This document shows, one piece after another, positions 1-64,000 of a stretch of 64,000 nucleotides of DNA. Position 1 is the first letter of the stretch; each line of letters opens with the position of its first letter. The stretch comes from a virus. The stretch covers positions 1 through 64,000 of IMG/VR virus record IMGVR_UViG_3300050128_000053. One strand, 5' to 3'. Made by a program: the position numbers and the translations under genes. The notes under the pieces were generated by a model. It did no database searches and had not been told where the DNA came from. It was given only the letters and a program-made list of their open reading frames with translations.

Positions 1-293
1 GCTCCAGCCCCCGCTCCTGCTCCAGCTCCAGCTCCAGCTCCTGCTCCAGCTCCCGCTCCCGCTCCTGCTCCACGACGTCATGTACCCCGGGAGGGTCACC
101 ATTCCCAGCTCCCGCTCCCGCTCCTGCTCCTGCTCCTGCTCCTGCTCCAGCTCCAGCTCCTGCTCCTGCTCCAGCTCCTGCTCCTGCTCCCGCTCCAGCC
201 CCCGCTCCTGCTCCAGCTCCAGCTCCAGCTCCTGCTCCAGCTCCCGCTCCCGCTCCTGCTCCACGACGTCATGTACCCCGGGAGGGTCACCAT
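1..293. repeat. GCTCC-rich low-complexity array with a 102-bp direct repeat
   Basis: The segment is built almost wholly of GCTCCA/GCTCCT/GCTCCC units. Positions 1-102 recur exactly at 192-293, including a non-repetitive tail with ACGACGTCATGTACCCCGGG followed by AGGGTCACCAT. The offset is 191 bases, not a multiple of 3, so no reading frame is kept between copies. On the minus strand the units would read as Glu/Gln/Leu/Arg, Gly/Ala or Trp/Ser/Arg strings depending on frame. I call no gene here. The array may continue beyond the left edge. Confidence 0.9.
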
Positions 294-295
294 GC

Positions 296-326
296 GTCCC
301 ATCGGCACCAATGGTGCCGATGGGAC
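296..326 (-). terminator. Strong hairpin after the leftmost minus-strand gene
   Basis: A perfect 15-bp inverted repeat (296-310 with 312-326, arm GTCCCATCGGCACCA) has a one-base centre. It sits 12 bases past the stop of the gene at 338-610, between that gene and the GCTCC array. No T-run follows, so it is a hairpin-type or bidirectional terminator at best. Confidence 0.5.
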
Positions 327-337
327 GGCGGTGGTGC

Positions 338-610
338 TCACTTCTGCTTCGTTGGCAGCGCGTGGGTCCACGGGAACATGTCGGTGATCGCTCCGACGTT
401 CACGAAGGCTACGCCCACCGGCTCCACCTCATTGAGGGTGCCATCCTTTATGGCCTGGTGGAACCGACCCGAGTCGGCAACCCACGAGGCGTCTTCCAGC
501 TCGAAGAAGGCCCCGTCAAAGGACTTCACCCGGCCCACCAGGTGATAGGTGACCGTGCGGATGAACACCTCCGTGCCAACCAACTTGGTGCAAATTGCTC
601 TCTCCGTCAT
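338..610 (-). CDS. Small conserved-looking phage protein, function unknown
   Basis: 90 aa starting MTERAICTKL. The start is preceded by GGAAAGGAGCAGC, a good ribosome site. The middle (VGRVKSFDGAFFELEDASWV) looks like a small beta-barrel core, and the C-terminus ends DMFPWTHALPTKQK. Its composition is like short phage proteins with an Sm-like appearance, but I do not assign a function. It is the last clear gene of the leftward small-gene operon; its start overlaps the stop of the upstream gene if the one-base break there is corrected. Confidence 0.75.
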   Translation of the reverse strand: MTERAICTKLVGTEVFIRTVTYHLVGRVKSFDGAFFELEDASWVADSGRFHQAIKDGTLNEVEPVGVAFVNVGAITDMFPWTHALPTKQK

Positions 611-1052
611 GCTGCTCCTTTCCTCAGCCCCCGGTACTTGTTGCCGGTGGCTCTCTTGGCCCCAGTGGGCCTAGACCTGATCCCGAACTGGTATTGGGTC
701 CGCTCGGTGAAGCCGACCCAAAATGAGAAGGCCTCCACCTCGTCGGAGCCGCCCGTGGCGAAGTCCCCTTGACCGCCCACTCGGGGTGGATCAGCGGGTT
801 GCCGTAGACCGTTTCTCCGCTCATGGTGTCCCAGTAACCAGTCTCACGAATCGTCACGTCATGGTCGGCCCTACCCGTCAGGTGCGACCACCTAAATCCA
901 CCGATAACGCCGTGAAAGAAGATGCGGTGCTTACAGGTCATGCACTTCGACGGCGGGCTGTAGTTCGACGGTGGGATGAAATACGGCGGGACCGCTACTT
1001 CCTCCAGTTCTTTCTCGTCAGTCCTAATCTGTTCGATTCTCTCATCAGCCAT
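607..1052 (-). CDS. Hypothetical protein with a CxxC motif; reading frame broken by one base
   Basis: Starts MADERIEQIR and contains SKCMTCKHRIFFHGVIGG, a CxxCxH metal-binding-like motif. After HPEWAVKG the frame becomes improbable, while the -1 frame continues as DFATGGSDEVEAFSFWVGF and stops at a TGA overlapping the next ATG (ATGA). The switch lies at a run of four G (765-768 on the given strand as CCCC); five would restore about 148 aa. The start overlaps the upstream 53-aa gene. The sequence GACGAGAAAGAACTGGA near its start also occurs at 49.15 kb and 58.70 kb. Function unknown. Confidence 0.65.
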
Positions 1053-1206
1053 TGTCGTCCTCCCAGGTGAAGCCGCAGCAGCACTTGTGCGGGCCATCGT
1101 GGCCGTCAGGGCACTCGGTACAGGACTCCGAAGTCGCCATATCTGAACGACCATCAGCGGGCTTGTGCTTCGGCCCGATGCTCTTACAGAAAGAGATCGT
1201 GGACAT
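1045..1206 (-). CDS. 53-aa cysteine-rich small protein
   Basis: The ORF starts MSTISFCKSIGPKHKP immediately after the stop of the upstream gene and ends TWEDDNG, with its TGA overlapping the next gene's ATG. It has CTECPDGHDGPHKCCCGF, a cluster able to bind zinc. The tight packing on both sides supports translation. Function unknown. Confidence 0.55.
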   Translation of the reverse strand: MSTISFCKSIGPKHKPADGRSDMATSESCTECPDGHDGPHKCCCGFTWEDDNG

Positions 1207-1479
1207 TCATCCCACCAACTTGTCGTCAACATTGGGGAGTTGACCGCGCACCCATACGCCATCGCAACCGTCGCCCTCGCATGACCACCAGGTGATCCGG
1301 TCGTATTCGACGTGACCCAGGAGGTTCTGCGGCCACTCGATCCCGCACTTGGGACAGACCCGCTTGCCACCCACAGGGTGATCGACCTCCGGTATCTGGC
1401 TGATGAACAGTTGGGGTGCCATCTTCAATGCCAACTCCGACTCAATGGCGGCGTCCGACTTCTCGCTATTTGGACCCAT
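1207..1479 (-). CDS. Hypothetical protein with a zinc-ribbon-like motif
   Basis: 90 aa. CPKCGIEWPQ at about residue 42 and WWSCEGDGCDGVW at about residue 64 form two Cys pairs typical of a zinc ribbon. The stop of the upstream gene abuts its ATG (TAAATG). It belongs to a tightly packed leftward operon of small proteins. A nucleic-acid-binding role is possible but not shown. Confidence 0.7.
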   Translation of the reverse strand: MGPNSEKSDAAIESELALKMAPQLFISQIPEVDHPVGGKRVCPKCGIEWPQNLLGHVEYDRITWWSCEGDGCDGVWVRGQLPNVDDKLVG

Positions 1480-1758
1480 TTAATCGCTCCCCGCTATTGC
1501 ATGCCAGGCGTCAAGTGCGTCCTTGTCAACGCTCCATTCCGCCTGGCGCGTTCCATCATCGGATTCCCATTCGGGATAGACGCTCCTGCACACCGCTTCG
1601 GCGGCAGCAAGTCGGATGGACAACAACTCACATCGGAGTTTGCGGGCGGCGGCACGCCCGCGCCAGTAAGCCAACTGGTCAAGTAACAGTTCGGCGGCGT
1701 CTTGGGTCTGGCTCGGCGTCGCCGGAAGAACTTCCTCAATCAACCCATCGTCAGGCAT
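1480..1758 (-). CDS. Hypothetical protein
   Basis: The chosen ATG gives MPDDGLIEEV, 92 aa. The body is helical (QTQDAAELLLDQLAYWRGRA), followed by CELLSIRLAAAEAVC. No family recognised. Its start overlaps the end of a putative short upstream frame, and its stop abuts the next ATG. Confidence 0.65.
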   Translation of the reverse strand: MPDDGLIEEVLPATPSQTQDAAELLLDQLAYWRGRAAARKLRCELLSIRLAAAEAVCRSVYPEWESDDGTRQAEWSVDKDALDAWHAIAGSD

Positions 1759-1864
1759 CAACGCTCCCTTTCACCTCGGCATCGAGATTCAGCAGGCGGC
1801 GGATCGTTGGGCCGTACAGCGATGGAGCCAGCAACATCATCTGCACGAACTCGTCCCCGTCCAA
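1751..1864 (-). CDS. Putative very short protein in the gap between two genes
   Basis: A frame reading WVRLDGDEFVQMMLLAPSLY then GPTIRRLLNLDAEVKG fills the 110-bp gap and ends with TGA overlapping the next ATG. The codons look protein-like, but the start is unclear (TTG at 1864 or ATG at 1840). The frame stays open upstream into the previous gene, so it could also be the displaced end of that gene. Confidence 0.35.
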   Translation of the reverse strand: MDGDEFVQMMLLAPSLYGPTIRRLLNLDAEVKGSVDA

Positions 1865-1875
1865 TCGGACCCATT

Positions 1876-2361
1876 TCAGTTGTCGAACCAGAACACGACA
1901 CGGACCTCGGCCTCCAACATGCGCAGGATCTCCAAGTCCCGCATGAACGACGTACCCAAGAACTCCCGCAAGGGCCGCAAGCGTCCTTCCTCCGGTCCTC
2001 CGGTACAGCCTCCGTTCCAGGCGTTTCGGCCGACCTGGCGGGTCACACGGCGGTCATTGACCTCGGCGTCGTAGTCCACCACCAGAAGCTCCGTGAGGGT
2101 CACCCAAGACGGTGTGTGGGCAGCCACCCCCCAATCCTCGAAGTGGGCGCGAACGTCGTCTGAGGCATCGTCAGGAAAGCCCCGAGGTTCCATGAACGGC
2201 CCGACCTCTGAGTAGTTCCGGGGGCCAGCAAGCCACCCGAAAACGGCGTAGCTCCGGTTATCGAACGGGGCATCGTTGTACTCCCCGAACATGATTCCCT
2301 TGGCCTTCTCCCAACGGTCCCCGACACGGACCTCGACGTGAGGATGAATGTCACAGCCCAT
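1876..2361 (-). CDS. Conserved phage protein of the MGCDIH type, function unknown
   Basis: 161 aa. It begins MGCDIHPHVEVRVGDRWEKA and ends RVVFWFDN. It has LAGPRNYSEVGPF and PRGFPDDASDDV in the middle and HTPSWVTLTELL before the C-terminal third. I recognise this layout from unassigned proteins widespread in phages of many hosts. The ribosome site AAGGGAGG precedes the ATG. Conserved Cys/Asp/His in the first residues could be catalytic or metal-binding, but that is inference. Confidence 0.85.
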   Translation of the reverse strand: MGCDIHPHVEVRVGDRWEKAKGIMFGEYNDAPFDNRSYAVFGWLAGPRNYSEVGPFMEPRGFPDDASDDVRAHFEDWGVAAHTPSWVTLTELLVVDYDAEVNDRRVTRQVGRNAWNGGCTGGPEEGRLRPLREFLGTSFMRDLEILRMLEAEVRVVFWFDN

Positions 2362-2518
2362 CGCTGGCCTCCCTTGGGTTGATAGAAGTGAAATGTGATT
2401 GGTCCATACTGTCGGTCACGGTGTAGCTCGTCGGCTCGTTTTCGTGGTGGCGACGGTCGTGCCATTCCAGCGTTAGGAACCGGCAGTCGCTAATCGTGGA
2501 CGATCTTTCCGTCATCAT
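2351..2518 (-). CDS. Putative 55-aa protein
   Basis: Frame MMTERSSTISDCRFLTLEWH to PREASDGL, ending TGA inside the start of the next gene (11-base overlap). It begins where the upstream gene stops. Against it, its 3' third coincides with a leader-like TTCACTTCTATCA...GGGAGG motif seen before other genes, so this may be untranslated leader. Confidence 0.4.
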   Translation of the reverse strand: MMTERSSTISDCRFLTLEWHDRRHHENEPTSYTVTDSMDQSHFTSINPREASDGL

Positions 2519-2757
2519 CGTCCCGACCATTCAGCCCACACCTTGCCTTGGCGCATTTCAAGGTGCCAGAACCCCGGCCTGACTTCATGCGGGGCTGGCT
2601 GTTGACACGCTCCGTAACCGGGATCAACGACACCACATCGACCTGTTCGCTTGTACCAGCGGGATCGGCGCTCTGTCCCGATTATCCGGCGCTCAAAGCG
2701 GGCATGCTCCGTCATTGGAACCGATGACGATGCGACGTAGACGTACTCGGGTTTCAT
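2515..2757 (-). CDS. Hypothetical protein
   Basis: 80 aa starting MKPEYVYVASS after CAGGAGGACAC, one of the best ribosome sites in the window. It contains RWYKRTGRCGVVDPGYGACQ and ends GKVWAEWSGR. A TTCAATCA element lies just upstream of the ribosome site. No family recognised. Confidence 0.65.
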   Translation of the reverse strand: MKPEYVYVASSSVPMTEHARFERRIIGTERRSRWYKRTGRCGVVDPGYGACQQPAPHEVRPGFWHLEMRQGKVWAEWSGR

Positions 2758-2876
2758 GTGTCCTCCTGGGTGATTGAAGTGACATGGTAAAGCCAAGCGC
2801 TGTCGGTCACCTGGCGCCTGCCTCTTGCACCGTCATCGGGCGGTCGAGGTCGTGCGGACCCCCGTAACGCTCACGA

Positions 2877-3404
2877 TCACGCCTCGGTCGGCTTGAACTG
2901 CCACTGCTCAGTCTGCTCGGTGAGCAGACTCTCGTATTCCTTCTCGGTCAGCACCTTCTTGAAATAGAGACCCGAAACGGCATCGACATCGACATCGACG
3001 GTAATGGTGACGTTGGGGAGGCGCACCTGAAGGTCGCGGATGGTCTTCTCCTGAGCAGCGTCGAGCCACAGACCCTTCTTGCGCAACAGGGCCTCGGTCT
3101 TCTCAGGATCAGGCAAAGGGACGGCCGGCACCAAATGGCGCTCAGCCTTCAGAGCGATGTACTGATGCACCTTGCCCTTGTGATCCTCAAACTCAACCGG
3201 AGCCGAAAGCGGCAAATAGACGTGACCGTCCTCACCCGAGCGACCGCCGGAAAAAGTCTCGTCGAGCAGACGTAGACGTAGCTCTTCCTGACGGATCTTG
3301 AGGGCGGCGGCGTCATCTTTGATACCGAGCCACTCGGTGAACCGCCGAACGAGACTCGATGCCGAGCGCTGGCGACGAGGCTTTGCTGCAGTAGCTGTGG
3401 CCAT
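2877..3404 (-). CDS. Hypothetical protein next to the replication genes
   Basis: 175 aa starting MATATAAKPRRQRSASS, with ATAAAGGAGGCC upstream of the ATG. It has a basic N-terminus, then a charged helical stretch (DDAAALKIRQEELRLRLLDE), a beta-rich middle (HVYLPLSAPVEFEDHKGK) and a run NVTITVDVDVDAV. It may bind nucleic acid through the basic N-terminus. It is separated by about 115 bp from the helicase gene and may begin a new transcript. Function unknown. Confidence 0.7.
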   Translation of the reverse strand: MATATAAKPRRQRSASSLVRRFTEWLGIKDDAAALKIRQEELRLRLLDETFSGGRSGEDGHVYLPLSAPVEFEDHKGKVHQYIALKAERHLVPAVPLPDPEKTEALLRKKGLWLDAAQEKTIRDLQVRLPNVTITVDVDVDAVSGLYFKKVLTEKEYESLLTEQTEQWQFKPTEA

Positions 3405-3520
3405 TTCTGGCCTCCTTTATGAGTAGTGAGGGAAGAACCATTGTAGCAGGTTCACCCTCAGGGTCCAATGATTACGAAAGGACAAGATAGCGGGTGGGTG
3501 TATCAAGCCTCTGAACTGGG

Positions 3521-5065
3521 CTAATAGCGCTCAGAGAGAAAGTCGACCAATGTGCCGAGACTGAGGTGGAAGTCCCCCTCCCGAGTCACCCCCTTTCCGT
3601 CGAGCCATGCCGCAGCGATCTTTGACTTCTCCTCGAGCATCTCGGCTTGGCGCTCCTCTATCGAGCCCCGAGTGATCATCGACAGCAGTGTCACCTCGGG
3701 CCACTCCGAGCTAATGCGGATGATGCGCCCATTTCGCTGGTCGAACTTTCCAGCGCTCCATGGAAGATCGAAGCTCAGTAAAAAGTTCGCCACAGGAATG
3801 TCAACACCGATGCCGCCAGCATCTGACGATAGAAGCACCCTGCAGTGATCCTGACTAGAGAACCGTTCCACTGCTGCGTCACGTTCCCTCGGTGTCAAAT
3901 CACCGGTAAACAACTCATGGTCGACACGCAACTTGCTGCTGATTATGGCGAGCATCGGTTTGAAGAAGCTGAAGAGCACGACCTTGTTGTGAGGATCTGC
4001 GTCGAGGATGTCGCCGATGAGACCAAGGGTTTCCTTGAGTTTGTTCGATATGGGCGGCAGGGTGTCGAGTGCCCCTGTGTTACGCAGTTCCGCTAAGTAC
4101 CTGGACCCCGCCTTGGTGTCGGGGTCGTCGAATGCGTCAGCTGAGTACGTGAGAAGAGCTGGGTGATCGCACAGCATGCGCAAAGCCATAAGGCGCGGCA
4201 TGACCTCCCCTTGGATCCCGCCCTCTTCAGTACCGGCGTAATGGTCGTAAACGTTGAAACTGGCAAAACTCGGACTCGAATGGATAATAGAGATCAGCTC
4301 ACCGGCAATGCGCCGGTAAAGACGTTTGGAGACCGGATCGAGATCGATGTAGTAAGGCTTCTCGACCACCGCCGGCATTTGTTCCCTGATATCGGGGTCA
4401 CTGCGGGTCTTTCGGTGCATGGCCGTTTTCATCGTGCGACGAAGCAGCTTGAGATTTCGGTAATGGCTCACCGTACCGTTCGACCGCCGAGCTATGAAAG
4501 TCCGCTCAAACTTGAGAGCATCACCGAGCACGTCTTTGTCAATGAACTCCATGAGGGAGAAAAGCTCTTCGGGCCGGTTCTCGATCGGCTGACCCGTGAG
4601 CCCAAATCGATAAGGGGTCCGAAGCCGCTTGATGTGACGAGATCTTGCCGCTCGGGGGTTTTTCACAGCGACCACCTCGTCACACACCACAGCGTCGAAA
4701 TCAAGCAACCGCACAATGTCCCAATCGGCCACAATCTGCTCGTAGTTCATAATGACGTACTCGAGATCACCTCGACGAACGGTCCTGTACTGCAGCTTCC
4801 GCTTCCCTTTGTCGCCTTCGATGACCTTGACCAATGCGCCGTCGGTAAACCGATCGATCTGGCGCTTCCATTGCCATTTGATTGATGCTGGGCAGATGAT
4901 GAGGACACTCTGGATTTTTCCCTCATCAATGAGTTGCTCCGTGGCGGCAATGGCTTGGACCGTCTTCCCAAGCCCCATGGAGTGAGCTAGAAGAAACGCT
5001 TTACGATCAACCATCCTGGCCACCGCTTCTTCTTGAAATGGGAGAAGCGTCCCCTTGAACGTCAT
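3521..5065 (-). CDS. SNF2-type superfamily 2 helicase/ATPase
   Basis: 514 aa, a full-length two-RecA-domain ATPase. Seen: Walker A MGLGKT (residues 30-35), motif Ia IICPASIKWQWKRQI, motif II CDEVV (128-132, in place of the usual DEAH/DExx), motif III GLTGQPIEN (155-163), motif V SSDAGGIGVDIP and motif VI QRNGRIIRI. The layout FDLPWSAGKFDQRNGR is typical of phage SNF2 proteins that remodel DNA-protein complexes in replication or recombination. It overlaps the primase stop by 4 bases (ATGA), so the two are probably translationally coupled in the order loader, helicase, primase, SNF2. Confidence 0.92.
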   Translation of the reverse strand: MTFKGTLLPFQEEAVARMVDRKAFLLAHSMGLGKTVQAIAATEQLIDEGKIQSVLIICPASIKWQWKRQIDRFTDGALVKVIEGDKGKRKLQYRTVRRGDLEYVIMNYEQIVADWDIVRLLDFDAVVCDEVVAVKNPRAARSRHIKRLRTPYRFGLTGQPIENRPEELFSLMEFIDKDVLGDALKFERTFIARRSNGTVSHYRNLKLLRRTMKTAMHRKTRSDPDIREQMPAVVEKPYYIDLDPVSKRLYRRIAGELISIIHSSPSFASFNVYDHYAGTEEGGIQGEVMPRLMALRMLCDHPALLTYSADAFDDPDTKAGSRYLAELRNTGALDTLPPISNKLKETLGLIGDILDADPHNKVVLFSFFKPMLAIISSKLRVDHELFTGDLTPRERDAAVERFSSQDHCRVLLSSDAGGIGVDIPVANFLLSFDLPWSAGKFDQRNGRIIRISSEWPEVTLLSMITRGSIEERQAEMLEEKSKIAAAWLDGKGVTREGDFHLSLGTLVDFLSERY

Positions 5066-5937
5066 CGGCCAAACGCCTCGACGATCTGATCGTCTGACAT
5101 CTCACCTGGGTCCTTTACTCCCTCAGGGTACTTGAGCACAGAAGTTGCGAGTGATTTGGCCAGACCCAAGTAAATCCTCTTCGACTGGCGGTTTCCTTCT
5201 TCATCGTTATCAAGAGCCAACACGACGCGCTTAGCACGCCTGTGGAGAAGGGTGAGCTGTCTCCGTGAAACAAACGCACCGAATGACGAAACTGCCGGCA
5301 CAGCGACCGAAGCCAAACGCACGACATCTAGGGGAGACTCCACCAATGCCACCGTAGTTCCCGTGAGCTGGTGGTACCCAAAAAGAGTCTGGGATTTCTT
5401 TACCTGCTTGGGAAAGTTCGATACGAAATCAAGGCGCTTGAACTGCCAGCCCCAAAGCTCTGGCTTTGTCTTGGACGGCGACCAGATGGGGATGATCCAT
5501 CCCTTGTCCCAACGAACCCCGAACCGGTGCATCTGCTCAGAAGTAATATGGCGCTCTTCGTGGGCCCATTGAGGGGGCTGCTTGAAGGTCTCGTACTGAG
5601 CGCTCAATACGAAAGGATCGATGAGTGGCTCTTCGGGTGGTTCAGGTTCTCGCTCCTGCTGCCTCGTCTTGCGCATTTTGCGCTGGCGCACCTCTCGCAA
5701 GTACTCAACGGTATTACCCTTCGTCGTATTGCACTTGACCAACAAATCCTCAAGAGTCCCAGCTTCTTGACACTGATAACAAATGAACAACCCCGTAGAG
5801 GCGTTTATGGAGAATGATGGATGTGCATCGGTATGAAATGGGCAATGAGCAGAGATCTCACGCCCAATCGAAACGATTTGGATACCGAGATCCTCGAGAA
5901 CCTCCTGTACCGTCGTCGGCAGAGACTCAACCTTCAT
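5062..5937 (-). CDS. DNA primase, CHC2 zinc finger plus TOPRIM
   Basis: 291 aa from the chosen ATG (MKVESLPTTV), which overlaps the DnaB-like stop by 11 bases. The zinc finger is CPFH (32-35) with CYQC (53-56). TOPRIM motifs are VALVESPLDVV (acidic Glu near residue 200) and LALDNDEEG (near 241-248). It is short next to bacterial DnaG (about 600 aa) and lacks the helicase-binding C-terminal domain, as in compact phage primases. It would make RNA primers for the adjacent DnaB-like helicase. Confidence 0.92.
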   Translation of the reverse strand: MKVESLPTTVQEVLEDLGIQIVSIGREISAHCPFHTDAHPSFSINASTGLFICYQCQEAGTLEDLLVKCNTTKGNTVEYLREVRQRKMRKTRQQEREPEPPEEPLIDPFVLSAQYETFKQPPQWAHEERHITSEQMHRFGVRWDKGWIIPIWSPSKTKPELWGWQFKRLDFVSNFPKQVKKSQTLFGYHQLTGTTVALVESPLDVVRLASVAVPAVSSFGAFVSRRQLTLLHRRAKRVVLALDNDEEGNRQSKRIYLGLAKSLATSVLKYPEGVKDPGEMSDDQIVEAFGR

Positions 5938-7180
5938 CGTCAACATCCTCGTCGAGACCAGCACTGTTGAAATCAGCCTCGTTGAAATCGCTCTCTTCCC
6001 AGTTACAGATGATCGATATCTCACAAGGCGACACATTGCGACCACCCACCACACGAAGGCGGATCTGGTTGATGTCGGGAAGACGCTCCACTCCCAAGAT
6101 CACATCGGCGTCCTGCGCCCACGCTGATGTCCAACCCAAGCTGTTCAGGGTCACAATACCGTCCTTACCCATTTTGCCAGAAAGGGCCTGGGTGGTCCCG
6201 ATAACCGGTTTATCGATCCGTTGAGCGAGGCGCTTGAGTCCACGGGAGACCGCAGTGTACGCAGCAGCTTCGCCAGCCTTGGCACCGATCTCATTCTCCA
6301 TGAGATAACACCCGTCAATGAAAAGGATATCGGGCTGGTACTCGTCAACCTTGCCCGAGAGTCCCGACACTGTGGTAGTGGCAGAAATGTCGGCCGAAAT
6401 AACGAAGTCAGGAAGATTACGACGAAGTGCAATGCCCTTCTTGAGTTTCTTCATCTCCTCATCGTCAAGATAGTTACGCACCACGTGATTGGCGTTTACT
6501 CCTGACACCATGGCGTCATAGCGAGCAAGCTGCTCCCGCTGCGACATCTCAAAAGTGACGAAGAGCACCGAGTACCCAGCGTCTTGAGCGGCAATAGCCG
6601 AACGCATGAGTAAAAACGACTTCCCGTGCTTCGGACCTCCACCAAAGAGAATGAACTGTTGATCCAAGTACCCACCACTGGAGAAGTCCAATGTGGGGAA
6701 ACCTGTTTGGATTCCACTCAGTTCGCCAACGTGCATTCTCGCTTCGTCATAAGCTTCGTAACGGGCCCGAGTTCGGCGCGTGACATTGACATCACTGAGT
6801 GAGCAGACTTCACGCCCGAGCTGAAGCAGGGCCTGAGAAATCCTGCGCTGAGCGCCCTTATGATCATCATCCTGCAGCAGCGTATCGGCATCGACAATGC
6901 CGTCGACAAGGATGGACCGCTCGCGCTGGGAACGAAAACGGTCAAGGTAGTACTCATAGGGTTCACGGCAACGTGCGAGTTGGTAAGCGGGAAACTCGGC
7001 TGAGATGGCTTCCCTCGTTGGTGCGCCGCCATACCTCGAGTTGTATTCCAGCATCCATTTGAAGACCCTCTTGTGCTCTAGATCCTCAAACCAATCAAGA
7101 CGCACCCCACCACGGGTCGCTGTTGAGAGATCCTCGTCCAGAACAATCTTCGACAGCATCGACCATGCAGCGTCAGCCAT
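5927..7180 (-). CDS. DnaB-like replicative helicase
   Basis: 417 aa. The N-terminal helical domain (1-130) is followed by a RecA fold with P-loop GGGPKHGKS (180-188), LFVTFEMS (motif H1a), Walker B-like ILFIDGCYLM (about 275) and VIGTTQALSG. The late motif RLRVVGGRNVSPCE resembles the DnaB end region with the arginine finger. The C-terminus is acidic (DEDVDDEG). The operon position between a DnaC-like loader and a primase supports the replicative role. The 3' end overlaps the primase start. Confidence 0.93.
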   Translation of the reverse strand: MADAAWSMLSKIVLDEDLSTATRGGVRLDWFEDLEHKRVFKWMLEYNSRYGGAPTREAISAEFPAYQLARCREPYEYYLDRFRSQRERSILVDGIVDADTLLQDDDHKGAQRRISQALLQLGREVCSLSDVNVTRRTRARYEAYDEARMHVGELSGIQTGFPTLDFSSGGYLDQQFILFGGGPKHGKSFLLMRSAIAAQDAGYSVLFVTFEMSQREQLARYDAMVSGVNANHVVRNYLDDEEMKKLKKGIALRRNLPDFVISADISATTTVSGLSGKVDEYQPDILFIDGCYLMENEIGAKAGEAAAYTAVSRGLKRLAQRIDKPVIGTTQALSGKMGKDGIVTLNSLGWTSAWAQDADVILGVERLPDINQIRLRVVGGRNVSPCEISIICNWEESDFNEADFNSAGLDEDVDDEG

Positions 7181-7602
7181 TAGAACCGCCCAATGTCAAA
7201 AGGCCGAGCCTTAAACCCGTAACCCCATAAATGAGCTGGATCGGGATCAAAGACACAGGTCACTTCGGCATCGGTGGCGAACCGCGGAGAAAAGTACACG
7301 TAATCCCCACTCTGGACCTCGCGGACACTGAGACCTCGTTCCCAGAGTCGGTCACTCAAAGCCCGAGCAAACCCTTGGGGCCGCCAAGTAATGACTTCCA
7401 CGGGGGTCTTGAACCGCCAGATCAATGCCTCGATGTAGTTACATACAGGGATCTGAAACGTCCAAGCATCGACAGCAAGATCCCAACGGTGTAAGCGGAG
7501 GGCGAACTTCTCGGCCTGAGGGTGATCCAGCTTGGCGATCAGATTGTCAAAGACGAATACTGTTGCCGGCCGATTTTCAATCCCTAGTTGACCACGCTCC
7601 AT
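7180..7602 (-). CDS. Hypothetical protein of the replication operon
   Basis: 140 aa starting MERGQLGIENRP. It has VFVFDNLIAKLDHPQAEKFA near the N-terminus, then VEVITWRPQGFARALSDRL and ends KARPFDIGRF. The early Asp and the VITWRP segment faintly resemble an HAD-like Rossmann fold, but I would not assign it. Its stop overlaps the DnaB-like start, and it begins just after the loader gene, so it is co-expressed with replication genes. Confidence 0.75.
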   Translation of the reverse strand: MERGQLGIENRPATVFVFDNLIAKLDHPQAEKFALRLHRWDLAVDAWTFQIPVCNYIEALIWRFKTPVEVITWRPQGFARALSDRLWERGLSVREVQSGDYVYFSPRFATDAEVTCVFDPDPAHLWGYGFKARPFDIGRF

Positions 7603-7603
7603 G

Positions 7604-8230
7604 TCATGCGAACGTGACTATGCGAGATGACCTCTCAATAAGGCTGCGCATGGAATCGGAGTAATGGTAGGCCCACTTGGTCACAGGGACATTGGTGGTG
7701 TAAATCGTGGTCATGCCGCTGTTGTGCCTGTTGCGCACCAAAAGATCGAAAGCGTCTTCGGCATACCTCGTCTGAGTGGTGTGCTCCTTGCCGACATCGT
7801 CGATCACCAGCACCTTCACACGAGATTTAAGATCTTGGAGTAACTGATCGATCTCTAGGTACTCGGTGGGTTCTCTCAACCCCTTCATTACGAGATCGTG
7901 CAGTCTGAAAAGTCGAAGATGCAGATCAATCAACTCTGCGAGGTGGATGAAATAGATAGGGAGACGCTCTTGTCGAAGAACCACCAGATCAGTCTTGCTG
8001 ACCCGGCCGATGAAGGGGTGGTGGTACTCATTGAGCAATGCAGCGGCGAGCATTGTCTTGGCTTTGTTCGGTGGTCCTTGTAAAAGCAGTGCGGGTTTGG
8101 AATCGGTTGGTTGCCATTGCTCAACCCTGTCGTAACATCGTGGGTCCCCGCGGCTGGTGTCGTAATCGTCAAGAAGTGTCGTCCTGAAAAGCGCTGGAAT
8201 GTTCGTGTCCATCAGCACTCGATCTACCAT
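7604..8230 (-). CDS. DnaC-like helicase loader (AAA+ ATPase)
   Basis: 208 aa. The Walker A position reads QGPPNKAKT (about 51-59), so the second glycine of the usual GxxGxGKT is replaced. Walker B is VLVIDDVGKE, followed by an AAA+ sensor-like ATTN variant (TTIYTTNVP) and an arginine-rich end (IERSSRIVTF). Order loader, unknown, DnaB-like helicase, primase is the expected phage arrangement. About 140 bp upstream are gene-free and should hold the operon promoter, although I see no clear -10/-35 pair. Confidence 0.85.
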   Translation of the reverse strand: MVDRVLMDTNIPALFRTTLLDDYDTSRGDPRCYDRVEQWQPTDSKPALLLQGPPNKAKTMLAAALLNEYHHPFIGRVSKTDLVVLRQERLPIYFIHLAELIDLHLRLFRLHDLVMKGLREPTEYLEIDQLLQDLKSRVKVLVIDDVGKEHTTQTRYAEDAFDLLVRNRHNSGMTTIYTTNVPVTKWAYHYSDSMRSLIERSSRIVTFA

Positions 8231-8370
8231 TGCTACCCCCGCTTGTTTTAGGGCGCAAAGATCACAGACCTTGTCGATCGGTGAGTTTGCAGGGACTCTG
8301 TTTTCGGACTGCTTCTACCAAAAAGAAACTTTGGTGAAGTGACGGTACTCCCGTTGTGAGGGTGAAGCAA

Positions 8371-8397
8371 GCCGGTGGGGCCGAATGCCCCACCGGC
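8371..8397 (-). terminator. Hairpin terminator after the acidic/basic protein gene
   Basis: Perfect 11-bp stem GCCGGTGGGGC / GCCCCACCGGC with loop CGAAT. It lies 21 bases past the stop of the 8418-9731 gene. On the minus strand it is followed by TTGCTTCACC, a weak T-rich tail. Confidence 0.75.
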
Positions 8398-8417
8398 TAT
8401 GTCAGAGATGCCTTGTG

Positions 8418-9731
8418 TCAGACGCTAGAGCCGCGGCGCAGCACAGTGGTCAAGTGCTTGACGACGGCCGCCGCAATGGCATCGATCTCACTCTTCGACA
8501 TCCCACGAGCCGCTGCAGTCGACGGAGTGCTGGCAGGGCGGCGAACGGTCGCTGTCTTCTTAGCGGTCGCTACAGCCTCCTTCTTGGCCGGGCGCTTCTT
8601 GGTCGGAGCCCGCTTGGTGGCGGGCGCTGCGGGCTTCTTGGTACGAATGGGTTCCCCTGATTGCACCTGGAGGATCCGATCGATCACCATGGCCACCTTG
8701 ATCCCGCGTCCTGGGAGCACTCCAAAGGTTTCAGCAACCTTGTAGAACTCTGTCTTGTCGCGAAGGGCCAGTCGATTGAGCTTGTCCTCGGTGTACTGTC
8801 CAGGCTTCGGTGCTGCGGTCTTCGGTGCTGCGGTCTTTCGTGTTGGCGGCATTTCTTCCTCTTCCTCGTCTTCAGACTCTTCGTCTTCGGACGCATCGTC
8901 GTCGGCGAGGTCTTCCTCTTCCTCCTCGTCGTTCTCCTCTTCCTCGTCGAGATCGTCATCGTCCTCTTCAGCGACATCGTCCTCGTCTTCGGACTCTTCA
9001 AGGTCGTCCTCGTCTTCGGACTCTTCAAGGTCGTCCTCGTCTTCGGACTCTTCAAGGTCGTCCTCGTCTTCGATCTCCTCGGAGTCTTCTTCTTCCTCCT
9101 CCTCCTCCTCCTCCTTTTCTACGAAGACATCCTCGTCATCATCAAGGTCTTCATCGTCGAACTCCTCTTCTTCGAACTCCTCTTCTTCGAGGTCTTCCTC
9201 TTCATCGCTGGGGCGGGGCATATCAGGTGGCTCCTCTGTATTGTTTTCGGTTTCGAGTACAACTTTGTCAAGGCCGTCAAGAAGGGACTGGACCAGAATG
9301 TTTTTCCTGCGGGCTGCGACCACGGAAGCATATACGTAATCGTCTTCATCGGGGTTACCCAGAATGATGAGCCGGCTGAAGGGGTAAAGTGCCAGACTCG
9401 CCGCCATTCCTTTGTGGATGGAACTGTTCTCAGTGAGGCGCATGAGGTTGCCGAGAGCGTCCGTCATGAAAGGCTTGACACTCTCCTGCTCAAAGAACTC
9501 ATCATGTCCAACGAGCCCCAAGGTGTGACCTGACGTCAAGCAGTAATCTGCCAACTCGACCAATGTGTCAGTGAAGGCAGGCTCAACTGCGATAAGGAAC
9601 CTTATAGGGGCATTGCGATAGTCGCGGTGGTACGCATCAATCAAATCTGACAAGAGGGCCCGAACGTTGTCCCTATGAAGAGCGTCGGTACCGACAAACC
9701 CCAGAGTAAGAGACTGGCTTGAAGTTGCCAT
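8418..9731 (-). CDS. Acidic/basic low-complexity protein with an ordered N-terminal domain
   Basis: 437 aa in three parts. Residues 1-165 look folded (TLGFVGTDALHRDNVRALLS; RLIILGNPDEDDYVYASVV), possibly a Rossmann-like domain. Residues of about 175-295 are almost wholly Glu/Asp with tandem nine-residue units (EDEDDLEES) encoded by 27-bp direct repeats at about 8990-9070. Residues 300-437 are Lys/Ala/Pro-rich and histone H1-like (TKKRPAKKEAVATAKK), with a short structured TEDKLNRLALRDKTEFYKVA segment. A strong AGGAGG precedes the start, and terminators bound the gene on both sides, so it is its own unit. A DNA- or virion-charge role is inference. Confidence 0.85.
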   Translation of the reverse strand: MATSSQSLTLGFVGTDALHRDNVRALLSDLIDAYHRDYRNAPIRFLIAVEPAFTDTLVELADYCLTSGHTLGLVGHDEFFEQESVKPFMTDALGNLMRLTENSSIHKGMAASLALYPFSRLIILGNPDEDDYVYASVVAARRKNILVQSLLDGLDKVVLETENNTEEPPDMPRPSDEEEDLEEEEFEEEEFDDEDLDDDEDVFVEKEEEEEEEEEDSEEIEDEDDLEESEDEDDLEESEDEDDLEESEDEDDVAEEDDDDLDEEEENDEEEEEDLADDDASEDEESEDEEEEEMPPTRKTAAPKTAAPKPGQYTEDKLNRLALRDKTEFYKVAETFGVLPGRGIKVAMVIDRILQVQSGEPIRTKKPAAPATKRAPTKKRPAKKEAVATAKKTATVRRPASTPSTAAARGMSKSEIDAIAAAVVKHLTTVLRRGSSV

Positions 9732-9776
9732 TTACTGCGGTTTCCTCCTGATTGAAATGAACCATCCTTGAGTGCT

Positions 9777-9812
9777 GGGGGGAGAGGGATCCTCGCATTT
9801 CCCTCTCCCCCC
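9777..9812 (-). terminator. Strong hairpin terminator after the holin-like gene
   Basis: Perfect 13-bp inverted repeat (9777-9789 with 9800-9812, arm GGGGGGAGAGGGA) with a 10-base loop. It separates the late tail operon, ending at the holin-like gene, from the acidic/basic protein gene. No T-run follows. Confidence 0.7.
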
Positions 9813-9916
9813 ACTCCACCTGCTACTGCGTGCGATGGCAACTGAGTCCCTGCAAAGGTCCAAGCCCATCCATCACCAGCTGCAAGCAGTTACCCTAATC
9901 AAACCTTTCCCACCCG

Positions 9917-10204
9917 TCAACCCGGTCCCCTCCGAGCATCCCGAAGAGTCTGACGAACTGTTCGATCTCCTAAGACAATGAGGAGCCTGACGACTCGGTG
10001 CACGGCAATCGAAAGTCCAGCAGCCGCCGCAGCATAGATAATCGCCTCATCTGGTCTTTTGGTCCCAAAACGCCAAAGCGAACAGGCCAGGGTGAGCGCC
10101 ACGACCAAAACCATCTTGATGGCCGGCGGCACTGTTTTCGGCCAAATCTGCTTGATGAACTGGACAACAAAAAAAGCTGCCAGAGCCGCTACTACCAGGA
10201 TCAT
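9917..10204 (-). CDS. Small membrane protein, holin-like
   Basis: 95 aa with hydrophobic segments at about 1-18 (MILVVAALAAFFVVQFIK), 28-45 (IKMVLVVALTLACSLW) and 54-80 (AIIYAAAAAGLSIAVHRVV), then a basic tail (RQTLRDARRGPG). Length, three membrane segments and a charged end fit class I/II-type holins. It is the last gene of the tail operon. The endolysin is far away at 42 kb, so the lysis assignment rests on topology only. Confidence 0.65.
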   Translation of the reverse strand: MILVVAALAAFFVVQFIKQIWPKTVPPAIKMVLVVALTLACSLWRFGTKRPDEAIIYAAAAAGLSIAVHRVVRLLIVLGDRTVRQTLRDARRGPG

Positions 10205-10243
10205 GAGCGCCTTCTAGATGTATGTGAAATGAGTGAAACCAGA

Positions 10244-13200
10244 CTAACCGTTCAAGCCTGCATTGGCGAATGCGCTTGCCCCGATGAAGAGGCTGAATGT
10301 ACTACCGATGGGAATGTAGTCAGGAAGAGCCTCGACAAGGCGAGCTAGCCTCACCTCGAGTTTCGGGTAGTAATCAGACGGTGATTGGTTTGGTGTGCCC
10401 TCGAAAAGGTAATCAGTAGCCGGATTGAAGTTGGCATCGAAATAGGGCAGTACAGCTGCGGAAGCCTCAAAGAGGACGGCGCCGAGGTAATGGGACGCTG
10501 GCCCTGAGGCACTTCCAGCTAAGGTCACGATGGCGTACTGCGCAGTTGAAGGAGCGGGTTGATTGATCAGCTGAAACTGCGTAAAGACACCGGCTTCCTC
10601 GGCGAACTCCTCAAGCGGTAACGGTGTCGAAGAAAGCAGCACGTTGGATTTGTTGTAGAACGAAACACTGATCGTCACATTCTCAGCGAGCAACGTGACG
10701 GGTCGAAGGTAACAGGAGAAGGAATAGGCCTTCCCATCGTTCACGGGCAGTTCTCCAGTCGAAACCGAAAAAGCCCCTGCGCCATTGGAGGTGATGACAA
10801 AGCCGCCTGAGGTCGTAACTGGCCAAATAACAGGCGCAGAAGAGGAAGCGATGCCCCCCACCGACGCTGTCCACCCATAGGTACCACCGAGCCCAACCGG
10901 ATTAGGTATCGAGTTCTGGCGCACTGGGAAAAGGTTCACCTGGATATCGCGAGGTGGAGTCCAAGTGGATCCAAGTGGAACTGCCCCACTGCCGATGGCA
11001 TCGAATAGGTGGTTGTCCCCTGCCAACGTGCCGACTGAGGAAACTGTGCGCCCATACGTGATGGCTCCAGGGGGCGGCGCTGTCGCAGGCACCAAGAGAC
11101 GCTTCCACTCACCCGCTACCTCAGTCACCGATGCCCCGACTGTCGAAGAGATCAGCACACCGTTTTGGCCGTACCAATCGAGTTGAGCGAAGAACTCTTG
11201 CAGAACCACATTTGCCGGATCGGGCTGCACATGAACGTAATACGAGACCTCTTGTCCATCGGCCGGTATGGGTATCCCAAGCACTGGAGCATTAAAAGGC
11301 GTACAGGTCGAAAAGACAGCCTGGTAAGTCTCGTCGGATCCTACCCAGGTGTCAGAAACAAGAGTAGGACTGCTCAGCGAACTACCACCACTCCCACTCA
11401 AAGTCGTAAACCCCGTGATCCCACCGAAGAGCAACATGCCTGCGGCGCTTGAGTCGTAGACCATCATTGCTTGCGTTCTCGGAAGCGGTGATACCACGGC
11501 CGGCAGAAGAACCCATTCAGTCCCATTCCACGTCCACGAATCGGTGAAGAGGTCGTTGTCGTTGTCATTACCGCCGAAAAGAACTGTCACACCCAAAGTG
11601 GCGTCGTACGACATATTCGCCGACATCCGCTTTTTCGGAAAGGGACCAGTGGAAGGAGTGACATTGTTCCAAGTAGTCCCGCTCCATTCCCATACGTCAT
11701 TGAGCACATCACCGGTAGCGCCCATGCCACCGAAGACAACAAGAACGCCTCGACCTGAGTCATACGCGTATGCTGCGCCAGCTCGTGGCGTTGGACTCGT
11801 CACTGGGTTGAGTTGGGTCCAGGCTGTCTCATTCCATTGCCAGGTGTCATTCAGCACACCACCACTAGAACTCATGCCGCCGAAAAGGATTGAATCCACC
11901 CCGCTCGTAATGCGGAACACAGCCTGCGACCGCTCTGGTGGAGTCAAACCGGTAATGATCTCGGCCCAAGTGGTCCCGTTCCACGACCAGAAGTCATTAC
12001 GCGCTGACCCACTCGAATCTATTCCCCCGAACAGGTAAACCAAAGAAGCTGTTGGGTCGTGTGTCATATTGGTGTACATCCGAGCTGGCGGCGATGCCGC
12101 AGGCGCCTGTTCAACCCAAGTAGTCCCGTTCCAAACCCACGTATCGCCAGCAGGATTCCCAGAAGCAAGAAGACCGCCGAACAATACGACATTGCCCAAT
12201 ACGTTGGCCACCGCAATCCCTGCGCCAGCTCGAGCAGCAGGAGAGGTCGTTAGGCTCTGTCTGGTCCATGTGAATGCGCCGCCCGCCGTCACAATCATCA
12301 TGTTCTCGTTGTTCACAGGCAAATACCCTGCCGTCGCAATGGGCAACGCCAAAGGAACAGGGGAATACACAGTGGCATGTTGGGGAGTTACCCCTGCAGC
12401 CGCCGAAGAAATGAGTCCCAACGTCGTACCGTTGTTCAATGGTTGCCAATGACCAGTTGATTCGTCAAAGGCACAGTCGTCCAGTTGGATCTCCAGATTG
12501 CCCCCTATGGTGACCTGAGCCCCATAACCAGAAAAGGCCGAAGCTGCAGCCTCAACGCCGATAGCTGTTCCCTTGTTCTTGTAGAGGAAAACAGCATTCT
12601 TCACCAGGACGCGAGACCGTGTCATACCAAGTTCGGGCTCATACCCCATACCAAAGTTCGCACCGAGAACCGGAAGCAGAACGCCCGAGACAAGGTCACC
12701 GTTATTGAGGTTGACCAGAGTCTCGATCTCTGAACGAATCCAGTTCATCTCAAAGCCGAGTAGTCCCAAGAACTGCCTAAGAGGTGCAGACAAAGCTCCA
12801 GTCGGACCAGTTACCCGAATGTCCTCGGCGAGATAGAACTGAGGCAGCCACTGGGCAAACAAGTCTTCAAATCCGTAATCGGTCAGAACAAGTCCTTGAG
12901 CTGCGCCAACGATCACGTACTCGTCTATCTGCGGCGTGGCCTGCTCTGGGTAAAGGGCAAAGAGGGCGTAGTAATAGATGAGCCCAGACTGGAGATTGGT
13001 GTCGATGAACTGCGAGGAGAACCCCTGCGGAGTGGCCTGTTGATATTCGGCGAGAACGGGTTCCCCATCGAATATGCTCGTCGGCGTCCCATACGAAGAC
13101 CGCATGAGAACTTGACCCAGGATCCCATTGATCGGTGTCCACCTCACCCCTAAGGTGTCGTAGTAATAGGGCGTAACAGTGAGAGTGGTCCCTATGACGC

Positions 13201-13273
13201 TCGATGGTGGCGAACCCCAAACGGTTTCGCCGAAAATGGCGTTGCCCCAAGGGGCGTAGTTACTAGTCGGCAT
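10244..13273 (-). CDS. Baseplate gpI-like / receptor-binding protein with kelch propeller
   Basis: 1009 aa. The N-terminal 280 residues resemble phage tail protein I (LPQFYLAEDIRVTGPTGALS; LLGFEMNWIRSEIETLVNL; ALGANF-type and KNKGTAIGVEAAASAFSG). About residues 330-640 hold at least five kelch-type repeats, each with WxWNGTTWxE and LFGG (VVLFGGLLASGNP; LVYLFGGIDSSGS; DSILFGGMSSSGG; LVVFGGMGATGDV; VTVLFGGNDNDND), predicting a beta-propeller. The remaining 370 residues are beta-rich and may be one or two jelly-roll carbohydrate-binding domains. It follows the collar-type fibre gene by 3 bases. It probably links the baseplate to a glycan receptor. Confidence 0.85.
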   Translation of the reverse strand: MPTSNYAPWGNAIFGETVWGSPPSSVIGTTLTVTPYYYDTLGVRWTPINGILGQVLMRSSYGTPTSIFDGEPVLAEYQQATPQGFSSQFIDTNLQSGLIYYYALFALYPEQATPQIDEYVIVGAAQGLVLTDYGFEDLFAQWLPQFYLAEDIRVTGPTGALSAPLRQFLGLLGFEMNWIRSEIETLVNLNNGDLVSGVLLPVLGANFGMGYEPELGMTRSRVLVKNAVFLYKNKGTAIGVEAAASAFSGYGAQVTIGGNLEIQLDDCAFDESTGHWQPLNNGTTLGLISSAAAGVTPQHATVYSPVPLALPIATAGYLPVNNENMMIVTAGGAFTWTRQSLTTSPAARAGAGIAVANVLGNVVLFGGLLASGNPAGDTWVWNGTTWVEQAPAASPPARMYTNMTHDPTASLVYLFGGIDSSGSARNDFWSWNGTTWAEIITGLTPPERSQAVFRITSGVDSILFGGMSSSGGVLNDTWQWNETAWTQLNPVTSPTPRAGAAYAYDSGRGVLVVFGGMGATGDVLNDVWEWSGTTWNNVTPSTGPFPKKRMSANMSYDATLGVTVLFGGNDNDNDLFTDSWTWNGTEWVLLPAVVSPLPRTQAMMVYDSSAAGMLLFGGITGFTTLSGSGGSSLSSPTLVSDTWVGSDETYQAVFSTCTPFNAPVLGIPIPADGQEVSYYVHVQPDPANVVLQEFFAQLDWYGQNGVLISSTVGASVTEVAGEWKRLLVPATAPPPGAITYGRTVSSVGTLAGDNHLFDAIGSGAVPLGSTWTPPRDIQVNLFPVRQNSIPNPVGLGGTYGWTASVGGIASSSAPVIWPVTTSGGFVITSNGAGAFSVSTGELPVNDGKAYSFSCYLRPVTLLAENVTISVSFYNKSNVLLSSTPLPLEEFAEEAGVFTQFQLINQPAPSTAQYAIVTLAGSASGPASHYLGAVLFEASAAVLPYFDANFNPATDYLFEGTPNQSPSDYYPKLEVRLARLVEALPDYIPIGSTFSLFIGASAFANAGLNG

Positions 13274-13276
13274 CGA

Positions 13277-14479
13277 CTAGATGTGGACGTACCAGAAGCC
13301 ACCAAAAATGGGCAACGGCAGAGTGTTCGGTACCTGTGGAACAGAACCAAGAGGACCTTCAACTGGCACAGCCATATCACTGTAGGTGTTACTACCAGTT
13401 TCGAAGAGACCAAAGATCCCAGGGTAAGGGGAGAAACTGTTATAACCATCAACAGGATTAGAAACTGGTCCGACCCCCACAGGAAAAGCCCCGCTTGTCG
13501 GTGCTGGAAGATTGAAGGTACTTGAAGCGTTCCCGTTCCCATGGGGGAAAATGGTGAACGTATACGAACCAGTCGCTACGGTTGTTGACAACTGTATTGA
13601 ACTGCCAGAGAGATTCTCAATGGTGGTCGCAAACGCAGTTCCACTGGGATCCGGCACACCCTCGATGTCAAACCCTGGAATCGTCCAGAGTGGATTTGGA
13701 GGAAGACTGCCTGTTCCCTTGAAAGGAGTATTCCCCCCAGCCGCAGGAGTGATGAGGTTGGTACCGTTACCGGTTCCTTGGAAAGATTGAGAAACGGCGG
13801 CCATTAGAGCGGCATACGTCGCCCTTGATTCAGCACTCCCATCAGCCAAAAGGAATCCATACGATGGCATCATGGCTGATGAAAACTTCAGATCCCCTGG
13901 CTGCCAGCCCTCATTCACCCAGCCGATGCCCGACGGAGAACTAAACGAGTTGGCTCCCACCTGGAGAATCTGGAAGGGCTCGCCCGCAGAAAGAAGAATG
14001 GCATTGCCCTCCACATTCGCGACGATGAGCTGTCCTTGCGCATTAAGAACCTCAGAGAGATCGTTCAATGTGAATGTAATAGGACCCGATCGACCGTCAA
14101 AGGTCTTCACACCCACGTGAACATGGCCAGCATCAGCCGCCAACTCTGTTTCTCCAGCGGCGGCATTTGCGCCCACGGGTTGAATCGCCACCGAACTGGT
14201 GTTGATCACGACGTTGTCGGCGATGATCGCCTCGTCATAGACCAGGCGGGCGGTAATGGTATCGAAGAACTGGCCAGCCTCTTCCGAATAGAGAGGGTTG
14301 GCGGCAATCGACCCACCAGTGGTTGAACCATTACCAAAGCCGATTCCCTGCTCGAGAGCGAGGATCGCCGAAGCCCAAAAGTTGCCAAAGGACGCGTCGA
14401 TGTACTGCGTGTCATCTTGGTAAGGGGTCCCGGGAATCGGGTAGTCGTACCCTTGCGGCCATTGTGATGATGTAGCCAT
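13277..14479 (-). CDS. Tail fibre protein with phage tail collar domain
   Basis: 400 aa. The collar domain is seen at about residues 190-260: PGDLKFSSAMMPSYGFLLAD, then GSAESRATYAALMAAVSQSF and GTNLITPAAGG. The N-terminal part has a fibre-like link (DAGHVHVGVKTFDGRSGPIT). The C-terminal 150 residues are Ser/Thr/Gly/Pro-rich and probably form the distal, host-contacting part. It sits between the J-like baseplate gene and the kelch protein. Confidence 0.85.
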   Translation of the reverse strand: MATSSQWPQGYDYPIPGTPYQDDTQYIDASFGNFWASAILALEQGIGFGNGSTTGGSIAANPLYSEEAGQFFDTITARLVYDEAIIADNVVINTSSVAIQPVGANAAAGETELAADAGHVHVGVKTFDGRSGPITFTLNDLSEVLNAQGQLIVANVEGNAILLSAGEPFQILQVGANSFSSPSGIGWVNEGWQPGDLKFSSAMMPSYGFLLADGSAESRATYAALMAAVSQSFQGTGNGTNLITPAAGGNTPFKGTGSLPPNPLWTIPGFDIEGVPDPSGTAFATTIENLSGSSIQLSTTVATGSYTFTIFPHGNGNASSTFNLPAPTSGAFPVGVGPVSNPVDGYNSFSPYPGIFGLFETGSNTYSDMAVPVEGPLGSVPQVPNTLPLPIFGGFWYVHI

Positions 14480-14490
14480 TTCAGTCTCCC

Positions 14491-16242
14491 TTATGACCCT
14501 GCGAGCCCGCCGCTCGTGGTAAAGACGAAAGCACCCGCCACAGGGATCTCGTTCTCAAGGAGTACGCAGTCCGACGTCCCTGAGGTGTCTTGGATGGCAG
14601 TCCCCACAGTGTAAGTGGCATTAGCCACAAAACTGTTCACCGGGATGGACGTTGCCCCTGCAGGAGCACCGCCCGAAGAGACGATGACAGATTGCGTCGG
14701 TGAGGTAGCCAGAGAGTTCAGGACAATCTGATCCCCACCGAAGACCGCCTCGGGAAGTTCAGAGACCGAAAGCGTGGTGTACGTGTCGCCATTAGTGAGA
14801 GCGGACGTAAGCATGGCCAACATCTGACGGTTGAGGGACGTCACAAAGGCGTAGTTCACGCCGGCTTGGGCAAGGATCGTCTGATAGATGATGCCCAATG
14901 CCACGCGGAACCCGAATCCTGTATTCACAAGAGCAAGTAATGTGGCGAGCGCATTTGTCACCAGGGTCTGTGTGGCTGTGTTGCCGTAAGTAGGGAGTAC
15001 GAACAGCTCAACTGCGATATTGATGGGTACGTAGGTCGGATCCATAATGGTCACAGTCGTGTTCGCCATGACCACTGCATCAATAGAGGACTGCACCGTT
15101 GCCACAAGGGCGGCTGTGGGATTACCACCACCAGCCGGCGCAATGAAGAGATTGACCAGTTGATACGTTGCCTGCTGCGCCGAGGCCCACTGCACACTCG
15201 AGGGGGAAGCCTGTAGGGCCAATGTCTCAATGTCATCAACAGTGACAGCCCGGTTGTTCGTACGCAATGACGCTGGGGCGCTCGCTCTGATGGACTGGAT
15301 TGACTGCGCTGGAGCACCTCCAGTAGCAGCGGACGGGTTCGTCACCGATGACAATCCGACAATGGCCGCCAAAGGCTCGACAATGGTCTGTGCCGCCACA
15401 TTCCCAATAGACCCGGAGTTGGTCTGGTACGTACAAGTGATCGGGCTACCAAGCGGCGGCACGTATCCGTTAATGCCGTCCCCAAAGATCAGATAGAACA
15501 CCTGATTCGCGTCAACGAAATACGTGTAAACCTGATCGTAGGGCCCAGAAAGAATCAAGCTCTGCACGTAGGTCCAAAGCTGTGGGCCATTACCCAGGTC
15601 AACGTAGACCTCGGTCGAGGGCACCCCACCCAGAGTGGCGGATTGGCTGACTGGATTGTAGAGGAGGGCGTACGTCTGATTGATCGCTCCATTTGAAGTA
15701 CCAACCGGCTGATCCGTATAGGTGTTCCCCTGTGCTGCTTGCACGAAGCCAACACCAGCACCAGAAGACGGTGTGGCCACATTAAGCGGCTGAATGACCA
15801 ACGCTTCAATAGTTGAGAAAACCACAGGAGGAACAGTGACCGAAGCCAGCGTCGAGAACTCCGTACCGGCAGGAATCGTTACCGGTGTGCTGAGTGTGGG
15901 AGAAATAACGATTTGAAGCAAGACCGAAGCAGCGGTTGAAAGCCCCGGCTGATAATCGAGCATGGCTGCAAGGTTGAGGACTGAAGATGCTTGAGTAGCT
16001 GTCTGTATGAATGCCTCTCCAGCCAAACGGTCACAGTAGTACCCGAGGAGGTCACCCACGTAGCTGTAGAGCTGTAAGAGGACCACCCCGAAATCTGCAT
16101 TCGATGTCGAAGTCCACTCGGGGAGAAATAGTGTCTTGCGCGCCATGAGATCAGCAAAGATCGAGGCGTAATCCCTCGATGAATAGTCAAAGACAGGGTA
16201 AGGGCCATTGTTCGGGCTCGCTGTGTCGGAGACGAAGGTCAT
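14491..16242 (-). CDS. Baseplate J-like protein
   Basis: 583 aa. The N-terminus YSSRDYASIFADLMARKTLF and GVVLLQLYSYVGDLLGYYCD is typical of baseplate J/gp6-like wedge proteins. VTIPAGTEFSTLASVTVPPV and the mid-part QSIRASAPASLRTNNRAVTV (the J-like core before DDIETLALQASP) confirm it. Its C-terminal 120 residues carry a beta-rich addition. The start overlaps the stop of the gp25-like gene, as in other contractile tail clusters. It forms the wedge ring joining hub to fibres. Confidence 0.93.
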   Translation of the reverse strand: MTFVSDTASPNNGPYPVFDYSSRDYASIFADLMARKTLFLPEWTSTSNADFGVVLLQLYSYVGDLLGYYCDRLAGEAFIQTATQASSVLNLAAMLDYQPGLSTAASVLLQIVISPTLSTPVTIPAGTEFSTLASVTVPPVVFSTIEALVIQPLNVATPSSGAGVGFVQAAQGNTYTDQPVGTSNGAINQTYALLYNPVSQSATLGGVPSTEVYVDLGNGPQLWTYVQSLILSGPYDQVYTYFVDANQVFYLIFGDGINGYVPPLGSPITCTYQTNSGSIGNVAAQTIVEPLAAIVGLSSVTNPSAATGGAPAQSIQSIRASAPASLRTNNRAVTVDDIETLALQASPSSVQWASAQQATYQLVNLFIAPAGGGNPTAALVATVQSSIDAVVMANTTVTIMDPTYVPINIAVELFVLPTYGNTATQTLVTNALATLLALVNTGFGFRVALGIIYQTILAQAGVNYAFVTSLNRQMLAMLTSALTNGDTYTTLSVSELPEAVFGGDQIVLNSLATSPTQSVIVSSGGAPAGATSIPVNSFVANATYTVGTAIQDTSGTSDCVLLENEIPVAGAFVFTTSGGLAGS

Positions 16243-16964
16243 TATGGCGCAACCACCTGTTGAACGCTACCACCGGTCGAAATCGTAATCGTGTTCACTT
16301 TGTTGAAGGGCGCTACAGCAAAAGCCACTGTGATCAACAGGATGCCCGTATCCTGTTGCTGGCCGCTCGTCGAGTTCACAGTAACACTCAACACATTGAC
16401 CGCCGGCTCCCATTGTTGGATTTCGGCACTGAGATCGGCCGCCATCACTTGCATGATCGGCGAGCCGAGAGGAGCAAAGAGTGCCTTTTCAACCCTGCTC
16501 CCGAAGGTTGGGATCATGATGCGCTCGCCCACCGCAGTCAGGACGATGGTCTCGATGTGTTGCGCCAAGATATCCACATAGTTGGAAAGGTAGGCCAGTG
16601 CCCCGGTCGTGGCATCGAACTGAAAGGGAAGTGCTATCTCACTTCCAGTAGGCAGTTCAGCTACCAGCGGCGTCAATACCGCCTGAGGAACAGGCTCGAG
16701 AATGACGTTCAAACCATACGCCCAAGGTCCACTATTACCGTGAGTATCGGTAATGATCCCCGAAGCGCTGTATGCACCGAGAAGAAGGAACCCAGCAGAG
16801 GTGACAAGACCAGTAGGCGAAACAGTGAAAGCCGAAGAAGGCACAGTCGTATCGAAAAAGAAGGGTGGAGTCGAATCAAGAACTGTCAGTTGATCTTGAA
16901 ATACATTGCTCTCGGTCGGGATAACCGATCCGGTCAGCGGAGCGCCTTGAACGAGCACAGTCAT
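16242..16964 (-). CDS. gp25/gpW-like baseplate wedge protein with an N-terminal Ig-like domain
   Basis: 240 aa. The C-terminal half (about 120-240) has the gp25 signature: HIETIVLTAVGERIMIPTFG, then SRVEKALFAPLGSP and EIQQWEPAVNVLSVTV. The first 110 residues, from about VFQDQLTVLDSTPPFFF to GIITDTHGNSGPW, look like a cadherin/Ig-like domain, which is not part of the roughly 130-residue gp25 family. It is translationally coupled to the J-like gene. The extra domain may decorate the baseplate rim. Confidence 0.88.
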   Translation of the reverse strand: MTVLVQGAPLTGSVIPTESNVFQDQLTVLDSTPPFFFDTTVPSSAFTVSPTGLVTSAGFLLLGAYSASGIITDTHGNSGPWAYGLNVILEPVPQAVLTPLVAELPTGSEIALPFQFDATTGALAYLSNYVDILAQHIETIVLTAVGERIMIPTFGSRVEKALFAPLGSPIMQVMAADLSAEIQQWEPAVNVLSVTVNSTSGQQQDTGILLITVAFAVAPFNKVNTITISTGGSVQQVVAP

Positions 16965-17001
16965 GACATCATCCTATTTCACCGGCATTATGCGCCATCT
17001 T

Positions 17002-20000
17002 TCAAAGGTCCAAAGGAAACGAGAGTCCGTCAATATCGCCGCCAGCTGCCGTCTGCGGCTTCACGTTGCCCGAAGTGTCAACCTGCACGTTACCGCCGTC
17101 AAGGTCTTTGTTGGTGATGGGGTGATAGCCCGCAGGCAGCGTGAATGCTGTCCCCGGCGTGGTGCCACCGGACATGAAGCCTCCTAGTTGAACAGTCTTA
17201 CCATCGGGCGTGAGGCGAAAACTCGGTGAAGCGTACCCGTTGCCGAAGTTGGCCCAACTGTTCTTAAAGCCGACCCCACCCACGACGGCGATCCACGGAC
17301 TCGCCGGGAGGTACGAACTGACACAGTGCCAGTTCGTGCCGTCCGACATAATGATCGCTCCCCCACCGGGCGGCAGTGTTGCCGGTCCGGTGTAGCTCCC
17401 CGTGCCAGCAACAATGGTGATCGTGCCCGACCCTTCGTTTGTCACAATGAGGATCTGTTCTAGCGCGAACTGAGTCAACGTGACCGTGAACGAGTTGGCC
17501 GTACAGCGTGTCCACAGGTCGTTGATAATGGTGCTGTAGTTCGCTGTCTTCGATACTGAGTGAAGGACTAACAGCCCATTAAGCGTCGTCTCAAACGTGG
17601 AAATAAAGTTCGTCGTGTTACCTGTCTCAACCAAGGCACCAAAGAGATAGGCACTTCCTGGGACTGACAGGGCGTTGTACGAGACGAATGGATACCAGAG
17701 GGCAGCAAAGGTGCCGAGTTGATTAAGGGGAAGGAACTGAGAGCCGTTGGACTGCGACCCTGCAAAGTACACATACGGGCAGTTGGCATTCGTCCACCCC
17801 AACAAGTTGGCCGAGAAGGTGATGTTGCCGCCGTTCTGCTGACCACAGATACTGAAGGCGGGATTAGCCGGTGTTCCGTTGCTCCATGTCCAGTAGCAGG
17901 CTGGGTCGATTTCCCAACTCCCGCCATTGGTAATGGCAATATGGGCCACTGAGACGAACTCGATAGGTGATGCCTCCATCTTGATGCCAACCCAACCGTC
18001 TCCGTTCGTCGTCACGTCCTGCATCATCCCGACTTGGCTGAAACCCATGTGTGTTCGACTGAACAGAACGTTCTCTACCGCCGTGTTGGCAGCGAGTCGG
18101 GCAGATGACCGTGTGTTCCCAACCAGGTTGCAGTTGTAGAAGGCGAAATCGAAGGCGTTGTTGGTATCGAACAGAACACCGTCATAGTTGCCGCCCACGA
18201 TGGTGTCGTAAACCGTCACGTGTTCAGCGTCTTCACCAAACACGATGCCCTGGTTGAACCCCTGGACGAAGCACCGACGCATGATCGAGTCGTGCGCGTC
18301 GGGGGAAGAGGCGCCCCCGAACTGAACGCCGTGCCCTCCGAAGTAGATGGTGGCCGCCGTGAGCGGCGCCGTGTAGGTGCCGATGACACTGGCCGTTCCG
18401 GGGTTGAGAGCGCTAGTGACGGTGACGGAGTTCCACGTCTTCGACGCCACGGTCCAAGTTGAGTTGTATGCGCTCGGAGTGAAGCCGCTCAGGGTGATCG
18501 TGCCCCCGACCGAGAGGTTGTGGAACCCAGCAAAGCTGACGGTGAAGTTTGATGCTCCCGACGTGATCCCGGTGATGAGGACACCTAATGCGGCAGCGGA
18601 CAGGGTGATGGTGTTCGCCCCCGTGTTGACCGAGGCGACCGTCACGTCGGCGGGAATGCTAGGACCAGCGATGAGCGCCCCCACCATGTCGGTGGTAGCT
18701 GCCAATGTCGAGAGCTGCACCGTGGTGCCGTTGATCGTGACGGTCCCGTTCGTCTCCTCCGTCGCCACGGCGGTTCCCGAGAAACAAATGCCGATGACCT
18801 CGGACCCGCCCGTCTGGTACTCGAAGAACGCCTGCATCCCAAGCAGTGCTGCTGACGTAGTGGGGGCAAATATGCTGCCATAGAGAGCAGATGAGGACGT
18901 GTAACGGTTCCAGTTCCCCCAGATGGTAACGGCTCGGGTGTGCGGGGTGATCGAACTGAAGAAGTACACACCATCGGGAACCCAAATGACTGACCCTAGT
19001 GGGACACTGTTGTAAAAGGTGTTCCAGGCTGATGCGTTGTCTGCGTTGGACGGGAGGACGCCGTATGCCTGACAGTTGTAGACCTGGCCATCGGGTCCAA
19101 CAGGAGTGCCGCCAATCGAGTTGGCAGCAAAGGTCCCAGACGGGGGAACCACATCGGTAAAGGTCGAAGAAAGAGATGACCCCGCCGCCTCCACTCCAAC
19201 ACAGGTGGTCGACGACACCGCTCCTTGGATGAAGTTGGTGAATGAAGACCCCGCCCCACCAATGGTCAGCACACCACCCGAAACATTCGCCCCAGCTGTC
19301 GCGACCGTCGTCTCAAGAATGACTGGGAACCCGGTCTGCCCTGAGTCGTTCTGATAATACTTGCAGTTCACGAAGTTCGACATAGCGTGCCCCGATGCAC
19401 CAGAGCGATCAATCAGAGCATTAGCCGAAACCGTTGTATAGAGCGAATCGAAATAGCAACCGTTGAACTGATTGCCACCACCGTCCTGCACGTTCGATGT
19501 GTCAGCAAGGCCCCCACTGCCCTCAGTGAAGTGAATGCCGTTATAGATGCCGCCGCTATTAAGAGCCTTGGTGCCGTTGACGATGCGACCGGCAGACATC
19601 GTCCAATCGGACCCGTTCACCCGAAGGGCAAGTGCCGTAGTGGTTTGATAGGACGCCTGTCCTGAGATCCTAAAGATCGTCCAAAGGGCACGCTTCGCTG
19701 ACTCCGAGTCCACTGTACAAACGGTCCCACCAAACGCTCCTATGGACGTATTGATGCAGTCGTTTCCCTGCACCATTATCGCTGTCTCTGAGGTGGTCCC
19801 AGCATTGACATTCCCGTTCTTCAAACCAGAGCCGTTGTTGGCCAGCACGACCAAACTGCTCGGAGGTGAGTTCGGGTTGGGCAAGAGAACTGTCCCGCTG
19901 AGAGGAGTACTGACCCCCTGACTCATTCCAGCCATCTTCAGGAACACGCCTTGAGGCGGGATCACAGGTGTCATCACGTACACAGGTCCCGGCGGCACCA

Positions 20001-20403
20001 ACAAAGGCGTGTCACCGGCAACGATGGTCGCCATGTACTCGTTGATGATGAGCCCGTAATCTGTGCCCGAAGTGGAGTCACCAGCTTTTACACCAGGGAT
20101 GTAACCGACATCAGTGATCGGAGAAGGGGGCGAGATGGCGCTAGCAGCGGCCACGGTCAACCAAGTACCGAGCCAAACCGGGTAATCAGTATCACCCCCC
20201 TCGAACATGAGCCAAACCGGTTCGGTTGGATTGGGGAGAACAAGATCACTTACATCGGCCGGCGAGAAACAGGGCCATGCCCAATCGGTCTGCACACTCG
20301 GGTCACCAAAGACCTGAGGGACAATCGCCCTGACTCGAAAGAGTCCTTCTGGATCATCGTTGTTGGCGCACACGCCCTTGTAGATGCCGAAGCAACCATT
20401 CAT
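17002..20403 (-). CDS. gp5-like OB-fold baseplate protein fused to a beta-helix tail spike
   Basis: 1133 aa. Residues 1-90 match the OB-fold of gp5/VgrG-type hub proteins (GIYKGVCANNDDPEGLFRVR; VWLMFEGGDTDYPVWLGTW). From about 110 the protein is a right-handed beta-helix of the pectate-lyase type. Near 445-490 is the classic entry motif (YGVLPSNADNASAWNTFYNS, then VIWVPDGVYFFSS), so two helix sections are likely. A Ser/Thr beta domain intervenes at about 580-660, and the C-terminal 110 residues form a trimer-tip-like domain. Overlap of 4 bases with the hub gene supports a baseplate role. The spike may cut or bind surface polysaccharide; no catalytic residues can be assigned. Confidence 0.87.
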   Translation of the reverse strand: MNGCFGIYKGVCANNDDPEGLFRVRAIVPQVFGDPSVQTDWAWPCFSPADVSDLVLPNPTEPVWLMFEGGDTDYPVWLGTWLTVAAASAISPPSPITDVGYIPGVKAGDSTSGTDYGLIINEYMATIVAGDTPLLVPPGPVYVMTPVIPPQGVFLKMAGMSQGVSTPLSGTVLLPNPNSPPSSLVVLANNGSGLKNGNVNAGTTSETAIMVQGNDCINTSIGAFGGTVCTVDSESAKRALWTIFRISGQASYQTTTALALRVNGSDWTMSAGRIVNGTKALNSGGIYNGIHFTEGSGGLADTSNVQDGGGNQFNGCYFDSLYTTVSANALIDRSGASGHAMSNFVNCKYYQNDSGQTGFPVILETTVATAGANVSGGVLTIGGAGSSFTNFIQGAVSSTTCVGVEAAGSSLSSTFTDVVPPSGTFAANSIGGTPVGPDGQVYNCQAYGVLPSNADNASAWNTFYNSVPLGSVIWVPDGVYFFSSITPHTRAVTIWGNWNRYTSSSALYGSIFAPTTSAALLGMQAFFEYQTGGSEVIGICFSGTAVATEETNGTVTINGTTVQLSTLAATTDMVGALIAGPSIPADVTVASVNTGANTITLSAAALGVLITGITSGASNFTVSFAGFHNLSVGGTITLSGFTPSAYNSTWTVASKTWNSVTVTSALNPGTASVIGTYTAPLTAATIYFGGHGVQFGGASSPDAHDSIMRRCFVQGFNQGIVFGEDAEHVTVYDTIVGGNYDGVLFDTNNAFDFAFYNCNLVGNTRSSARLAANTAVENVLFSRTHMGFSQVGMMQDVTTNGDGWVGIKMEASPIEFVSVAHIAITNGGSWEIDPACYWTWSNGTPANPAFSICGQQNGGNITFSANLLGWTNANCPYVYFAGSQSNGSQFLPLNQLGTFAALWYPFVSYNALSVPGSAYLFGALVETGNTTNFISTFETTLNGLLVLHSVSKTANYSTIINDLWTRCTANSFTVTLTQFALEQILIVTNEGSGTITIVAGTGSYTGPATLPPGGGAIIMSDGTNWHCVSSYLPASPWIAVVGGVGFKNSWANFGNGYASPSFRLTPDGKTVQLGGFMSGGTTPGTAFTLPAGYHPITNKDLDGGNVQVDTSGNVKPQTAAGGDIDGLSFPLDL

Positions 20404-21533
20404 GCCGCCACCGCCACCCAGCAGTTGTTGATCAGCGTAGGGACGACGGGAGAGCTGTTCTGCGGCACCCCACCGATGGTATTGGTAGACCCCAAGCTGT
20501 CGCGACCGAGGGAAAGGTCCATGGCATACGTCGAGGTATTCATCAAGTGCTCAGCCTGCTTGACGTACCAGAGACCATTCTCTGAACCGTTCGCATTCTG
20601 AACAAAGATCAATGAGCCTTGAGCGACCAAGGGATTACCAGACGCCTTCGCTGTGGCAGCGAGGTACATCTGATTCTCGAGTCCAGCACCTTCGGTCTTG
20701 TTGACTGCTTCTTGCTGAGTGCTCACCACCTCGTGCTGAACTCGAGTGAACACGGGACTCTCGGCTGCACCTCCTAAGAGGCTGGGCGCTGGACTACCTG
20801 AGACTTGTGAGAAAACTACGTTCCCAGTCCTCGGGTCTATCCCCCCTTGCTGACGAATGGCCAACTCCCCCCCACTTGGCGATGTCTTACCCAGAACCGG
20901 AGTAAAGATTGGGAAGTTCGCTGGATCAGCTCGGTAATCGTATAGGGCCACCGGCCCAGTCAAACTGTTCGGATTGGTTTGCCGTGGTTTGAAAACGAGC
21001 TGCACACCGTTGCAGTAGAAGGTGTAACCAATCCGCTTCGCCAACATTACGCACAGCTGCCAGTACGTCATGCCGGCCATTTGCACCGTCGCCCAGACAG
21101 TCGTGTCGGGCACGATGTCAGCCGCCAACCCAAACCCAGTTGCCACCGACTGAACAATTTGAGACCCGGTCTGAGTGTGCCAAGACTGTGTCCCTGATTG
21201 TTTCATGTACCACGACGCCCCAACGCAGTACACAATGGCGGCATTGCGCTGAGTGAGCGACGTCGAGGTAAGAGCATTATTCGTGCGGGCGGGGTGGTTC
21301 ACATAACCGACAAAAGTTCGTCTTGTGGTTGGGCGGCCGAAAGTGAGGATCATGGGAGTCCCTGAAACAAATGCCCCTGCAGTGACGTCAGCCCCCCAGA
21401 ACTCCATTACTGCAACATCGTGCGCAAACTCTGCTTGCATGACGCGCACAGTATTCGGACTGAAGTTGGGCGCAGAATCTCCATAGAAAGCGACATCGGC
21501 TGAATAGGGGAGACCACCCTTGTAAGAAGCCAT
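20400..21533 (-). CDS. gpD/gp27-like baseplate hub protein
   Basis: 377 aa starting MASYKGGLPYSADVAFYGDS. It has the hub layout: a first beta domain (RTFVGYVNHPARTNNAL), a middle domain (SQIVQSVATGFGLAADIVPD; TYWQLCVMLAKRIGYTFYCN) and a third beta domain with GLWYVKQAEHLMNTSTYAMD. The Leu-rich TYWQLCVMLAKRIGY segment is typical of gpD/VgrG-type hubs. It overlaps the neighbour encoding the OB-fold spike, its expected partner, and the gp53-like gene on the other side. Confidence 0.88.
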   Translation of the reverse strand: MASYKGGLPYSADVAFYGDSAPNFSPNTVRVMQAEFAHDVAVMEFWGADVTAGAFVSGTPMILTFGRPTTRRTFVGYVNHPARTNNALTSTSLTQRNAAIVYCVGASWYMKQSGTQSWHTQTGSQIVQSVATGFGLAADIVPDTTVWATVQMAGMTYWQLCVMLAKRIGYTFYCNGVQLVFKPRQTNPNSLTGPVALYDYRADPANFPIFTPVLGKTSPSGGELAIRQQGGIDPRTGNVVFSQVSGSPAPSLLGGAAESPVFTRVQHEVVSTQQEAVNKTEGAGLENQMYLAATAKASGNPLVAQGSLIFVQNANGSENGLWYVKQAEHLMNTSTYAMDLSLGRDSLGSTNTIGGVPQNSSPVVPTLINNCWVAVAA

Positions 21534-21841
21534 TACTGAATCAGCGTGCTCTGCCCAGTCACCGGCCCAACAGGAATGCGAACCAGTGAACCAGGCGGGA
21601 CATTGAGAGGGTCGATGATCTCGGGGTTCAAGTCAAAGATGGCCCACCAGTACTGGCCATTCCCCAGCTCGCGATATGCCACAGCATCAGGCCGGTCACC
21701 GGCCTTCCAAACATAGAGAGTGAACCCAGTTGCAACTGGTGGAACAGTCCGAAGCACCGAAAGGTTATACGTACCAGCCGAGTTCGGCATGCGCGTAACC
21801 GTTGCTCCACCCAAAGCGTAACGGGATTGGGGGGTGATCAT
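21533..21841 (-). CDS. gp53/LysM-like baseplate protein
   Basis: 102 aa. The LysM-like core reads LYVWKAGDRPDAVAYRELGN, then GQYWWAIFDLNPEIIDPLNV and PPGSLVRIP. This is the pattern of T4 gp53, gpX and other LysM-like adaptor proteins in contractile tails. Stops and starts overlap those of both neighbours, so the block is translationally coupled. Confidence 0.9.
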   Translation of the reverse strand: MITPQSRYALGGATVTRMPNSAGTYNLSVLRTVPPVATGFTLYVWKAGDRPDAVAYRELGNGQYWWAIFDLNPEIIDPLNVPPGSLVRIPVGPVTGQSTLIQ

Positions 21842-22788
21842 GGAATGGGAGGTGGACCGAATCCTGGCTGGTTTTCGATCTGTTGAAGGGCTGCAACATT
21901 AGGATTAGCACTAAAGCTCGGAGCACGGACACTTGGAGCACCGCTCGAGGCAACCGCTGGAGGGACGTAGGAAGTCATCATCTGCAGATCGATCTCGCAA
22001 CGCGACGGCATCATGTCCCACCGAAAAATCCCATAAGTAATGGTCACCGATGTGATGAATCCAGTGAACCCCCACAACTGGCCCGCCTCGTTTGCTGCAA
22101 AAACAACCTGAATCGGAGTAGAAATCGGGACAGCGCCCGTGCTCTCAAACGTCCCCATCAAAGCGTACAGAGCAGCGACATCCTTAAGGACACCGCGATT
22201 GTCCAAGGCATTCGGAGAGTACATGATGTCGTAAGTACGATCAAAGATAAGGGACCAAGAAACAGTCTGCCCACTGGTGAGATTAGGCACATTCCCAGCC
22301 GGCGTCGTAGAACTCGGAGCACCTGTACTAGAAAATGGATTAACAGCGCCGCCAGAGGAAGAATACTGATTCAAACCAGAAAGAGAACTGGACGTTGGAG
22401 ACAACCCATAGAGATAGCCAGCAGGAATCTGATTGATGTTCGTAATGAAGCTCGCCACGATCTGATTTGGGTTGAAAATGAAGTACAGGTAGTTAACATC
22501 ACCATCGGGGAGTGACCCAGGAAAGTTACGCATAATGCCCACACGCTTAGGAGCTGTGACAGGGTTACCGCCGTAAGGTTGAATACCATTTGGAATCCCA
22601 CCGGGAACGATAGGCGGATTTGAATAACCACCAGAGCTTGTCCCTATACCAGCGGTCATCCCCTGTTCAAGCGTTAGTGCTGTATTCCCAACTCCAAATG
22701 CTGTTCCTGGGGCTAGAAAAATATCATTGGGATCGTCAGCAGAAAACGACCCTGGACCTGTATTAGGGACAACCACACTGGTCGACAT
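21838..22788 (-). CDS. Tail-tube/baseplate adaptor protein
   Basis: 316 aa. After a Gly/Ser/Pro-rich first 85 residues comes NYLYFIFNPNQIVASFITNI, then SWSLIFDRTYDIMYSP and TSVTITYGIFRWDMMPSRCE. The pattern (tube-like beta strands then a LysM-adaptor interface) resembles the tube-initiator/adaptor proteins between tape measure and hub in contractile systems. The family is inferred from position and strand pattern, not from a motif I can name with certainty. Confidence 0.7.
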   Translation of the reverse strand: MSTSVVVPNTGPGSFSADDPNDIFLAPGTAFGVGNTALTLEQGMTAGIGTSSGGYSNPPIVPGGIPNGIQPYGGNPVTAPKRVGIMRNFPGSLPDGDVNYLYFIFNPNQIVASFITNINQIPAGYLYGLSPTSSSLSGLNQYSSSGGAVNPFSSTGAPSSTTPAGNVPNLTSGQTVSWSLIFDRTYDIMYSPNALDNRGVLKDVAALYALMGTFESTGAVPISTPIQVVFAANEAGQLWGFTGFITSVTITYGIFRWDMMPSRCEIDLQMMTSYVPPAVASSGAPSVRAPSFSANPNVAALQQIENQPGFGPPPIP

Positions 22789-25700
22789 CAGCTCCCTGCC
22801 AATGCAGCCAACTCGTCATTGGCTTTGAGGGTCGCCACAATCGTCTGAACGACCATTTGGGCATCTTGCTGTGATAGACCGATTACTTGGAGCGGCAGAT
22901 TAATCGTAATGCCTCCAGTTCGCGCATTCGACCCGAACCCGCTGATGGTCGCTGTGCCACCCATCCCGATCGGAGGAGCCGACATCGAGGGAGTGAAGGT
23001 CGTCGATGGATCTCCCATAGGCGGGCCAACCTCTTTGACAGCAAGGTTGTAAGCCGCTGTCACACGACCCATGCCTTGCGTCTGGCTGTAGGGCGCTGCA
23101 GGCCGCTCAGCAGCGTAGGCCGCCTGCTCAGCCGCCATAGCTGGGTTGCTCCTCCACAGGGCAGAAGGAACCCCTGCAGTGGCCGCTGCGTAACCCTCAG
23201 TAATCGAACTCCCGACCATGGCCCGGGCTGCCCACACCGGGTTCTCGGCCTCGCCGCTCGTGACACCCGGATGAGCACTCAGTTGGATCTGCCAGGGCCC
23301 ATACCCCCCGCCGCCAACAGCAGTCAGGCTCTGATTTGACTCCAGCGCCGATCCAGTCAACATAGCGATCTGCACATTTCGACTCGAGGTGACAGCTTTT
23401 ACTGCAGAGACAATCTGCTGATTTGCTGATCCGCCCAGAGAAGTACTACCTCCTGTAGACGTAGACGAAGCCGACGTCGTCGACGCCCCCGACGACCCCC
23501 CCGTCGAACCAGCCCCCGCTGAACCACCTCCTGCCTGCGCTGCAATACCGCTGCCCCCAAGTCCACCACCCGAGAGCCAACTCCCGCCTACCGACGAAAG
23601 CCACGAGTTATTCAAGCTCGTCCCTATCCCAGTACCAATCAAAGACGACCCTCCGGTCGAACCGGCCCCTGCAGCTGAAGCAGCCTGCCCTGCAACAGCC
23701 TGAGCTTGTGCTCCTGAAGCCACTCTCCTAATGGCGCTGATATGAGGAGTGTCAACCGATTGGACTTGGACATTTTGTCCAGTCTCAGGAGCAACAACCT
23801 GTTTTCCACCGCCAATATAAATGGCAACATGATCATTGGGCGTCCCGTAGTTGTAGAAGATCAGATCACCGGGCTTCGCTTGCCCGATCCCATTTACCGG
23901 AGAGCCGCATTTCACTTGTTGATACGTCGAGCGCGGCAGTTGGATCCCGCACTGGGAGAAGGCCCACATCACAAAGCCCGAGCAGTCGAATCCAACTGTC
24001 TTTGCCCCCTGTGCGGTGCCAAGGGTCGGACCCGAATCGCTCCCTCCTCCCCACGAGTAAGGAGTACCGACCCCTCCCATCGCCGCACTCACAATCGACG
24101 CACCACTCACGGTGCCCGACGTCGGAGCATCGCCCATAGCCTGGAGGTGCCACGGCTCAGTTGCCGACGGTGTGTAGAGGCCATAGTTCGGAGCGTTCTG
24201 CATAACCCATTTGAACTGAGAAGGCGGTCCTATGTCGGCAGCCTGCCCGAGTTGGTGCGCCGAATGACCGGGAGCTGCCACGCCCTGACCACCCTTCAAA
24301 GCGTAAAGAGCACCTTGCTGTTGGGCGGAACGGAACCCCGAAGAGATCTGCAAGTTCGGATTGTCCTGCATCATGGTATTCAGCCGGCTGGCCAGTGTGG
24401 GAGACAACCCTGCTGTCGTCGTAGAACCAGTGGGTGGATCACCGAAGAAGTGCGTGAGACCCCCGTACAGCGCACCACCAATACCCCCAATGACTGTCCC
24501 TGGCCCAGGAAACAACGAACCAAGTCCAGCACCAAGAGCCGCATCGCTCACCATGCCGCCGACTAAAGCACGAGAGCCAGTCTTTTGACCACCAGAAATC
24601 AGGCTGCCCGCCATGGATCCAGCTCCAGCGATGAGACCGCCTTTCAATAGACCGGACATACTGGGCAGAAGTTCACTCATCCCACTCAAAGCAAGAGATT
24701 CTCCGAGCGCTCCCCCACCACCTCTCGCCAAAAGACCACCCAAAATCCCTCCCTCAGCCAAACCGCTCGCAGCACCTTCTGCCCCACCAGCAGCCCCACC
24801 AGCAGCCCCACCAGCAGCCCCACCGGCAGCACCTAAACCACCTAAACCGGCCCTAAGCACACTGATACCAGCTAATGCCTCAGCGGCCGACAAAGCCGAT
24901 TTAGCCAAAAATGCAGTACCAAATGCCGCCTGAGCCAGAATGGGAGCAAATCCCAACACACCTTTGCTCAAGGTCTGAAAATCGGTAGCCACTGTGTTGA
25001 TAGCACCTTGCATACCGGCCGTATCAACGAATCCCTGCAGCCCTGTCGCTGTAGTCGCTGTGGAGCGGGCCAGAGCCGAAGAAGCGACGGTGCTCTTCCC
25101 AACCGCCTCGGCCTTATTCAAGTTCAATCCAGACGCGGCGTACATTCTGAGCTGTTGAATATCAGCCGTCGAGAGTCCCATCTGTACTTGAGCGTTTTGC
25201 GAGATAGCGGCCCATGAGCCAGGATTCTGGGCCCACTGTTTCGCCTGAGACCCACTGAAGTTCTTTGGCATACCTAATGCCTCAAGAACCGTCTTGAAAA
25301 TGGTGTTCGGATTATTCACTCCTCGAGTGACTGCGTTGTAAAGCCCCCCGCCCGTCGCCATCTGACCGCGACGCATCATGTAGTTGAGAGCCTGGGGAGA
25401 GGTCAGATCACTAGCAAACTGCGTTGCCCCCTGAGCACCCATAAGCGGATTGATCGCTTGAGCGGCGTTGAGAAACGATTTGAGATTCTTGTTCCCCTTC
25501 CCACCTTGTAAAGCACTCAAAAACGGATTTGCCTGCGCAGTAGCAAGGGCACTCCCGAGATCAGCACCCCCGAGATTGGATATACCACTGAACGAAGCCA
25601 CCATGTTGTTTGTGCCGCCGCCGTAGAGGGCAGAAGCCTGAGCCGCCATGAGCTGGATTGGCATGCCGGTTCCTTGCCAACCAGCCATGGTGGTGTTTAT

Positions 25701-26159
25701 GGCACCCGAAGCCTTGGACGCGACCTCAAGAGCGGCAAGACCAGGTATGGCACCCATCCCAGCACCCGACGGACCGCCAGACGGACCACCAGACACGGGT
25801 GCTGGAGTATTCCGATTGGTCACCCCGCCGGCACCGCCCATTGAAACAGGAGCAACCGTGTTATTGGATGCAGCAGTAGTGGTGACTCCTCCCGTCCCAC
25901 CTCTGGTGCCGAAGATCTTTGAGAGTAGACCCCCTGTCGGCCTCAACTTCTGGTTCAAGGTATCAATGGCCGAAGAGAGATGCTTGATCTCGGTAGTAAT
26001 GCTGGCGATGCTCTCACTCAATGCCTTGAACGAAACGCTGTCGGCATTAGCCGAAAACGTGGGACTGGCACTCCCGCCGGCAATGGTCGAAGCCGACTGC
26101 GAAAAAGAAGCCCGCCCAACTGCCACAGTTCCTTGGAGCCCAAGCCCGGGCAGTGACAT
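22788..26159 (-). CDS. Tape measure protein with three peptidoglycan-hydrolase modules
   Basis: 1123 aa. The N-terminal 550 residues are Ala/Gly-rich helices with hydrophobic stretches (GGAAGGAAGGAAGGAEGAAS), as in tape measure proteins. A VanY-type carboxypeptidase module follows: SGFRSAQQQGALYALKGG, then GHSAHQLGQAADIG near 632 and EPWHLQ. An NlpC/P60 module has GFDCSGFVMWAF near 724 (Cys) and DHVAIYIGGG near 775 (His). A lysozyme/transglycosylase-like module has GSALESNQSLTAVGGGGYGP near 940, then WQIQ. Linkers are Gly/Ser/Thr-rich. The protein sets tail length and probably opens the wall during DNA entry. Its start overlaps the end of the frameshifted chaperone. Confidence 0.93.
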   Translation of the reverse strand: MSLPGLGLQGTVAVGRASFSQSASTIAGGSASPTFSANADSVSFKALSESIASITTEIKHLSSAIDTLNQKLRPTGGLLSKIFGTRGGTGGVTTTAASNNTVAPVSMGGAGGVTNRNTPAPVSGGPSGGPSGAGMGAIPGLAALEVASKASGAINTTMAGWQGTGMPIQLMAAQASALYGGGTNNMVASFSGISNLGGADLGSALATAQANPFLSALQGGKGNKNLKSFLNAAQAINPLMGAQGATQFASDLTSPQALNYMMRRGQMATGGGLYNAVTRGVNNPNTIFKTVLEALGMPKNFSGSQAKQWAQNPGSWAAISQNAQVQMGLSTADIQQLRMYAASGLNLNKAEAVGKSTVASSALARSTATTATGLQGFVDTAGMQGAINTVATDFQTLSKGVLGFAPILAQAAFGTAFLAKSALSAAEALAGISVLRAGLGGLGAAGGAAGGAAGGAAGGAEGAASGLAEGGILGGLLARGGGGALGESLALSGMSELLPSMSGLLKGGLIAGAGSMAGSLISGGQKTGSRALVGGMVSDAALGAGLGSLFPGPGTVIGGIGGALYGGLTHFFGDPPTGSTTTAGLSPTLASRLNTMMQDNPNLQISSGFRSAQQQGALYALKGGQGVAAPGHSAHQLGQAADIGPPSQFKWVMQNAPNYGLYTPSATEPWHLQAMGDAPTSGTVSGASIVSAAMGGVGTPYSWGGGSDSGPTLGTAQGAKTVGFDCSGFVMWAFSQCGIQLPRSTYQQVKCGSPVNGIGQAKPGDLIFYNYGTPNDHVAIYIGGGKQVVAPETGQNVQVQSVDTPHISAIRRVASGAQAQAVAGQAASAAGAGSTGGSSLIGTGIGTSLNNSWLSSVGGSWLSGGGLGGSGIAAQAGGGSAGAGSTGGSSGASTTSASSTSTGGSTSLGGSANQQIVSAVKAVTSSRNVQIAMLTGSALESNQSLTAVGGGGYGPWQIQLSAHPGVTSGEAENPVWAARAMVGSSITEGYAAATAGVPSALWRSNPAMAAEQAAYAAERPAAPYSQTQGMGRVTAAYNLAVKEVGPPMGDPSTTFTPSMSAPPIGMGGTATISGFGSNARTGGITINLPLQVIGLSQQDAQMVVQTIVATLKANDELAALAGS

Positions 26160-26309
26160 CAGTGCTTCTCAGCCAGGTAGGCCGCCAACCTCGACCAGTA
26201 ATCCCGCTCCCTAGAAGTCATTTCCTTCACGTCTCTAGGTCTCCAGTTCGGGTATTGGCGCAGAAGTCGTGCGTAATGCTTGTACCGATCTACTTCGCTA
26301 GAGGCGAAA
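26159..26309 (-). CDS. Frameshift extension of the tail assembly chaperone
   Basis: The +1 frame reads ASSEVDRYKHYARLLRQYP, then NWRPRDVKEMTSRERDYWSR and LAAYLAEKH, and ends TGA overlapping the tape measure ATG. It has no start codon of its own near the useful part. The zero frame has TTT CGC (26309-26304), which would let tRNA-Phe slip from UUU to UUC; the product would join GLPSLF to ASSEVDR. The extended form is about 337 aa. A +1 shift is the opposite direction to the one-base shortfalls elsewhere in this sequence, so a biological shift is favoured, but an extra base cannot be excluded. Confidence 0.7.
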
Positions 26310-27164
26310 TAAGCTCGGAAGGCCCAGCGAAATCGGGTACTCCTCTCCGCAGGTGGCGCAGTTGACAGGGATCTCTTGAAACTTCGGGCCAGGTTGGTGA
26401 GCGTTGAGGAAATCGACCAGGATGGCCCGGTCCCCCGACGGCATCGATTGGACGATTTCCTCTCGACCGTAGGCGAGCACACCATCGACCTTGATCACGC
26501 TCTTGGCCAACATGATGGTGTTGAGTTCAGCGCTCGTCCTGCGCATCATGTTCTCGGACCAGGCCTCTTGAGCCAGCCCAGTGAGAAGACCGACCTCGGC
26601 GATGCGCCCATGACGAAGCTCGACCTCGAAGACCCGCTTCAGTGGGTCTTCGAGTGTATCGACCTTGACATCGGAGTCCAAGAAAACAGTGATCTTCGAT
26701 TCCTTGTCACACATGGCGCAGCGAAGGGTGAACTCAACATCATTGCCGTAGGTGGCTTTACGGATGCCGAGCATCAGGGCATCGCGGTCCCCGATAAGGA
26801 GCCGGCGCATCAGATCCTGATTGACTGTCTCATCACCCAACCGCTCAACCCCGATGGTCAACAGCTCGGTGACGAAGACCCCCATGTTCTTCTGCGGGTC
26901 AAGACGGGACAGCTTCTCTTCGGCGTACCCATCAAGCTCTCGCACCAAGGCGTCTCGGACCAATACACCGCCAGCTGTGATATAGCCAACCGGCAGCTCC
27001 ACCGAACAATCAGGAACATCGCCGATCTCGGGCTCTTTCTCAGTAGCCGCTATCTTGGCCGCCACCTCTGCAGCGCTCGGCATCGAGTCGGGGGACGGTG
27101 GCGTGGGCAATGGCCGAGCGCCGGGGGTATCGGGCAACATGGGAGGGGAGTTCAAAGCTGTCAT
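26298..27164 (-). CDS. Tail assembly chaperone / T4-baseplate-like protein, short form
   Basis: 288 aa from the chosen ATG (MTALNSPPML), preceded by AAAGGAGCGCC. After a Pro-rich N-terminus comes CSVELPVGYITAGGVLVRDA, a conserved helical middle (DRDALMLGIRKATYGNDVEF) and two Cys pairs, CAMC and CATC. This is the arrangement of T4 baseplate-hub-type proteins that precede the tape measure. The frame stops at TAG (26298-26300), but an adjacent +1 frame continues. Position directly before the tape measure gene is that of a gpG/gpGT-like chaperone. Confidence 0.82.
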   Translation of the reverse strand: MTALNSPPMLPDTPGARPLPTPPSPDSMPSAAEVAAKIAATEKEPEIGDVPDCSVELPVGYITAGGVLVRDALVRELDGYAEEKLSRLDPQKNMGVFVTELLTIGVERLGDETVNQDLMRRLLIGDRDALMLGIRKATYGNDVEFTLRCAMCDKESKITVFLDSDVKVDTLEDPLKRVFEVELRHGRIAEVGLLTGLAQEAWSENMMRRTSAELNTIMLAKSVIKVDGVLAYGREEIVQSMPSGDRAILVDFLNAHQPGPKFQEIPVNCATCGEEYPISLGLPSLFRL

Positions 27165-27208
27165 ATATGGCGCTCCTTTGAGTGAAGTGGGCTGCAGGCG
27201 TATTTCTA

Positions 27209-27868
27209 CTACCAGCCAACAGGGTTCGTCACGTACCCATTGACGTTGCCCGGCATCCCACCCCACTGCATGTCGAAGCCCTCGTAGTTGATCGTCATCT
27301 GTTCGACCGCCACGGCGTTACCGCCGGCATCCATGTCCGAATAGGCCAACGACCCGATCCAAGCCGAATACAGCTTGAAGCTGATCTGGACGATGCTGGC
27401 CTGATTGACGTACGAACTCTCGTACGGAGCGTTCGGACCTGGTGCTGCCGCAGTGTTGTTCGGGTGCTGGAGCACATTGATGTACATGGTCGTGCGAAAG
27501 TCCGGTGCCGGTGTAAGCGTATCGGGGTTAAGCAGATTCACGCCGGCCTGACCCCCGTACATGGCAGTGAACAGGTTCGTCATCCAGTACCAGTTGTCGT
27601 AATCGGTCGGGAAAAGCCCTCTTGAACACGTGATCGGGTTGATGTCCGCTTGTCCGGGCATCTTCCTCGTAGTCAAGTTGTCACCGCCCTCACGGTACGT
27701 CAGCGGCTCGATCGAAACCCCAAGACCGGACACGGACATGAATCCAAACCGCGCTATGCCGCCGGTTATGCCGTCGCTTTGCGTAGTGAGTGGTATGTAT
27801 AGGTTGAACTTGAAGGATCGCAGGGGATCAGATGTAATCGACCTGCTCACACCCACTGTAGCAGCCAT
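27209..27868 (-). CDS. Tail tube protein, T4 gp19-like
   Basis: 219 aa. DPLRSFKFNLYIPL at the start, then FMSVSGLGVSIEPLTYREGG and PGQADINPITCSRGLFPTDY are the diagnostic tube motifs. The C-terminal NYEGFDMQWGG is also typical. It follows the sheath gene by 17 bases. It would form the inner tube driven through the envelope on sheath contraction. Confidence 0.95.
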   Translation of the reverse strand: MAATVGVSRSITSDPLRSFKFNLYIPLTTQSDGITGGIARFGFMSVSGLGVSIEPLTYREGGDNLTTRKMPGQADINPITCSRGLFPTDYDNWYWMTNLFTAMYGGQAGVNLLNPDTLTPAPDFRTTMYINVLQHPNNTAAAPGPNAPYESSYVNQASIVQISFKLYSAWIGSLAYSDMDAGGNAVAVEQMTINYEGFDMQWGGMPGNVNGYVTNPVGW

Positions 27869-27885
27869 TTAGAAAGCTCCTTCTC

Positions 27886-29544
27886 TTAGGTCGACGTAGT
27901 CGAGACCGACGTTGCTCCGGTGCTCTGGAACTGGGCGATAGTGATCTGGATGAACTCGGAGGGAACCGCAAGAGCGACACCGGCCACCACATTGGTGACT
28001 CCGCTGGCGATTGTCTGCGGCGTGTTGATCGTGTCATCGCAGATCACGTAATAGGACTGCGCTGGCGTACCGCCCGGGAAAGCACCTGCGGCGTACATAC
28101 TTGAGAGCAACGAGTTGCAGGTCGCAATGATCCGTCCCCACAGAGAAGACGAGTTGGGATCAAAGACATACTGCTGCATCGAGGCCACCAGAGCGGACTC
28201 AATGTAGTTCAAGGTGCGGCGCACCGGTATGTACTTCGATGCGAAACCGATCTCGAGTGTGCGGGTGCCCCAAATGACCACAGAACCATCGGGCATTGTC
28301 CGCAGGGCGTTGACGTTCTGATTGTTGAGGAGGGCCATTTGACCCGGTGTGAGCTGATCCTCGGCGGCCACCACATTGGCCAAGACCGTGTTCGTCCCTG
28401 CAGGAGCTTCCCAAGGTCCCGAACTGTTGTCTGTAGCGGCGATCTGACCGAGGATGAAACCACCCGGCGGCAGATCAATCACGTTCTGGGGGTTCGATGA
28501 GGCCGGATTCGTGGCGTAAACCCATGGGTAATACAAGGCGACATAGGAAGGCGCTGGATTTGCCCCGAACGACAAACTGGCGAGGAAAGCCGACACTGAG
28601 TTCAAACCGCTCACCGGAGCACCTTGGGGAGGGTCGACGACCAAGAAGGTGTACGGGCGGCCGCCTGATGCGTACGTACCCGCAGCATCGATGACCGCCG
28701 TGTTCCCTTCAGCTGGGAGGTTGATGTTCAAGAGACCTTGGACCTTGTCGAAGGGCGATGTCCCCGCTGTCACTACAACCTCTTTGTCCGCAGGAGCAGG
28801 AGGAGAGAGAGGATCGGTCCCACCGCTAAAAGCGAGCCCAGTGGTTATTCCTGGGCAGCTCAATACGGGAGAGGGCGCTGAGGTAGCCGGTGTCGACACC
28901 ACAACCACCCAGGTGGAACCTTGAGAAGGTGAGTTGATGATCGAGGTGACGAACCGGTTACTGAGCGGATTCATGGATAGGTACGTCCACTGCTCCACCA
29001 AAGTGCCGGCAGCCGGCGCACCACCGGCATAGATGTTCATGTTGAAAGACGGGTAACCGGCACTGTCGCTTGCACCGGTCAGCGAAATGGAAGCCCACAG
29101 ACCACTTGTTGCCTGGCCGTTGGCCCATTGGCCGGGATTCCCAGCCTTCCCTAAGACACCCGCCTCAAGAACGATCGCTGTCTGTGGCGTGGCCGTATAG
29201 GCGTCAGGAATGTTCAACGTGGCAGTCGCCCCAGGCGATGTCGAGTTCGTAATCCGTGCCACAAAGGCTGATTGCCCGCCGTTGGCAAAGAACTGATACA
29301 CCGAATACGGCAGGTACGGGTTGTTCAGAACCGGGACGCTGTTCGGGTTGAAGCCCCCGAAGTACCTGACGAAATCGCTCCAGCTGTTGCACAAGATGGC
29401 ATACCCACTCGGGCCACGGAAATGCTCACCGGCAAACCCAGCCACCGACGGGGATGAGTTGGAAGGCGAGATGGTGGGCCCGAGCAGTTGTTCTACAGTG
29501 CTGACGCCTGGAGGGCCGGTGAGCGAGGGGGTCGTCATGGTCAT
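27886..29544 (-). CDS. Tail sheath protein
   Basis: 552 aa. The N-terminus PPGVSTVEQLLGPTISPSNS and VAGFAGEHFRGPSGYAILCN, then SDFVRYFGGFNPNSV, is the sheath domain I start. The C-terminal part GSVVIWGTRTLEIGFASKYI, VRRTLNYIESALVASMQQYV and NSLLSSMYAAGAFPG is the conserved sheath core. Downstream order sheath then tube matches other contractile tails. Confidence 0.95.
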   Translation of the reverse strand: MTMTTPSLTGPPGVSTVEQLLGPTISPSNSSPSVAGFAGEHFRGPSGYAILCNSWSDFVRYFGGFNPNSVPVLNNPYLPYSVYQFFANGGQSAFVARITNSTSPGATATLNIPDAYTATPQTAIVLEAGVLGKAGNPGQWANGQATSGLWASISLTGASDSAGYPSFNMNIYAGGAPAAGTLVEQWTYLSMNPLSNRFVTSIINSPSQGSTWVVVVSTPATSAPSPVLSCPGITTGLAFSGGTDPLSPPAPADKEVVVTAGTSPFDKVQGLLNINLPAEGNTAVIDAAGTYASGGRPYTFLVVDPPQGAPVSGLNSVSAFLASLSFGANPAPSYVALYYPWVYATNPASSNPQNVIDLPPGGFILGQIAATDNSSGPWEAPAGTNTVLANVVAAEDQLTPGQMALLNNQNVNALRTMPDGSVVIWGTRTLEIGFASKYIPVRRTLNYIESALVASMQQYVFDPNSSSLWGRIIATCNSLLSSMYAAGAFPGGTPAQSYYVICDDTINTPQTIASGVTNVVAGVALAVPSEFIQITIAQFQSTGATSVSTTST

Positions 29545-29560
29545 CGCTGTTCTCTACCTT

Positions 29561-30175
29561 TCACGCCGACACCGGAAATGGCTGGTCGGCATAGGGGATT
29601 ACGGTCACATTCACTCCGGTCGACTGCTGTATCGCGTAGACCTGGCCCAAGAAGAACTCTGAGGAAACCGAAACGGTGAAGATGTTCCGGTACAAGCGGT
29701 GTTGTGAAGCATCAACCGTGTCTCGTCGAACCACCGACACCAGATCAGCTCGACGAACAGTGCCATCGAAGTTCGTCATATCCAGACTGCCGAACTCCTC
29801 GGGGAACTGCTGGAAAAGAAGAGAGGTGAGCCATCTGTCATCTCGCGGCAGTCGGGAGTACGCGGCGAGTTGGTATACGAGATTCCAGGGCAGTGGAAAA
29901 TCGTATGCGGCCAAGGAGAAACCATTCAATGGGGTCGCTGTCTCAGTGTCGTAATCGAGGATGAACTCGTTTGCCACCCTGTGCGCCCGGTCAGGAGCGA
30001 AAGTGATTTCAGCCAAATCGATGGCAATGTGGGGAAAAGTCCGCTGGCGTTCTTCGGAATCTGGAAACCTGAAGTACACCGCTATCGGCTTGGCCCGCCC
30101 GTCGGCATAGTTGGTGACAGAGAACCCACTGAGCTTCGCCTTAAGGGCGTCGTCTTCATCGAGGAGCCAGGGCAT
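29561..30175 (-). CDS. Neck/tail completion-like structural protein
   Basis: 204 aa starting MPWLLDEDDALKAKLSGFSV. It is beta-rich with IAVYFRFPDSEERQRTFPHI and a conserved-looking YDFPLPWNLVYQLAAYSRLP. Position between neck genes and the sheath suggests a tail terminator or head-tail connector, a role inferred from location only. Confidence 0.7.
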   Translation of the reverse strand: MPWLLDEDDALKAKLSGFSVTNYADGRAKPIAVYFRFPDSEERQRTFPHIAIDLAEITFAPDRAHRVANEFILDYDTETATPLNGFSLAAYDFPLPWNLVYQLAAYSRLPRDDRWLTSLLFQQFPEEFGSLDMTNFDGTVRRADLVSVVRRDTVDASQHRLYRNIFTVSVSSEFFLGQVYAIQQSTGVNVTVIPYADQPFPVSA

Positions 30176-30176
30176 G

Positions 30177-30536
30177 TCAGATCCCCAACTCTCGACGGAG
30201 GACCGAGTCGTAGATCACCTGAGCACCTGGACGAGTTGTTGTAGCAGCCGCCCGCAGAACAGGGCTCGGGGCGCTCTCGGGAGTCCCGTACTCAAAGTCA
30301 GCCAGCCGATCACCGTCGGGGGTGTGAGCGATCCCAACGAAGGGAGAACCCTTGTGCTCCGAGAGGACTACTGCGCCAGGCTCATGACCGGCCTTCTCAG
30401 CAGCCTGAGCCATCGCTCCGTGGAGATGTGTGAGAGCCGTCATCTGCGCTCTGCGATGGGCGACAGGGAGTCGATAGAGTGCACGTTCAAATGACGCCCG
30501 ACGGGGCGTAATCGCATTGTCAGTGATCCTGAACAT
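30177..30536 (-). CDS. Neck protein, HK97 gp10-like
   Basis: 119 aa from the chosen ATG (MFRITDNAITPRRAS), with AGGAAG upstream. The pattern FEYGTPESAPSPVLRAAATT near residue 80 is characteristic of the gp10-type connector/tail-completion family, in which a GT..xPxPFLRPA motif is conserved. It abuts the preceding and following neck genes. Confidence 0.65.
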   Translation of the reverse strand: MFRITDNAITPRRASFERALYRLPVAHRRAQMTALTHLHGAMAQAAEKAGHEPGAVVLSEHKGSPFVGIAHTPDGDRLADFEYGTPESAPSPVLRAAATTTRPGAQVIYDSVLRRELGI

Positions 30537-30636
30537 TGCTCGACTTCCTATGGGCTCTTGTCCATCGCTGGGTACTGCACGGAGCACGGCGGGTCCGCAA
30601 CACTGATTCTGCCAGAGGACAGCGACCCCAAAATGG

Positions 30637-31143
30637 TCAACCGTCAGCGCCGGCCGCATAGGGAGCGAACATCGGGATGGCCGTGTCCTCGTCGAGATCG
30701 GACTGGGTCATTGCCAGACAGTCCACCGAGACAGTCAAGAAGTAATCCGCCACACGCCCGCGTGGCAAAAAAGTGTTGACGCTGAAGAGGCGGCCGTCAA
30801 AGCCCACTCGGTCATTCACGTGATCCTGGCCGAAAGGATCAGGATCAGGCATTGTCGTGGAAAAGAACTGATTAAAGCTGAAGATGAGGTGGAGCCGGTC
30901 AAGCTGATATAACCCGTCGTCATCGAAGTTCTGGCCCGCCCTCACATACTCGCCAATCAGAACCGGGAGAGTAATGGGGGGATACCACGTTCTTTGCGGA
31001 CCGGTGTCATAAGTAGGATCCATTGTCGTGGCGGCGGCATTAAAGCGGAACCAAGCCGCCCACTGGCCCACGTTCAGTTGGTAATCATTCTTCATGCCCT
31101 CATAGGCCTGTCGAATATCCCGCAATGTCCTACGATCTGACAT
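30637..31143 (-). CDS. Head-tail connector-like hypothetical protein
   Basis: 168 aa starting MSDRRTLRDIRQAYEGMKND. It includes LDRLHLIFSFNQFFSTTMPD and HVNDRVGFDGRLFSVNTFLP, with a mixed alpha/beta pattern. Placed in the neck region one base from the upstream gene. Role inferred from location. Confidence 0.65.
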   Translation of the reverse strand: MSDRRTLRDIRQAYEGMKNDYQLNVGQWAAWFRFNAAATTMDPTYDTGPQRTWYPPITLPVLIGEYVRAGQNFDDDGLYQLDRLHLIFSFNQFFSTTMPDPDPFGQDHVNDRVGFDGRLFSVNTFLPRGRVADYFLTVSVDCLAMTQSDLDEDTAIPMFAPYAAGADG

Positions 31144-32154
31144 TTATAAACCGGGGGGTATCGGTATTTCCACAAGAGAAGGGCCGTACATGATAAAGGG
31201 CGCAGGCTGACCAACCACGAACTGCGCCGTACTCAACACAACTCCATACGGTGTCGTCACTCCCACCTGACCGGTAATCGCACCAACGGGGACCACCGCA
31301 ACGATCTCCATGTCATTGAGCACCGAGAACTGCGTAGCCGACACACCACCAAAGGTGACCGCTGTCGCCCCAGTGAAATACATCCCGTTGATGGTGACCT
31401 GTGAACCCACAGCAGCAACTGTTGGAGTAAACCCTGAGTAAGGTGTGTTGTACTCCTGCTCTCTGAAAATCGGGACAAGACGATTGGTGGTATAGCTGAC
31501 TCGGCGCTGATTGAGGATCTGAATCCGGTAGATACCCAAACCCAATGCAAGCGACAACTGCTTGTACTCATTATCAAGGGCAGAGATCTGCTGAATGAGC
31601 TGACGCCAGCGCTGAGACCGCGGAATGTGAACACCCTCTGGGGTATTGATGTCGATCGTCTGAGAGGCATCTGTCGAGCGCATCCACAGCAGCTCTTTGG
31701 CCGCCAGAATGGAGACCAAATAGTTTTCAGTCGAACTTATGCCGGTTTGCCCAAGCCCAGGATCAATGACAGGAAGCGGGTCTTGATCTTGCACATGAAG
31801 GTTAAAACTATCGATTACTGACTGCCAGACCTCGTCATCGTCGAAGAAGTCGTATGTCGTTCCCGAAACCCCCAAAATGGCTCCAGCAGGCTGAGGAGCA
31901 GTGAAGAACTGAATGACTCCGTACTTGTAATCAAAGACATACGTTGGTGTGGCGGCCCCTGAAATAATGGCACCACTCAAGACCACCTCAGGCGGATCGG
32001 CGTACTGAGAGATCGACTCAACCGGGAGGTCAAATGTGTTCGAAAGGCCATCTACGGTGATATTGGCGGCAAAGGGCCGTCCAGTATCTTGCACGAGCCT
32101 GCGCGTGCGTACCACCAGGTCATACATTGGTGGGTTCAGGGTGGCCAAGGTCAC
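31144..32154 (-). CDS. Head-completion-like protein with a C-terminal IPT/TIG domain
   Basis: 336 aa. Residues 1-220 (DLVVRTRRLVQDTGRPFAAN; WRQLIQQISALDNEYKQLSL) look like a head-tail adaptor. Residues of about 235-315 are an Ig-like IPT/TIG domain: YSGFTPTVAAVGSQVTINGM, then FTGATAVTFGGVSATQFSVL and GAITGQVGVTTPYGV. Such domains decorate phage surfaces and may touch glycans, so this could be a display module on a connector. The start overlaps nothing; about 25 bp separate it from the upstream gene. Confidence 0.75.
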   Translation of the reverse strand: MTLATLNPPMYDLVVRTRRLVQDTGRPFAANITVDGLSNTFDLPVESISQYADPPEVVLSGAIISGAATPTYVFDYKYGVIQFFTAPQPAGAILGVSGTTYDFFDDDEVWQSVIDSFNLHVQDQDPLPVIDPGLGQTGISSTENYLVSILAAKELLWMRSTDASQTIDINTPEGVHIPRSQRWRQLIQQISALDNEYKQLSLALGLGIYRIQILNQRRVSYTTNRLVPIFREQEYNTPYSGFTPTVAAVGSQVTINGMYFTGATAVTFGGVSATQFSVLNDMEIVAVVPVGAITGQVGVTTPYGVVLSTAQFVVGQPAPFIMYGPSLVEIPIPPGL

Positions 32155-32179
32155 GCACTAAGTGTACGAGATCTGCTTC

Positions 32180-32445
32180 CTATCCCAAGGCCGGCTGCAC
32201 AGTCAGACCCATCGACTGGCGCTGTTCTACCCCCGCTGGCTGAACGCTCAGAAGAACCGATTGATGACCGACCGTTACAACCATAAAAGCGACAGGCGCT
32301 CCATTCAACCCGAGGCTTGCTGTCATGGCACTCAAAAGGGGGAATAGCAGTGATTCCTCACCAATCGATCTCGGTACAGGTGCTCAAGTTCGGGAAGGCG
32401 AAACTGTGCCCGTTGAATACCTGGGAGATAGAGCTTGCTGGCCAT
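32180..32445 (-). CDS. Small hypothetical protein broken by one base
   Basis: The frame starting MASKLYLPGIQRAQFRLPEL ends after 37 residues, but the -1 frame continues through LLFPLLSAMTASLGLNGAPV and AFMVVTVGHQSVLLSVQPAG to a stop at 32180. One extra base near AGGAATCAC (about 32354-32358) would give a single 88-aa protein filling the gap between two structural genes. Two separate tiny genes are the alternative (the second from ATG near 32327). Ribosome-site-like GAGAGGA precedes the first ATG. Confidence 0.55.
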
Positions 32446-32456
32446 ATCGAATCCTC

Positions 32457-32750
32457 TCACCAACTAACGGTCACGACAGAGGTACCACCGGGAGACACCA
32501 ACTGCAAAGTCGGAGCAACCATGTGGTCCCCATAAAGGATCGGCTGGAAAACGAGTTCCTCTCCGAGATTGACCAACGATTTGATGTCACCACTCGACGG
32601 TGTGGTACTCGGAATCCCGGGCAGCGACCCATCAATGGTCCCATAGACCGGAGCAGCCCCCGAGATCTTCTTCACCTTGACACTGCCCGTCGGCGAAGGG
32701 ATGGGGATTACTGAGACGGCCGCACCAAGGGTGTACTCAACCGTCGCCAC
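32457..32750 (-). CDS. Small head-region protein
   Basis: 97 aa starting MATVEYTLGAAVSVIPIPSP, ending GGTSVVTVSW; beta-rich. It sits a few bases from its neighbours in the head/neck operon. No family recognised; a decoration or neck role is possible from position. Confidence 0.65.
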   Translation of the reverse strand: MATVEYTLGAAVSVIPIPSPTGSVKVKKISGAAPVYGTIDGSLPGIPSTTPSSGDIKSLVNLGEELVFQPILYGDHMVAPTLQLVSPGGTSVVTVSW

Positions 32751-32753
32751 GTA

Positions 32754-33323
32754 TTACCCCCTGACCCACTCTCGGATAAGCCCCCGCTCATCGAGATGCT
32801 CAGCCACCTCGTAGGGCAGTTCGTACATGAGCCCTTCACGGAGGTCGTAGTTGTTCGGCTCCTGGCTCACTGGGTTGATCCCGTACGTCATTTTCTCGAT
32901 GTCCTGGTCGACACGAATCCGCACAACGGCACTGTGGACCCTCGGAGCACGCGGCCGGCGGCGCTCCTTGCGAGCCTGCAGGATCGGAGCCAAGGCCGCC
33001 TCATCCTCCTTACCAGTGAGGACGGGCTCTCGCTCTTCATCACCGTCGGTCGAGAACCGGTCAGGGGGGTCGAACTCGTCGATGGCATCGTCCTCATCGT
33101 CGTCTTCAACAAAGGCCACTGAGCGCTGATCAATGCGCTCACCGCTCCGCGGGTCGAACACCCCGTGACGCTCCTCTTCGCTCTGTGCCGCAGTCGCCAT
33201 GGTGGTCTCGGCCACCCGGTCCTGCTGCTCGAGCTGTTGCTCCCGAGACGCCTTTGCACGCTGTCGCCCCGTCAAGTCGCCTGAGTTGGGCCGACTCCTC
33301 CGTTGTCCTGTGGTGGTTGCCAT
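32754..33323 (-). CDS. Head-region protein with disordered acidic middle
   Basis: 189 aa starting MATTTGQRRSRPNSGDLTGR, with CAAAGGAGAAACCACC upstream. A basic, Gln-rich N-terminus leads to an acidic run (FVEDDDEDDAIDEFDPPDRF). A probably folded end has VVRIRVDQDIEKMTYGINPV and YELPYEVAEHLDERGLIREW. It is the first gene downstream of the capsid gene and is likely a virion or head-completion protein. Confidence 0.7.
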   Translation of the reverse strand: MATTTGQRRSRPNSGDLTGRQRAKASREQQLEQQDRVAETTMATAAQSEEERHGVFDPRSGERIDQRSVAFVEDDDEDDAIDEFDPPDRFSTDGDEEREPVLTGKEDEAALAPILQARKERRRPRAPRVHSAVVRIRVDQDIEKMTYGINPVSQEPNNYDLREGLMYELPYEVAEHLDERGLIREWVRG

Positions 33324-33549
33324 TGGTGGTTTCTCCTTTGGCGGCTAATGCCGCAGTTCACGCAGCAGCGACCCCTACTTCTACAAGGGACCGCTTACGC
33401 CGCCAGCTTACGCATTGGTTGGGTTCTCAAGATAGTCAGCCGCCGAGCGAAGGCGGTCGGCACTGTCTCAGAACTTCCCCAGCAACTTTTCCTACAGCTG
33501 GTACATAGTTTGGGGGTCTCGATTAGGAGTAAAAGCCTCTGACCTGGAC
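33324..33549. other. Gene-free spacer downstream of the capsid gene
   Basis: No plausible reading frame on either strand. It holds a modest hairpin (CCGCC/GGCGG, 33441-33457, 7-base loop) without a T-run. It could lower transcription between the capsid gene and the tail genes. Confidence 0.5.
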
Positions 33550-34806
33550 CTAGTTGGTGTTTCCGATTACCACGCTCCAATCTGTGATAAGTCCGAGGCC
33601 CCATATTGCATACCAGGCCAGAGCGTGCTCACGACCGAAGTCGAGGACCCCGCCGTCGCGCAGTTCCACCGGCAAGGAGATGGCATGCCCGAAGGCGTTG
33701 TCACCCAAGAAGATCGCCTGGTAGACGTTCTGTGGCGTGGCGGCCGAGCTGAGGAACGAGTTGACCTGTGTGGTCTCGATGAACACGCAGTCGTACAGCC
33801 GGCCGATCTCTCCGAGGGCGAAGTTGCCCGGGGCAGCGTACTTGGTCACTTCGATGAACTCAGGAGTGTCACGCAAGCGACGGCTCTGAGCCGGGGCCAC
33901 GAACGAGACATAGGTCTCGCCCAGTCGAGGCACGTTCTTCGACGCCAAGGTCAGAACAGCATCCTTGACCAGCGGCGGCGTGAAGTAGTACTGACCGCTC
34001 AAGCCCGTGGTCGAAGTGCCGACGGTGCCCTGATCATACGGCGAGAGCGTCGTACGCGGTGTGTCGTTGACCGTGGTGTTGTACCCGAAGATCACCGAAC
34101 TGGCCAACAACAACGTGTTCCGCGCCGAGTAGTCGAGGTACTGGGCCATGTTGCGGCCGAGCAACCGAGACGCCGACGCCATGACATCGTCGAAGGACGC
34201 ATTCAGCAGCAGCTCGGTCACCGAGACGCCGAAGCCTTGCTCTGCCACCGTGATGGAGAACTGGCTGGCCGTCAGGGCCACGGTCTGCATGCGGACGCCT
34301 TCAACGAGCTGTGAGGCATTCGGCAGGTTGTTGTAGCGCATGAAGTTGATGGTGAGCCCAGGCTGAACACCTAGTTCCGTCTTCTTCACGGCGAACTGCT
34401 CGAAGCGCAGAATCGGCATCGCTTGGAACAAGATCTCTTTGGCAAACTGTTACCACCGTTTCCGGCGGGGTGATCATTTCTGTCACCCTCTGCAGATTTA
34501 CCATCCCTGCAGATCGGACTGTATCTTCATCTTCAGCACCAGCACACTTCTCACCTAAGTGCTGATCCTCTTGAAGATGTCTCCCGTGCAGTCTCTACGG
34601 AGTCCCAGGTGTTGGGTTCCCTCGGTATTCCCCTTTGTTGGCGGGGTTCACCGATACAGGGAGATCATGATCTCATCGGTCACCCGATGAGACGGCCCTT
34701 ATGTCGACCAAATTGTCTGGATTGCTTGTCCAAGCGTGCTATTGGCACCGGAATACCCGGTGGGGGAAGCGGCCAAATAAGGCGTCCCCGTCACGGCTGA
34801 GGGCAT
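33550..34806 (-). CDS. Major capsid protein, interrupted by a group I intron
   Basis: Exon 1 is 34806-34707 (MPSAVTGTPYLAASPTGYSG to IQTIW plus one base) and exon 2 is 34442-33550. Joining them gives IQTIWSKEILFQAMPILRFE without a frame break and a 330-aa protein. Exon 2 shows capsid features: RFEQFAVKKTELGVQPGLTI, then YDQGTVG, RLGETYVSFVAPAQSRRLRD (fold core) and GVLDFGREHALAWYAIWGLG. It resembles large N4-gp56/actinophage-type HK97-fold capsid proteins. Exon 1 follows a strong AGGAGGTG site and a TTTCAATCA element. Without splicing, exon 1 stops after 35 codons. Confidence 0.9.
34443..34706 (-). ncRNA. Group I self-splicing intron (264 nt) in the capsid gene
   Basis: Boundaries: exon ..TTTGGT then intron CGACATAAGG..., ending ...AACAGTTTG before exon CCAAAG. 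The 5' exon U pairs with the guide GGGCCG (P1), and exon 2 CC pairs with the adjacent GG (P10). P2 is CTCATCGG/CCGATGAG (34672-34691). R-like element GTAGAGACTGCACGGGAGAC and S-like element GAAGATACAGTCC (34516-34528) supply P7. The last base is G, as required. The order matches the T4 td-type (IA) core. No endonuclease gene is inside. The splice exactly restores the capsid frame. Confidence 0.9.
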
Positions 34807-34910
34807 GCAAATCACCTCCTGATGACTGATTGAAACTCTGAGTTGAGAGCTAGTTCATGCTCGCTCTCGTCAGCAGTCACCAGATTGTTTTCCAGATACG
34901 TATTCACAGG

Positions 34911-34940
34911 CCTATAATCAAAGCACTCATTTGCGCTCAA
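34911..34940 (-). promoter_or_regulatory. Candidate sigma70-like promoter for the capsid gene
   Basis: On the minus strand TTGAGC (34940-34935), an 18-bp spacer, and TATAGG (34916-34911). It lies in an AT-rich 160-bp gap about 105 bp upstream of the capsid ATG. Consensus match is moderate. Confidence 0.4.
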
Positions 34941-34967
34941 AACAAGTCAACTCAAAAAAGGTTCTTC

Positions 34968-35441
34968 TTAGGGGACTCGACCGCCGTATTTCCTTGAAAC
35001 GCTGCGTGCCCATCTATCACCCTCGGGGGTTCTGACAGCGGAGTGTTGCGGCTTTAGGCGGGCCATCGAGCGGCCCATGCCGTAAAGAGCTGATGCCACC
35101 CCCTGGCGCTCATGAGAGGGAGCCGTTTCGACCATGGAGATTTCGCCCTTTTTGTAGCCGCTATCAGGGCCTCCCTCGCTCCATTGCAGCATGGCACCGG
35201 GAAAGTGCTCATGAACCAAGGACCCACCTGCGGTCTCGGCCCACCGGTCAGTCGTAACGTGGTGGGAAGGCTCTGCCGAAAGCTGGTGGTAAGTATTGGC
35301 ACCAAGCGGAATGGTGTCGGTTCGAAAGTGCCAACCCTGAGACAGCAGTTTGGCGCCGGGGTGAGCGTGCTCTTCTAGCCCGGGTAGAGCCATCTGATTC
35401 GGGTCGGCTCGCCAGAACTGCTGGCGAGAGAGGGAAGCCAC
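34968..35441 (-). CDS. GNAT-like acetyltransferase domain protein
   Basis: 157 aa starting MASLSRQQFWRADPNQMALP. The stretch ISMVETAPSHERQGVASALY then GMGRSMA matches the GNAT motif A (V.P..RxxGxxxxL), with QGVASA as the acetyl-CoA loop. It sits between scaffold and capsid genes, an odd place for an enzyme; it could modify a capsid or host protein, but no substrate is evident. It is not clear whether all catalytic residues are present. Confidence 0.6.
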   Translation of the reverse strand: MASLSRQQFWRADPNQMALPGLEEHAHPGAKLLSQGWHFRTDTIPLGANTYHQLSAEPSHHVTTDRWAETAGGSLVHEHFPGAMLQWSEGGPDSGYKKGEISMVETAPSHERQGVASALYGMGRSMARLKPQHSAVRTPEGDRWARSVSRKYGGRVP

Positions 35442-35464
35442 CTTGTGTCAACCCCCAATCAGTT

Positions 35465-36292
35465 TCACGGGGCGTAGATCCCCGCTTCCTTGGCTCGGGC
35501 GCTTACGGCACCGAGCAACTGGGGACGAAGACGGGAGTACTCCTCAGGCGACATGGCAGCCAGTTCCTCGTTGCTGAAGGTGACCTGCTGCTGATCGACC
35601 AAACCAGCCATATCGTAAGGCGGCATCCCAGACATCGGGAGACCAACCCGAGGCTGTTGCTGCTGCTGGCCAGTGCCACCGGCAGCAGCTTGAAACCCCT
35701 CAACGATCTCAGCCGTCTTCTGCGCCATCAAAGCCAAGGATGCTTCGATCTCCTCAGTGGTGTTGCCACGAACGAGATCATCGAACTGCGGCGCTATCTC
35801 GTCACGCATTTCAGCAATGCGCTGAACTCGGTACTGACCGAGCCGGGCCAACTCCTGCTCCTTTTGGAAGATGATCTGTTCACGCTTGCGCTCATCCTCG
35901 AGCTGAGCGAACCGGTGTTCCCAGGTCTGGTTGGAATCTTGAAGGCGCTGCTCGAGATCAAGATTCTTTAAGCGCTCGGCCTCAGCCTCGGCCTCAAGGC
36001 GCTGCTGCTCTTCTTGTTCGGCAGCAAGCCGAGCCTCACGGTCTTGGGCAAGAGTAGTTACCGTGCCGCGCAACTGCTCGAGTTCGGGATAGAGCTTGTC
36101 CTTCTCCTCGGCCCGAACATGACCCATCATCTCTTCGACCTGGGCTCTCGTAAAAACCTCTTCCTGCTGTTGCTGACTGCCGTTCGCAGCCGGCGGGACT
36201 CCTTGACCTTCGCCCCGCTCACCGACATTGATGGTGATCCCGGCCGGCGCACCGGGGATCCCTGAGGGGGAACCTTCGCCCGTCATTGACAT
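35465..36292 (-). CDS. Capsid scaffolding protein
   Basis: 275 aa from the chosen ATG (MSMTGEGSPSGIPGAPAGIT), preceded by GAAGGAGATGCACAA; an upstream in-frame ATG at 36358 would add 22 residues. The Pro/Gly/Gln-rich first third is followed by a long coiled coil (EQEEQQRLEAEAEAERLKNL; FAQLEDERKREQIIFQKEQE) and a short C-terminal end (SPEEYSRLRPQLLGAVSARA). Composition, coiled coil and location between portal and capsid are diagnostic of scaffolds. Confidence 0.87.
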   Translation of the reverse strand: MSMTGEGSPSGIPGAPAGITINVGERGEGQGVPPAANGSQQQQEEVFTRAQVEEMMGHVRAEEKDKLYPELEQLRGTVTTLAQDREARLAAEQEEQQRLEAEAEAERLKNLDLEQRLQDSNQTWEHRFAQLEDERKREQIIFQKEQELARLGQYRVQRIAEMRDEIAPQFDDLVRGNTTEEIEASLALMAQKTAEIVEGFQAAAGGTGQQQQQPRVGLPMSGMPPYDMAGLVDQQQVTFSNEELAAMSPEEYSRLRPQLLGAVSARAKEAGIYAP

Positions 36293-36415
36293 TTGTGCAT
36301 CTCCTTCTTCAGTTTGTCCAAGTAAGGCCACGTTACGTCGCTTGACAACAATCGTCATTACCCAATACCTCTCACTCCCAGCAACAGACTGCTGGGCACC
36401 ATCACCTGATGCTAC

Positions 36416-39400
36416 TCAATCGTCGTCGCCCGATGAAAGCGGATTACGACGCTGCGGGATCTTGGTGCCGGCGGCAAGGGTGGTGAGCTGATTCATGATC
36501 GACTGGACCTCGGGAGTATCGGCAAACTGGGGCGGTGGCGCTTGTACACCGGCCGCTGTATTCACGCCCGGGCCACCAGCCGAAGACACTCCCCCAGCGT
36601 CACCTCCAGGGGCAGGACCAGTCGACGATGGCGATGGCGGATCGGCACCATCAGGCGGTACCCCGGTAAGCATTGAAATGAGCACCCGGATCTGGGCATT
36701 CTGCAAATCGAGAGCACCTTGTTCAAGGGCATCTTGATGCAGTTCGTCCATAAGTTCCTGCAGCTTCTCGGCTGGATATTGCTCGCCCATGAGGCGCAGG
36801 GCCCCGGTCTTGGATTCAAGACCCATGCCCATTTTGAGCTGCAACTCATTGAGAAGGACCAGCATGTCAAGCGGTAGCGGGGACTGGAACTCAACCGTAT
36901 TGCGGTAAGTAATAGGGTCATTCGGGTCGAGAACCGTGACCTGACCCTCTTCAAGCGGTGGATCGCGCAACGGATCGATCTCGAGCATCTGGGGCAAATA
37001 TGTCGCCGCCGTGAGGATCAACAACTCATTGAGCATGGCCAGGCCCGAAGACATCTGGGTCGTCTTTTGACGGAACTTTTGCATCAGCGGAAGGTATTGC
37101 AAAGAGAGCGCCACGCCCGATGTATTGCTGATCTGCTGTTCTTGGCCGAGCAAAGAAATGGGCACACCGACCAACTCGTGCATCTTCTCTTTGAGCAGTT
37201 CTAAAAACTTGATCGCCTCACCCAACTCAGCCCCGAGAGCGAGATTCTCAATCTTGGCCTTCTCATTGGGGATGGACCATACCTTCTTGGGTCCCCGCTC
37301 GAGGCTGTTGGATTTCGCTCCCATGATGACTGTGGTGGGGGAGTTCCCGGTCCAATAGGTGTTCCCATTACGGCTCGCCATCCAAATGCTGTTTTTAACA
37401 GTTGGGCACCAGACGGTCACATCTTCAACATCGACCGTCTTTGCAGACTTCAATGTCGACTCAACCTCAATCGATTGGCGGCTGTACTTGTCAATAAAGT
37501 TGCCTCGGGTATTGACCCGATCCCCCAACATCGCATTCAACATGCGATAACCCTCTTTACGAGCACCGTCCTCCTGATACCACGAGCTTCGCTTTTCTGT
37601 AATCCAGTGGCCATCTGCATCAACAAGAATCTTCTGAAGCATTCGAGCTTGGGTGTACGTCAGCGAGTAAATAAAGGACGGGGAGAGTACCTTCTTAGGA
37701 GCGACCTCCTCCAAAGTCTCTTTCACCCCTTTACCCAGATACCAGTTATAACAGCCGTTATCCATCGGCTTTGCCGATTCAGTAAAGGTGCCTCCACTGC
37801 GTTGCCAATACCGCATCAAACGTCGAATAGACCGCACATGGTCAGGGTTCTTTGTCCAACTCTGACTTATGGTGATGGAGTGCCAATCATTCGGCCCGCT
37901 GTAGGCGTCACAACCTTCCGTGATATACCAGCCAACAGTCTCGACCAACTCGTCGTCCCACTTCGGCTGAGCTGCAAAAGCAAACGATGTCCCACCCCCC
38001 ACCACCAAACGAGCATGAGACTTGAAATCAGCTAAAGCTGGTTCCTCAGCATCCCCAATCAAAGTTCGACCAATACGTCGAGCATCAAGTGGGTAGATCT
38101 GCTTTCTCGTCTTACGTTGCTCTACCAACCAGCGATGATTAGGGGTTACGAGGGCGTCAATGTGGTTAGACAGGTGAACGAGAGATCCCGTGTACGACTT
38201 GGAGAAAAGAGACTCGACCGGCTGCCATTCAATCTCATCAGTAGACGAGTTAAGAGTGAGGATCTCATCTCCAACAGTCAACTCGTCATGCTTCTTCCAA
38301 CCCTCCGGAGTCAGAGCCAGGGTGGTCTCATCGACACAGGCGTAGTAATTAGTAATGTCCATCAGCAGGGTGGCCGTCTCGTTGTACGCCCGATTCAAGT
38401 CTGTGATGTCTTGGATGTCTGAAAGACCCCAAGGCGATGACGGCACCTTCTTGTTCGCTATGTGGACGAAAGGAATGCGCCCCAAGGGGTTCTCTTGATC
38501 CTCCACCAACTCGTCATTGATAAAACTCTGCATCGAACTTTCAGTCCACAACTCGGTAAACGAGTTCCCTGTCCAATACGTACAGCCATTACGACGCGCA
38601 AACCAAGTACCAGACGGGGTCGTAGGACACCAAACTTTTCCTTGATAACCCTCCTCAGAAACATGAAGTCGCCTTGCCGTAATGTAAGGAGAATGGTAGA
38701 CCGTTACGTTTGCGCAGTTATTCAAATCTCCACGCTTTTCTTTATGCTGCCTCCACCACTCTGATGCATCACTCTTCCACCAATGGGTAAAGCTCCTCCT
38801 TCCGAGCATGGCAGTGAGCATTTGGAATCCGTCAATGAGGCCTTGATCTTGATTTATGAAGTTCTCCGTCTCAACAGTCCGCGTAAACCCATCGTGATTC
38901 CGAAGAACAGCGTAATGCCCATCCCCCTCAAGAAGGGTGTGGTAGAGAAGCTCTGCTTGATCCATTGTAAGAGCACCAAGAAACTCTGGAGTCAGTGTCT
39001 TGTTCGGAGCAACTTGGCGAATAAGGTTGCCAATCCCGCTACCAAAATAGAACTGCCGACACCCTTCATACTTGGTTCCGTCATTGTAATCAGTATTGAG
39101 TTCTGTTGCAGTTGCCCCTTGCGCAGAAAATGCCTTCTGAAGATATCTGATGCGAGCGACCAAGTTGGGATTACTAGCCTCAGACTGACCAATCGTCACA
39201 GCAGTCTTTGCCGGAAACTTCGGGTAATGCCCTTCAGTAACAGCCCAACCAATAAGTTCAACAAAGTCGTCTGAAAAAGTTGGCCATTCTGCAAAGGAGG
39301 ACAAATGCCCTCCAGCCGCAGCCCCAATAATCTGCTTGTTTGAGTGACCGGTGCTTAACTCTTCCGTTGTCATGAACCGAATGGGCCGATTTAAGTTCGG

Positions 39401-41258
39401 ATAGGAATAACCATCCCGATCTCGGTATTCTACGAGCCACCGGTGATTTGGAGTCGAGAGGGCGTCCATTCGATCGGTCTGCCATCTGGTAAGTGAACCG
39501 TCCCAATCGAACACATTGACGGCTGTGTGCTCTTCCCAACGAACCTCGCGCGTCACAGGATCCATCACAAGGAACTTGTCGTCGTCCTCGATGTTGTCCC
39601 AACGCTTCCAACCAGAAGACGTCAAAGCTTCAGTAGTTTCGTCCTGGCAAAATACTTGGCGGGTTCCCTCTAATGCCGTCCCCCAAAATCTGTACTTCAT
39701 CTTGAACCGGATCACCCGAGTCATGTCGTGCGGGTGGTACATAACTCGGGGAAACAGTTCCCCGTAATGTAAACCGTATTACGGAAAATATTTCCCCTAT
39801 CTGCACCAGCACCGCTTGCAGGAGTCACCTCCTTCCTGCGTGTGACCCATGTTCCTACAGAGGTGGTTGGGCACCATACTCGCCCTCTGTAGTGACGAAC
39901 CGAACGATTCATCCATTTCATGTTCGCTGTCCGACTGTGATGCACCCCAACGGTGCCGTCTCGACCTCCAAACTTTCCTCTAGGCGTATCAGAGACCTTT
40001 GAAATGCTTCGCTTGCCGAGCATCATGGCAAGCATTTGAAAAGAATCAATCAACCCGAGGTTGTTCTGGTAAAGACGCTCTCGACCGCCAATGCGTGCTG
40101 TCTCCCCATCCCCGTCGAGAAGTGTATTGAAAAGCAGTTCCGCTTGTGGGCGGGTGAGGTTTGTGAGGAAGCCTGAATCGATTTCCTTTTCCTCATGCAA
40201 AACGGCTTGGACCTGACGACCGATTGTTACCGGAAAATACCACTGAAGGAATCCGTCTGACCGCTCGTAAACAGACCCCTGAAAGTGGTGACAGAGCTTG
40301 TCAATACGTTCACAAAAGTCGGGATGAACACGAGGACTTTGCCCAACACAAACAGCCGAAGAATCAAACCAGCCTTCCGCAGCCACCCAACCCACCAGTT
40401 CTACAAACTCATCAGAGTGCTCTGGCATAGTCGGGAAATGCTTTAGTTCGCCGCCCGCCAAGACCAGAGACCCACCAGTCACCTCATGCAGCTCTGCTGT
40501 GGATCGCATCCCCCGGGTTCCACGCTCACCTGAGGTGTCATAGATCCATCGGTGGTCGGCCGTCGTGGCAGCACTGAAGTTCTTGCTACGCCATTCGTAT
40601 AGGGGGCCGTCCCAGTCAAAAACGTTGATCCGCCCCACCCGAGACCAAACCAGCTCGTCGGTCTCGTAGTCAAGCACCAGAGCTTCGTCCCCAACTCTTA
40701 CCTGATCAGCATTGAGCCAACCACGCTTAGTCAGGATTTCGTTCTCGTCGGCCGGCATGCAGAAAGCGCTGTTGAGCGGCAGGATGCGGATACGCGCCGG
40801 ATGCTCATAACCCGCCGGATCGACAAATGATTCTTCGAAAGCCACCTTTACGAACGAGTCGCCTGATACAGAAGATTGCTGCATAATTTCCCACATGACA
40901 GCGTCTTTGCCTTGGGGCTGATGCTCTTCCCAGATGGTACGCAGAAGCTCGGGGACAATGGCCTCAGTTGCTTTGGGCGATTTGAAGTAAGTGCCGTTGG
41001 TGAGGCAGAAGTTGGTCAAGAAGTCGCTAAAGGCAGCCGACCAGTTGAACGTGAGCTGAGGCTCACCGATTTCGCGACGGTAGCTCCAATGATGGCCTAA
41101 GTAAAAAGCCCAGTTGCTGGCGTAGCGATTCAAGCGAGGTCCATGAACCTCGATCTAAACTCCTCATCCGCTAACTCAACCAGGCCCAAGGGGCTGATGG
41201 CAATCGTTAGGTCTGAGGAGGCTGCACGGTAACTGGGTGTCACAAAACTAATGGCCAT
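36416..41258 (-). CDS. Portal protein with three inteins and two apparent one-base breaks
   Basis: The mature portal is about 585 aa after removing three inteins. It starts MAISFVTPSYRAASSDLTIA at 41258 after AAGGGGGTG. The frame breaks at 41130-41133 (GCTTGAATC; one added base joins FMDLA to NRYASNWAFYLGHHWSYR). It continues to LPLNSAF and is interrupted by intein 1. At a run of four C (39748-39751) five C would join CFP to RVMYHPHDMTRVIRFKMKYR. Further extein SFTELWTESSMQSFINDELV precedes intein 3. After YYA comes SPTTVIMGAKSNSLERGPKK and the crown-like C-terminus. Portal motifs (YRREIGEPQLTFNW; PISLLGQEQQISNTSGVALS) support the call. The breaks may be sequencing errors. Confidence 0.88.
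37343..38338 (-). other. Intein 3 of the portal protein (332 aa)
   Basis: Begins at Cys (CVDETTLALTPEGWKKHDEL) after ITNYYA. Block A continues TVGDEILTLN; block B is VTPNHRW. LAGLIDADG-type helices are ELVETVGWYITEG and RMLQKILVDADGHW. It ends GNTYWTGN before extein Ser (SPTTVIM). The insertion site is in the conserved portal strand, a typical intein site. Confidence 0.92.
38564..39649 (-). other. Intein 2 of the portal protein (362 aa)
   Basis: Begins at Cys (CQDETTEALTSSGWKRWDNI) after GTRQVF. It contains block B STPNHRW, LAGLIDADG-type helices (DFVELIGWAVTEG; QAELLYHTLLEGDGHY), block F KVWCPTTPSGTWFARRNG, and ends TYWTGN before extein Ser (SFTELW). Penultimate residue is Gly. It is similar in layout to intein 1 (NVFDWDGSLTRWQ in 2, NVFDWDGPLYEWR in 1). 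Confidence 0.92.
39757..40761 (-). other. Intein 1 of the portal protein (335 aa)
   Basis: Begins at Cys (CMPADENEILTKRGWLNADQ) after the extein ...LPLNSAF. It has Hint block features VRVGDEALVLDYETDE and TADHRW, then LAGLIDADG-type helices (EFVELVGWVAAEG; AELLFNTLLDGDG) and block F RVWCPTTSVGTWVTRR. It ends VYITGN before extein Cys. The penultimate residue is Gly rather than His. It is longer than inteins 2 and 3 near its end, where TPASGAGADRGNIFRN is inserted. Confidence 0.9.
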
Positions 41259-41265
41259 TGTGCTT

Positions 41266-41940
41266 TCACCCCCTTCCCGGCTGAGACACGCTTTGCTTCC
41301 TAAGCTCACGCACTTTGTTGGCTATTTCCTTGCGCCGTTCCTCCGTGAACGGCCAACAGTTGCTCTTTCGGATATTGCACAGATCACACGAAGGCATAAG
41401 GTTATCAATCGTATGAGTTCCACCTGCTGTCAAGGGCTGATAGTGGTCCCAGTGGAGGTTGTTCGTCAGGAGCATCTCACAGATGTGACACCGCCCTCCA
41501 AACTCTGCAAGACGAAGGTCGAACTGTTCCGCTGAAATGACCTCAACCAAAGTGCCAGCCTTTATGGCACGCCGTCTGCTCTCACATCGCTGCGTTGCCT
41601 TTCGGCGCTTCTCAGCGATCTCGGGTATTTTGCCTCGCTCAACATGGCGCTTGTAACGCTCTTCTCGATTGGCCACATGATGGACTCGAAGCCGCTCTTT
41701 CGACCACTCAGGGTGATCAATGTGGTATTGGCGTGCCTTAGTGATTTTGGTCGCCGGATCAGCAGCATAAATCTCTCGTGCTCGCTGATTACGCTTCTCT
41801 CGGCGGTTATCGTCAGTAACCTTCACACACAACTTACAACGGGGACGTCGTCCGTCTCTCGATGCAGAATCCTTGTGGAAATCAGTGAGTGGCTTGGAGA
41901 TTCCGCACCCCTTGCAAACTTTCACATCAACTGCTGTCAT
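41266..41940 (-). CDS. HNH homing-type endonuclease
   Basis: 224 aa from the chosen ATG (MTAVDVKVCKGCG). It carries an N-terminal zinc pair CKGC...CKLC (residues of about 9-42), a basic helical middle (REKRNQRAREIYAADPATKI), and the HNH core CHICEMLLTNNLHWDHYQPL with a later NLMPSCDLCNIRKSN. It stops 7 bases before the portal start and follows the endolysin. A free-standing HNH gene beside an intein-rich gene is consistent with a mobile-element hot spot. Confidence 0.9.
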   Translation of the reverse strand: MTAVDVKVCKGCGISKPLTDFHKDSASRDGRRPRCKLCVKVTDDNRREKRNQRAREIYAADPATKITKARQYHIDHPEWSKERLRVHHVANREERYKRHVERGKIPEIAEKRRKATQRCESRRRAIKAGTLVEVISAEQFDLRLAEFGGRCHICEMLLTNNLHWDHYQPLTAGGTHTIDNLMPSCDLCNIRKSNCWPFTEERRKEIANKVRELRKQSVSQPGRG

Positions 41941-41959
41941 GGCGGCGGTCGTCCGCTTT

Positions 41960-42721
41960 TTACGGCGTGTCCACTCCGACCTTGGTGAATAGGGCGAACT
42001 GAGCAGCACTGATCGCTATGTCTGGGATGCCAGCCGAGGCAAACGCCGATAGATCGGCCGGGTCGGTGACGTGGGTGGCCACACCGCCCGAGACGAGGAA
42101 CACCTCGTTGCCCTGCGTGGTGAGGAACATGGTCGGAACCTTTCTGTTTGGGACATGGGTGGGCGGTGGTGTCGGTGAAGTGAGCCCGAAGAGGGCATCG
42201 AAATCGGCCTGAGACCCCACCCAGTGCGAGGCGTCGACCTCCACTGGGATCCCCGGCACACTGAGTGAATCGGTGTACTGCCAGCAGTCCCCGAAGCCGT
42301 AGTCCTTGCCGTAGCTCGCCGGCCAGAGCATGGCCCTGATCCCTGACCGAGGCAGTGTCGAGGCGCTGCCGTAATCCATCTCTTCATCGGCGCTCAAGTT
42401 GAGAGCGACAAGGAAGGCGTTCTGCCACCCACTGTTGGTGCTGGTCTCCGAGTCAAGGATGCGAGCTTTCGATCCGGCGACTGATTTGAAGTAGGCCGCT
42501 TCATCTGAAGCACTGGTGAAATCGGCGAAGTGATAGGCCACGTGGGCGATGTTGTGCGATTCAGCAAGGGCGGCGGAATCGGAGTAATACGGGTTGGTGT
42601 AACCCGTCCCCTGTGTGGCCTTGATGATGAGAGCAAGGACGTTCTCAGAGATCAGAACCCAGTCCCAATCAGCAGGGTCGCCATTGTCAGAACTGATGTC
42701 GATGATGTTTGTTGCCGTCAC
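41960..42721 (-). CDS. GH25-type muramidase, probable endolysin
   Basis: 253 aa. GH25 features: IDISSDNGD (N-terminal Asp), ALIIKATQGTGYTNPYY, VAYHFADF, RILDSET (catalytic Asp/Glu pair) and CWQYTD with VEVDASHW near the end of the domain (about 180). The last 60 residues (VPTMFLTTQGNEVFLVSGGV) may be a cell-wall-binding end. No signal peptide, so export would need a holin. It would cleave the glycan chains of peptidoglycan, pointing to a Gram-positive host. Confidence 0.9.
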   Translation of the reverse strand: MTATNIIDISSDNGDPADWDWVLISENVLALIIKATQGTGYTNPYYSDSAALAESHNIAHVAYHFADFTSASDEAAYFKSVAGSKARILDSETSTNSGWQNAFLVALNLSADEEMDYGSASTLPRSGIRAMLWPASYGKDYGFGDCWQYTDSLSVPGIPVEVDASHWVGSQADFDALFGLTSPTPPPTHVPNRKVPTMFLTTQGNEVFLVSGGVATHVTDPADLSAFASAGIPDIAISAAQFALFTKVGVDTP

Positions 42722-42730
42722 ACTCTCACC

Positions 42731-43018
42731 TCAACGGAGTTCTGATCCCCAAGGGGTTCTCGAAAGATGACCCCGAAACTCGCTGACCACTTTCGAAGAA
42801 CGAGCTACGACAGGAGATGAACCAGCCGACATCCAGTCCCAGACCATACCTCGTGACTCGATAAGCGGTTCGTTACCGGGCGCACGATGAAGAAACGTGG
42901 GCTGAGCCCGGTCGACACCATGGAACTGCTTGATGTGCTCGTCCATCCCATCAGGGCCATGCTTGGACCGTGTCTTCCAGCGGCACACCTCACACCGCTG
43001 CAAGCGAACTGCCCGCAC
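42731..43018 (-). CDS. Small zinc-finger-like protein
   Basis: 95 aa with GTG start overlapping the previous stop. RCEVCRWKTRSKHGPDGMDE then HIKQFHG gives CxxC plus HxxxxH, a C2H2-like finger. The rest is basic and Ser-rich. Role unknown. Confidence 0.65.
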   Translation of the reverse strand: MRAVRLQRCEVCRWKTRSKHGPDGMDEHIKQFHGVDRAQPTFLHRAPGNEPLIESRGMVWDWMSAGSSPVVARSSKVVSEFRGHLSRTPWGSELR

Positions 43019-43638
43019 TATCGCTTCTGAGCGTAGAGCAGGATCTCAAGATTGGCTGCTGCGCCAACCGATGCCCCAGTCCCAGCGGCAGCAATCACGA
43101 AACTCAAAACGTCCCCAGCATGGACCGACAATGCAGGGACCGCCGTGAAGCCGTTGTAATCGGTATAGGTGTTGTCGGGGGCCACCAAAGCGTTCAACGA
43201 GAACTTGTACATCTGCGGAGGCGCTGTCACCGGAGCTGTGGTGATCTGAGAAGTGGCCTGAGCCGTCTCATACCCGACCGTACCCGTGGGGCCAGGCAAC
43301 GGGTAGTTGAGGGCGTAGGGCACGTTCTCAATGACCTCGAGAGCGTTAGTGGTGGTAAAGCTCTCCGTTCCCGCCCCCAGAATGGTAGGCACATTGGTCG
43401 CCGTCCACAGGTTGTACGCCGACACCGAAGAAAGGGCACCACCCTGCTGCGAGGTCGGGAGGTTACTGATGTTGACAGTGATGCCGTCGTTGGTGCCCGG
43501 GGCGGTGCCCAACCACAACATCATGCCGATGACGTCAAGGTCACATGGAGCGGGATAACGCTGAGCAAGAGTTCCTACGGACGGAGCCGAAGCAAAACGC
43601 TCAACAAGAATCTGGTCTGGGTAAAGGCCGGAAGACAT
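43018..43638 (-). CDS. Virion-like beta-rich protein
   Basis: 206 aa starting MSSGLYPDQILVERFASAPS, with CCAAAGGAG upstream. Beta-rich with Thr/Ala repeats (FTTTNALEVIENVPYALNYP; HAGDVLSFVIAAAGTGASVG). Such composition is typical of capsid-decoration or head-fibre proteins. Assignment rests on composition and neighbours. Confidence 0.6.
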   Translation of the reverse strand: MSSGLYPDQILVERFASAPSVGTLAQRYPAPCDLDVIGMMLWLGTAPGTNDGITVNISNLPTSQQGGALSSVSAYNLWTATNVPTILGAGTESFTTTNALEVIENVPYALNYPLPGPTGTVGYETAQATSQITTAPVTAPPQMYKFSLNALVAPDNTYTDYNGFTAVPALSVHAGDVLSFVIAAAGTGASVGAAANLEILLYAQKR

Positions 43639-43724
43639 CTTTCAAACTCCTTTGGGTTCGATCGGTTTACCCAGCCTCAAGTCCTGGGGGCACATGAAAC
43701 GGTTTGTCCAAAGATAAGCGTACC

Positions 43725-44120
43725 TCAGTCGCGTACCCGCTCAGGGCTCTCTCTCTCATACCTCCCACCAGAGCGCTGCACATCGCCAAAGGTAACCGGC
43801 GGCTCGGTGACGCCACCGACGAACTCTTGAAGAACGCTCGGGGCATCGACCCAGGAGGCAGAGCCCGCATGGGCCCGCTCTTGCATCACCTGATCAGCGT
43901 GCTTGTACTGCGAATCCGGATTGTTGTGATTCGGCGATCCCGGCCCCGTCTGATAGCCGTCGCCCATGCCCTGTTGGAAATCATCGGGCACGTCGGTGTC
44001 GGTCGCAAGACCTTCTTCAAATCGCAGTGGCCCTTTGTTTCCGGCCATGTTCGGACCCATGGTGCGCTGATACGACTGCGGCGAGCGTTCTGGCGGCACA
44101 TTGGTTGGGGCAATCGTCAT
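43725..44120 (-). CDS. Hypothetical virion-associated protein
   Basis: 131 aa from the chosen ATG (MTIAPTNVPPERSPQSYQRT), preceded by ATCGAGGAGTGCTCA. Gly/Asn/Asp-rich and probably extended (GDGYQTGPGSPNHNNPDSQY). No domain recognised. Confidence 0.6.
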   Translation of the reverse strand: MTIAPTNVPPERSPQSYQRTMGPNMAGNKGPLRFEEGLATDTDVPDDFQQGMGDGYQTGPGSPNHNNPDSQYKHADQVMQERAHAGSASWVDAPSVLQEFVGGVTEPPVTFGDVQRSGGRYERESPERVRD

Positions 44121-44175
44121 TGAGCACTCCTCGATTAGACCTTTAGGCAGTAGCATAGCCCTAAGGCCGAGTCGT

Positions 44176-44883
44176 CTAGTGCTCAGCCACCAGAGCCGCC
44201 ATGAGGGGCTTGTTCCCTACTGCGCAACGGTATCGGTTACACAACCGACGGTTGTCCTCAAAATGCGGCTGTTCAAAGCGAACAGACTCGTCAGCTGGGT
44301 GCCAGAGATGGTAAAGCGGTCCTTGGATGCGGGTCCAATGCGGAGCCAGCGTCTCGAGCGCCATGTAAAAGGCCCGGTCCTCCTCGCCCCAGCCGATGAA
44401 GCGCTCGTCATAACCATGCACGACCTCAAAGGCCACTCGAGATACCACGATCCCACCCCCGACCGCCGGCTCGGGCGTCTCAACAGAAGGAAAACAATGC
44501 TCATACTCAGCAGGAGTGTCCCCGAGCATGTGCGCCTTCGTGCCCCCCTCGGTCAATGAGTAATAGCGGTCATAGGGCAACACCCACTGAGCCCCCACCT
44601 TGCCGAGAAGATCGAAAGCAATTTTCATCTGGCGCAGCGGCACACAGGAGTCGGCATCAACAAAGACCAGTACATCTCCTTGCGCTTTCTTCGCTGCGGC
44701 GTTACGCGCTGCGGAACGATTGAAGTTCTCGGTCGGAGAATCCTCGATAAGAACCTCGATCTCGCCTGGCTCCCACCCTTGGAGGAGCTGTCCCCGCACA
44801 TAATCCAAAGAAGTCGAGCGATAGGCATTCTCTGCCCGGTACGGGATGAGGAACGAAATCACTTGAGTCCTCTCACAAACCAA
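44176..44883 (-). CDS. Glycosyltransferase, GT2/GalNAc-T-like
   Basis: 235 aa. GT-A fold motifs: ISFLIPYRAENAYRSTSLDY at the start, FNRSAARNAAAKKAQGDVLV then FVDADSC (DxD). Acceptor-site region is VGGGIVVSRVAFEVVHGYDE with FIGWGEEDRAFYMAL, as in GT27/GalNAc-transferase-like proteins. No membrane segment. It overlaps the next GT gene upstream. The last gene of a four-gene cassette. Confidence 0.87.
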   Translation of the reverse strand: MVCERTQVISFLIPYRAENAYRSTSLDYVRGQLLQGWEPGEIEVLIEDSPTENFNRSAARNAAAKKAQGDVLVFVDADSCVPLRQMKIAFDLLGKVGAQWVLPYDRYYSLTEGGTKAHMLGDTPAEYEHCFPSVETPEPAVGGGIVVSRVAFEVVHGYDERFIGWGEEDRAFYMALETLAPHWTRIQGPLYHLWHPADESVRFEQPHFEDNRRLCNRYRCAVGNKPLMAALVAEH

Positions 44884-45467
44884 GCCGCTGAGTGTTCGTC
44901 TTGAATCTGCTGAAAAACCCTGGCGTGCAAGCCAACGTCTTGATTACGACTGTTCGGACGCACGTGCACTCGATAGACGGCCTTCGGGCACTGGCCGACC
45001 GTGGCCCCGGCCAAACGAAGACGAATCCACAGGTCCCAGTCTTCAAGGACTGGCAAGTCCCTAAACCCTCCAGCGGCAATAAAGAGATCTCGCCGAACCA
45101 TACAACCGATGATGAGATGGTTCTTGGCCATGAAGTTCGGTCCCGGCGGAATAAGGACTGGGTAATCGTCTTCAACACCATTGATCACACCAAGTGTTGA
45201 AGGCTGTCTGATGTCCCCTTCCCCAGCAAGCATCTCCTCGACGTAGCGGGGATCAAGCTCATCATCGGCATCAAGGAAAATAAGCCAGTCAGCCCCAACA
45301 TGAAGCGCTCCAATGTTACGTGCTTGAGAAACTGTAGGTCCCATTCTCGGAGTAACAAGTACGGCGTGCGCCGTCTGACTCTTTACAGAGTTCACAGCTC
45401 TCGCTTCTAGTGGATCCCAAACAGCCCTATCGCCGAAAGATGGAATGATTACTGCGGCAGATTCCAT
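44859..45467 (-). CDS. Glycosyltransferase family 2 protein
   Basis: 202 aa. VIIPSFGDRAVWDPLEARAV, then QARNIGALHVGADWLIFLDA and DDELDPRYVEEML (DxD = DAD). GGFRDLPVLEDWDLWIRLRL is the acceptor loop with the catalytic ED. It overlaps both neighbouring GT genes, so the cassette is translationally coupled. Confidence 0.88.
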   Translation of the reverse strand: MESAAVIIPSFGDRAVWDPLEARAVNSVKSQTAHAVLVTPRMGPTVSQARNIGALHVGADWLIFLDADDELDPRYVEEMLAGEGDIRQPSTLGVINGVEDDYPVLIPPGPNFMAKNHLIIGCMVRRDLFIAAGGFRDLPVLEDWDLWIRLRLAGATVGQCPKAVYRVHVRPNSRNQDVGLHARVFQQIQDEHSAAWFVRGLK

Positions 45468-46198
45468 GTCCGCATCTCATCAACGTAGGGGTAAGGCCAG
45501 CGCTCGAGGATTTTGTCGGCCGCAAGGATCGACTGCACGTGCTCATTTGAATGACCGAGCCGCCCAGTGTACCGATTGAACTTTGCTTGTTGGTCCTTCT
45601 CGGCCGCATAGCCGTAATGCATGAGGGCCAACAGAGTGGTCGACCCCCAGGACCGCCCCATGACGTAACTTGGCACCGCCGGCACACCGAAGCCGTGTGA
45701 AGGGTACCGGGCACCACTCTCGTACCGAAAGAGGCGAGGAGCGTGAATGGTGCCCCAAAGCCGGTCCACCCGAACTAAGGGCTGACCTATTTCACTGAAC
45801 CCAAAAACTTCAGGGATATTAAGATCAATGGCCGATTCAGTAGCCACCTCAATAGCAGATTTCAGAGCAAGCCGCTGGGATTTGTAATCGATCCCTACAA
45901 GCACTTCATCACAATCAATGACGAGCACCCAGTCATTTTGCGGACGAGGGAAAAAGGTCGACTCAAACATTTTCCACGCCCCTCCTCGAAATAAGCCCTC
46001 ATTCTCAAGGAAGCTAGGAGTCTGATCATCTCGCTGGAAGACGTTGCACCCGGCATCGTGTGCCACCACGGCAGTGTCGTCTTCAGAGCAATCGTCGTAA
46101 AAGAACACAGCATCGACCGTCGACACCAAGGCCTCAAGCATCGGCCTCAAGTACCGCTGGGTCTCATTACGCCCGACTACGAGCCCGAAAACACTCAC
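45449..46198 (-). CDS. Glycosyltransferase family 2-like protein
   Basis: 249 aa. LVVGRNETQRYLRPMLEALV and FFYDDCSEDDTAVVAHDAGC at the start, and a DxD-like DWVLVIDCDEVLV. The C-terminal half (GTIHAPRLFRYESGARYPSH) follows the pattern of GT2 proteins that scout a nearby acceptor. Stop and start overlap neighbours. Confidence 0.85.
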   Translation of the reverse strand: MSVFGLVVGRNETQRYLRPMLEALVSTVDAVFFYDDCSEDDTAVVAHDAGCNVFQRDDQTPSFLENEGLFRGGAWKMFESTFFPRPQNDWVLVIDCDEVLVGIDYKSQRLALKSAIEVATESAIDLNIPEVFGFSEIGQPLVRVDRLWGTIHAPRLFRYESGARYPSHGFGVPAVPSYVMGRSWGSTTLLALMHYGYAAEKDQQAKFNRYTGRLGHSNEHVQSILAADKILERWPYPYVDEMRTWNLPQ

Positions 46199-46968
46199 TC
46201 GGACTCAATCCCATGATGAGCACACATACGACGGTGCATTTCTTGAGACCGAGCAAAGTGCTGATCCGCAAACCCACCGTGAGGCGAAGCCTTGTGCCAG
46301 AGATGAGTCATTACGACTGGTCCGTAATAGACACACTTGTAGCCGTGCGCCCGAGCATGGAGTGAGCACCACATCTCTTCGAAGTAGTGCTGCGTCTCAA
46401 GAAACGCTCCGACTGAGTCGGGCTGCATATCCTGAAACAACTCGCACGTCGTCAACTCGCCCCAGACCTTGCGCTTGATGAAGTAGAGCGCTCCCGAGAC
46501 GGAAATGACGTCGTCACGGACAGTTTTCAACTCAGGGCTGTTGCCTGAGTGCTGCCAACCCCGCTGACTTGGGCTGCGGTCTGGGCCCATGATGCCACCG
46601 GCTGTAATGAGCCCATCAGCGTCCACCTGGCGCGGACCGAGAACGCCCCAATGATCGATACCGGCGAGGGCGTCATAGCAATCTCGGAACCCGGCCGAAA
46701 GACGGGTATCGGCATTTGCGAGGAGAATGACGTCGTTCACTCCTCCTGCGGCACCTTCATTACAGGCTCGCCCGTAACCGACATTGTCGGCAAAAGAAAT
46801 GAACTCGGCATCGTAGCGCTCAGCTGTCTGTCCCGGGTAGGGCGAATCGAGTGTGACATCGACCACGGTCAACGTGCAGCCTTCGAACTTGTGGGATTCG
46901 TATGAAGCGCAGAAGTCATCAAGCAAATCCGGTGTCTTGTAATTGACCACAACGACGTCACAAGCCAT
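46195..46968 (-). CDS. Glycosyltransferase family 2, rhamnosyltransferase-like
   Basis: 257 aa. DVVVVNYKTPDLLDDFCASY, SFADNVGYGRACNEGAAGGV and VILLANADTRLSAGF (DxD = NADT variant), then GALYFIKRKVWGEL and FEEMWCSLHARAHGYKCVYY. It is the first gene of the GT cassette in transcription order. Confidence 0.88.
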   Translation of the reverse strand: MACDVVVVNYKTPDLLDDFCASYESHKFEGCTLTVVDVTLDSPYPGQTAERYDAEFISFADNVGYGRACNEGAAGGVNDVILLANADTRLSAGFRDCYDALAGIDHWGVLGPRQVDADGLITAGGIMGPDRSPSQRGWQHSGNSPELKTVRDDVISVSGALYFIKRKVWGELTTCELFQDMQPDSVGAFLETQHYFEEMWCSLHARAHGYKCVYYGPVVMTHLWHKASPHGGFADQHFARSQEMHRRMCAHHGIESE

Positions 46969-47250
46969 CTAATAACGTCCTTTCACTTGACGAGACGGCT
47001 TAACAGGGTCTGGTGGGGTTCCCACTCTTCGATCGTAAAGCACCTTGGCCATTGTGTACACCGCTTCAGCAGTGAGCATCATCTCATTCAATAAGTCGAG
47101 ATTGCGCATGCGCCGGTACTCGCCGGTGAACTTGTTCAAAGCGCTGACATAGAGATCCTGTGCTTCGATCAGCTCTTCCTCGCTCAGCCGGCGGGCCCTA
47201 ACCTCGAGCTGGTCAAGATTCCTAAACCTCTTGGGTCTGCGGACTGCCAT
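46969..47250 (-). CDS. Small hypothetical protein
   Basis: 93 aa, strongly helical (LEVRARRLSEEELIEAQDLY; LLNEMMLTAEAVYTMAKVLY), basic ends. One base from the GT cassette and overlapping the next gene. Possibly a structural adaptor; no family recognised. Confidence 0.7.
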   Translation of the reverse strand: MAVRRPKRFRNLDQLEVRARRLSEEELIEAQDLYVSALNKFTGEYRRMRNLDLLNEMMLTAEAVYTMAKVLYDRRVGTPPDPVKPSRQVKGRY

Positions 47251-47668
47251 CTTCGCCTACCTCTAGAATCAAGTGTTCGAGAAAACTAGCACCAGGAACC
47301 GAGGCCCCGCCAAGACCTTGTGGACTCTCAAAGACAGCGATGTCGTCCTCATCGTCACTACTGGGGTCAAGACTCTCCCAATCCTGCATTTGAGAAGGAG
47401 TAAAAGCAAGAAGGTGTGGGCCAATCCAAGCCTCACTGCGTGCTTCAGGTGATAGTTTGTGGAGCTGGCGGCGACGTCGTGGACCCACCCACCACAGACC
47501 GACGAGACACGCCCGAAGAGGCTTGTGCAAACGAATCAAAAGTGCCCTACCGCAACGCCAAGGTTCGTACTCCTCGATGACCTTGGCCGTACTGAGTAGT
47601 GGAGCGTCCTTTGTTACCTCAACAACCGCTCCGTAGAACCAGAGCCAGGAGTGTTCGTTAACGGGCAT
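47222..47668 (-). CDS. Hypothetical protein
   Basis: 148 aa starting MPVNEHSWLWFYGAVVEVTK. It has an Arg/Trp-rich middle (LWWVGPRRRRQLHKLSPEAR) and an acidic segment (DPSSDDEDDIAVFESPQ). Overlaps 55 bases of the upstream short gene and the downstream gene start. Function unknown. Confidence 0.65.
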   Translation of the reverse strand: MPVNEHSWLWFYGAVVEVTKDAPLLSTAKVIEEYEPWRCGRALLIRLHKPLRACLVGLWWVGPRRRRQLHKLSPEARSEAWIGPHLLAFTPSQMQDWESLDPSSDDEDDIAVFESPQGLGGASVPGASFLEHLILEVGEDGSPQTQEV

Positions 47669-47778
47669 TTCGCTCTGCCTTCTTCGTCAAGGGCGTCGTC
47701 AATGAGGTGGTCCAGGTCTTCGATCTCATGAAGAAGGTGCTCCCGTTCCTCCTTCGGCGAGAGCTTCTTCAAGTCCAA
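47614..47778 (-). CDS. Short acidic helical protein, TTG start
   Basis: 54 aa from TTG: LDLKKLSPKEEREHLLHEIE then DLDHLIDDALDEEGRAKCPL. The charge periodicity is clearly coding, although it is too short for ordinary gene calling. It begins inside the stop of the KTSC gene and overlaps the next gene by 55 bases. Possibly a small partner of the upstream protein. Confidence 0.55.
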   Translation of the reverse strand: MDLKKLSPKEEREHLLHEIEDLDHLIDDALDEEGRAKCPLTNTPGSGSTERLLR

Positions 47779-48158
47779 ACGCCTCGATGATTCTGATACT
47801 GATTCAGGCGGCGGTTCACGAACTTCCCTTTCGATTTCACCCGCTGAAAATCACGCCACACATTTGATGGAACGCCCTCATAAACCCACGGCGTGCCGCC
47901 GGCATCAACTGGCTTGACGAAGCGCATGTAAAGGCGTCGAGATCCAGCGTCATACCCAGCTTCAACGACGCGTGAGGATTGTGGAGTAAAGACAAAGTTG
48001 CCCGGTACGGTCTCATCCTCGTCGGGGAGGTCGACATCGACGGCAGCAGGACTCTGCGCCTCAGAGATCGGGCGGGCAGACACTCGGGCAGCATCGTGTG
48101 CAACCGCCTCTTGTACTGCTCTTTGGCCTAACGGTCCTAATCCACCTCGACGTGGCAT
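47769..48158 (-). CDS. KTSC-domain protein
   Basis: 129 aa. The C-terminal 65 residues match the KTSC domain: SSRVVEAGYDAGSRRLYMRF, then YEGVPSNVWRDFQRVKSKGK and FVNRRL. The N-terminal half is Ala/Glu-rich and probably disordered. KTSC domains often accompany phage or lysyl-tRNA-synthetase-related proteins; the role here is unknown. Confidence 0.82.
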   Translation of the reverse strand: MPRRGGLGPLGQRAVQEAVAHDAARVSARPISEAQSPAAVDVDLPDEDETVPGNFVFTPQSSRVVEAGYDAGSRRLYMRFVKPVDAGGTPWVYEGVPSNVWRDFQRVKSKGKFVNRRLNQYQNHRGVWT

Positions 48159-48180
48159 TCAACCAAGTGTACCGAATACA

Positions 48181-48675
48181 TCATCCCCTTTCCAAGTAGT
48201 CGATGGGCTTGCCGAGAGCCGTGGCGTAGTCGATTTCGCTGTGCGTGCTCTCCCCGATGTACCGGCCCACGTTGAGTACCAGCACCCGGTCAGCCAAGTC
48301 GATCTTGCGCTTGTGAAGCTCGTCCAGGGCCTCTTTCTGTTCGACGGTGATCCCCAGCCCTTCGTCGGACTTGGTATCGCACCCGATGGTCAGGACGATC
48401 TCACCGGCCAACGTCAGGTCGTACCGTGCCTTCGCCCACGCCTCGGGGAATCGGGTTGAGCCACACAGGACCACGATGGTCGGACGAGGCGTGGCGAAGT
48501 TGCCGTTCAGGCAGGCGGCGTACCCGTTGCTGTGCCGCCATGCCACCGGGTCGTCGCCGGGGTCGTAGTCAGGCTCCCAACCGCCCATCTGTGCATAGGT
48601 GGCACTCACGATCACCTTTGAGCACCAGCGGCAGTAGACCGGGCAATCTTCCTCAATCATCGGGTCGTCAGCCAT
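48181..48675 (-). CDS. Nucleoside 2-deoxyribosyltransferase-like protein
   Basis: 164 aa from the chosen ATG (MADDPMIEEDC), preceded by ACGGAGGACTCAC. An N-terminal Cys motif CRWCSKV is followed by a Rossmann-like domain: TIVVLCGSTRFPEAWAKARY, DLADRVLVLNVGRYIGESTH and SEIDYATALGKPIDYLE. The end motif (StrsEIeyA..lGKPV) is that of the deoxyribosyltransferase-like superfamily. Several homologues in phages lack proven catalysis. Confidence 0.78.
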   Translation of the reverse strand: MADDPMIEEDCPVYCRWCSKVIVSATYAQMGGWEPDYDPGDDPVAWRHSNGYAACLNGNFATPRPTIVVLCGSTRFPEAWAKARYDLTLAGEIVLTIGCDTKSDEGLGITVEQKEALDELHKRKIDLADRVLVLNVGRYIGESTHSEIDYATALGKPIDYLERG

Positions 48676-48909
48676 GTGAGTCCTCCGTCGTTGCCGTCCA
48701 TGCAGCCACAGTCCCACCACGACCGGGCCGGCCGAGACCTTCGGAAGCAGATCGTGGTACTGCGTGCGCCAACGCTTTGCAGCGTCCTGCCATTCGGGGG
48801 TTGCCTTCTCCCAATCGCCCTCGTTGGCGTTGGCGATGATCCCCCAGGCGAACTCAGCCAAGTCCAGCAGGGCGCGATGACCCTCGGATATCTCTTTGTC
48901 AGAACCCAT
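48668..48909 (-). CDS. Small hypothetical protein, frame possibly broken near its end
   Basis: Starts MGSDKEISEGHRALLDLAEF and reads on without a stop into the next gene, but with an unlikely Arg-rich join (HGRQRRRTH). If one base is missing near 48713, the -1 frame gives GTVAAWTATTEDSHG and a stop overlapping the next ATG, for 80 aa. Alternatively the two genes form one 243-aa fusion. The good ribosome site before the next ATG favours separate genes. Confidence 0.5.
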
Positions 48910-49186
48910 AGCGGTCCCTCCCGTGGTCTTGGGGCGAGCAGTTGTAACCGGCAAAGCCGCCCTCCCCATCTGAGCGTTGACCTCCGAAACACACGTAGTT
49001 GGAGCGTGGCGAGCCGCAGCACGGGCAGTGCGTTATCCGATTGCGGTGGTCCTGCGGCTTTACAGCGGCGAGGTAGGCCGTAATGGCGACACGGGCCATC
49101 GGGTCACGAAAGTCGTGGGTCCAAGCCGCTAGTGCCTTGATCGCCGCTCCCACTCCTACTCCGTCCAGTTCTTTCTCGTCAGGCAT
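48899..49186 (-). CDS. Small zinc-binding hypothetical protein
   Basis: 95 aa starting MPDEKELDGVGVGAAIKALA. HCPCCGSPRSNYVCFGGQ then NCSPQ looks like a zinc-binding cluster. The first 37 coding bases occur again exactly at 58700-58736. Overlaps both neighbours by a few bases. Confidence 0.65.
   Translation of the reverse strand: MPDEKELDGVGVGAAIKALAAWTHDFRDPMARVAITAYLAAVKPQDHRNRITHCPCCGSPRSNYVCFGGQRSDGEGGFAGYNCSPQDHGRDRYGF
49150..49186. repeat. 37-bp sequence duplicated at 58700-58736
   Basis: The first 37 bases of the 49186 gene (reads ATGCCTGACGAGAAAGAACT and on) are found exactly, in the other orientation, at 58700-58736. Identity ends abruptly on both sides. Confidence 0.95.
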
Positions 49187-49361
49187 TGCGGTCCTCTCGT
49201 TTGCTCAGAATCTTCGCCACGGCAACATGGCTCATGCTGGCTGCTTTGGCTATCTCTCGCAGGGCTGCGCCCTCTGCTCGCATCTCAGCCATTGCCCGGT
49301 CCCTGGCCTCTATCGCCTTCGGGATAGCTGCACAACGCTTGCGGACCTTCTCGGCGGTCAT
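49179..49361 (-). CDS. Small helix-turn-helix protein
   Basis: 60 aa starting MTAEKVRKRCAAIPKAIEAR; ribosome site GGAGATCAACTCG. ALREIAKAASMSHVAVAKIL is a helix-turn-helix of the resolvase/MerR-like type. It may be a DNA-binding regulator of neighbouring genes. Confidence 0.65.
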   Translation of the reverse strand: MTAEKVRKRCAAIPKAIEARDRAMAEMRAEGAALREIAKAASMSHVAVAKILSKREDRNA

Positions 49362-49482
49362 CGAGTTGATCTCCAGTTGGCACGCGGCCTTGGAAGACGA
49401 AATCGACTTGGCTGGTAGTCGGTACTCCGTCCTTCACCACGATTCGTATCACGCCAACTTTCCACCTTGAAGAACCGCCCAT
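49285..49482 (-). CDS. Putative small protein overlapping the HTH gene
   Basis: 65 aa from MGGSSRWKVGVIRIVVKDGV; the first half is beta-rich and plausible, the last third (overlapping the HTH gene by 77 bases) is not. It may end earlier than the annotated stop. Low support. Confidence 0.4.
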   Translation of the reverse strand: MGGSSRWKVGVIRIVVKDGVPTTSQVDFVFQGRVPTGDQLDDRREGPQALCSYPEGDRGQGPGNG

Positions 49483-49532
49483 CGTCTCTCCGCTCGTCAA
49501 AACCGAGGAGTATTTCAAAGCGCTTTGGCCCG

Positions 49533-50315
49533 CTACGGACGACCAGGCTCCGGCTTAACCCACAGTACTTCCACTCGATAGGCGCCCTTTTCTGTCTTCG
49601 GGGCCTTCATCACAACTCGGTTCCAAGAACCCAGCACGTCGTCGTAAAGCTCGTTTGCATATCCACTAATGACCACGGGTCCAGGATGCGCTCTCAGCAC
49701 CTTGAGCATAAGGATGTGATCCTCATCTGACATCTCGTCGCTGTACATGTGTTGTGTTCTCACTGAGTGAGGGTACGGCGGGTCCGCATAGATCAGGCAA
49801 TCCGTCCCGCCGTGGCGCTCGATGACCTCCAAGGCACCACGGTTCTCAATCTCTGCATCTTTTAGACGCAGCGCAAGTACACGCAATTGTTCGGGAACCT
49901 TGTTCCAACGATGCGACATGCCCTGCGCCCGCTGGCTTGGCCCTCTGTTCTTCCATCCTGTCTTCTTTGCGAGATCACTGGCGTGCGCCTGCCAACACCT
50001 CACGACAAAGCGGCGGGCTGATTCAAGCGGGTCTTCTGCGAGTTCATCGCAGCGGTTGTACTCGTCCCGTGACCACGGAGTCGTCTCAATCGCCCAGCAA
50101 AGATCGTCGCTCCGATCCCGCAACATCGTGAATAAGTTCGACACAAGACTGTTTCGGTCGTTGATGATCTCGTGAGGAACGGGGGGCTTTGAGAAAAACA
50201 CTGCACCGGAGCCAAAGAACGGCTCTACATAGTGGAAGTGTGGCTGGAACTGCTCCACGATCCTTTCTGCGAGCGTCCATTTCGCCCCCGGGTACCTAAT
50301 TACCGCCGGATTCAT
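49533..50315 (-). CDS. DNA adenine methyltransferase, D12 (Dam-like) class
   Basis: 260 aa. Motif X region IRYPGAKW, SAM motif I HYVEPFFGSGAVFF, and motif IV CLIYADPPYPHS (DPPY) are present, with NDRNSLVSNLFTML between. This is a complete D12-class enzyme that methylates the N6 of adenine in a short site such as GATC. Phage Dam proteins often protect viral DNA from host nucleases. Confidence 0.93.
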   Translation of the reverse strand: MNPAVIRYPGAKWTLAERIVEQFQPHFHYVEPFFGSGAVFFSKPPVPHEIINDRNSLVSNLFTMLRDRSDDLCWAIETTPWSRDEYNRCDELAEDPLESARRFVVRCWQAHASDLAKKTGWKNRGPSQRAQGMSHRWNKVPEQLRVLALRLKDAEIENRGALEVIERHGGTDCLIYADPPYPHSVRTQHMYSDEMSDEDHILMLKVLRAHPGPVVISGYANELYDDVLGSWNRVVMKAPKTEKGAYRVEVLWVKPEPGRP

Positions 50316-50466
50316 TCGACCCCTTCCCGTCCTCTCGTTTCCGAGGGGTATCCCAGTAGGCCGACTTGCACCTAGGGCAGACTTTGGGCTGTTGACCCTT
50401 CTCCCGTGGCACCCATTCGTGAGAACACCGCTCGCACCGAAATCCTGAAATCTGAACTATCGGCAC
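50296..50466 (-). CDS. Zinc-ribbon small protein, GTG start
   Basis: 56 aa. CERCSHEWVPREK and VCPRCKSAYWDTPRK form two CxxC pairs typical of a zinc ribbon; this CPxCxSxxWDTPR form recurs in small phage and bacterial regulators. It ends 20 bases into the Dam-like gene. Possibly a transcription regulator. Confidence 0.6.
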   Translation of the reverse strand: MPIVQISGFRCERCSHEWVPREKGQQPKVCPRCKSAYWDTPRKREDGKGSNESGGN

Positions 50467-50562
50467 CCTTCCAGTGTGTCACTTCTGGTGGGCACCTAAA
50501 AGGGACACTACAGCTGAAGGGGGACGGTGTCAACCTATTAGTGGCCACCTATTAGGTGCCGA

Positions 50563-50772
50563 CTATAAGGGCGGCATCCACGTGTTAGAGGCTGTCGATC
50601 TCAAGAATGCCAGCGCACTCAGTTCGGCCGAGTGGGCATAACCCGCTGCTGGCTGAATGCCCAATGGCTCGCACGGTTCGCCGCAGACGCCGCAATGACG
50701 GACGCGGTCGAACACAGGACCGTTGATCGCCTCGTGATCGAAGTCGGGCATTTCAGGAGTGTCACCTGGCAT
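50563..50772 (-). CDS. Small Cys-motif protein
   Basis: 69 aa from the chosen ATG (MPGDTPEMPDFDHEAINGPV); ribosome site AGAAAGAAGGAATCGAGCG. RHCGVCGEPCEPLG is a zinc-binding-like motif. Function unknown. Confidence 0.6.
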   Translation of the reverse strand: MPGDTPEMPDFDHEAINGPVFDRVRHCGVCGEPCEPLGIQPAAGYAHSAELSALAFLRSTASNTWMPPL

Positions 50773-50819
50773 CGCTCGATTCCTTCTTTCTCTCGGTGTC
50801 GTGGTCGGATTCCATTGAA

Positions 50820-51158
50820 TCAAAGATTTCCGTGATGCCCCATCAGGTACAGAGCCCCGAGAGCGATCCCTGAGTTCACCAAAGCCTGATTATGGCGGCT
50901 GGTCAGCATTTGATGGACGGCCGCTACTTCTTCGATGGTAGCGGGCCGGCCCCATTCGGCCTGCAGCTGGGCTGAGATCTGCGCTGGGCTCGGGATAGGG
51001 GCAGAGGCTACTCGCATCTCCCTGCCCGCCGCTGCGAAATACCGCCCCACCGAGCGCACCAAGAGGAAGAGGACGTAAGCAACCGGGGCCAGGATGCAAC
51101 ACAAGGCGAACCAGTTCACTGGGACGTTTCCGTTGGCGGCGGTAATCAACTCGATCAT
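50820..51158 (-). CDS. Small membrane protein
   Basis: 112 aa from the chosen ATG (MIELITAANGNVPVNWFALC). A hydrophobic segment VNWFALCCILAPVAYVLFLL and a C-terminal hydrophobic end GIALGALYLMGHHGNL predict one or two membrane helices, with a cytosolic middle (SAQLQAEWGRPATIEEVAAV). It is the first gene of the leftward operon after the control region. A superinfection or membrane role is possible. Confidence 0.6.
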   Translation of the reverse strand: MIELITAANGNVPVNWFALCCILAPVAYVLFLLVRSVGRYFAAAGREMRVASAPIPSPAQISAQLQAEWGRPATIEEVAAVHQMLTSRHNQALVNSGIALGALYLMGHHGNL

Positions 51159-51636
51159 TTCGTCAGCTCCTTTTTCCGCCTCAAGAATAGCATGCAAATG
51201 CCCTGCCTGTCCATTACCCTGATTTGAAATGATTTGAAATCGATTAGAGCGGGGCGCCCGTTATATCGCACCCTTCGGGGTGAGGCGGCCAGGAAAAACG
51301 ATGGGTGACCTGGTGTTTTGCTAGCGGTTTGACACGGAGGCTGAAGCTGATTAGGGTGGCGCGCAAGCGCCGGGTCATGGCGCTACCACTGGGTCTTTGG
51401 ATAGGGGTAGAGGATCCCTTGAGAGAAGAGATTTTGAGAAGAGATTCTAGAGACTTGAGATTAGATTCTTTGATTAGATTCTTTCTTCTAATCTTTTCTA
51501 TCTTCTAATCAACTCTTGTAGCACAATTATATTGTAGCCGGGGTGCACAACTGTGCACCCAAGTAATGCGCAGATTTGTATCTCAAAAGCATTTGATTTG
51601 AGCTGATTACTTCTGCTGCTCACCAAATGACAGGGA
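51159..51636. other. Gene-poor control region, left part
   Basis: 478 bp without a convincing gene. It holds an ATTTCAAATC direct repeat (51219-51240), a hairpin CACCC-TTCG-GGGTG (51269-51282), an AT-rich stretch with repeated TTAGATTCTTT (51460-51485), and a perfect 9-bp inverted repeat at 51541. The divergent promoters of the leftward operon probably lie here. Confidence 0.5.
51541..51560. promoter_or_regulatory. Operator-like palindrome
   Basis: GGGTGCACAACTGTGCACCC: two perfect 9-bp arms around AC. Next to it, AT-rich TGTAGCACAATTATATTGTA contains GTAGCAC, the reverse of a motif repeated at 52.76-52.98 kb. Could be a repressor site or a short hairpin. Confidence 0.5.
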
Positions 51637-51854
51637 TTAAGCGTGTGCCTTGCCTTCGCAACTGTGCCGAAATACAGCCATTTGTGGGTCATAGGAGTAC
51701 CAGCGCACCAACTCGTTGGCCGGCATGGCATGACTCTGCTCGAGAGTGATCCCGCTGGTCTTGCCGCAGTGCCGGCACCGCCCGCCGTCTATCACCTCCT
51801 CAACCAGCCTGTAGAGGGCCTCTAGGGGGGGTTGGGGCCACTGCTGCGAACCAA
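51637..51854 (-). CDS. Small zinc-binding protein, frame broken at a G7/C7 run
   Basis: The C-terminal 60 residues are clear coding: LEALYRLVEEVIDGGRCRHC, GKTSGITLEQSHAMPANELV and RWYSYDPQMAVFRHSCEGKA. CRHC and a final C make a zinc-like site. No start is available in this frame; adding one C to a run of seven (51825-51831) joins it to a TTG start preceded by GAGAGG (72 aa in all). Similar proteins are frequent in actinophages. Confidence 0.6.
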
Positions 51855-52005
51855 TATGCCTCTCAGGGGCGTTAGGGGGTTCTAGAGGGCCAGGGCGAGC
51901 CGTACCGCGGGCTCTTCGTCCTCTGAGTAGCGGAGCTGGAGCGAAGTAGCACCGGAACGCCCTATGACATCGCTAATGGCTTTGATTCATCGCCGGCTAG
52001 GGGGT

Positions 52006-52332
52006 TCAGTCATTTTCAAATCTCACTAGGTGATGAGGCGGGCGTAGGGGTTCGCCCAGGCGCTCTGACTCACAGATCCCATGGCCACAGGCCCAGTCCC
52101 TCTCCTCGTCGCCTGAGACGGGAGTCCAGCAGGACCAGCACGACACGTTGCCCTTGAGTGCGATGAATCCGCACCGCCAGACGATGTCGCCAGGGAGCCC
52201 AGTACTGCAATCGTAGGTAATGGTCATGTATCCAGTGACGGGGTCAAGGTCTTGAAATACTCGAGCACCGGGATACCCGGCCTCGGATAGTGCCGTCGCG
52301 ATTCTGTGTTCGATCTCGGTGCGGGTGGTCAT
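52006..52332 (-). CDS. Small Cys-rich hypothetical protein
   Basis: 108 aa from the chosen ATG (MTTRTEIEHRIATALSEAGY). The second half has CWSCWTPVSGDEERDWACGH and GICESERLG, several Cys/His able to bind zinc. It is the only clear gene inside the control region. Function unknown. Confidence 0.65.
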   Translation of the reverse strand: MTTRTEIEHRIATALSEAGYPGARVFQDLDPVTGYMTITYDCSTGLPGDIVWRCGFIALKGNVSCWSCWTPVSGDEERDWACGHGICESERLGEPLRPPHHLVRFEND

Positions 52333-52419
52333 GGGTGAGAGTGTAGTGGAACGGCCGTAATCCCGCACAAATACGTAATCGGCTCCCTGATTACATTCAC
52401 CTCTTGCAAATAGTGCGAT

Positions 52420-52479
52420 TTGTGGGTTATCTGACTTGTGGGTTATCTAATCCGTTTGAGATGTGTTTGTGGGTTATCT
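52420..52479. repeat. Three TTGTGGGTTATCT direct repeats
   Basis: Copies at 52420-52432, 52436-52448 and 52467-52479; two are followed by AAT and one by GAC. Start spacing is 16 and 31 bases, so copies fall on related helix faces, as for iterons or operator arrays. Confidence 0.75.
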
Positions 52480-52652
52480 AATCGTCATCGTGTGTGGATC
52501 TATGGGTAGGCTGCCCACCCCCCTTTCGCTGTCAAATCGCTTGATGATGGGGGGTCTAATAGTCAAATGGTGCTGCGCCATTACAGCAAATGAAGACAGT
52601 AATGCACGTTCATTTGGCTAATGGTGTTGTGCTATTTGGGTAATGCGCAGGT

Positions 52653-52668
52653 CCATTTACCTAAATGG
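52653..52668. promoter_or_regulatory. Palindrome CCATTTACCTAAATGG
   Basis: Two perfect 7-bp arms around CC, in an AT-rich setting between the repeat sets. Operator-like. Confidence 0.45.
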
Positions 52669-52758
52669 GGAGGGATTACACGGTCTATTTGGTGTTATGG
52701 AGTGTGGATGCGGTGGGGATGGGGGGCTGGGGCGGCAGCCATCCCCTCATAATCCAGA

Positions 52759-52975
52759 CAGTAATAGCGTGCTACAAGCCAGCATACCCTCATTACTTGG
52801 ATAGTAATAGAGTGCTACACGCACATGCCGTAACCTCAGAGAGCAGATCACAACAATCAAATGAGTGGTGTAGCTACTGACAGCACTATTGTCCCTTAAG
52901 TAGGTATTACGATGCCCCCTAATCAACAGCACATGCCATATACACACATAACCTGGGCAGTAATAGAGTGCTACA
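52759..52975. repeat. Three AGTAATAGMGTGCTACA direct repeats
   Basis: Copies at 52759-52776, 52802-52819 and 52958-52975, the last two identical over 17 bases. The core GTGCTACA also appears inverted near 51518-51525. The conserved 17-mer could be a repressor or regulator site, or a phage promoter. Confidence 0.8.
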
Positions 52976-53091
52976 ACCTCTTCCCACATGGGATGTATTT
53001 GTTAAGGCGGCGGATTTAGGGAGAGCCTCATTATTAGGGACTGACCTGGGCTGATGTACATTGAACCAGCAATCAGATAACGTACCGACCC

Positions 53092-53394
53092 ATGGTCTCG
53101 TTCACTAGTAGTAATCACACTCACATTGATTGGTGCGCCTCTCCTTGGACTCACGATTACCGCAGAGGTCCTACTCAGTTCGATGGTACTGACTTTCCAA
53201 CAGCATTGATCTGCGATTTGATATGTCTTCGATGCGGCGGATGTCTCATGGTCGCTACCGCAGATGGTCGCTACGTCCCGCCCTACGACCCCTCAAGCGA
53301 CTGGAGCGAGGGTCTGGAGGCCAAGCTGCACCGCCTCGATGCAAGAGATCCTGTGTATCCCTACGACCGGTGGAACTCCGAGGTCGACATTTGA
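53092..53394 (+). CDS. Putative small hypothetical protein
   Basis: 100 aa, first gene of the rightward island. PTALICDLICLRCGGCLMVA has a CxxCxxC motif; the tail PYDPSSDWSEGLEAKLHRLD is ordinary protein. The start region lacks an evident ribosome site, so the exact start is unsure. Confidence 0.5.
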   Translation: MVSFTSSNHTHIDWCASPWTHDYRRGPTQFDGTDFPTALICDLICLRCGGCLMVATADGRYVPPYDPSSDWSEGLEAKLHRLDARDPVYPYDRWNSEVDI

Positions 53395-53451
53395 TTTGGC
53401 GGCTGGTACGCTGCAGCCATTAGAGTGGCGGCTCACAAAGGAAGAGATCGA

Positions 53452-53718
53452 ATGGCGATTAACATCAACACGGCATTACGTGACTTGCCAAAGGGAGATC
53501 TGAAGCTGCTGGTCTCGCCGGCCATTTTTAGGTTACGTCGTGACTTCGGTCAAAAGCCCACCGTCATTCATTTGTGGCACAACGCACACCCTGATTACTG
53601 GATTGGCTGCGGCAACGTGATGGACGATTACATTGAGGTGCACCCGAGTTGGTTCTTAGAGCCGGTGTGCTGTCGTAACTGCCTCAAGGGCGTCACCACG
53701 AGAAGGATTAAGCAATGA
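53452..53718 (+). CDS. Small hypothetical protein
   Basis: 88 aa from the chosen ATG (MAININTALRDLPKGDLKLL), preceded by GGAAGAGATCGA. WHNAHPDYWIGCGNVMDDYI and EPVCCRNCLKGVTTR (CCRNC) may bind zinc. Overlaps the next gene by 4 bases. Confidence 0.65.
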   Translation: MAININTALRDLPKGDLKLLVSPAIFRLRRDFGQKPTVIHLWHNAHPDYWIGCGNVMDDYIEVHPSWFLEPVCCRNCLKGVTTRRIKQ

Positions 53719-53954
53719 CACTCAACGAGACGCTTAAGGCGTGTAAGGCATTGCTCGAGGTCTCACCTGAGGCTGGTGATTTGCCGGTCACGATTATGTT
53801 CCGCGATGACATTGTCGATGGCGGCGGTAATCGATGGGCCGAACTCACCGATGTACTTGCGCCACCCGTTGTGCTCGAGCAGGGGACCTTGACCACTGTG
53901 CTCTTTGGTGCGTCGAGCCCAGTGATTTGCCGGTCAATACGAATCGAGGAATGA
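53715..53954 (+). CDS. Small hypothetical protein
   Basis: 79 aa, MTLNETLKACKALLEVSPEA with beta-rich body ending SPVICRSIRIEE. ATGA overlaps on both sides show coupling. No family recognised. Confidence 0.65.
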   Translation: MTLNETLKACKALLEVSPEAGDLPVTIMFRDDIVDGGGNRWAELTDVLAPPVVLEQGTLTTVLFGASSPVICRSIRIEE

Positions 53955-54340
53955 TTATGACGAACTACGCCGATTACTCCATTGTCAATCGCGAGACGAT
54001 GGCATGGCGATGCGATCGTTGTGGTGAAGTCGTCCCATCGCCAGTCGAACACGACGTGGTGTGTGGCAAAAAGCTTGACACGGGTCACATTTACGGCACG
54101 CTTCTGCTTGGTAATGGGGAAATCACCAACAGCGTTCAAGAGGTGCCGCCATTACCGATACTATTGCCTCCACTCAACTTCGATAACTTTGTAGCTATGG
54201 GGTGGGATTGGAATGGCATCTTCAGATTCTTTCGGGATTACGAGCCGGCTGAGGGCTACCACATTGTGACCGCCGCAGACGGTAATCAATGGATCGAGAA
54301 AGACGTCAACACAGTCGACGAGCAGGTCGATGCATCGTGA
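53951..54340 (+). CDS. Small hypothetical protein with a Cys pair
   Basis: 129 aa from ATG at 53951 (MIMTNYADYSIVNRETMAWR). WRCDRCGEVVPSPVEHDVVC is a rubredoxin-like Cys arrangement; the C-terminus is acidic (NQWIEKDVNTVDEQVDAS). Overlaps both neighbours. Function unknown. Confidence 0.65.
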   Translation: MIMTNYADYSIVNRETMAWRCDRCGEVVPSPVEHDVVCGKKLDTGHIYGTLLLGNGEITNSVQEVPPLPILLPPLNFDNFVAMGWDWNGIFRFFRDYEPAEGYHIVTAADGNQWIEKDVNTVDEQVDAS

Positions 54341-54729
54341 GGCGACCGCCTGGGCATGCCTCAAACTGTTTTTGTGAACATTGCATGGCGCTGTGTAGAG
54401 CTGATCGTTTGTCGAGAGAAGATTTGCGGGCGGCGGCGGCGGCGGCGGCGGATTCTCCCCCTCGGTATTTGAGCCGGCCCTTTGCGCAGCGTCAGCCCAG
54501 CCCTCGTCGGGAGTGTTCGGTGTGCCACCGGTTGATCTCTGAGGACCCCAGCGGGAGGCTGCGCTCCCATGGGGCCAACCTGGCTTGCCCGGGGCGTTCT
54601 GAAGCCGCTGAAGAGGTCATGGAGGGCATTGGTGAGAGCGTTGGACCACTTGGCGAAGACTTCGTGCTCTCTGAGAATGCCCAGCGCTTCAGGGAATGGC
54701 TGAGGTCCATGAGAGAGTCACAACGGTGA
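54337..54729 (+). CDS. Small zinc-knuckle protein, GTG start
   Basis: 130 aa from GTG inside GTGA. NCFCEHC near the start, an Ala run encoded by GCG repeats (AAAAAAA), and CSVCHRLISEDPSGRLRSHG then ACPG give two metal-binding-like clusters. A helical end (ENAQRFREWLRSMRESQR) follows. Small nucleic-acid-binding role is possible. Confidence 0.6.
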   Translation: MRRPPGHASNCFCEHCMALCRADRLSREDLRAAAAAAADSPPRYLSRPFAQRQPSPRRECSVCHRLISEDPSGRLRSHGANLACPGRSEAAEEVMEGIGESVGPLGEDFVLSENAQRFREWLRSMRESQR

Positions 54730-54801
54730 ACCTCAACAGGCGCAGTGGCTGCACTGCTGAAGAACTTCAATAAAATCCATAAAGCAAGGGAAGGGGCAAT
54801 A

Positions 54802-54972
54802 ATGGAGATAATCGTTAGACCTCGAGTAAGCGGGAAATCGCAGGTCATTGCTGAAGCTCTCGCTCGAGATCCTGAAGCCGTTTGTGTCGTACCGTTTGCG
54901 ATAATGCGCAGCTCCCTCGTCGAGGGTCGGGTACTTCGAGAAACCCGATTCGCCGTGTCTGCGAGGTCGTGA
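54802..54972 (+). CDS. Truncated P-loop protein at the edge of the inserted methylase
   Basis: 56 aa starting MEIIVRPRVSGKSQVIAEAL. The P-loop-like RVSGKS (GKS) and EAVCVVPFAIMRSSLVEG look like the start of a phage nucleotide-binding protein normally above 120 aa. It ends abruptly at the methylase start (TGATG). The C-terminal 15 residues are unlike the rest, so insertion truncated it. Confidence 0.55.
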   Translation: MEIIVRPRVSGKSQVIAEALARDPEAVCVVPFAIMRSSLVEGRVLRETRFAVSARS

Positions 54973-56597
54973 TGACTCGGAGAGCAGAGAGGCGAGGCGC
55001 CCCTGACGCTCTCGACTCCCTCGGTGCGGTCATCAGCGCTGCCATTCAACTCGGCGCTGAATCTGTCGATGGCTGGTCGAAGGAAGAGCGGGCACTCGTG
55101 CGAACACTTCTCAGACGAACTGATCCCGTCAAGGTTCCCGTGACGGAGCTGCGGGAGCAGATTGCAAGCGGAGCTGACCCGCTGGGGGATGCGTACTGCC
55201 GCATCCGAAACAGTGAGGCACGCCGTGATCTTGGTCAGACGTATACGCCGTCCACCATCATCTCCTCGATGCTGGAGTGGTCAGCAAACGAGGTTGCACC
55301 GTCACGAGTGGTCGATCCCGGTTCAGGATCGGGACGATTCACGGTCGCTGCCGGGCGAAAGTTTCCCAAGGCGCAATTGCTCGCATCAGACGTTGACCCC
55401 ATCGCAACGCTCATGACCCGTGGGAGCATCGCTGCGGCTGGCTTTGCCAAACGATCCACGGTCGTGCTTCGTGACTACCGAGGGATGGACCACGGCCCTG
55501 CAGATGGCCCAACGCTCTTTATTGGCAACCCGCCATACGTTCGGCACCACCAGATCGACCAAGAGTGGAAACGCTGGTTACTGCAAACGGCAGCAAGGCG
55601 TGGACATGTAGCAAGCGGCCTTGCCGGTTTGCATGTCCATTTCTTCCTCGCAACGGTCGAACACGGTACGCCTGGAGATGTTGGAACGTTCATCACGTCT
55701 GCCGAATGGCTTGACGTGAACTACGGAAGCCTCGTGCGACAGTTGCTGCTTGATGGGCTTGGTGGGCTTGGCGTTCACGTTCTCGATCCCGATGCTGCGC
55801 CGTTTACCGATGTGGCAACGACTGGCGTTATCACGACGTTCCGACTCGGGAGCCACCCCAAGTCCATCAAACTCCGGCGTGTCAAAACCGTAAGCGCTCT
55901 TGGAGCATTAGAGGGTGGGCGTCCCGTTTCTCGTGAGCAACTTGCAGAAGCGAAACGGTGGACGCCGCTTATTCGTGTTACTCCCAAGTTGCCTGAGGGA
56001 TGGATCGAACTTGGAGAGCTGTGCAGAGTGCACCGAGGGGCAGTCACCGGAGCCAACTACATGTGGGTGACCAAAGCAGATGAAACCGACCTCCCACCAG
56101 AAGTGTTGTTCCCGTCAGTCACTCGTGCCCGTGAGCTTTTTGCAGCGGGCGCTTCGTTGGGGGATGCGGACCACTTGCGTCGTGTCATTGATCTTCCGGC
56201 AGACCTTGATATGTTCGACGCTGGGACACGCAAGACAGTGGACAAGTTCCTGCGACGTGCCAAGAAGGAGGGCGTTGCAGATGGCTATATCGCTCGCTCT
56301 CGGCGTGCATGGTGGAAGGTAGGACTGCGACAACCTGCGCCCATCTTGGCGACGTACATGGCACGACGACCACCCGCATTTGTGCGCAACCTGGCAGACG
56401 CTCGTCACATCAACATTGCCCACGGTCTCTACCCCCGGCAACCCCTCAGTGACGAAGTGCTCGACAAGCTGGCCCTAGCGCTAAGGTCATCCGTCGTTGT
56501 CGGCCAGGGACGAACGTACGCTGGTGGCTTGACCAAGTTCGAGCCAAAGGAAATGGAGCGAGTGCCAGTCCCCAGCCTGGAATTGCTGGGTGCATGA
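54972..56597 (+). CDS. Type II adenine-N6 DNA methyltransferase, SalI/XamI-like
   Basis: 541 aa from the chosen ATG (MTRRAERRGAPDALD). SAM motif I VVDPGSGSGRFTVAA (about 118-132), catalytic motif IV TLFIGNPPYVRHHQ (NPPY), and a target-recognition C-terminus with WIELGELCRVHRGAVTGANY. The length and motif order fit M.SalI/M.XamI-type enzymes (site GTCGAC), recognised from the family, not proven. Its neighbour is a truncated XamI-type endonuclease start. GTCGAC sites occur in this phage (for example 8518-8523). Confidence 0.85.
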   Translation: MTRRAERRGAPDALDSLGAVISAAIQLGAESVDGWSKEERALVRTLLRRTDPVKVPVTELREQIASGADPLGDAYCRIRNSEARRDLGQTYTPSTIISSMLEWSANEVAPSRVVDPGSGSGRFTVAAGRKFPKAQLLASDVDPIATLMTRGSIAAAGFAKRSTVVLRDYRGMDHGPADGPTLFIGNPPYVRHHQIDQEWKRWLLQTAARRGHVASGLAGLHVHFFLATVEHGTPGDVGTFITSAEWLDVNYGSLVRQLLLDGLGGLGVHVLDPDAAPFTDVATTGVITTFRLGSHPKSIKLRRVKTVSALGALEGGRPVSREQLAEAKRWTPLIRVTPKLPEGWIELGELCRVHRGAVTGANYMWVTKADETDLPPEVLFPSVTRARELFAAGASLGDADHLRRVIDLPADLDMFDAGTRKTVDKFLRRAKKEGVADGYIARSRRAWWKVGLRQPAPILATYMARRPPAFVRNLADARHINIAHGLYPRQPLSDEVLDKLALALRSSVVVGQGRTYAGGLTKFEPKEMERVPVPSLELLGA

Positions 56598-56860
56598 CAC
56601 CTGTTCCGCCCCCACAGTGGACGGATGAGGAATTCGAGAACGATCGTCGACAGTCAATTCACATTTTCCGTGAACGGCGCATGCAGGAACCGTTGGAGCA
56701 ATACCTCGAAGCATTCGAGGTTAGCCGGGATGCAATCGACACGCTTCTTGAAAGCAGTCGATTACGCAACATTTACCGGGCACAAGGTATCGAAGACCTC
56801 AAAAAAGCGGCGTGGTACGTCAACCGAGAGATTGAGCGCCAGGAGAAAGACCACTCATGA
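56594..56860 (+). CDS. Chimeric remnant: XamI-type endonuclease start joined to a DUF3310-like end
   Basis: 88 aa. The first half (PPQWTDEEFENDRRQSIHIF, then RERRMQEPLEQYLEAFE) resembles the start of XamI-type restriction endonucleases, normally about 250-300 aa. The last part (IEDLKKAAWYVNREIERQEK) resembles the end of DUF3310 proteins, with LRNIYRAQ before it matching the ...KYLWRAG segment. It overlaps the methylase by 4 bases. The likely origin is a deletion that fused a truncated endonuclease with a phage gene interrupted by insertion. Confidence 0.6.
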   Translation: MTPVPPPQWTDEEFENDRRQSIHIFRERRMQEPLEQYLEAFEVSRDAIDTLLESSRLRNIYRAQGIEDLKKAAWYVNREIERQEKDHS

Positions 56861-57462
56861 TTGGCCCAACGGCTTCAGAAGTCGTCTGGTTAAAAACCAG
56901 CTGGTCTCGTACTGCTCACAGATTAAACGACCGCACCAACTTTGGTAAAGCCCCGTGCGGGTTGCTGATTTACACCATGGGTTTGGGTCCTATAGGAGGG
57001 GAGAGAATCCGCTGGGACAGTCTTGATCAACAACGAGTTGAGCTATGCAAGATTTGTTGGAAGGGCTATACACCTGTTGACTCTCGCACCATCAATGAGT
57101 TGAAATGGTGGGCTGCTCAACACGAGCGAATCTCTCAGATCTTTGCTGAGGCGTGGACAGTGATCTCTGTACCCACGCACTTAGAAGAGTTCATCGTTGA
57201 AGGTCCAGGCGGCAACGTGGTGCACAGCAGGACCCTGCTCAACTACCAGACCCTCAAGGCCATGCTCAAGATCATGCTCGAAGAGGAGACGTATCGAAAG
57301 GTGTCTCGGGAACGCATGGGCCGTCTCATGGGCGCATTACGCACATGGGAATCGGCACACCCTTACGGTGAGCCGCTGATTGACGATCCCGAGATTGTTG
57401 AAGAGGGCGAGATCGTTGACGAACTGGTGCCCGAAAAGAAAGAGCTACTCTCAGGCTACTAG
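56857..57462 (+). CDS. Hypothetical phage protein
   Basis: 201 aa, starting MIGPTASEVVWLKTSWSRTA with 4-base overlap upstream. Contains ELCKICWKGY and helical middle (LLNYQTLKAMLKIMLEEETY). Acidic C-terminus. Its 3' end overlaps the convergent minus-strand gene by 12 bases. Confidence 0.7.
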   Translation: MIGPTASEVVWLKTSWSRTAHRLNDRTNFGKAPCGLLIYTMGLGPIGGERIRWDSLDQQRVELCKICWKGYTPVDSRTINELKWWAAQHERISQIFAEAWTVISVPTHLEEFIVEGPGGNVVHSRTLLNYQTLKAMLKIMLEEETYRKVSRERMGRLMGALRTWESAHPYGEPLIDDPEIVEEGEIVDELVPEKKELLSGY

Positions 57463-57666
57463 CCGAGCGTAATACGGGTCGACCGAGCGCAGGATCTCGT
57501 CGAGGTCGTCGCCCGTGATGCCGGCGCAGTGCTCACGCAGCCGCATCTCGTAGAGACGAGGATCGTACACCCAGCCGCACCCGGTACAGAGCCCTGAGTC
57601 CTGTCCCTTCACCATCCGTGGAGAAGGGATGTCGCACGAGCATTTGTATGAGGTGTGAAGTGCCAT
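57451..57666 (-). CDS. Small zinc-like protein, paralogue of the 59402 gene
   Basis: 71 aa from MALHTSYKCSCDIPSPRMVK. CSC and CTGCGWVYDPRLYEMRLREH, then DDLDEILRSVDPYYARLVA. It aligns end to end with the 59402-59617 protein (same 71-aa length). Convergent 12-base overlap with the plus-strand gene before it. Confidence 0.75.
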   Translation of the reverse strand: MALHTSYKCSCDIPSPRMVKGQDSGLCTGCGWVYDPRLYEMRLREHCAGITGDDLDEILRSVDPYYARLVA

Positions 57667-57717
57667 GGGAGCAAGCCTACTCGCCCTACGGAACTCGGGC
57701 GCCCTCAAGAGGAGATC

Positions 57718-58002
57718 CTACTTCTGATTCGGCTCTGCGCATGGCCGACGTGCCCTCAGCGAGAAGGTTGAAGACGCCAGGCTCGGCATTTCCAAAGGCC
57801 CCTTTATTGAGCCGGCGGTGGCGGCTCGCTGGACTCGAGAGACGTGTTGAAGACGAATGGATCTACGAGTCTCCTCAACCTCGAGCCACCGACGACCCGG
57901 TACCCACAGAGACCGGTTCGATGGGCACAAGTGCCCTTCCACCCGCCCAAGACACGTCACCTTGATCAGGCATTTGGGGCACTCGTACGTCTTCAAACCC
58001 AT
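57718..58002 (-). CDS. Small zinc-finger-like protein
   Basis: 94 aa starting MGLKTYECPKCLIKVTCLGR then VEGHLCPS: CxxC plus HxC. The first third is convincing; the Arg/Ser-rich remainder is less certain. Start is 5 bases from a run of other frames without a clear ribosome site. Confidence 0.5.
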   Translation of the reverse strand: MGLKTYECPKCLIKVTCLGRVEGHLCPSNRSLWVPGRRWLEVEETRRSIRLQHVSRVQRAATAGSIKGPLEMPSLASSTFSLRARRPCAEPNQK

Positions 58003-58226
58003 TCAAGTAGCTTGACACGATTTGGGCCGGAATGAGAAACTCATCACCGGACGAAAGAGTTGCAGAAGACTCCACCTCGGTGCGGATTCCGCCCCTCCCG
58101 AGGATTGTGAGACCCCCACTGCTCTCTTTCGTCCGCTATTCTCTTTTGAAGGGGGCCGCTTGCTCGTAAGGTCAGTCGCCCCCTCATTACTCTTCAACTC
58201 ACACACCACACAGGAGGAAAACGAAA
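58003..58226. promoter_or_regulatory. Intergenic region before the coiled-coil gene
   Basis: No gene. It must hold the promoter of the plus-strand unit and of the divergent zinc-finger gene. A strong ribosome site (CACAGGAGGAAAACGAAA) ends it. I see no clear -10/-35 pair. Confidence 0.4.
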
Positions 58227-58730
58227 ATGGCCACTCCAGTCCGTAAAAAAGTGACCCTCAAGGCTCCCACGCGGTTCAAGACTCCAGCGCAGTTGATGGA
58301 TGAACTGACATCGATTCAGAACGCTTGTGACGAACTCGAACACATCAACAGCGAGCTGCGCAAGCAAATCGACGATCGTAATGCTCTAGTCGATACACAA
58401 AGGACCGAACTCCAGATGTATCTGAGTCGGGTCAACACTTTCAACGAGATCTTGCGCAAGGTCGAACGGGCGGCTAATGGGGCAGCAATAATCACTCTCC
58501 CCGTCAACCCAACAAGCGGCAGTTGGGTCACCAACTTAACAAGCGCTACCGCGTACGCCGGATTAGCTTCACCGCCCCAATCTCGTTCTGAGCGCCAGGA
58601 GAACGAGATCCGCCGTCTTCACGAGTTCAACACTCAACTTGAACGTCAATTGGAGGCGGTTCGTGTTGTTGCGCAAATGGCCCAAGAGCACAAAGCATCA
58701 TGCCTGACGAGAAAGAACTGGACGGAGTAG
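58227..58730 (+). CDS. Coiled-coil hypothetical protein
   Basis: 167 aa starting MATPVRKKVTLKAPTRFKTP. Two helical blocks with heptad-like repeats (ELTSIQNACDELEHINSELR; ENEIRRLHEFNTQLERQLEA) around a Thr/Ser middle. Ribosome site is excellent. The last few residues overlap a 37-bp copied sequence, so its natural end may have been replaced. Confidence 0.7.
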   Translation: MATPVRKKVTLKAPTRFKTPAQLMDELTSIQNACDELEHINSELRKQIDDRNALVDTQRTELQMYLSRVNTFNEILRKVERAANGAAIITLPVNPTSGSWVTNLTSATAYAGLASPPQSRSERQENEIRRLHEFNTQLERQLEAVRVVAQMAQEHKASCLTRKNWTE

Positions 58731-58736
58731 GAGTGG
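58700..58736. repeat. 37-bp copy of the 49186 gene start
   Basis: Exactly matches 49150-49186 in reverse orientation. Here it opens an 18-codon frame (MPDEKELDGVGVEVTNAG) within the end of the coiled-coil gene. It probably arose by illegitimate recombination. Confidence 0.95.
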
Positions 58737-58771
58737 AGGTCACAAATGCCGGATGATTTGGACGGTTTGCG

Positions 58772-58918
58772 ATGAGTTGGGACGCCGCGCTGTACGACGA
58801 CCGAGGCCACGTCGAGGGTGCCTGGAACTACACCCACAACACAAGCTGCATGTTCTACGACGTGCTCAACGTGGATTTCGTCTTGAAAGGAAGTGTGCGA
58901 GTAAATGGGTCCAAGTAA
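58772..58918 (+). CDS. Small phage protein, likely truncated
   Basis: 48 aa: MSWDAALYDDRGHVEGAWNY then THNTSCMFYDVLN. The start belongs to a phage family (SWDAxLxDDxGH...WNYTHN) that is usually longer, so this copy probably lost its end (VDFVLKGSVRVNGSK). Confidence 0.55.
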   Translation: MSWDAALYDDRGHVEGAWNYTHNTSCMFYDVLNVDFVLKGSVRVNGSK

Positions 58919-58931
58919 GAGCGAACTGTAA

Positions 58932-59180
58932 ATGGATCCAAATACCCACACCCACACCCGAGAGGGCGAGCCGGATTACACCCACGATCACGCTGACCCT
59001 GGCTGCACGCACACCTGGAAAACGTGCCCGGTCCATGGCAAGCTCGATGGGGAGATGCCGAAGTTCCGTGTCGCCATGACGTGCATCTACGGCGGGGCTG
59101 AGTTGAAGGGTGGTGGCACCTGGGACCAGGACACGTCCAACGAGGTTGTCGAGAAGATCACCACAAGTTGGGGTAGGTAA
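58932..59180 (+). CDS. His/Cys-rich small protein
   Basis: 82 aa starting MDPNTHTHTREGEPDYTHDH. A His-rich start and CTHTWKTCPVHGK could bind metal. Beta-rich end. Stops just before the next ATG. Confidence 0.6.
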   Translation: MDPNTHTHTREGEPDYTHDHADPGCTHTWKTCPVHGKLDGEMPKFRVAMTCIYGGAELKGGGTWDQDTSNEVVEKITTSWGR

Positions 59181-59417
59181 ATGTCCACATGGAGTGCCCA
59201 CATGGAGTGCCCGTTCCGTCCCGAGTGCGACTGGGGCAGCGTGTCTTGGACCGACAATGCGGGCCGGGAGTTGGCAGCAGAGCAATGGCGTGTTCACAAG
59301 GCCATGCACACACGGTTCGGTCCCGTGTTCGTGAGGGAGCGGTGCGTAGTTGGAGCCCTTCAGGGCTACAGCGTACACGCCGGATTAGCTGAGGTACCGC
59401 ATCAAGCAACGAGCTGA
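59181..59417 (+). CDS. Small zinc-finger-like protein
   Basis: 78 aa, MSTWSAHMECPFRPECDWGS then EQWRVHKAMH: Cys-His spacing of a zinc finger. Directly follows the stop of the upstream gene (TAAATG). Convergent 16-base overlap with the minus-strand gene after it. Confidence 0.55.
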   Translation: MSTWSAHMECPFRPECDWGSVSWTDNAGRELAAEQWRVHKAMHTRFGPVFVRERCVVGALQGYSVHAGLAEVPHQATS

Positions 59418-59617
59418 GCGTAGTTCGGATCAACTGCTCGCAAGATCTCGTCGAGGTCATCACCCACGATCCCATCGCAGTGCTGACGCAGCCGCCGCTC
59501 GTAAAGACTGGCGTCATAGACCCCGTTACAACCGTGACAAAGTCCGGTGTCCTCTCCCAAGTGCATCAAAGGAGTGGGGATAGAGCACCTGCATTCGTAG
59601 CTGGGGTGAAGTTTCAT
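59402..59617 (-). CDS. Small zinc-like protein, paralogue of the 57451 gene
   Basis: 71 aa starting MKLHPSYECRCSIPTPLMHL; LCHGCNGVYDASLYERRLRQ and DDLDEILRAVDPNYAQLVA align with the 57451 gene over the full length. Both copies are minus-strand and lie convergently against a plus-strand gene end. Confidence 0.75.
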   Translation of the reverse strand: MKLHPSYECRCSIPTPLMHLGEDTGLCHGCNGVYDASLYERRLRQHCDGIVGDDLDEILRAVDPNYAQLVA

Positions 59618-59658
59618 GAAGAGGGACTATAGCTGCTGCTCACCCTCTTCTCGATTCA

Positions 59659-59871
59659 TTACGAAACAGGATTGCCGGCGGCGTCACGGCCCCACGCACC
59701 ATTGGCGTAACCCCAACCACCGAAGATCATGTCGGCGAGGAAAGCCAAGAACGCTGCGGAAATCCACAAGTTCCACGGCGAGCCCAGGCACAGAGCATTG
59801 TCGGCGGCACTGGCGATGACGGCAAATACGGTCAGAACAACCGCTGCCACGAGAAAGATGCGCAATCTCAT
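59659..59871 (-). CDS. Small membrane protein
   Basis: 70 aa with a signal-like hydrophobic start (MRLRIFLVAAVVLTVFAVIA) and a second hydrophobic segment (LWISAAFLAFLADMIFGGWG). Probable two-helix membrane protein. AAAGGAGCTTCAA upstream is a good ribosome site. Confidence 0.65.
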   Translation of the reverse strand: MRLRIFLVAAVVLTVFAVIASAADNALCLGSPWNLWISAAFLAFLADMIFGGWGYANGAWGRDAAGNPVS

Positions 59872-59897
59872 TTGAAGCTCCTTTGTCTCAAGAGCCT

Positions 59898-60053
59898 TTA
59901 CCCTACTTCAAAGGTGCGCTTGATTTGGGGTGAGCGGCCAGTGCGCTGAACGGGCTTGCGCTCGACCACCTTTTCAGGTGCTTTCTTCTTGGTCGGAAAG
60001 CCCATTGTCAGAGTTTCCTTGCGGGGAGCCTTCTTTGGTTTCTTTGCAGCCAC
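59898..60053 (-). CDS. Short Lys-rich basic protein, GTG start
   Basis: 51 aa: VAAKKPKKAPRKETLTMGFP then TKKKAPEKVVERKPVQRTGR. Basic, likely disordered, could bind nucleic acid. Just after the MT-A70 fragment. Confidence 0.55.
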   Translation of the reverse strand: MAAKKPKKAPRKETLTMGFPTKKKAPEKVVERKPVQRTGRSPQIKRTFEVG

Positions 60054-60055
60054 CC

Positions 60056-60352
60056 TCAACTCCTCACGTATTCGCCAAGATGGATCATCTCAGCAAGGAA
60101 AATGCCTTCAATCTCGTTTCCCCACGCATCCCATCCGTCACGCTTGCGCCTTGCGAACATCTCCAACCTGTGCGCGTCAGGATACATGGAGTCTATGCGA
60201 TCTTGAACCTCGTCGGGCTTGCGACTGTGGTCCTGTTTCGGAGCGTAGACTTCTTCACCAATCACGTCTTCACCCACAAACACCGTTTGACGGATTGACT
60301 CGTCAGCCAGTGGCAACGGACGCCCGGTTTCTTCCGTGGACCCCACCAGCAC
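60056..60352 (-). pseudogene. MT-A70-type adenine methyltransferase C-terminal fragment
   Basis: The frame reads FVLVGSTEETGRPLPLADES, then HSRKPDEVQDRIDSMYPDAH and RRKRDGWDAWGNEIE. This is the end of MT-A70-like DNA N6-adenine methyltransferases. The N-terminal domain with the DPPW motif is absent: only about 90 bp lie between here and the next gene, and an in-frame TGA sits just upstream (GCATGACGAACC). So the gene is truncated and the given start (GTG) is nominal. Confidence 0.7.
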
Positions 60353-60441
60353 GAATTCGGTTCGTCATGCGCCGTTCCGGGCCAAGAGCAGCGCATGGGC
60401 AGCATAAACCGGGAAAAGTATGGCCGATTGCAGGGATATTT

Positions 60442-61827
60442 TCAAGCATGATCGATTACTTCGGCCTCTCCCCAACCTTCTTCGTCGTCGTAGAACTCCT
60501 CTTCGTCTTCTTCGTCGTCACGTTCACCTCTCGTCATGCCTACGCCCACAGTAGCGCCAGGAGTAAGACCCATTGCGTCTAATGCCTGGCTGATAGCGCC
60601 TTGTGGTGGGCCCTCGGGATCGATGCGCTCGAGTTCCTTGACGTCCTTGAGCATTTTGAACCAGCGGTCATACTCTTGACCCACACGTGGCTGAATGTCA
60701 CCGCCGTCGATTTGCTCAGCGAACGTGCTAAATGCGGCTCGGCCGAACTGCCACTCAAGAAGGGTCTGCCCCGCCGCCTCCCAATCAGCGCGTCCTTTGA
60801 TCTCGACTGGGATCGAGTAAGCGCAGAGCTGGCCGGGAGTGTGTTTCGGGCATGATCCTGAAAGATTGCAACTGTCGCATTGGCGCACTGACGTGGGTTT
60901 TGAGCCCACGCGCTCTTTATCAAGCTGGGCTTTCATCCCGATGATGGGCAAGATCTCATGACGTTCGTCATCATCCCTTGTCGGTACGAGTTCGGCCATT
61001 GGATCAGGTGTTTCTGTTGAAATAACCACCGAATCGGATTGTGGCATTTCAGTAGAGACAACTGCTATACGGTCACGAAGGCGCTCGGTCATCCTTTCAG
61101 CGGCCACGTACATCGATTTGATGGCCAGTTCAGTGAGCGCATCGCGGTCATTTGCAGCGCAACGGTCAGGGTCGACCCCGAGCGCCTCGATGTTGGCCCG
61201 ATTGACTTGAACCGCCCGAATAAGACGATCAGCTGAATAGTGCTTCAGTTTGCCGGCGGCATAGACCCACAGCTCTCCGTAACGCCTCGGAGAGAGCCAT
61301 GCCATGGTCGTGGTGGCCACGAACTTGCCCGTGCGCAGGGTCTGCAGATCGAGCACATTGGATCCGTAGAGCGTAGCTGGGATGCGTCTCATGGCATTGG
61401 CCGGCAACGACTTGGCCAGATTGGCGTTCACTCCCAGGCGCTCATATTCAGCAGCCAGTTGTTGCAGTTCTTCATCTTCAGTGGGGAAGACCACCACATT
61501 AGGTAGGATGGTCAGGTGATTTCTCACCTCTCGGCGGATTTTGCTCGGGCATGCCGGCGCATCGAGATCGAAGATCAGGCATTGATCGGCATTGCGCTCA
61601 GCGAAATCGAGATAGCTCTTGGAGAAATCAGCAAAATCGAAGGAGTCCTTCTTCGAGACTCCGGGCATGATGATGACCGACACCCCACGCGGCACGATCT
61701 TGAAGATGTCGTCGATACTGTGGCGGCGGGCCCATTCGTAAAATGAGATAGCGACGTGCGTGATGCCTTGGGCAAGGAGTGCCTCAAGGTAGATCGGTTG
61801 TTCAGCCGAAGAGAAATACAGGTCCAT
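60442..61827 (-). CDS. TIM-barrel-like protein with C-terminal Cys cluster, function unknown
   Basis: 461 aa. The N-terminal 230 residues (EQPIYLEALLAQGITHVAIS; SVIIMPGVSKKDSFDFADFS; TMAWLSPRRYGELWVYAAGK) suggest an (alpha/beta) barrel family known from actinophages. After an acidic linker comes CDSCNLSGSCPKHTPGQLC, a Cys-rich site, and YSIPVEIKGRADWEAAGQTL, LEWQFGRAAFSTFAEQIDGG. The end is acidic (DDEEDEEEFYDDEEGWG). The C-terminal part resembles proteins seen next to phage packaging genes, so a packaging link is possible. A tRNA-guanine-transglycosylase-like role for the barrel is only a guess. Confidence 0.7.
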   Translation of the reverse strand: MDLYFSSAEQPIYLEALLAQGITHVAISFYEWARRHSIDDIFKIVPRGVSVIIMPGVSKKDSFDFADFSKSYLDFAERNADQCLIFDLDAPACPSKIRREVRNHLTILPNVVVFPTEDEELQQLAAEYERLGVNANLAKSLPANAMRRIPATLYGSNVLDLQTLRTGKFVATTTMAWLSPRRYGELWVYAAGKLKHYSADRLIRAVQVNRANIEALGVDPDRCAANDRDALTELAIKSMYVAAERMTERLRDRIAVVSTEMPQSDSVVISTETPDPMAELVPTRDDDERHEILPIIGMKAQLDKERVGSKPTSVRQCDSCNLSGSCPKHTPGQLCAYSIPVEIKGRADWEAAGQTLLEWQFGRAAFSTFAEQIDGGDIQPRVGQEYDRWFKMLKDVKELERIDPEGPPQGAISQALDAMGLTPGATVGVGMTRGERDDEEDEEEFYDDEEGWGEAEVIDHA

Positions 61828-61830
61828 GCT

Positions 61831-62124
61831 TTACCCGGGAGGATAGACCTTCGACGTCCTCACGCGCCCTGATTTGTGCACCGCTACTCGGACAGAGCGG
61901 CCGAACTTCATTGCCCCCGATGGGTGCTTCTCGCCTGTCACCTCGAAAGCCCAGACCTGATTAGGACGACCCGCTACCCCCCGCGTGGTCACCCCTTCAT
62001 GCCCAAATGCCTTTGCCCCCGCTAATGCGCCGGCACGATGAGTAGCTTCAGATGCTGTAGGCGCATACCAACTGTCTGGGTAAGGGCCGCTGAACTGTTC
62101 ACTGAGATGTTCATCGGCGGCCAT
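61831..62124 (-). CDS. Small hypothetical protein
   Basis: 97 aa starting MAADEHLSEQFSGPYPDSWY. KFGRSVRVAVHKSGRVRTSK is basic. It is part of a tight operon and lies 4 bases from the next gene. Unknown function. Confidence 0.65.
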   Translation of the reverse strand: MAADEHLSEQFSGPYPDSWYAPTASEATHRAGALAGAKAFGHEGVTTRGVAGRPNQVWAFEVTGEKHPSGAMKFGRSVRVAVHKSGRVRTSKVYPPG

Positions 62125-62132
62125 GGTTCTCC

Positions 62133-62372
62133 TCAGCCATAAGGCGTGCTGTGATCTCGGTCCATTTCAGCGTCGGGTTCCGCCCGTGGGATCTGATTCT
62201 GCGCCCTGCTAATCGACCATTGCTGGTTCTGAAGGCGGTTGGCAATGGCACCGGGTCCTTCGATCGAGCTATCGGCCAACTGCCGGTGGATATCAGCCTC
62301 GGTACTCGACGGGCTCAGTTTGAAGATCGGCTGGGTAGGGGACTGTGAGTCATCCCTCTTGAAACGATTCAT
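62133..62372 (-). CDS. Small hypothetical protein
   Basis: 79 aa starting MNRFKRDDSQSPTQPIFKLS; Gln/Arg-rich, mainly helical. Overlaps the upstream gene by 23 bases. Confidence 0.6.
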   Translation of the reverse strand: MNRFKRDDSQSPTQPIFKLSPSSTEADIHRQLADSSIEGPGAIANRLQNQQWSISRAQNQIPRAEPDAEMDRDHSTPYG

Positions 62373-62832
62373 TGATACCGGCCTCTCGTGCGCTCTTCAC
62401 CGCATCCTGCAGCTCATCCCACGACTTGGTGGAATCGAGTGTCCCCACTGTACCTCTTCGACCAAAGAGGATGACCGCCTGACGGGTGGCCAGACACTGC
62501 TCGTAAATCGATTTGTAACCTGTAATGACCAAGTTGATTGGGCCTCTGGCCCGCTCACGAGAAAGAGCATTCCATTGGGAATCGTCGTACGTCTCGCATC
62601 GATCTTCGGGCGGCTCAATGACGACCTGGGCCTTGGGTAACCCATTCATTTTGCAGAAGTACGTGAGGTCTCGCTCTGAGTCAGTGGCAGCGAACACTAC
62701 AAGCCGAGTGACATCGTGCATTAATGCGGTGACCAGCTCGAGGCCCTCTGTGATCGGGATGGCGTCAGCAATGATCTTCCGATTAGGGCGAAGGATGATG
62801 CCCTCGGCCCCGACGAAGAGGGGACCTGGCAC
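62350..62832 (-). CDS. HAD-like fold protein lacking the usual catalytic Asp
   Basis: 160 aa. GAEGIILRPNRKIIADAIPI sits where HAD enzymes have DxDGT; LVVFAATDSERDLTYFCKMN and PINLVITGYKSIYEQCLATR could match later motifs. If it is an HAD-like protein, the catalytic Asp is replaced by Gly/Ala (VGAEG). Unknown role; translationally coupled to its neighbour. Confidence 0.5.
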   Translation of the reverse strand: MPGPLFVGAEGIILRPNRKIIADAIPITEGLELVTALMHDVTRLVVFAATDSERDLTYFCKMNGLPKAQVVIEPPEDRCETYDDSQWNALSRERARGPINLVITGYKSIYEQCLATRQAVILFGRRGTVGTLDSTKSWDELQDAVKSAREAGINESFQEG

Positions 62833-63371
62833 TACCGGCCCGGGTGTCGACGCTGCTGACGATTCGGAAGTGTGGAGAGGTCGACAGCACCAGCGGGAGT
62901 GATCCCCCGACGAGCCATCTCCTGGGCCACATTTTGACTCTGCATAGCTTGAGCCATTGCAGCGGCGGCGGCCTGTTGAGCGGCCACGGTGCGATTCGCA
63001 ATCTCAAAAGCAGTGACGTCTTTTTGGATGGTGGCCGCAGCTATGAAGAAATCGTTGTGATTGGCTTCTCGGCCCACAATCAATGGCCGGTTGATCAGCG
63101 TGGAATCGGCAGTCCAATGTCCTGTGTGATCGGGGTACACGACAAACGCTGTCTCAAGCGTCAGGGGCGGCATGTCCTCAGGTGCAGAGACCGCAGGTTG
63201 TCCTTTCTCTTCTTCCTCCACCTCATCACTGGGAACAACTTCTGCCTCGTCGAACTCCTGGGCTGAAAATCCTCCATGGAACTCGGTATCGTCGATAGCA
63301 CCTTCGTCAACTACATCGGTCTGGGCGCTAGGCAAGCCAGACAGGTCGGCAGCGCCGCTTTCATTGGACAT
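62832..63371 (-). CDS. Hypothetical protein
   Basis: 179 aa from the chosen ATG (MSNESGAADLSGLPSAQTDV) after TTTGGAGGATCCCG. An acidic disordered first part, a beta segment (AFVVYPDHTGHWTADSTLIN), and an Ala/Gln-rich end (AAQQAAAAAMAQAMQSQNVA). First gene of this leftward operon; starts 70 bp from the divergent rightward gene. Confidence 0.65.
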   Translation of the reverse strand: MSNESGAADLSGLPSAQTDVVDEGAIDDTEFHGGFSAQEFDEAEVVPSDEVEEEEKGQPAVSAPEDMPPLTLETAFVVYPDHTGHWTADSTLINRPLIVGREANHNDFFIAAATIQKDVTAFEIANRTVAAQQAAAAAMAQAMQSQNVAQEMARRGITPAGAVDLSTLPNRQQRRHPGR

Positions 63372-63440
63372 CGGGATCCTCCAAAGGGTGATGAGTATGA
63401 AAGCCCATACCCTAGCCATTTGGGAGTACGGTGTCGACCC

Positions 63441-64000
63441 ATGGGTGTAAGAGAGGTAAGCGGAACAGCAATGACATCAGGGGACAGAGTTGAAGCTCTT
63501 TTCTGCTCATTTTGTAAGACCCTTGAGGAGATCCCCGATTCTGATTACGACGGGCCCCGTGGTGAGAATCCCATAGTGGCCGAGCTATTGATGCGTCACA
63601 ACCAACGAGACCCTCAAGGGCACGGGTGGGGCGACGGAGTCGCACCGTTCGCACTCTTCGATTTCGATCCGGACGAGTGGGCGAATCAGCGCGAGCGCTG
63701 CATCAAGATCGTCAACGAGCGACTGAAGAAGTCAGGGAACAACGCCTGGGTGGCCGAGGCCATGAACACGTTCGGCGACGATGCTCTCAAGTGCTACCGC
63801 CAACACGGTCGCCCAACGGGTGGGTGCACTGATTACTGGTCAGACTCAAAGCGCATCGGCCGGCCCACCAGTGAAGGCAAGACAGTTCTCAAGCAGGCGC
63901 CCAAGCTTGGTGCAAAGGACCCCCACCTCTGCCAGTGGTGTCCAGTTCACACCTACGTCACAACGGAGCGCAGAGCGAAAGCGGGAATGTACAAAGAGCG
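63441..64000 (+). CDS. Partial zinc-binding hypothetical protein, runs off the right edge
   Basis: Starts at ATG 63441 (MGVREVSGTAMTSGDRV) or ATG 63471, in the same frame; no stop before 64000. FCSFCKTLEEIPDSDYDGPR, KCYRQHGRPTGGCTDYWSDS and LCQWCPVHTYVTTERRAKAG give several CxxC pairs. It is divergent from the 62832-63371 gene. The pattern suggests a metal-binding or nucleic-acid-binding protein; identity unknown. Confidence 0.75.
   Translation, partial: MGVREVSGTAMTSGDRVEALFCSFCKTLEEIPDSDYDGPRGENPIVAELLMRHNQRDPQGHGWGDGVAPFALFDFDPDEWANQRERCIKIVNERLKKSGNNAWVAEAMNTFGDDALKCYRQHGRPTGGCTDYWSDSKRIGRPTSEGKTVLKQAPKLGAKDPHLCQWCPVHTYVTTERRAKAGMYKE

Follow-up and report, generated by a model that had tools for sequence, protein, structure and literature searches.

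A gpI/BW3-type baseplate protein with a predicted six-bladed Kelch propeller apparently nested in a putative sugar-binding-type domain

What a Kelch repeat region is doing inside a phage baseplate protein, and how it is joined to the rest of that protein, is the question raised by one gene in a 64,000-nucleotide stretch of viral DNA (the window; positions 1 to 64,000 of IMG/VR record IMGVR_UViG_3300050128_000053). A first-pass annotation, made from the letters alone, had described at least five Kelch repeats in a gpI-like baseplate protein, called Kelch propellers unusual in phage tails, and suggested that the repeats may form the receptor-binding module. The parts of the gene and its baseplate neighbors are collected in Table 1.

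Table 1. Features of the propeller-bearing gene and the adjoining baseplate genes (window coordinates).
Feature	Coordinates	Strand	Basis or remarks
Whole gene; its product is a gpI/BW3-type baseplate protein carrying a nested Kelch propeller	10244..13273	-	1009 aa, ATG start
Anchor part, residues 1-279, Tail_P2_I at 177-249	12437..13273	-	Pfam; identities to relatives
Interrupted domain, first part, residues 280-333, up to insertion site	12275..12436	-	Alignment A7
Predicted six-bladed Kelch propeller, residues 334-647	11333..12274	-	Pfam, repeats, model, structure matches
Interrupted domain, remainder, residues 648-770 (end approximate)	10964..11332	-	L246 identities, NF048003 in relatives
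Second, uninterrupted domain of same type, residues 785-945	10439..10921	-	NF048003, all-beta model
Conserved C-terminal end, residues 951-1009	10247..10423	-	Identities to L234, L246, L233
Collar-domain protein	13277..14479	-	PF07484, 24.5 bits, cut-off 24
J-type baseplate wedge protein	14491..16242	-	PF04865 and phrog_219
gp25-type baseplate wedge protein	16242..16964	-	PF04965

Proteins of the gpI/BW3 class form a 2:1 heterotrimer with a J-type protein at the baseplate rim. In the window protein, the Pfam Tail_P2_I domain is recognized at 22.6 bits (cut-off 20.6); the same domain exceeds the cut-off in the related contigs L233, L234, L246 and L250 and falls under it in L249 (18.0), and the NCBIfam phage tail protein domain TIGR02242 does not reach its cut-off in the window protein (26.3 bits against 51.85). 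The anchor is 53-60% identical to that of five IMG/VR relatives and about 25% identical to Streptomyces phage minor tail proteins that are sited likewise after J. The genes for gp25, J, collar protein and gpI follow one another on the same strand, with the collar gene separating J from gpI; a protein with a Phage_base_V domain also lies upstream on this strand, and farther upstream are an NlpC/P60 and VanY protein, a T4-baseplate-type protein, a gp19-type tube protein and a sheath. Because sheath, tube and baseplate genes lie upstream, the module is, judged from its gene content, that of a contractile tail. The window J protein is closest to those of Streptomyces phages (32-34% identity), an affinity that hints at an actinobacterial host without establishing one; a search of IMG/VR with J confirmed no close relatives, and the J proteins of five full relatives of the gpI gene are 48-59% identical to it. 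By analogy with P2 gpI, T4 gp7 and TssG, residues 1-279 would anchor the protein in the wedge as its third baseplate wedge protein, with six copies expected on the baseplate rim.

The Pfam Kelch profile PF24681 matches the window protein with 103 bits (E 1.7e-29; cut-off 50), and nothing outside this gene matches a Kelch profile in the whole 88,865-base IMG/VR record. Six FGG motifs (residues 365, 415, 464, 514, 566 and 616) and five W-x-W-[N/S] motifs (residues 379, 429, 478, 528 and 580) recur at a spacing of about 50 residues. Blades 1-5 align with one another at scores of 87-117 against a shuffle maximum of 57, all ten pairs beating every one of 200 shuffles per pair. Blade 6 is weaker, scoring 36-49 against shuffle maxima of 41-45, with two of five pairs beating every shuffle; it carries no W-x-W stretch, and in the model its fourth strand is apparently supplied by residues 334-339, ahead of blade 1. 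Behind this leading strand the blades start at residues 347, 397, 447, 496, 548 and 598, so that the "at least five" repeats of the annotation resolve into six.

Modeling of the protein indicates that these repeats close. With a six-row alignment, AlphaFold predicts six regular blades over residues 341-620 (block means of pLDDT 60-87, about 80 on average), the ring-closing strands 334-339 and 642-647 lying in blocks of about 60. Outside the propeller the model is poor (below 35 up to residue 330, in the 20s over 651-800), and the second domain is all-beta at about 50-80. Foldseek returns Kelch propellers as the best matches of the model (8uxs, E 1.3e-18, target TM 0.76), and VIA-align superposes model residues 331-648 on LZTR1 with a Z of 38.0 (290 aligned, 2.0 A), on KLHDC2 with about 37, and on Keap1 and the designed SAKe6 proteins with about 30, all of these being six-bladed. 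The Kelch part is thus predicted to form a closed six-bladed ring of four-stranded blades in which the two end strands share one blade. Repeats that fail to close had been named in the annotation as the outcome that would speak against it; the model, a prediction rather than an experiment, contradicts that outcome. Profiles, gene order and the predicted closed propeller together back the description of the product as a gpI-like baseplate protein that bears a Kelch propeller.

We sought relatives of the protein in IMG/VR. A search with the whole window protein found no close ones, and alignment-based scans later did: 12 of 53 candidate stretches were confirmed with a Kelch alignment and 12 of 121 with an anchor alignment, L245 and L248 being the same contigs as L233 and L234. 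Eight contigs, the window included, share at least 48% anchor identity. Kelch repeats are present in five (the window, L233, L234, L249 and L250) and missing from the nearly identical L246 and L247; L251, whose frame is broken and whose contig ends before the relevant site, says nothing about Kelch, which leaves seven informative close contigs. The more distant L252-L256 are likewise without Kelch, and FGG occurs in none of 27 open reading frames of more distant gpI relatives, 22 of which are informative once the five that run off their contigs (L126, L134, L146, L147 and L150) are set aside. An assembly chimera is unlikely, the same arrangement recurring on the other four Kelch-bearing contigs, and there is no sign of foreign base composition in the Kelch part (GC 55.6% against 54.0% in the anchor).

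Comparison with the propeller-less relatives locates the insertion. In alignment A7, the L246 segment GYLPESNERIAVIGANGAVLGLSTCT stands opposite GYLPVNNENMMIVTAGGA of the window protein, which then continues into the propeller and, beyond it, into STCT. L246 has no residue against window residues 334-647; identities number 159 of 272 before the site, in the anchor, and 62 of 126 after it, over window residues 648-779. The proteins of L233, L234 and L249 depart and rejoin at the identical two points, and that of L250 departs there before its contig ends. This nesting was hidden in a first alignment with the distant L128, and MAFFT sets that mixed bacterial Kelch fragments with L246 misaligned the latter and were excluded from modeling. 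As read from these alignments, the propeller appears to be nested in a domain related to gene transfer agent (GTA) head-spike-fibre domains, with L246 and L247 representing the uninterrupted site. The first distal domain would be interrupted, apparently at the tip of a beta-hairpin, and since the leading strand would complete the last blade, the two ends of the ring would meet and the propeller would fit inside the other domain without breaking it.

The number of blades agrees with such an arrangement. In the comparison with related phages that the annotation had proposed, complete propellers, with blades delimited by hand-chosen markers, have six blades in the window, L234 and L249 and twelve in L233, and L250 has at least eight up to its contig end. 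For a closed six-blade ring, present once or twice, one would expect a leading strand followed by six or twelve blades; the ring modeled is that of the window. Propellers are less alike between relatives than anchors are (34-41% against 53-60% identity), a difference compatible both with a binder that changes fast and with a passenger under loose constraint. In the latter case, the insertion would be a drifting repeat domain or spacer, neither helpful nor harmful, as might be expected from its presence in five and absence from two of the seven informative close contigs, from the variable blade number, and from the finding that same-index blades across relatives resemble one another (26-45%) to roughly the same degree as the blades inside a single propeller (means 33-46%). 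In all five carriers, nevertheless, the frame stays open and the blade pattern is preserved, with complete counts of 6, 6, 6 and 12, and we regard a merely tolerated passenger as distinctly improbable.

The nature of the interrupted domain is suggested by the NCBIfam GTA_spike_fiber profile NF048003, whose cut-off of 36 bits is meant for whole proteins and was applied here to segments. Directly after the propeller of L234, profile positions 50 to 155 match over this cut-off, and in L246 a match under it begins at profile position 48, just past the site. The second domain of the window protein matches positions 6-171 of 182. Scores exceed the cut-off in segments of L233 (39.2; second domain) and L234 (37.5) and fall under it in the window (19.1), L246 (23.3) and the distant relative L128 (26.9); the next gene of L249 and L131 give no match. 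The Pfam family CBM_4_9 is not matched in window residues 640-1009 up to E 1, and it exceeds its cut-off of 25.9 in the second domains of the distant relatives L128 (34.6) and L131 (34.9). The place in the second domain that resembles the insertion site is a strand-turn-strand (825-829 and 833-839) in the model, at pLDDT of about 50-60, and the L246 domain, which is uninterrupted, gives a model that is poor throughout (mean 40.8). It is fair to infer from these comparisons that a sugar-binding-type domain has received the insertion at one of its beta-hairpins. Past the anchor, the chain would comprise two domains related to GTA head-spike-fibre or carbohydrate-binding-module (CBM) type domains.

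At the far end of the protein, 36-41 of 58-59 residues over positions 951-1009 are identical to L234, L246 and L233, and a similar end is found on a separate next gene both in Streptomyces phages and in L249. The phages BRock, LuckySocke, GiJojo and pSt2308 resemble the window in placing a minor tail protein after J and one further gene, and the product of their next gene ends in a match to the end of the window protein; they differ from it in that this C-terminal module is on a separate gene and in that neither tblastn nor blastp finds Kelch in them. In L249, the module on the next gene aligns with residues 749-1007 of the window protein at 44% identity over 271 aa, and the gpI chain itself continues past the propeller into TIG domains (Pfam) and then into a weakly GH16-like C-terminal end (6xof, E 0.0025; NF041449, 18.1 bits against a cut-off of 350). 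A gene downstream of the propeller-less L246 protein is 43% identical over 221 aa to this L249 extension. Two middle segments of L249 have no match among PDB sequences; to the eye, they give the impression of further glycoside hydrolases.

The GH16-like end of L249, together with the Pfam families Kelch_3 and Kelch_4, which are named after the galactose oxidase central domain, might suggest that the propeller is itself an enzyme, of galactose-oxidase or other sugar-active type, working on host glycans. Galactose oxidase depends on a Tyr-Cys cross-link and on His copper ligands. Residues 334-647 contain one His and no Cys, so cross-link and ligands cannot all be present; an enzyme of the galactose-oxidase type is rejected, no catalytic site is recognized, and an enzymatic propeller in general seems to us highly improbable.

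A different reading starts from the partners that the propeller resembles. Most of its structural and sequence matches, the best among them, are Kelch domains of eukaryotes that bind proteins rather than sugars, as would be expected if the propeller were a protein-protein docking platform in the baseplate that holds the collar protein or neighboring wedges and leaves host recognition to the collar protein or another fibre. BW3 and TssG proteins do anchor other proteins (PMC6300606, PMC10811340), and a collar-domain gene adjoins gpI in the window as well as in the examined relatives, the collar-type proteins encoded before gpI in L233, L234, L246, L249 and L250 being 38-45% identical to that of the window over the aligned parts. 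L246 and L247, however, keep a collar-type neighbor without having a propeller, and the propeller can hence not be needed for the collar protein. The flanking domains, moreover, resemble sugar-binding types, and the L249 chain runs on into a GH16-like end. On balance we consider a docking platform unlikely.

We favor the view that the gene probably encodes the BW3 protein of a phage with a contractile tail, and that the same chain includes a module for binding the host surface, of which the propeller is one optional part. The distal part would touch the host envelope, probably its glycans, during adsorption, and the propeller would add a large binding surface, missing in some relatives and doubled in one. 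Several described systems point this way. At the baseplate periphery, BW3 (the T4 gp7 / pyocin PA0619 / P2 gpI protein) is where receptor-binding proteins attach (PMC10811340), and the type VI secretion (T6SS) protein TssG anchors the receptor-binding-protein-like TssK (PMC6300606). Vp4 Gp119, a BW3 with CBM folds, decorates host cells, and a CBM-less homologue from a related phage does not; compared by its description, Gp119 is like the window protein in joining BW3 and sugar-binding-type domains in one chain, and unlike it in that the accessible text of the report mentions no propeller (PMC11406892). The head spike fibre of RcGTA binds capsular polysaccharide (PMC10218006). Propellers occur in the phi11 receptor-binding protein (five-bladed), in phiKZ gp131 (seven-bladed, at the baseplate periphery) and in PRD1 P2, as in the window protein in known or proposed receptor-binding positions; by their description, these propellers differ from ours in blade number and are domains of receptor-binding or peripheral proteins rather than nested in a BW3 (PMC4901313). 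Taken as a group, these precedents for BW3, TssG, Gp119, RcGTA and phage propellers favor a host-surface role as the most likely one for the distal part, and both the TIG and GH16-like continuation of L249 and the downstream gene of L246 fit that role. Against it we count that members of the family can dispense with the propeller, which is absent in L246 and L247. As L246 and L247 do without it, and as the neighboring collar protein could bind the host, the original proposal of a receptor-binding module is plausible but better narrowed, and the propeller would be a single nested component of a larger assembly on BW3 that binds the host surface.

That Kelch propellers are unusual in phage tails is a fair statement, to be taken with some caution. 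By tblastn, neither the whole window protein nor its 12-blade relative has a Kelch match at E<=1e-3 among 50,697 phage records, and the Kelch part alone matches no more than 12 records at E<=10, the best with E 0.9; a "putative kelch-like protein" annotation stands on one of the 12. This search is insensitive, though, since Kelch proteins have been published in jumbo phages: CBB_550, CBB_552 and CBB_554, of which CBB_552 was found in the virion (PMC5259590), and a Kelch protein of pEa_SNUABM_12 (PMC7760394). These phages share with the window the possession of Kelch, and the accessible text of the two reports mentions no BW3 fusion (PMC5259590, PMC7760394); the pEa_SNUABM_12 gene, unlike the window fusion, is a separate CDS of 290 aa. 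Kelch is also present in IMG/VR contigs, where the other matches of the Kelch scan are mostly stand-alone genes of 300-317 aa, and in bacterial proteins (Acidobacteriota, Actinomycetota and others) that are 32-45% identical to the Kelch query in the 80 loci retained out of 363 confirmed ones. In the literature covered, which left most subscription journals and bioRxiv aside, we found no Kelch propeller in a gpI/BW3 protein. Each element has precedents, namely CBMs on BW3, propellers in receptor-binding proteins and Kelch proteins in phages; what did not appear in the literature covered is their combination, in which a BW3 domain of sugar-binding type encloses a Kelch ring, at a site that is uninterrupted or carries a single or a double ring in relatives.

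Tree and blade register point in opposite directions as to a single or a repeated acquisition of the propeller. In a tree of 49 Kelch rows, in which the gpI rows omit blade 6 of every ring and, for L250, its later blades, the six gpI rows do not form one clade and require five changes; a single origin appears in 0% of 200 bootstrap trees, and L250 groups with a Paenibacillus row at 91/90. The branches that matter here mostly lack support, and those with good support force only two changes. In blade register, by comparison, the rotation that pairs the first blades with each other fits best in six of nine comparisons.

BW3 is the attachment point for receptor-binding proteins in several studied contractile phages, and a family in which the propeller is lacking, doubled, or extended to GH16-like sequence provides a comparative series for the gain and exchange of host-binding modules. 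It also yields a prediction: complete rings come in sixes, and the propeller of L250, cut at blade 8, should reach twelve blades. Being a compact domain, the propeller can be tested for cell binding. Going further, it is possible, though we hold this only tentatively, that the hairpin of the sugar-binding-type BW3 domain is a slot for host-recognition cassettes, at which closed propellers are gained, doubled, lost and renewed. If this is true, the anchor and the outer end would stay conserved while the phage alters how it holds on to its host, with no need of a separate fibre gene, and the chain past the slot could continue into polysaccharide-degrading domains, as in L249.

Streptomyces phages encode the anchor separately from the C-terminal module, in a pair of adjacent genes (gp126 and gp125 in phage BRock); the window's gpI-type baseplate protein differs from this pair in that both parts are fused in one gene. 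A separate placement is also seen in L249, an IMG/VR relative, where the counterpart of the window protein's C-terminal module lies on the ORF next to a gpI-type protein that carries two TIG domains besides Kelch and ends in a GH16-like segment. The extension of this L249 protein matches, at 43% over 221 aa, the product encoded downstream of gpI in the propeller-less relative L246. Pfam and NCBIfam profiles gave no match to the L246 product, which may contain polysaccharide-active domains.

Features in the window and in compared loci
Feature	Locus	Position	Strand	Remarks
BRock gp126 and gp125	L003 (BRock)	5140-9849		anchor and C-terminal module on two genes
gpI-type protein and next ORF	L249	9995-17490		1992 aa and 510 aa
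895-aa protein	L246	9526-12213		downstream of propeller-less gpI
Stand-alone Kelch genes	L235-L238, L240-L244	near 10000; 1453 in L240		300-317 aa
Tail-fibre-like ORF with Kelch	L020	1-6069	minus	2023 aa, runs off locus
Acidic-run protein	window	8418-9731		437 aa
NlpC/P60 + VanY protein	window	22788-26159		1123 aa, tail module
TIG (Ig-like) domain protein	window	31144-32154		336 aa, upstream of sheath gene

Within the window, the 437-aa protein contains long acidic (D/E) runs, and relatives of its N-terminal part (41-47% over about 170-180 aa) occur downstream of gpI in L233, L234 and L246. Because NlpC/P60 and VanY, two peptidoglycan-cutting types, share a single chain, the product that carries them is likely a tail lysin.

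Kelch also occurs as stand-alone genes on IMG/VR contigs that range from 46 to 359 kb in length, and the six such genes included in the tree form one clade (support 100/100). Several stretches of the L020 ORF match Kelch, and this ORF reads as another phage-type adhesin with Kelch.
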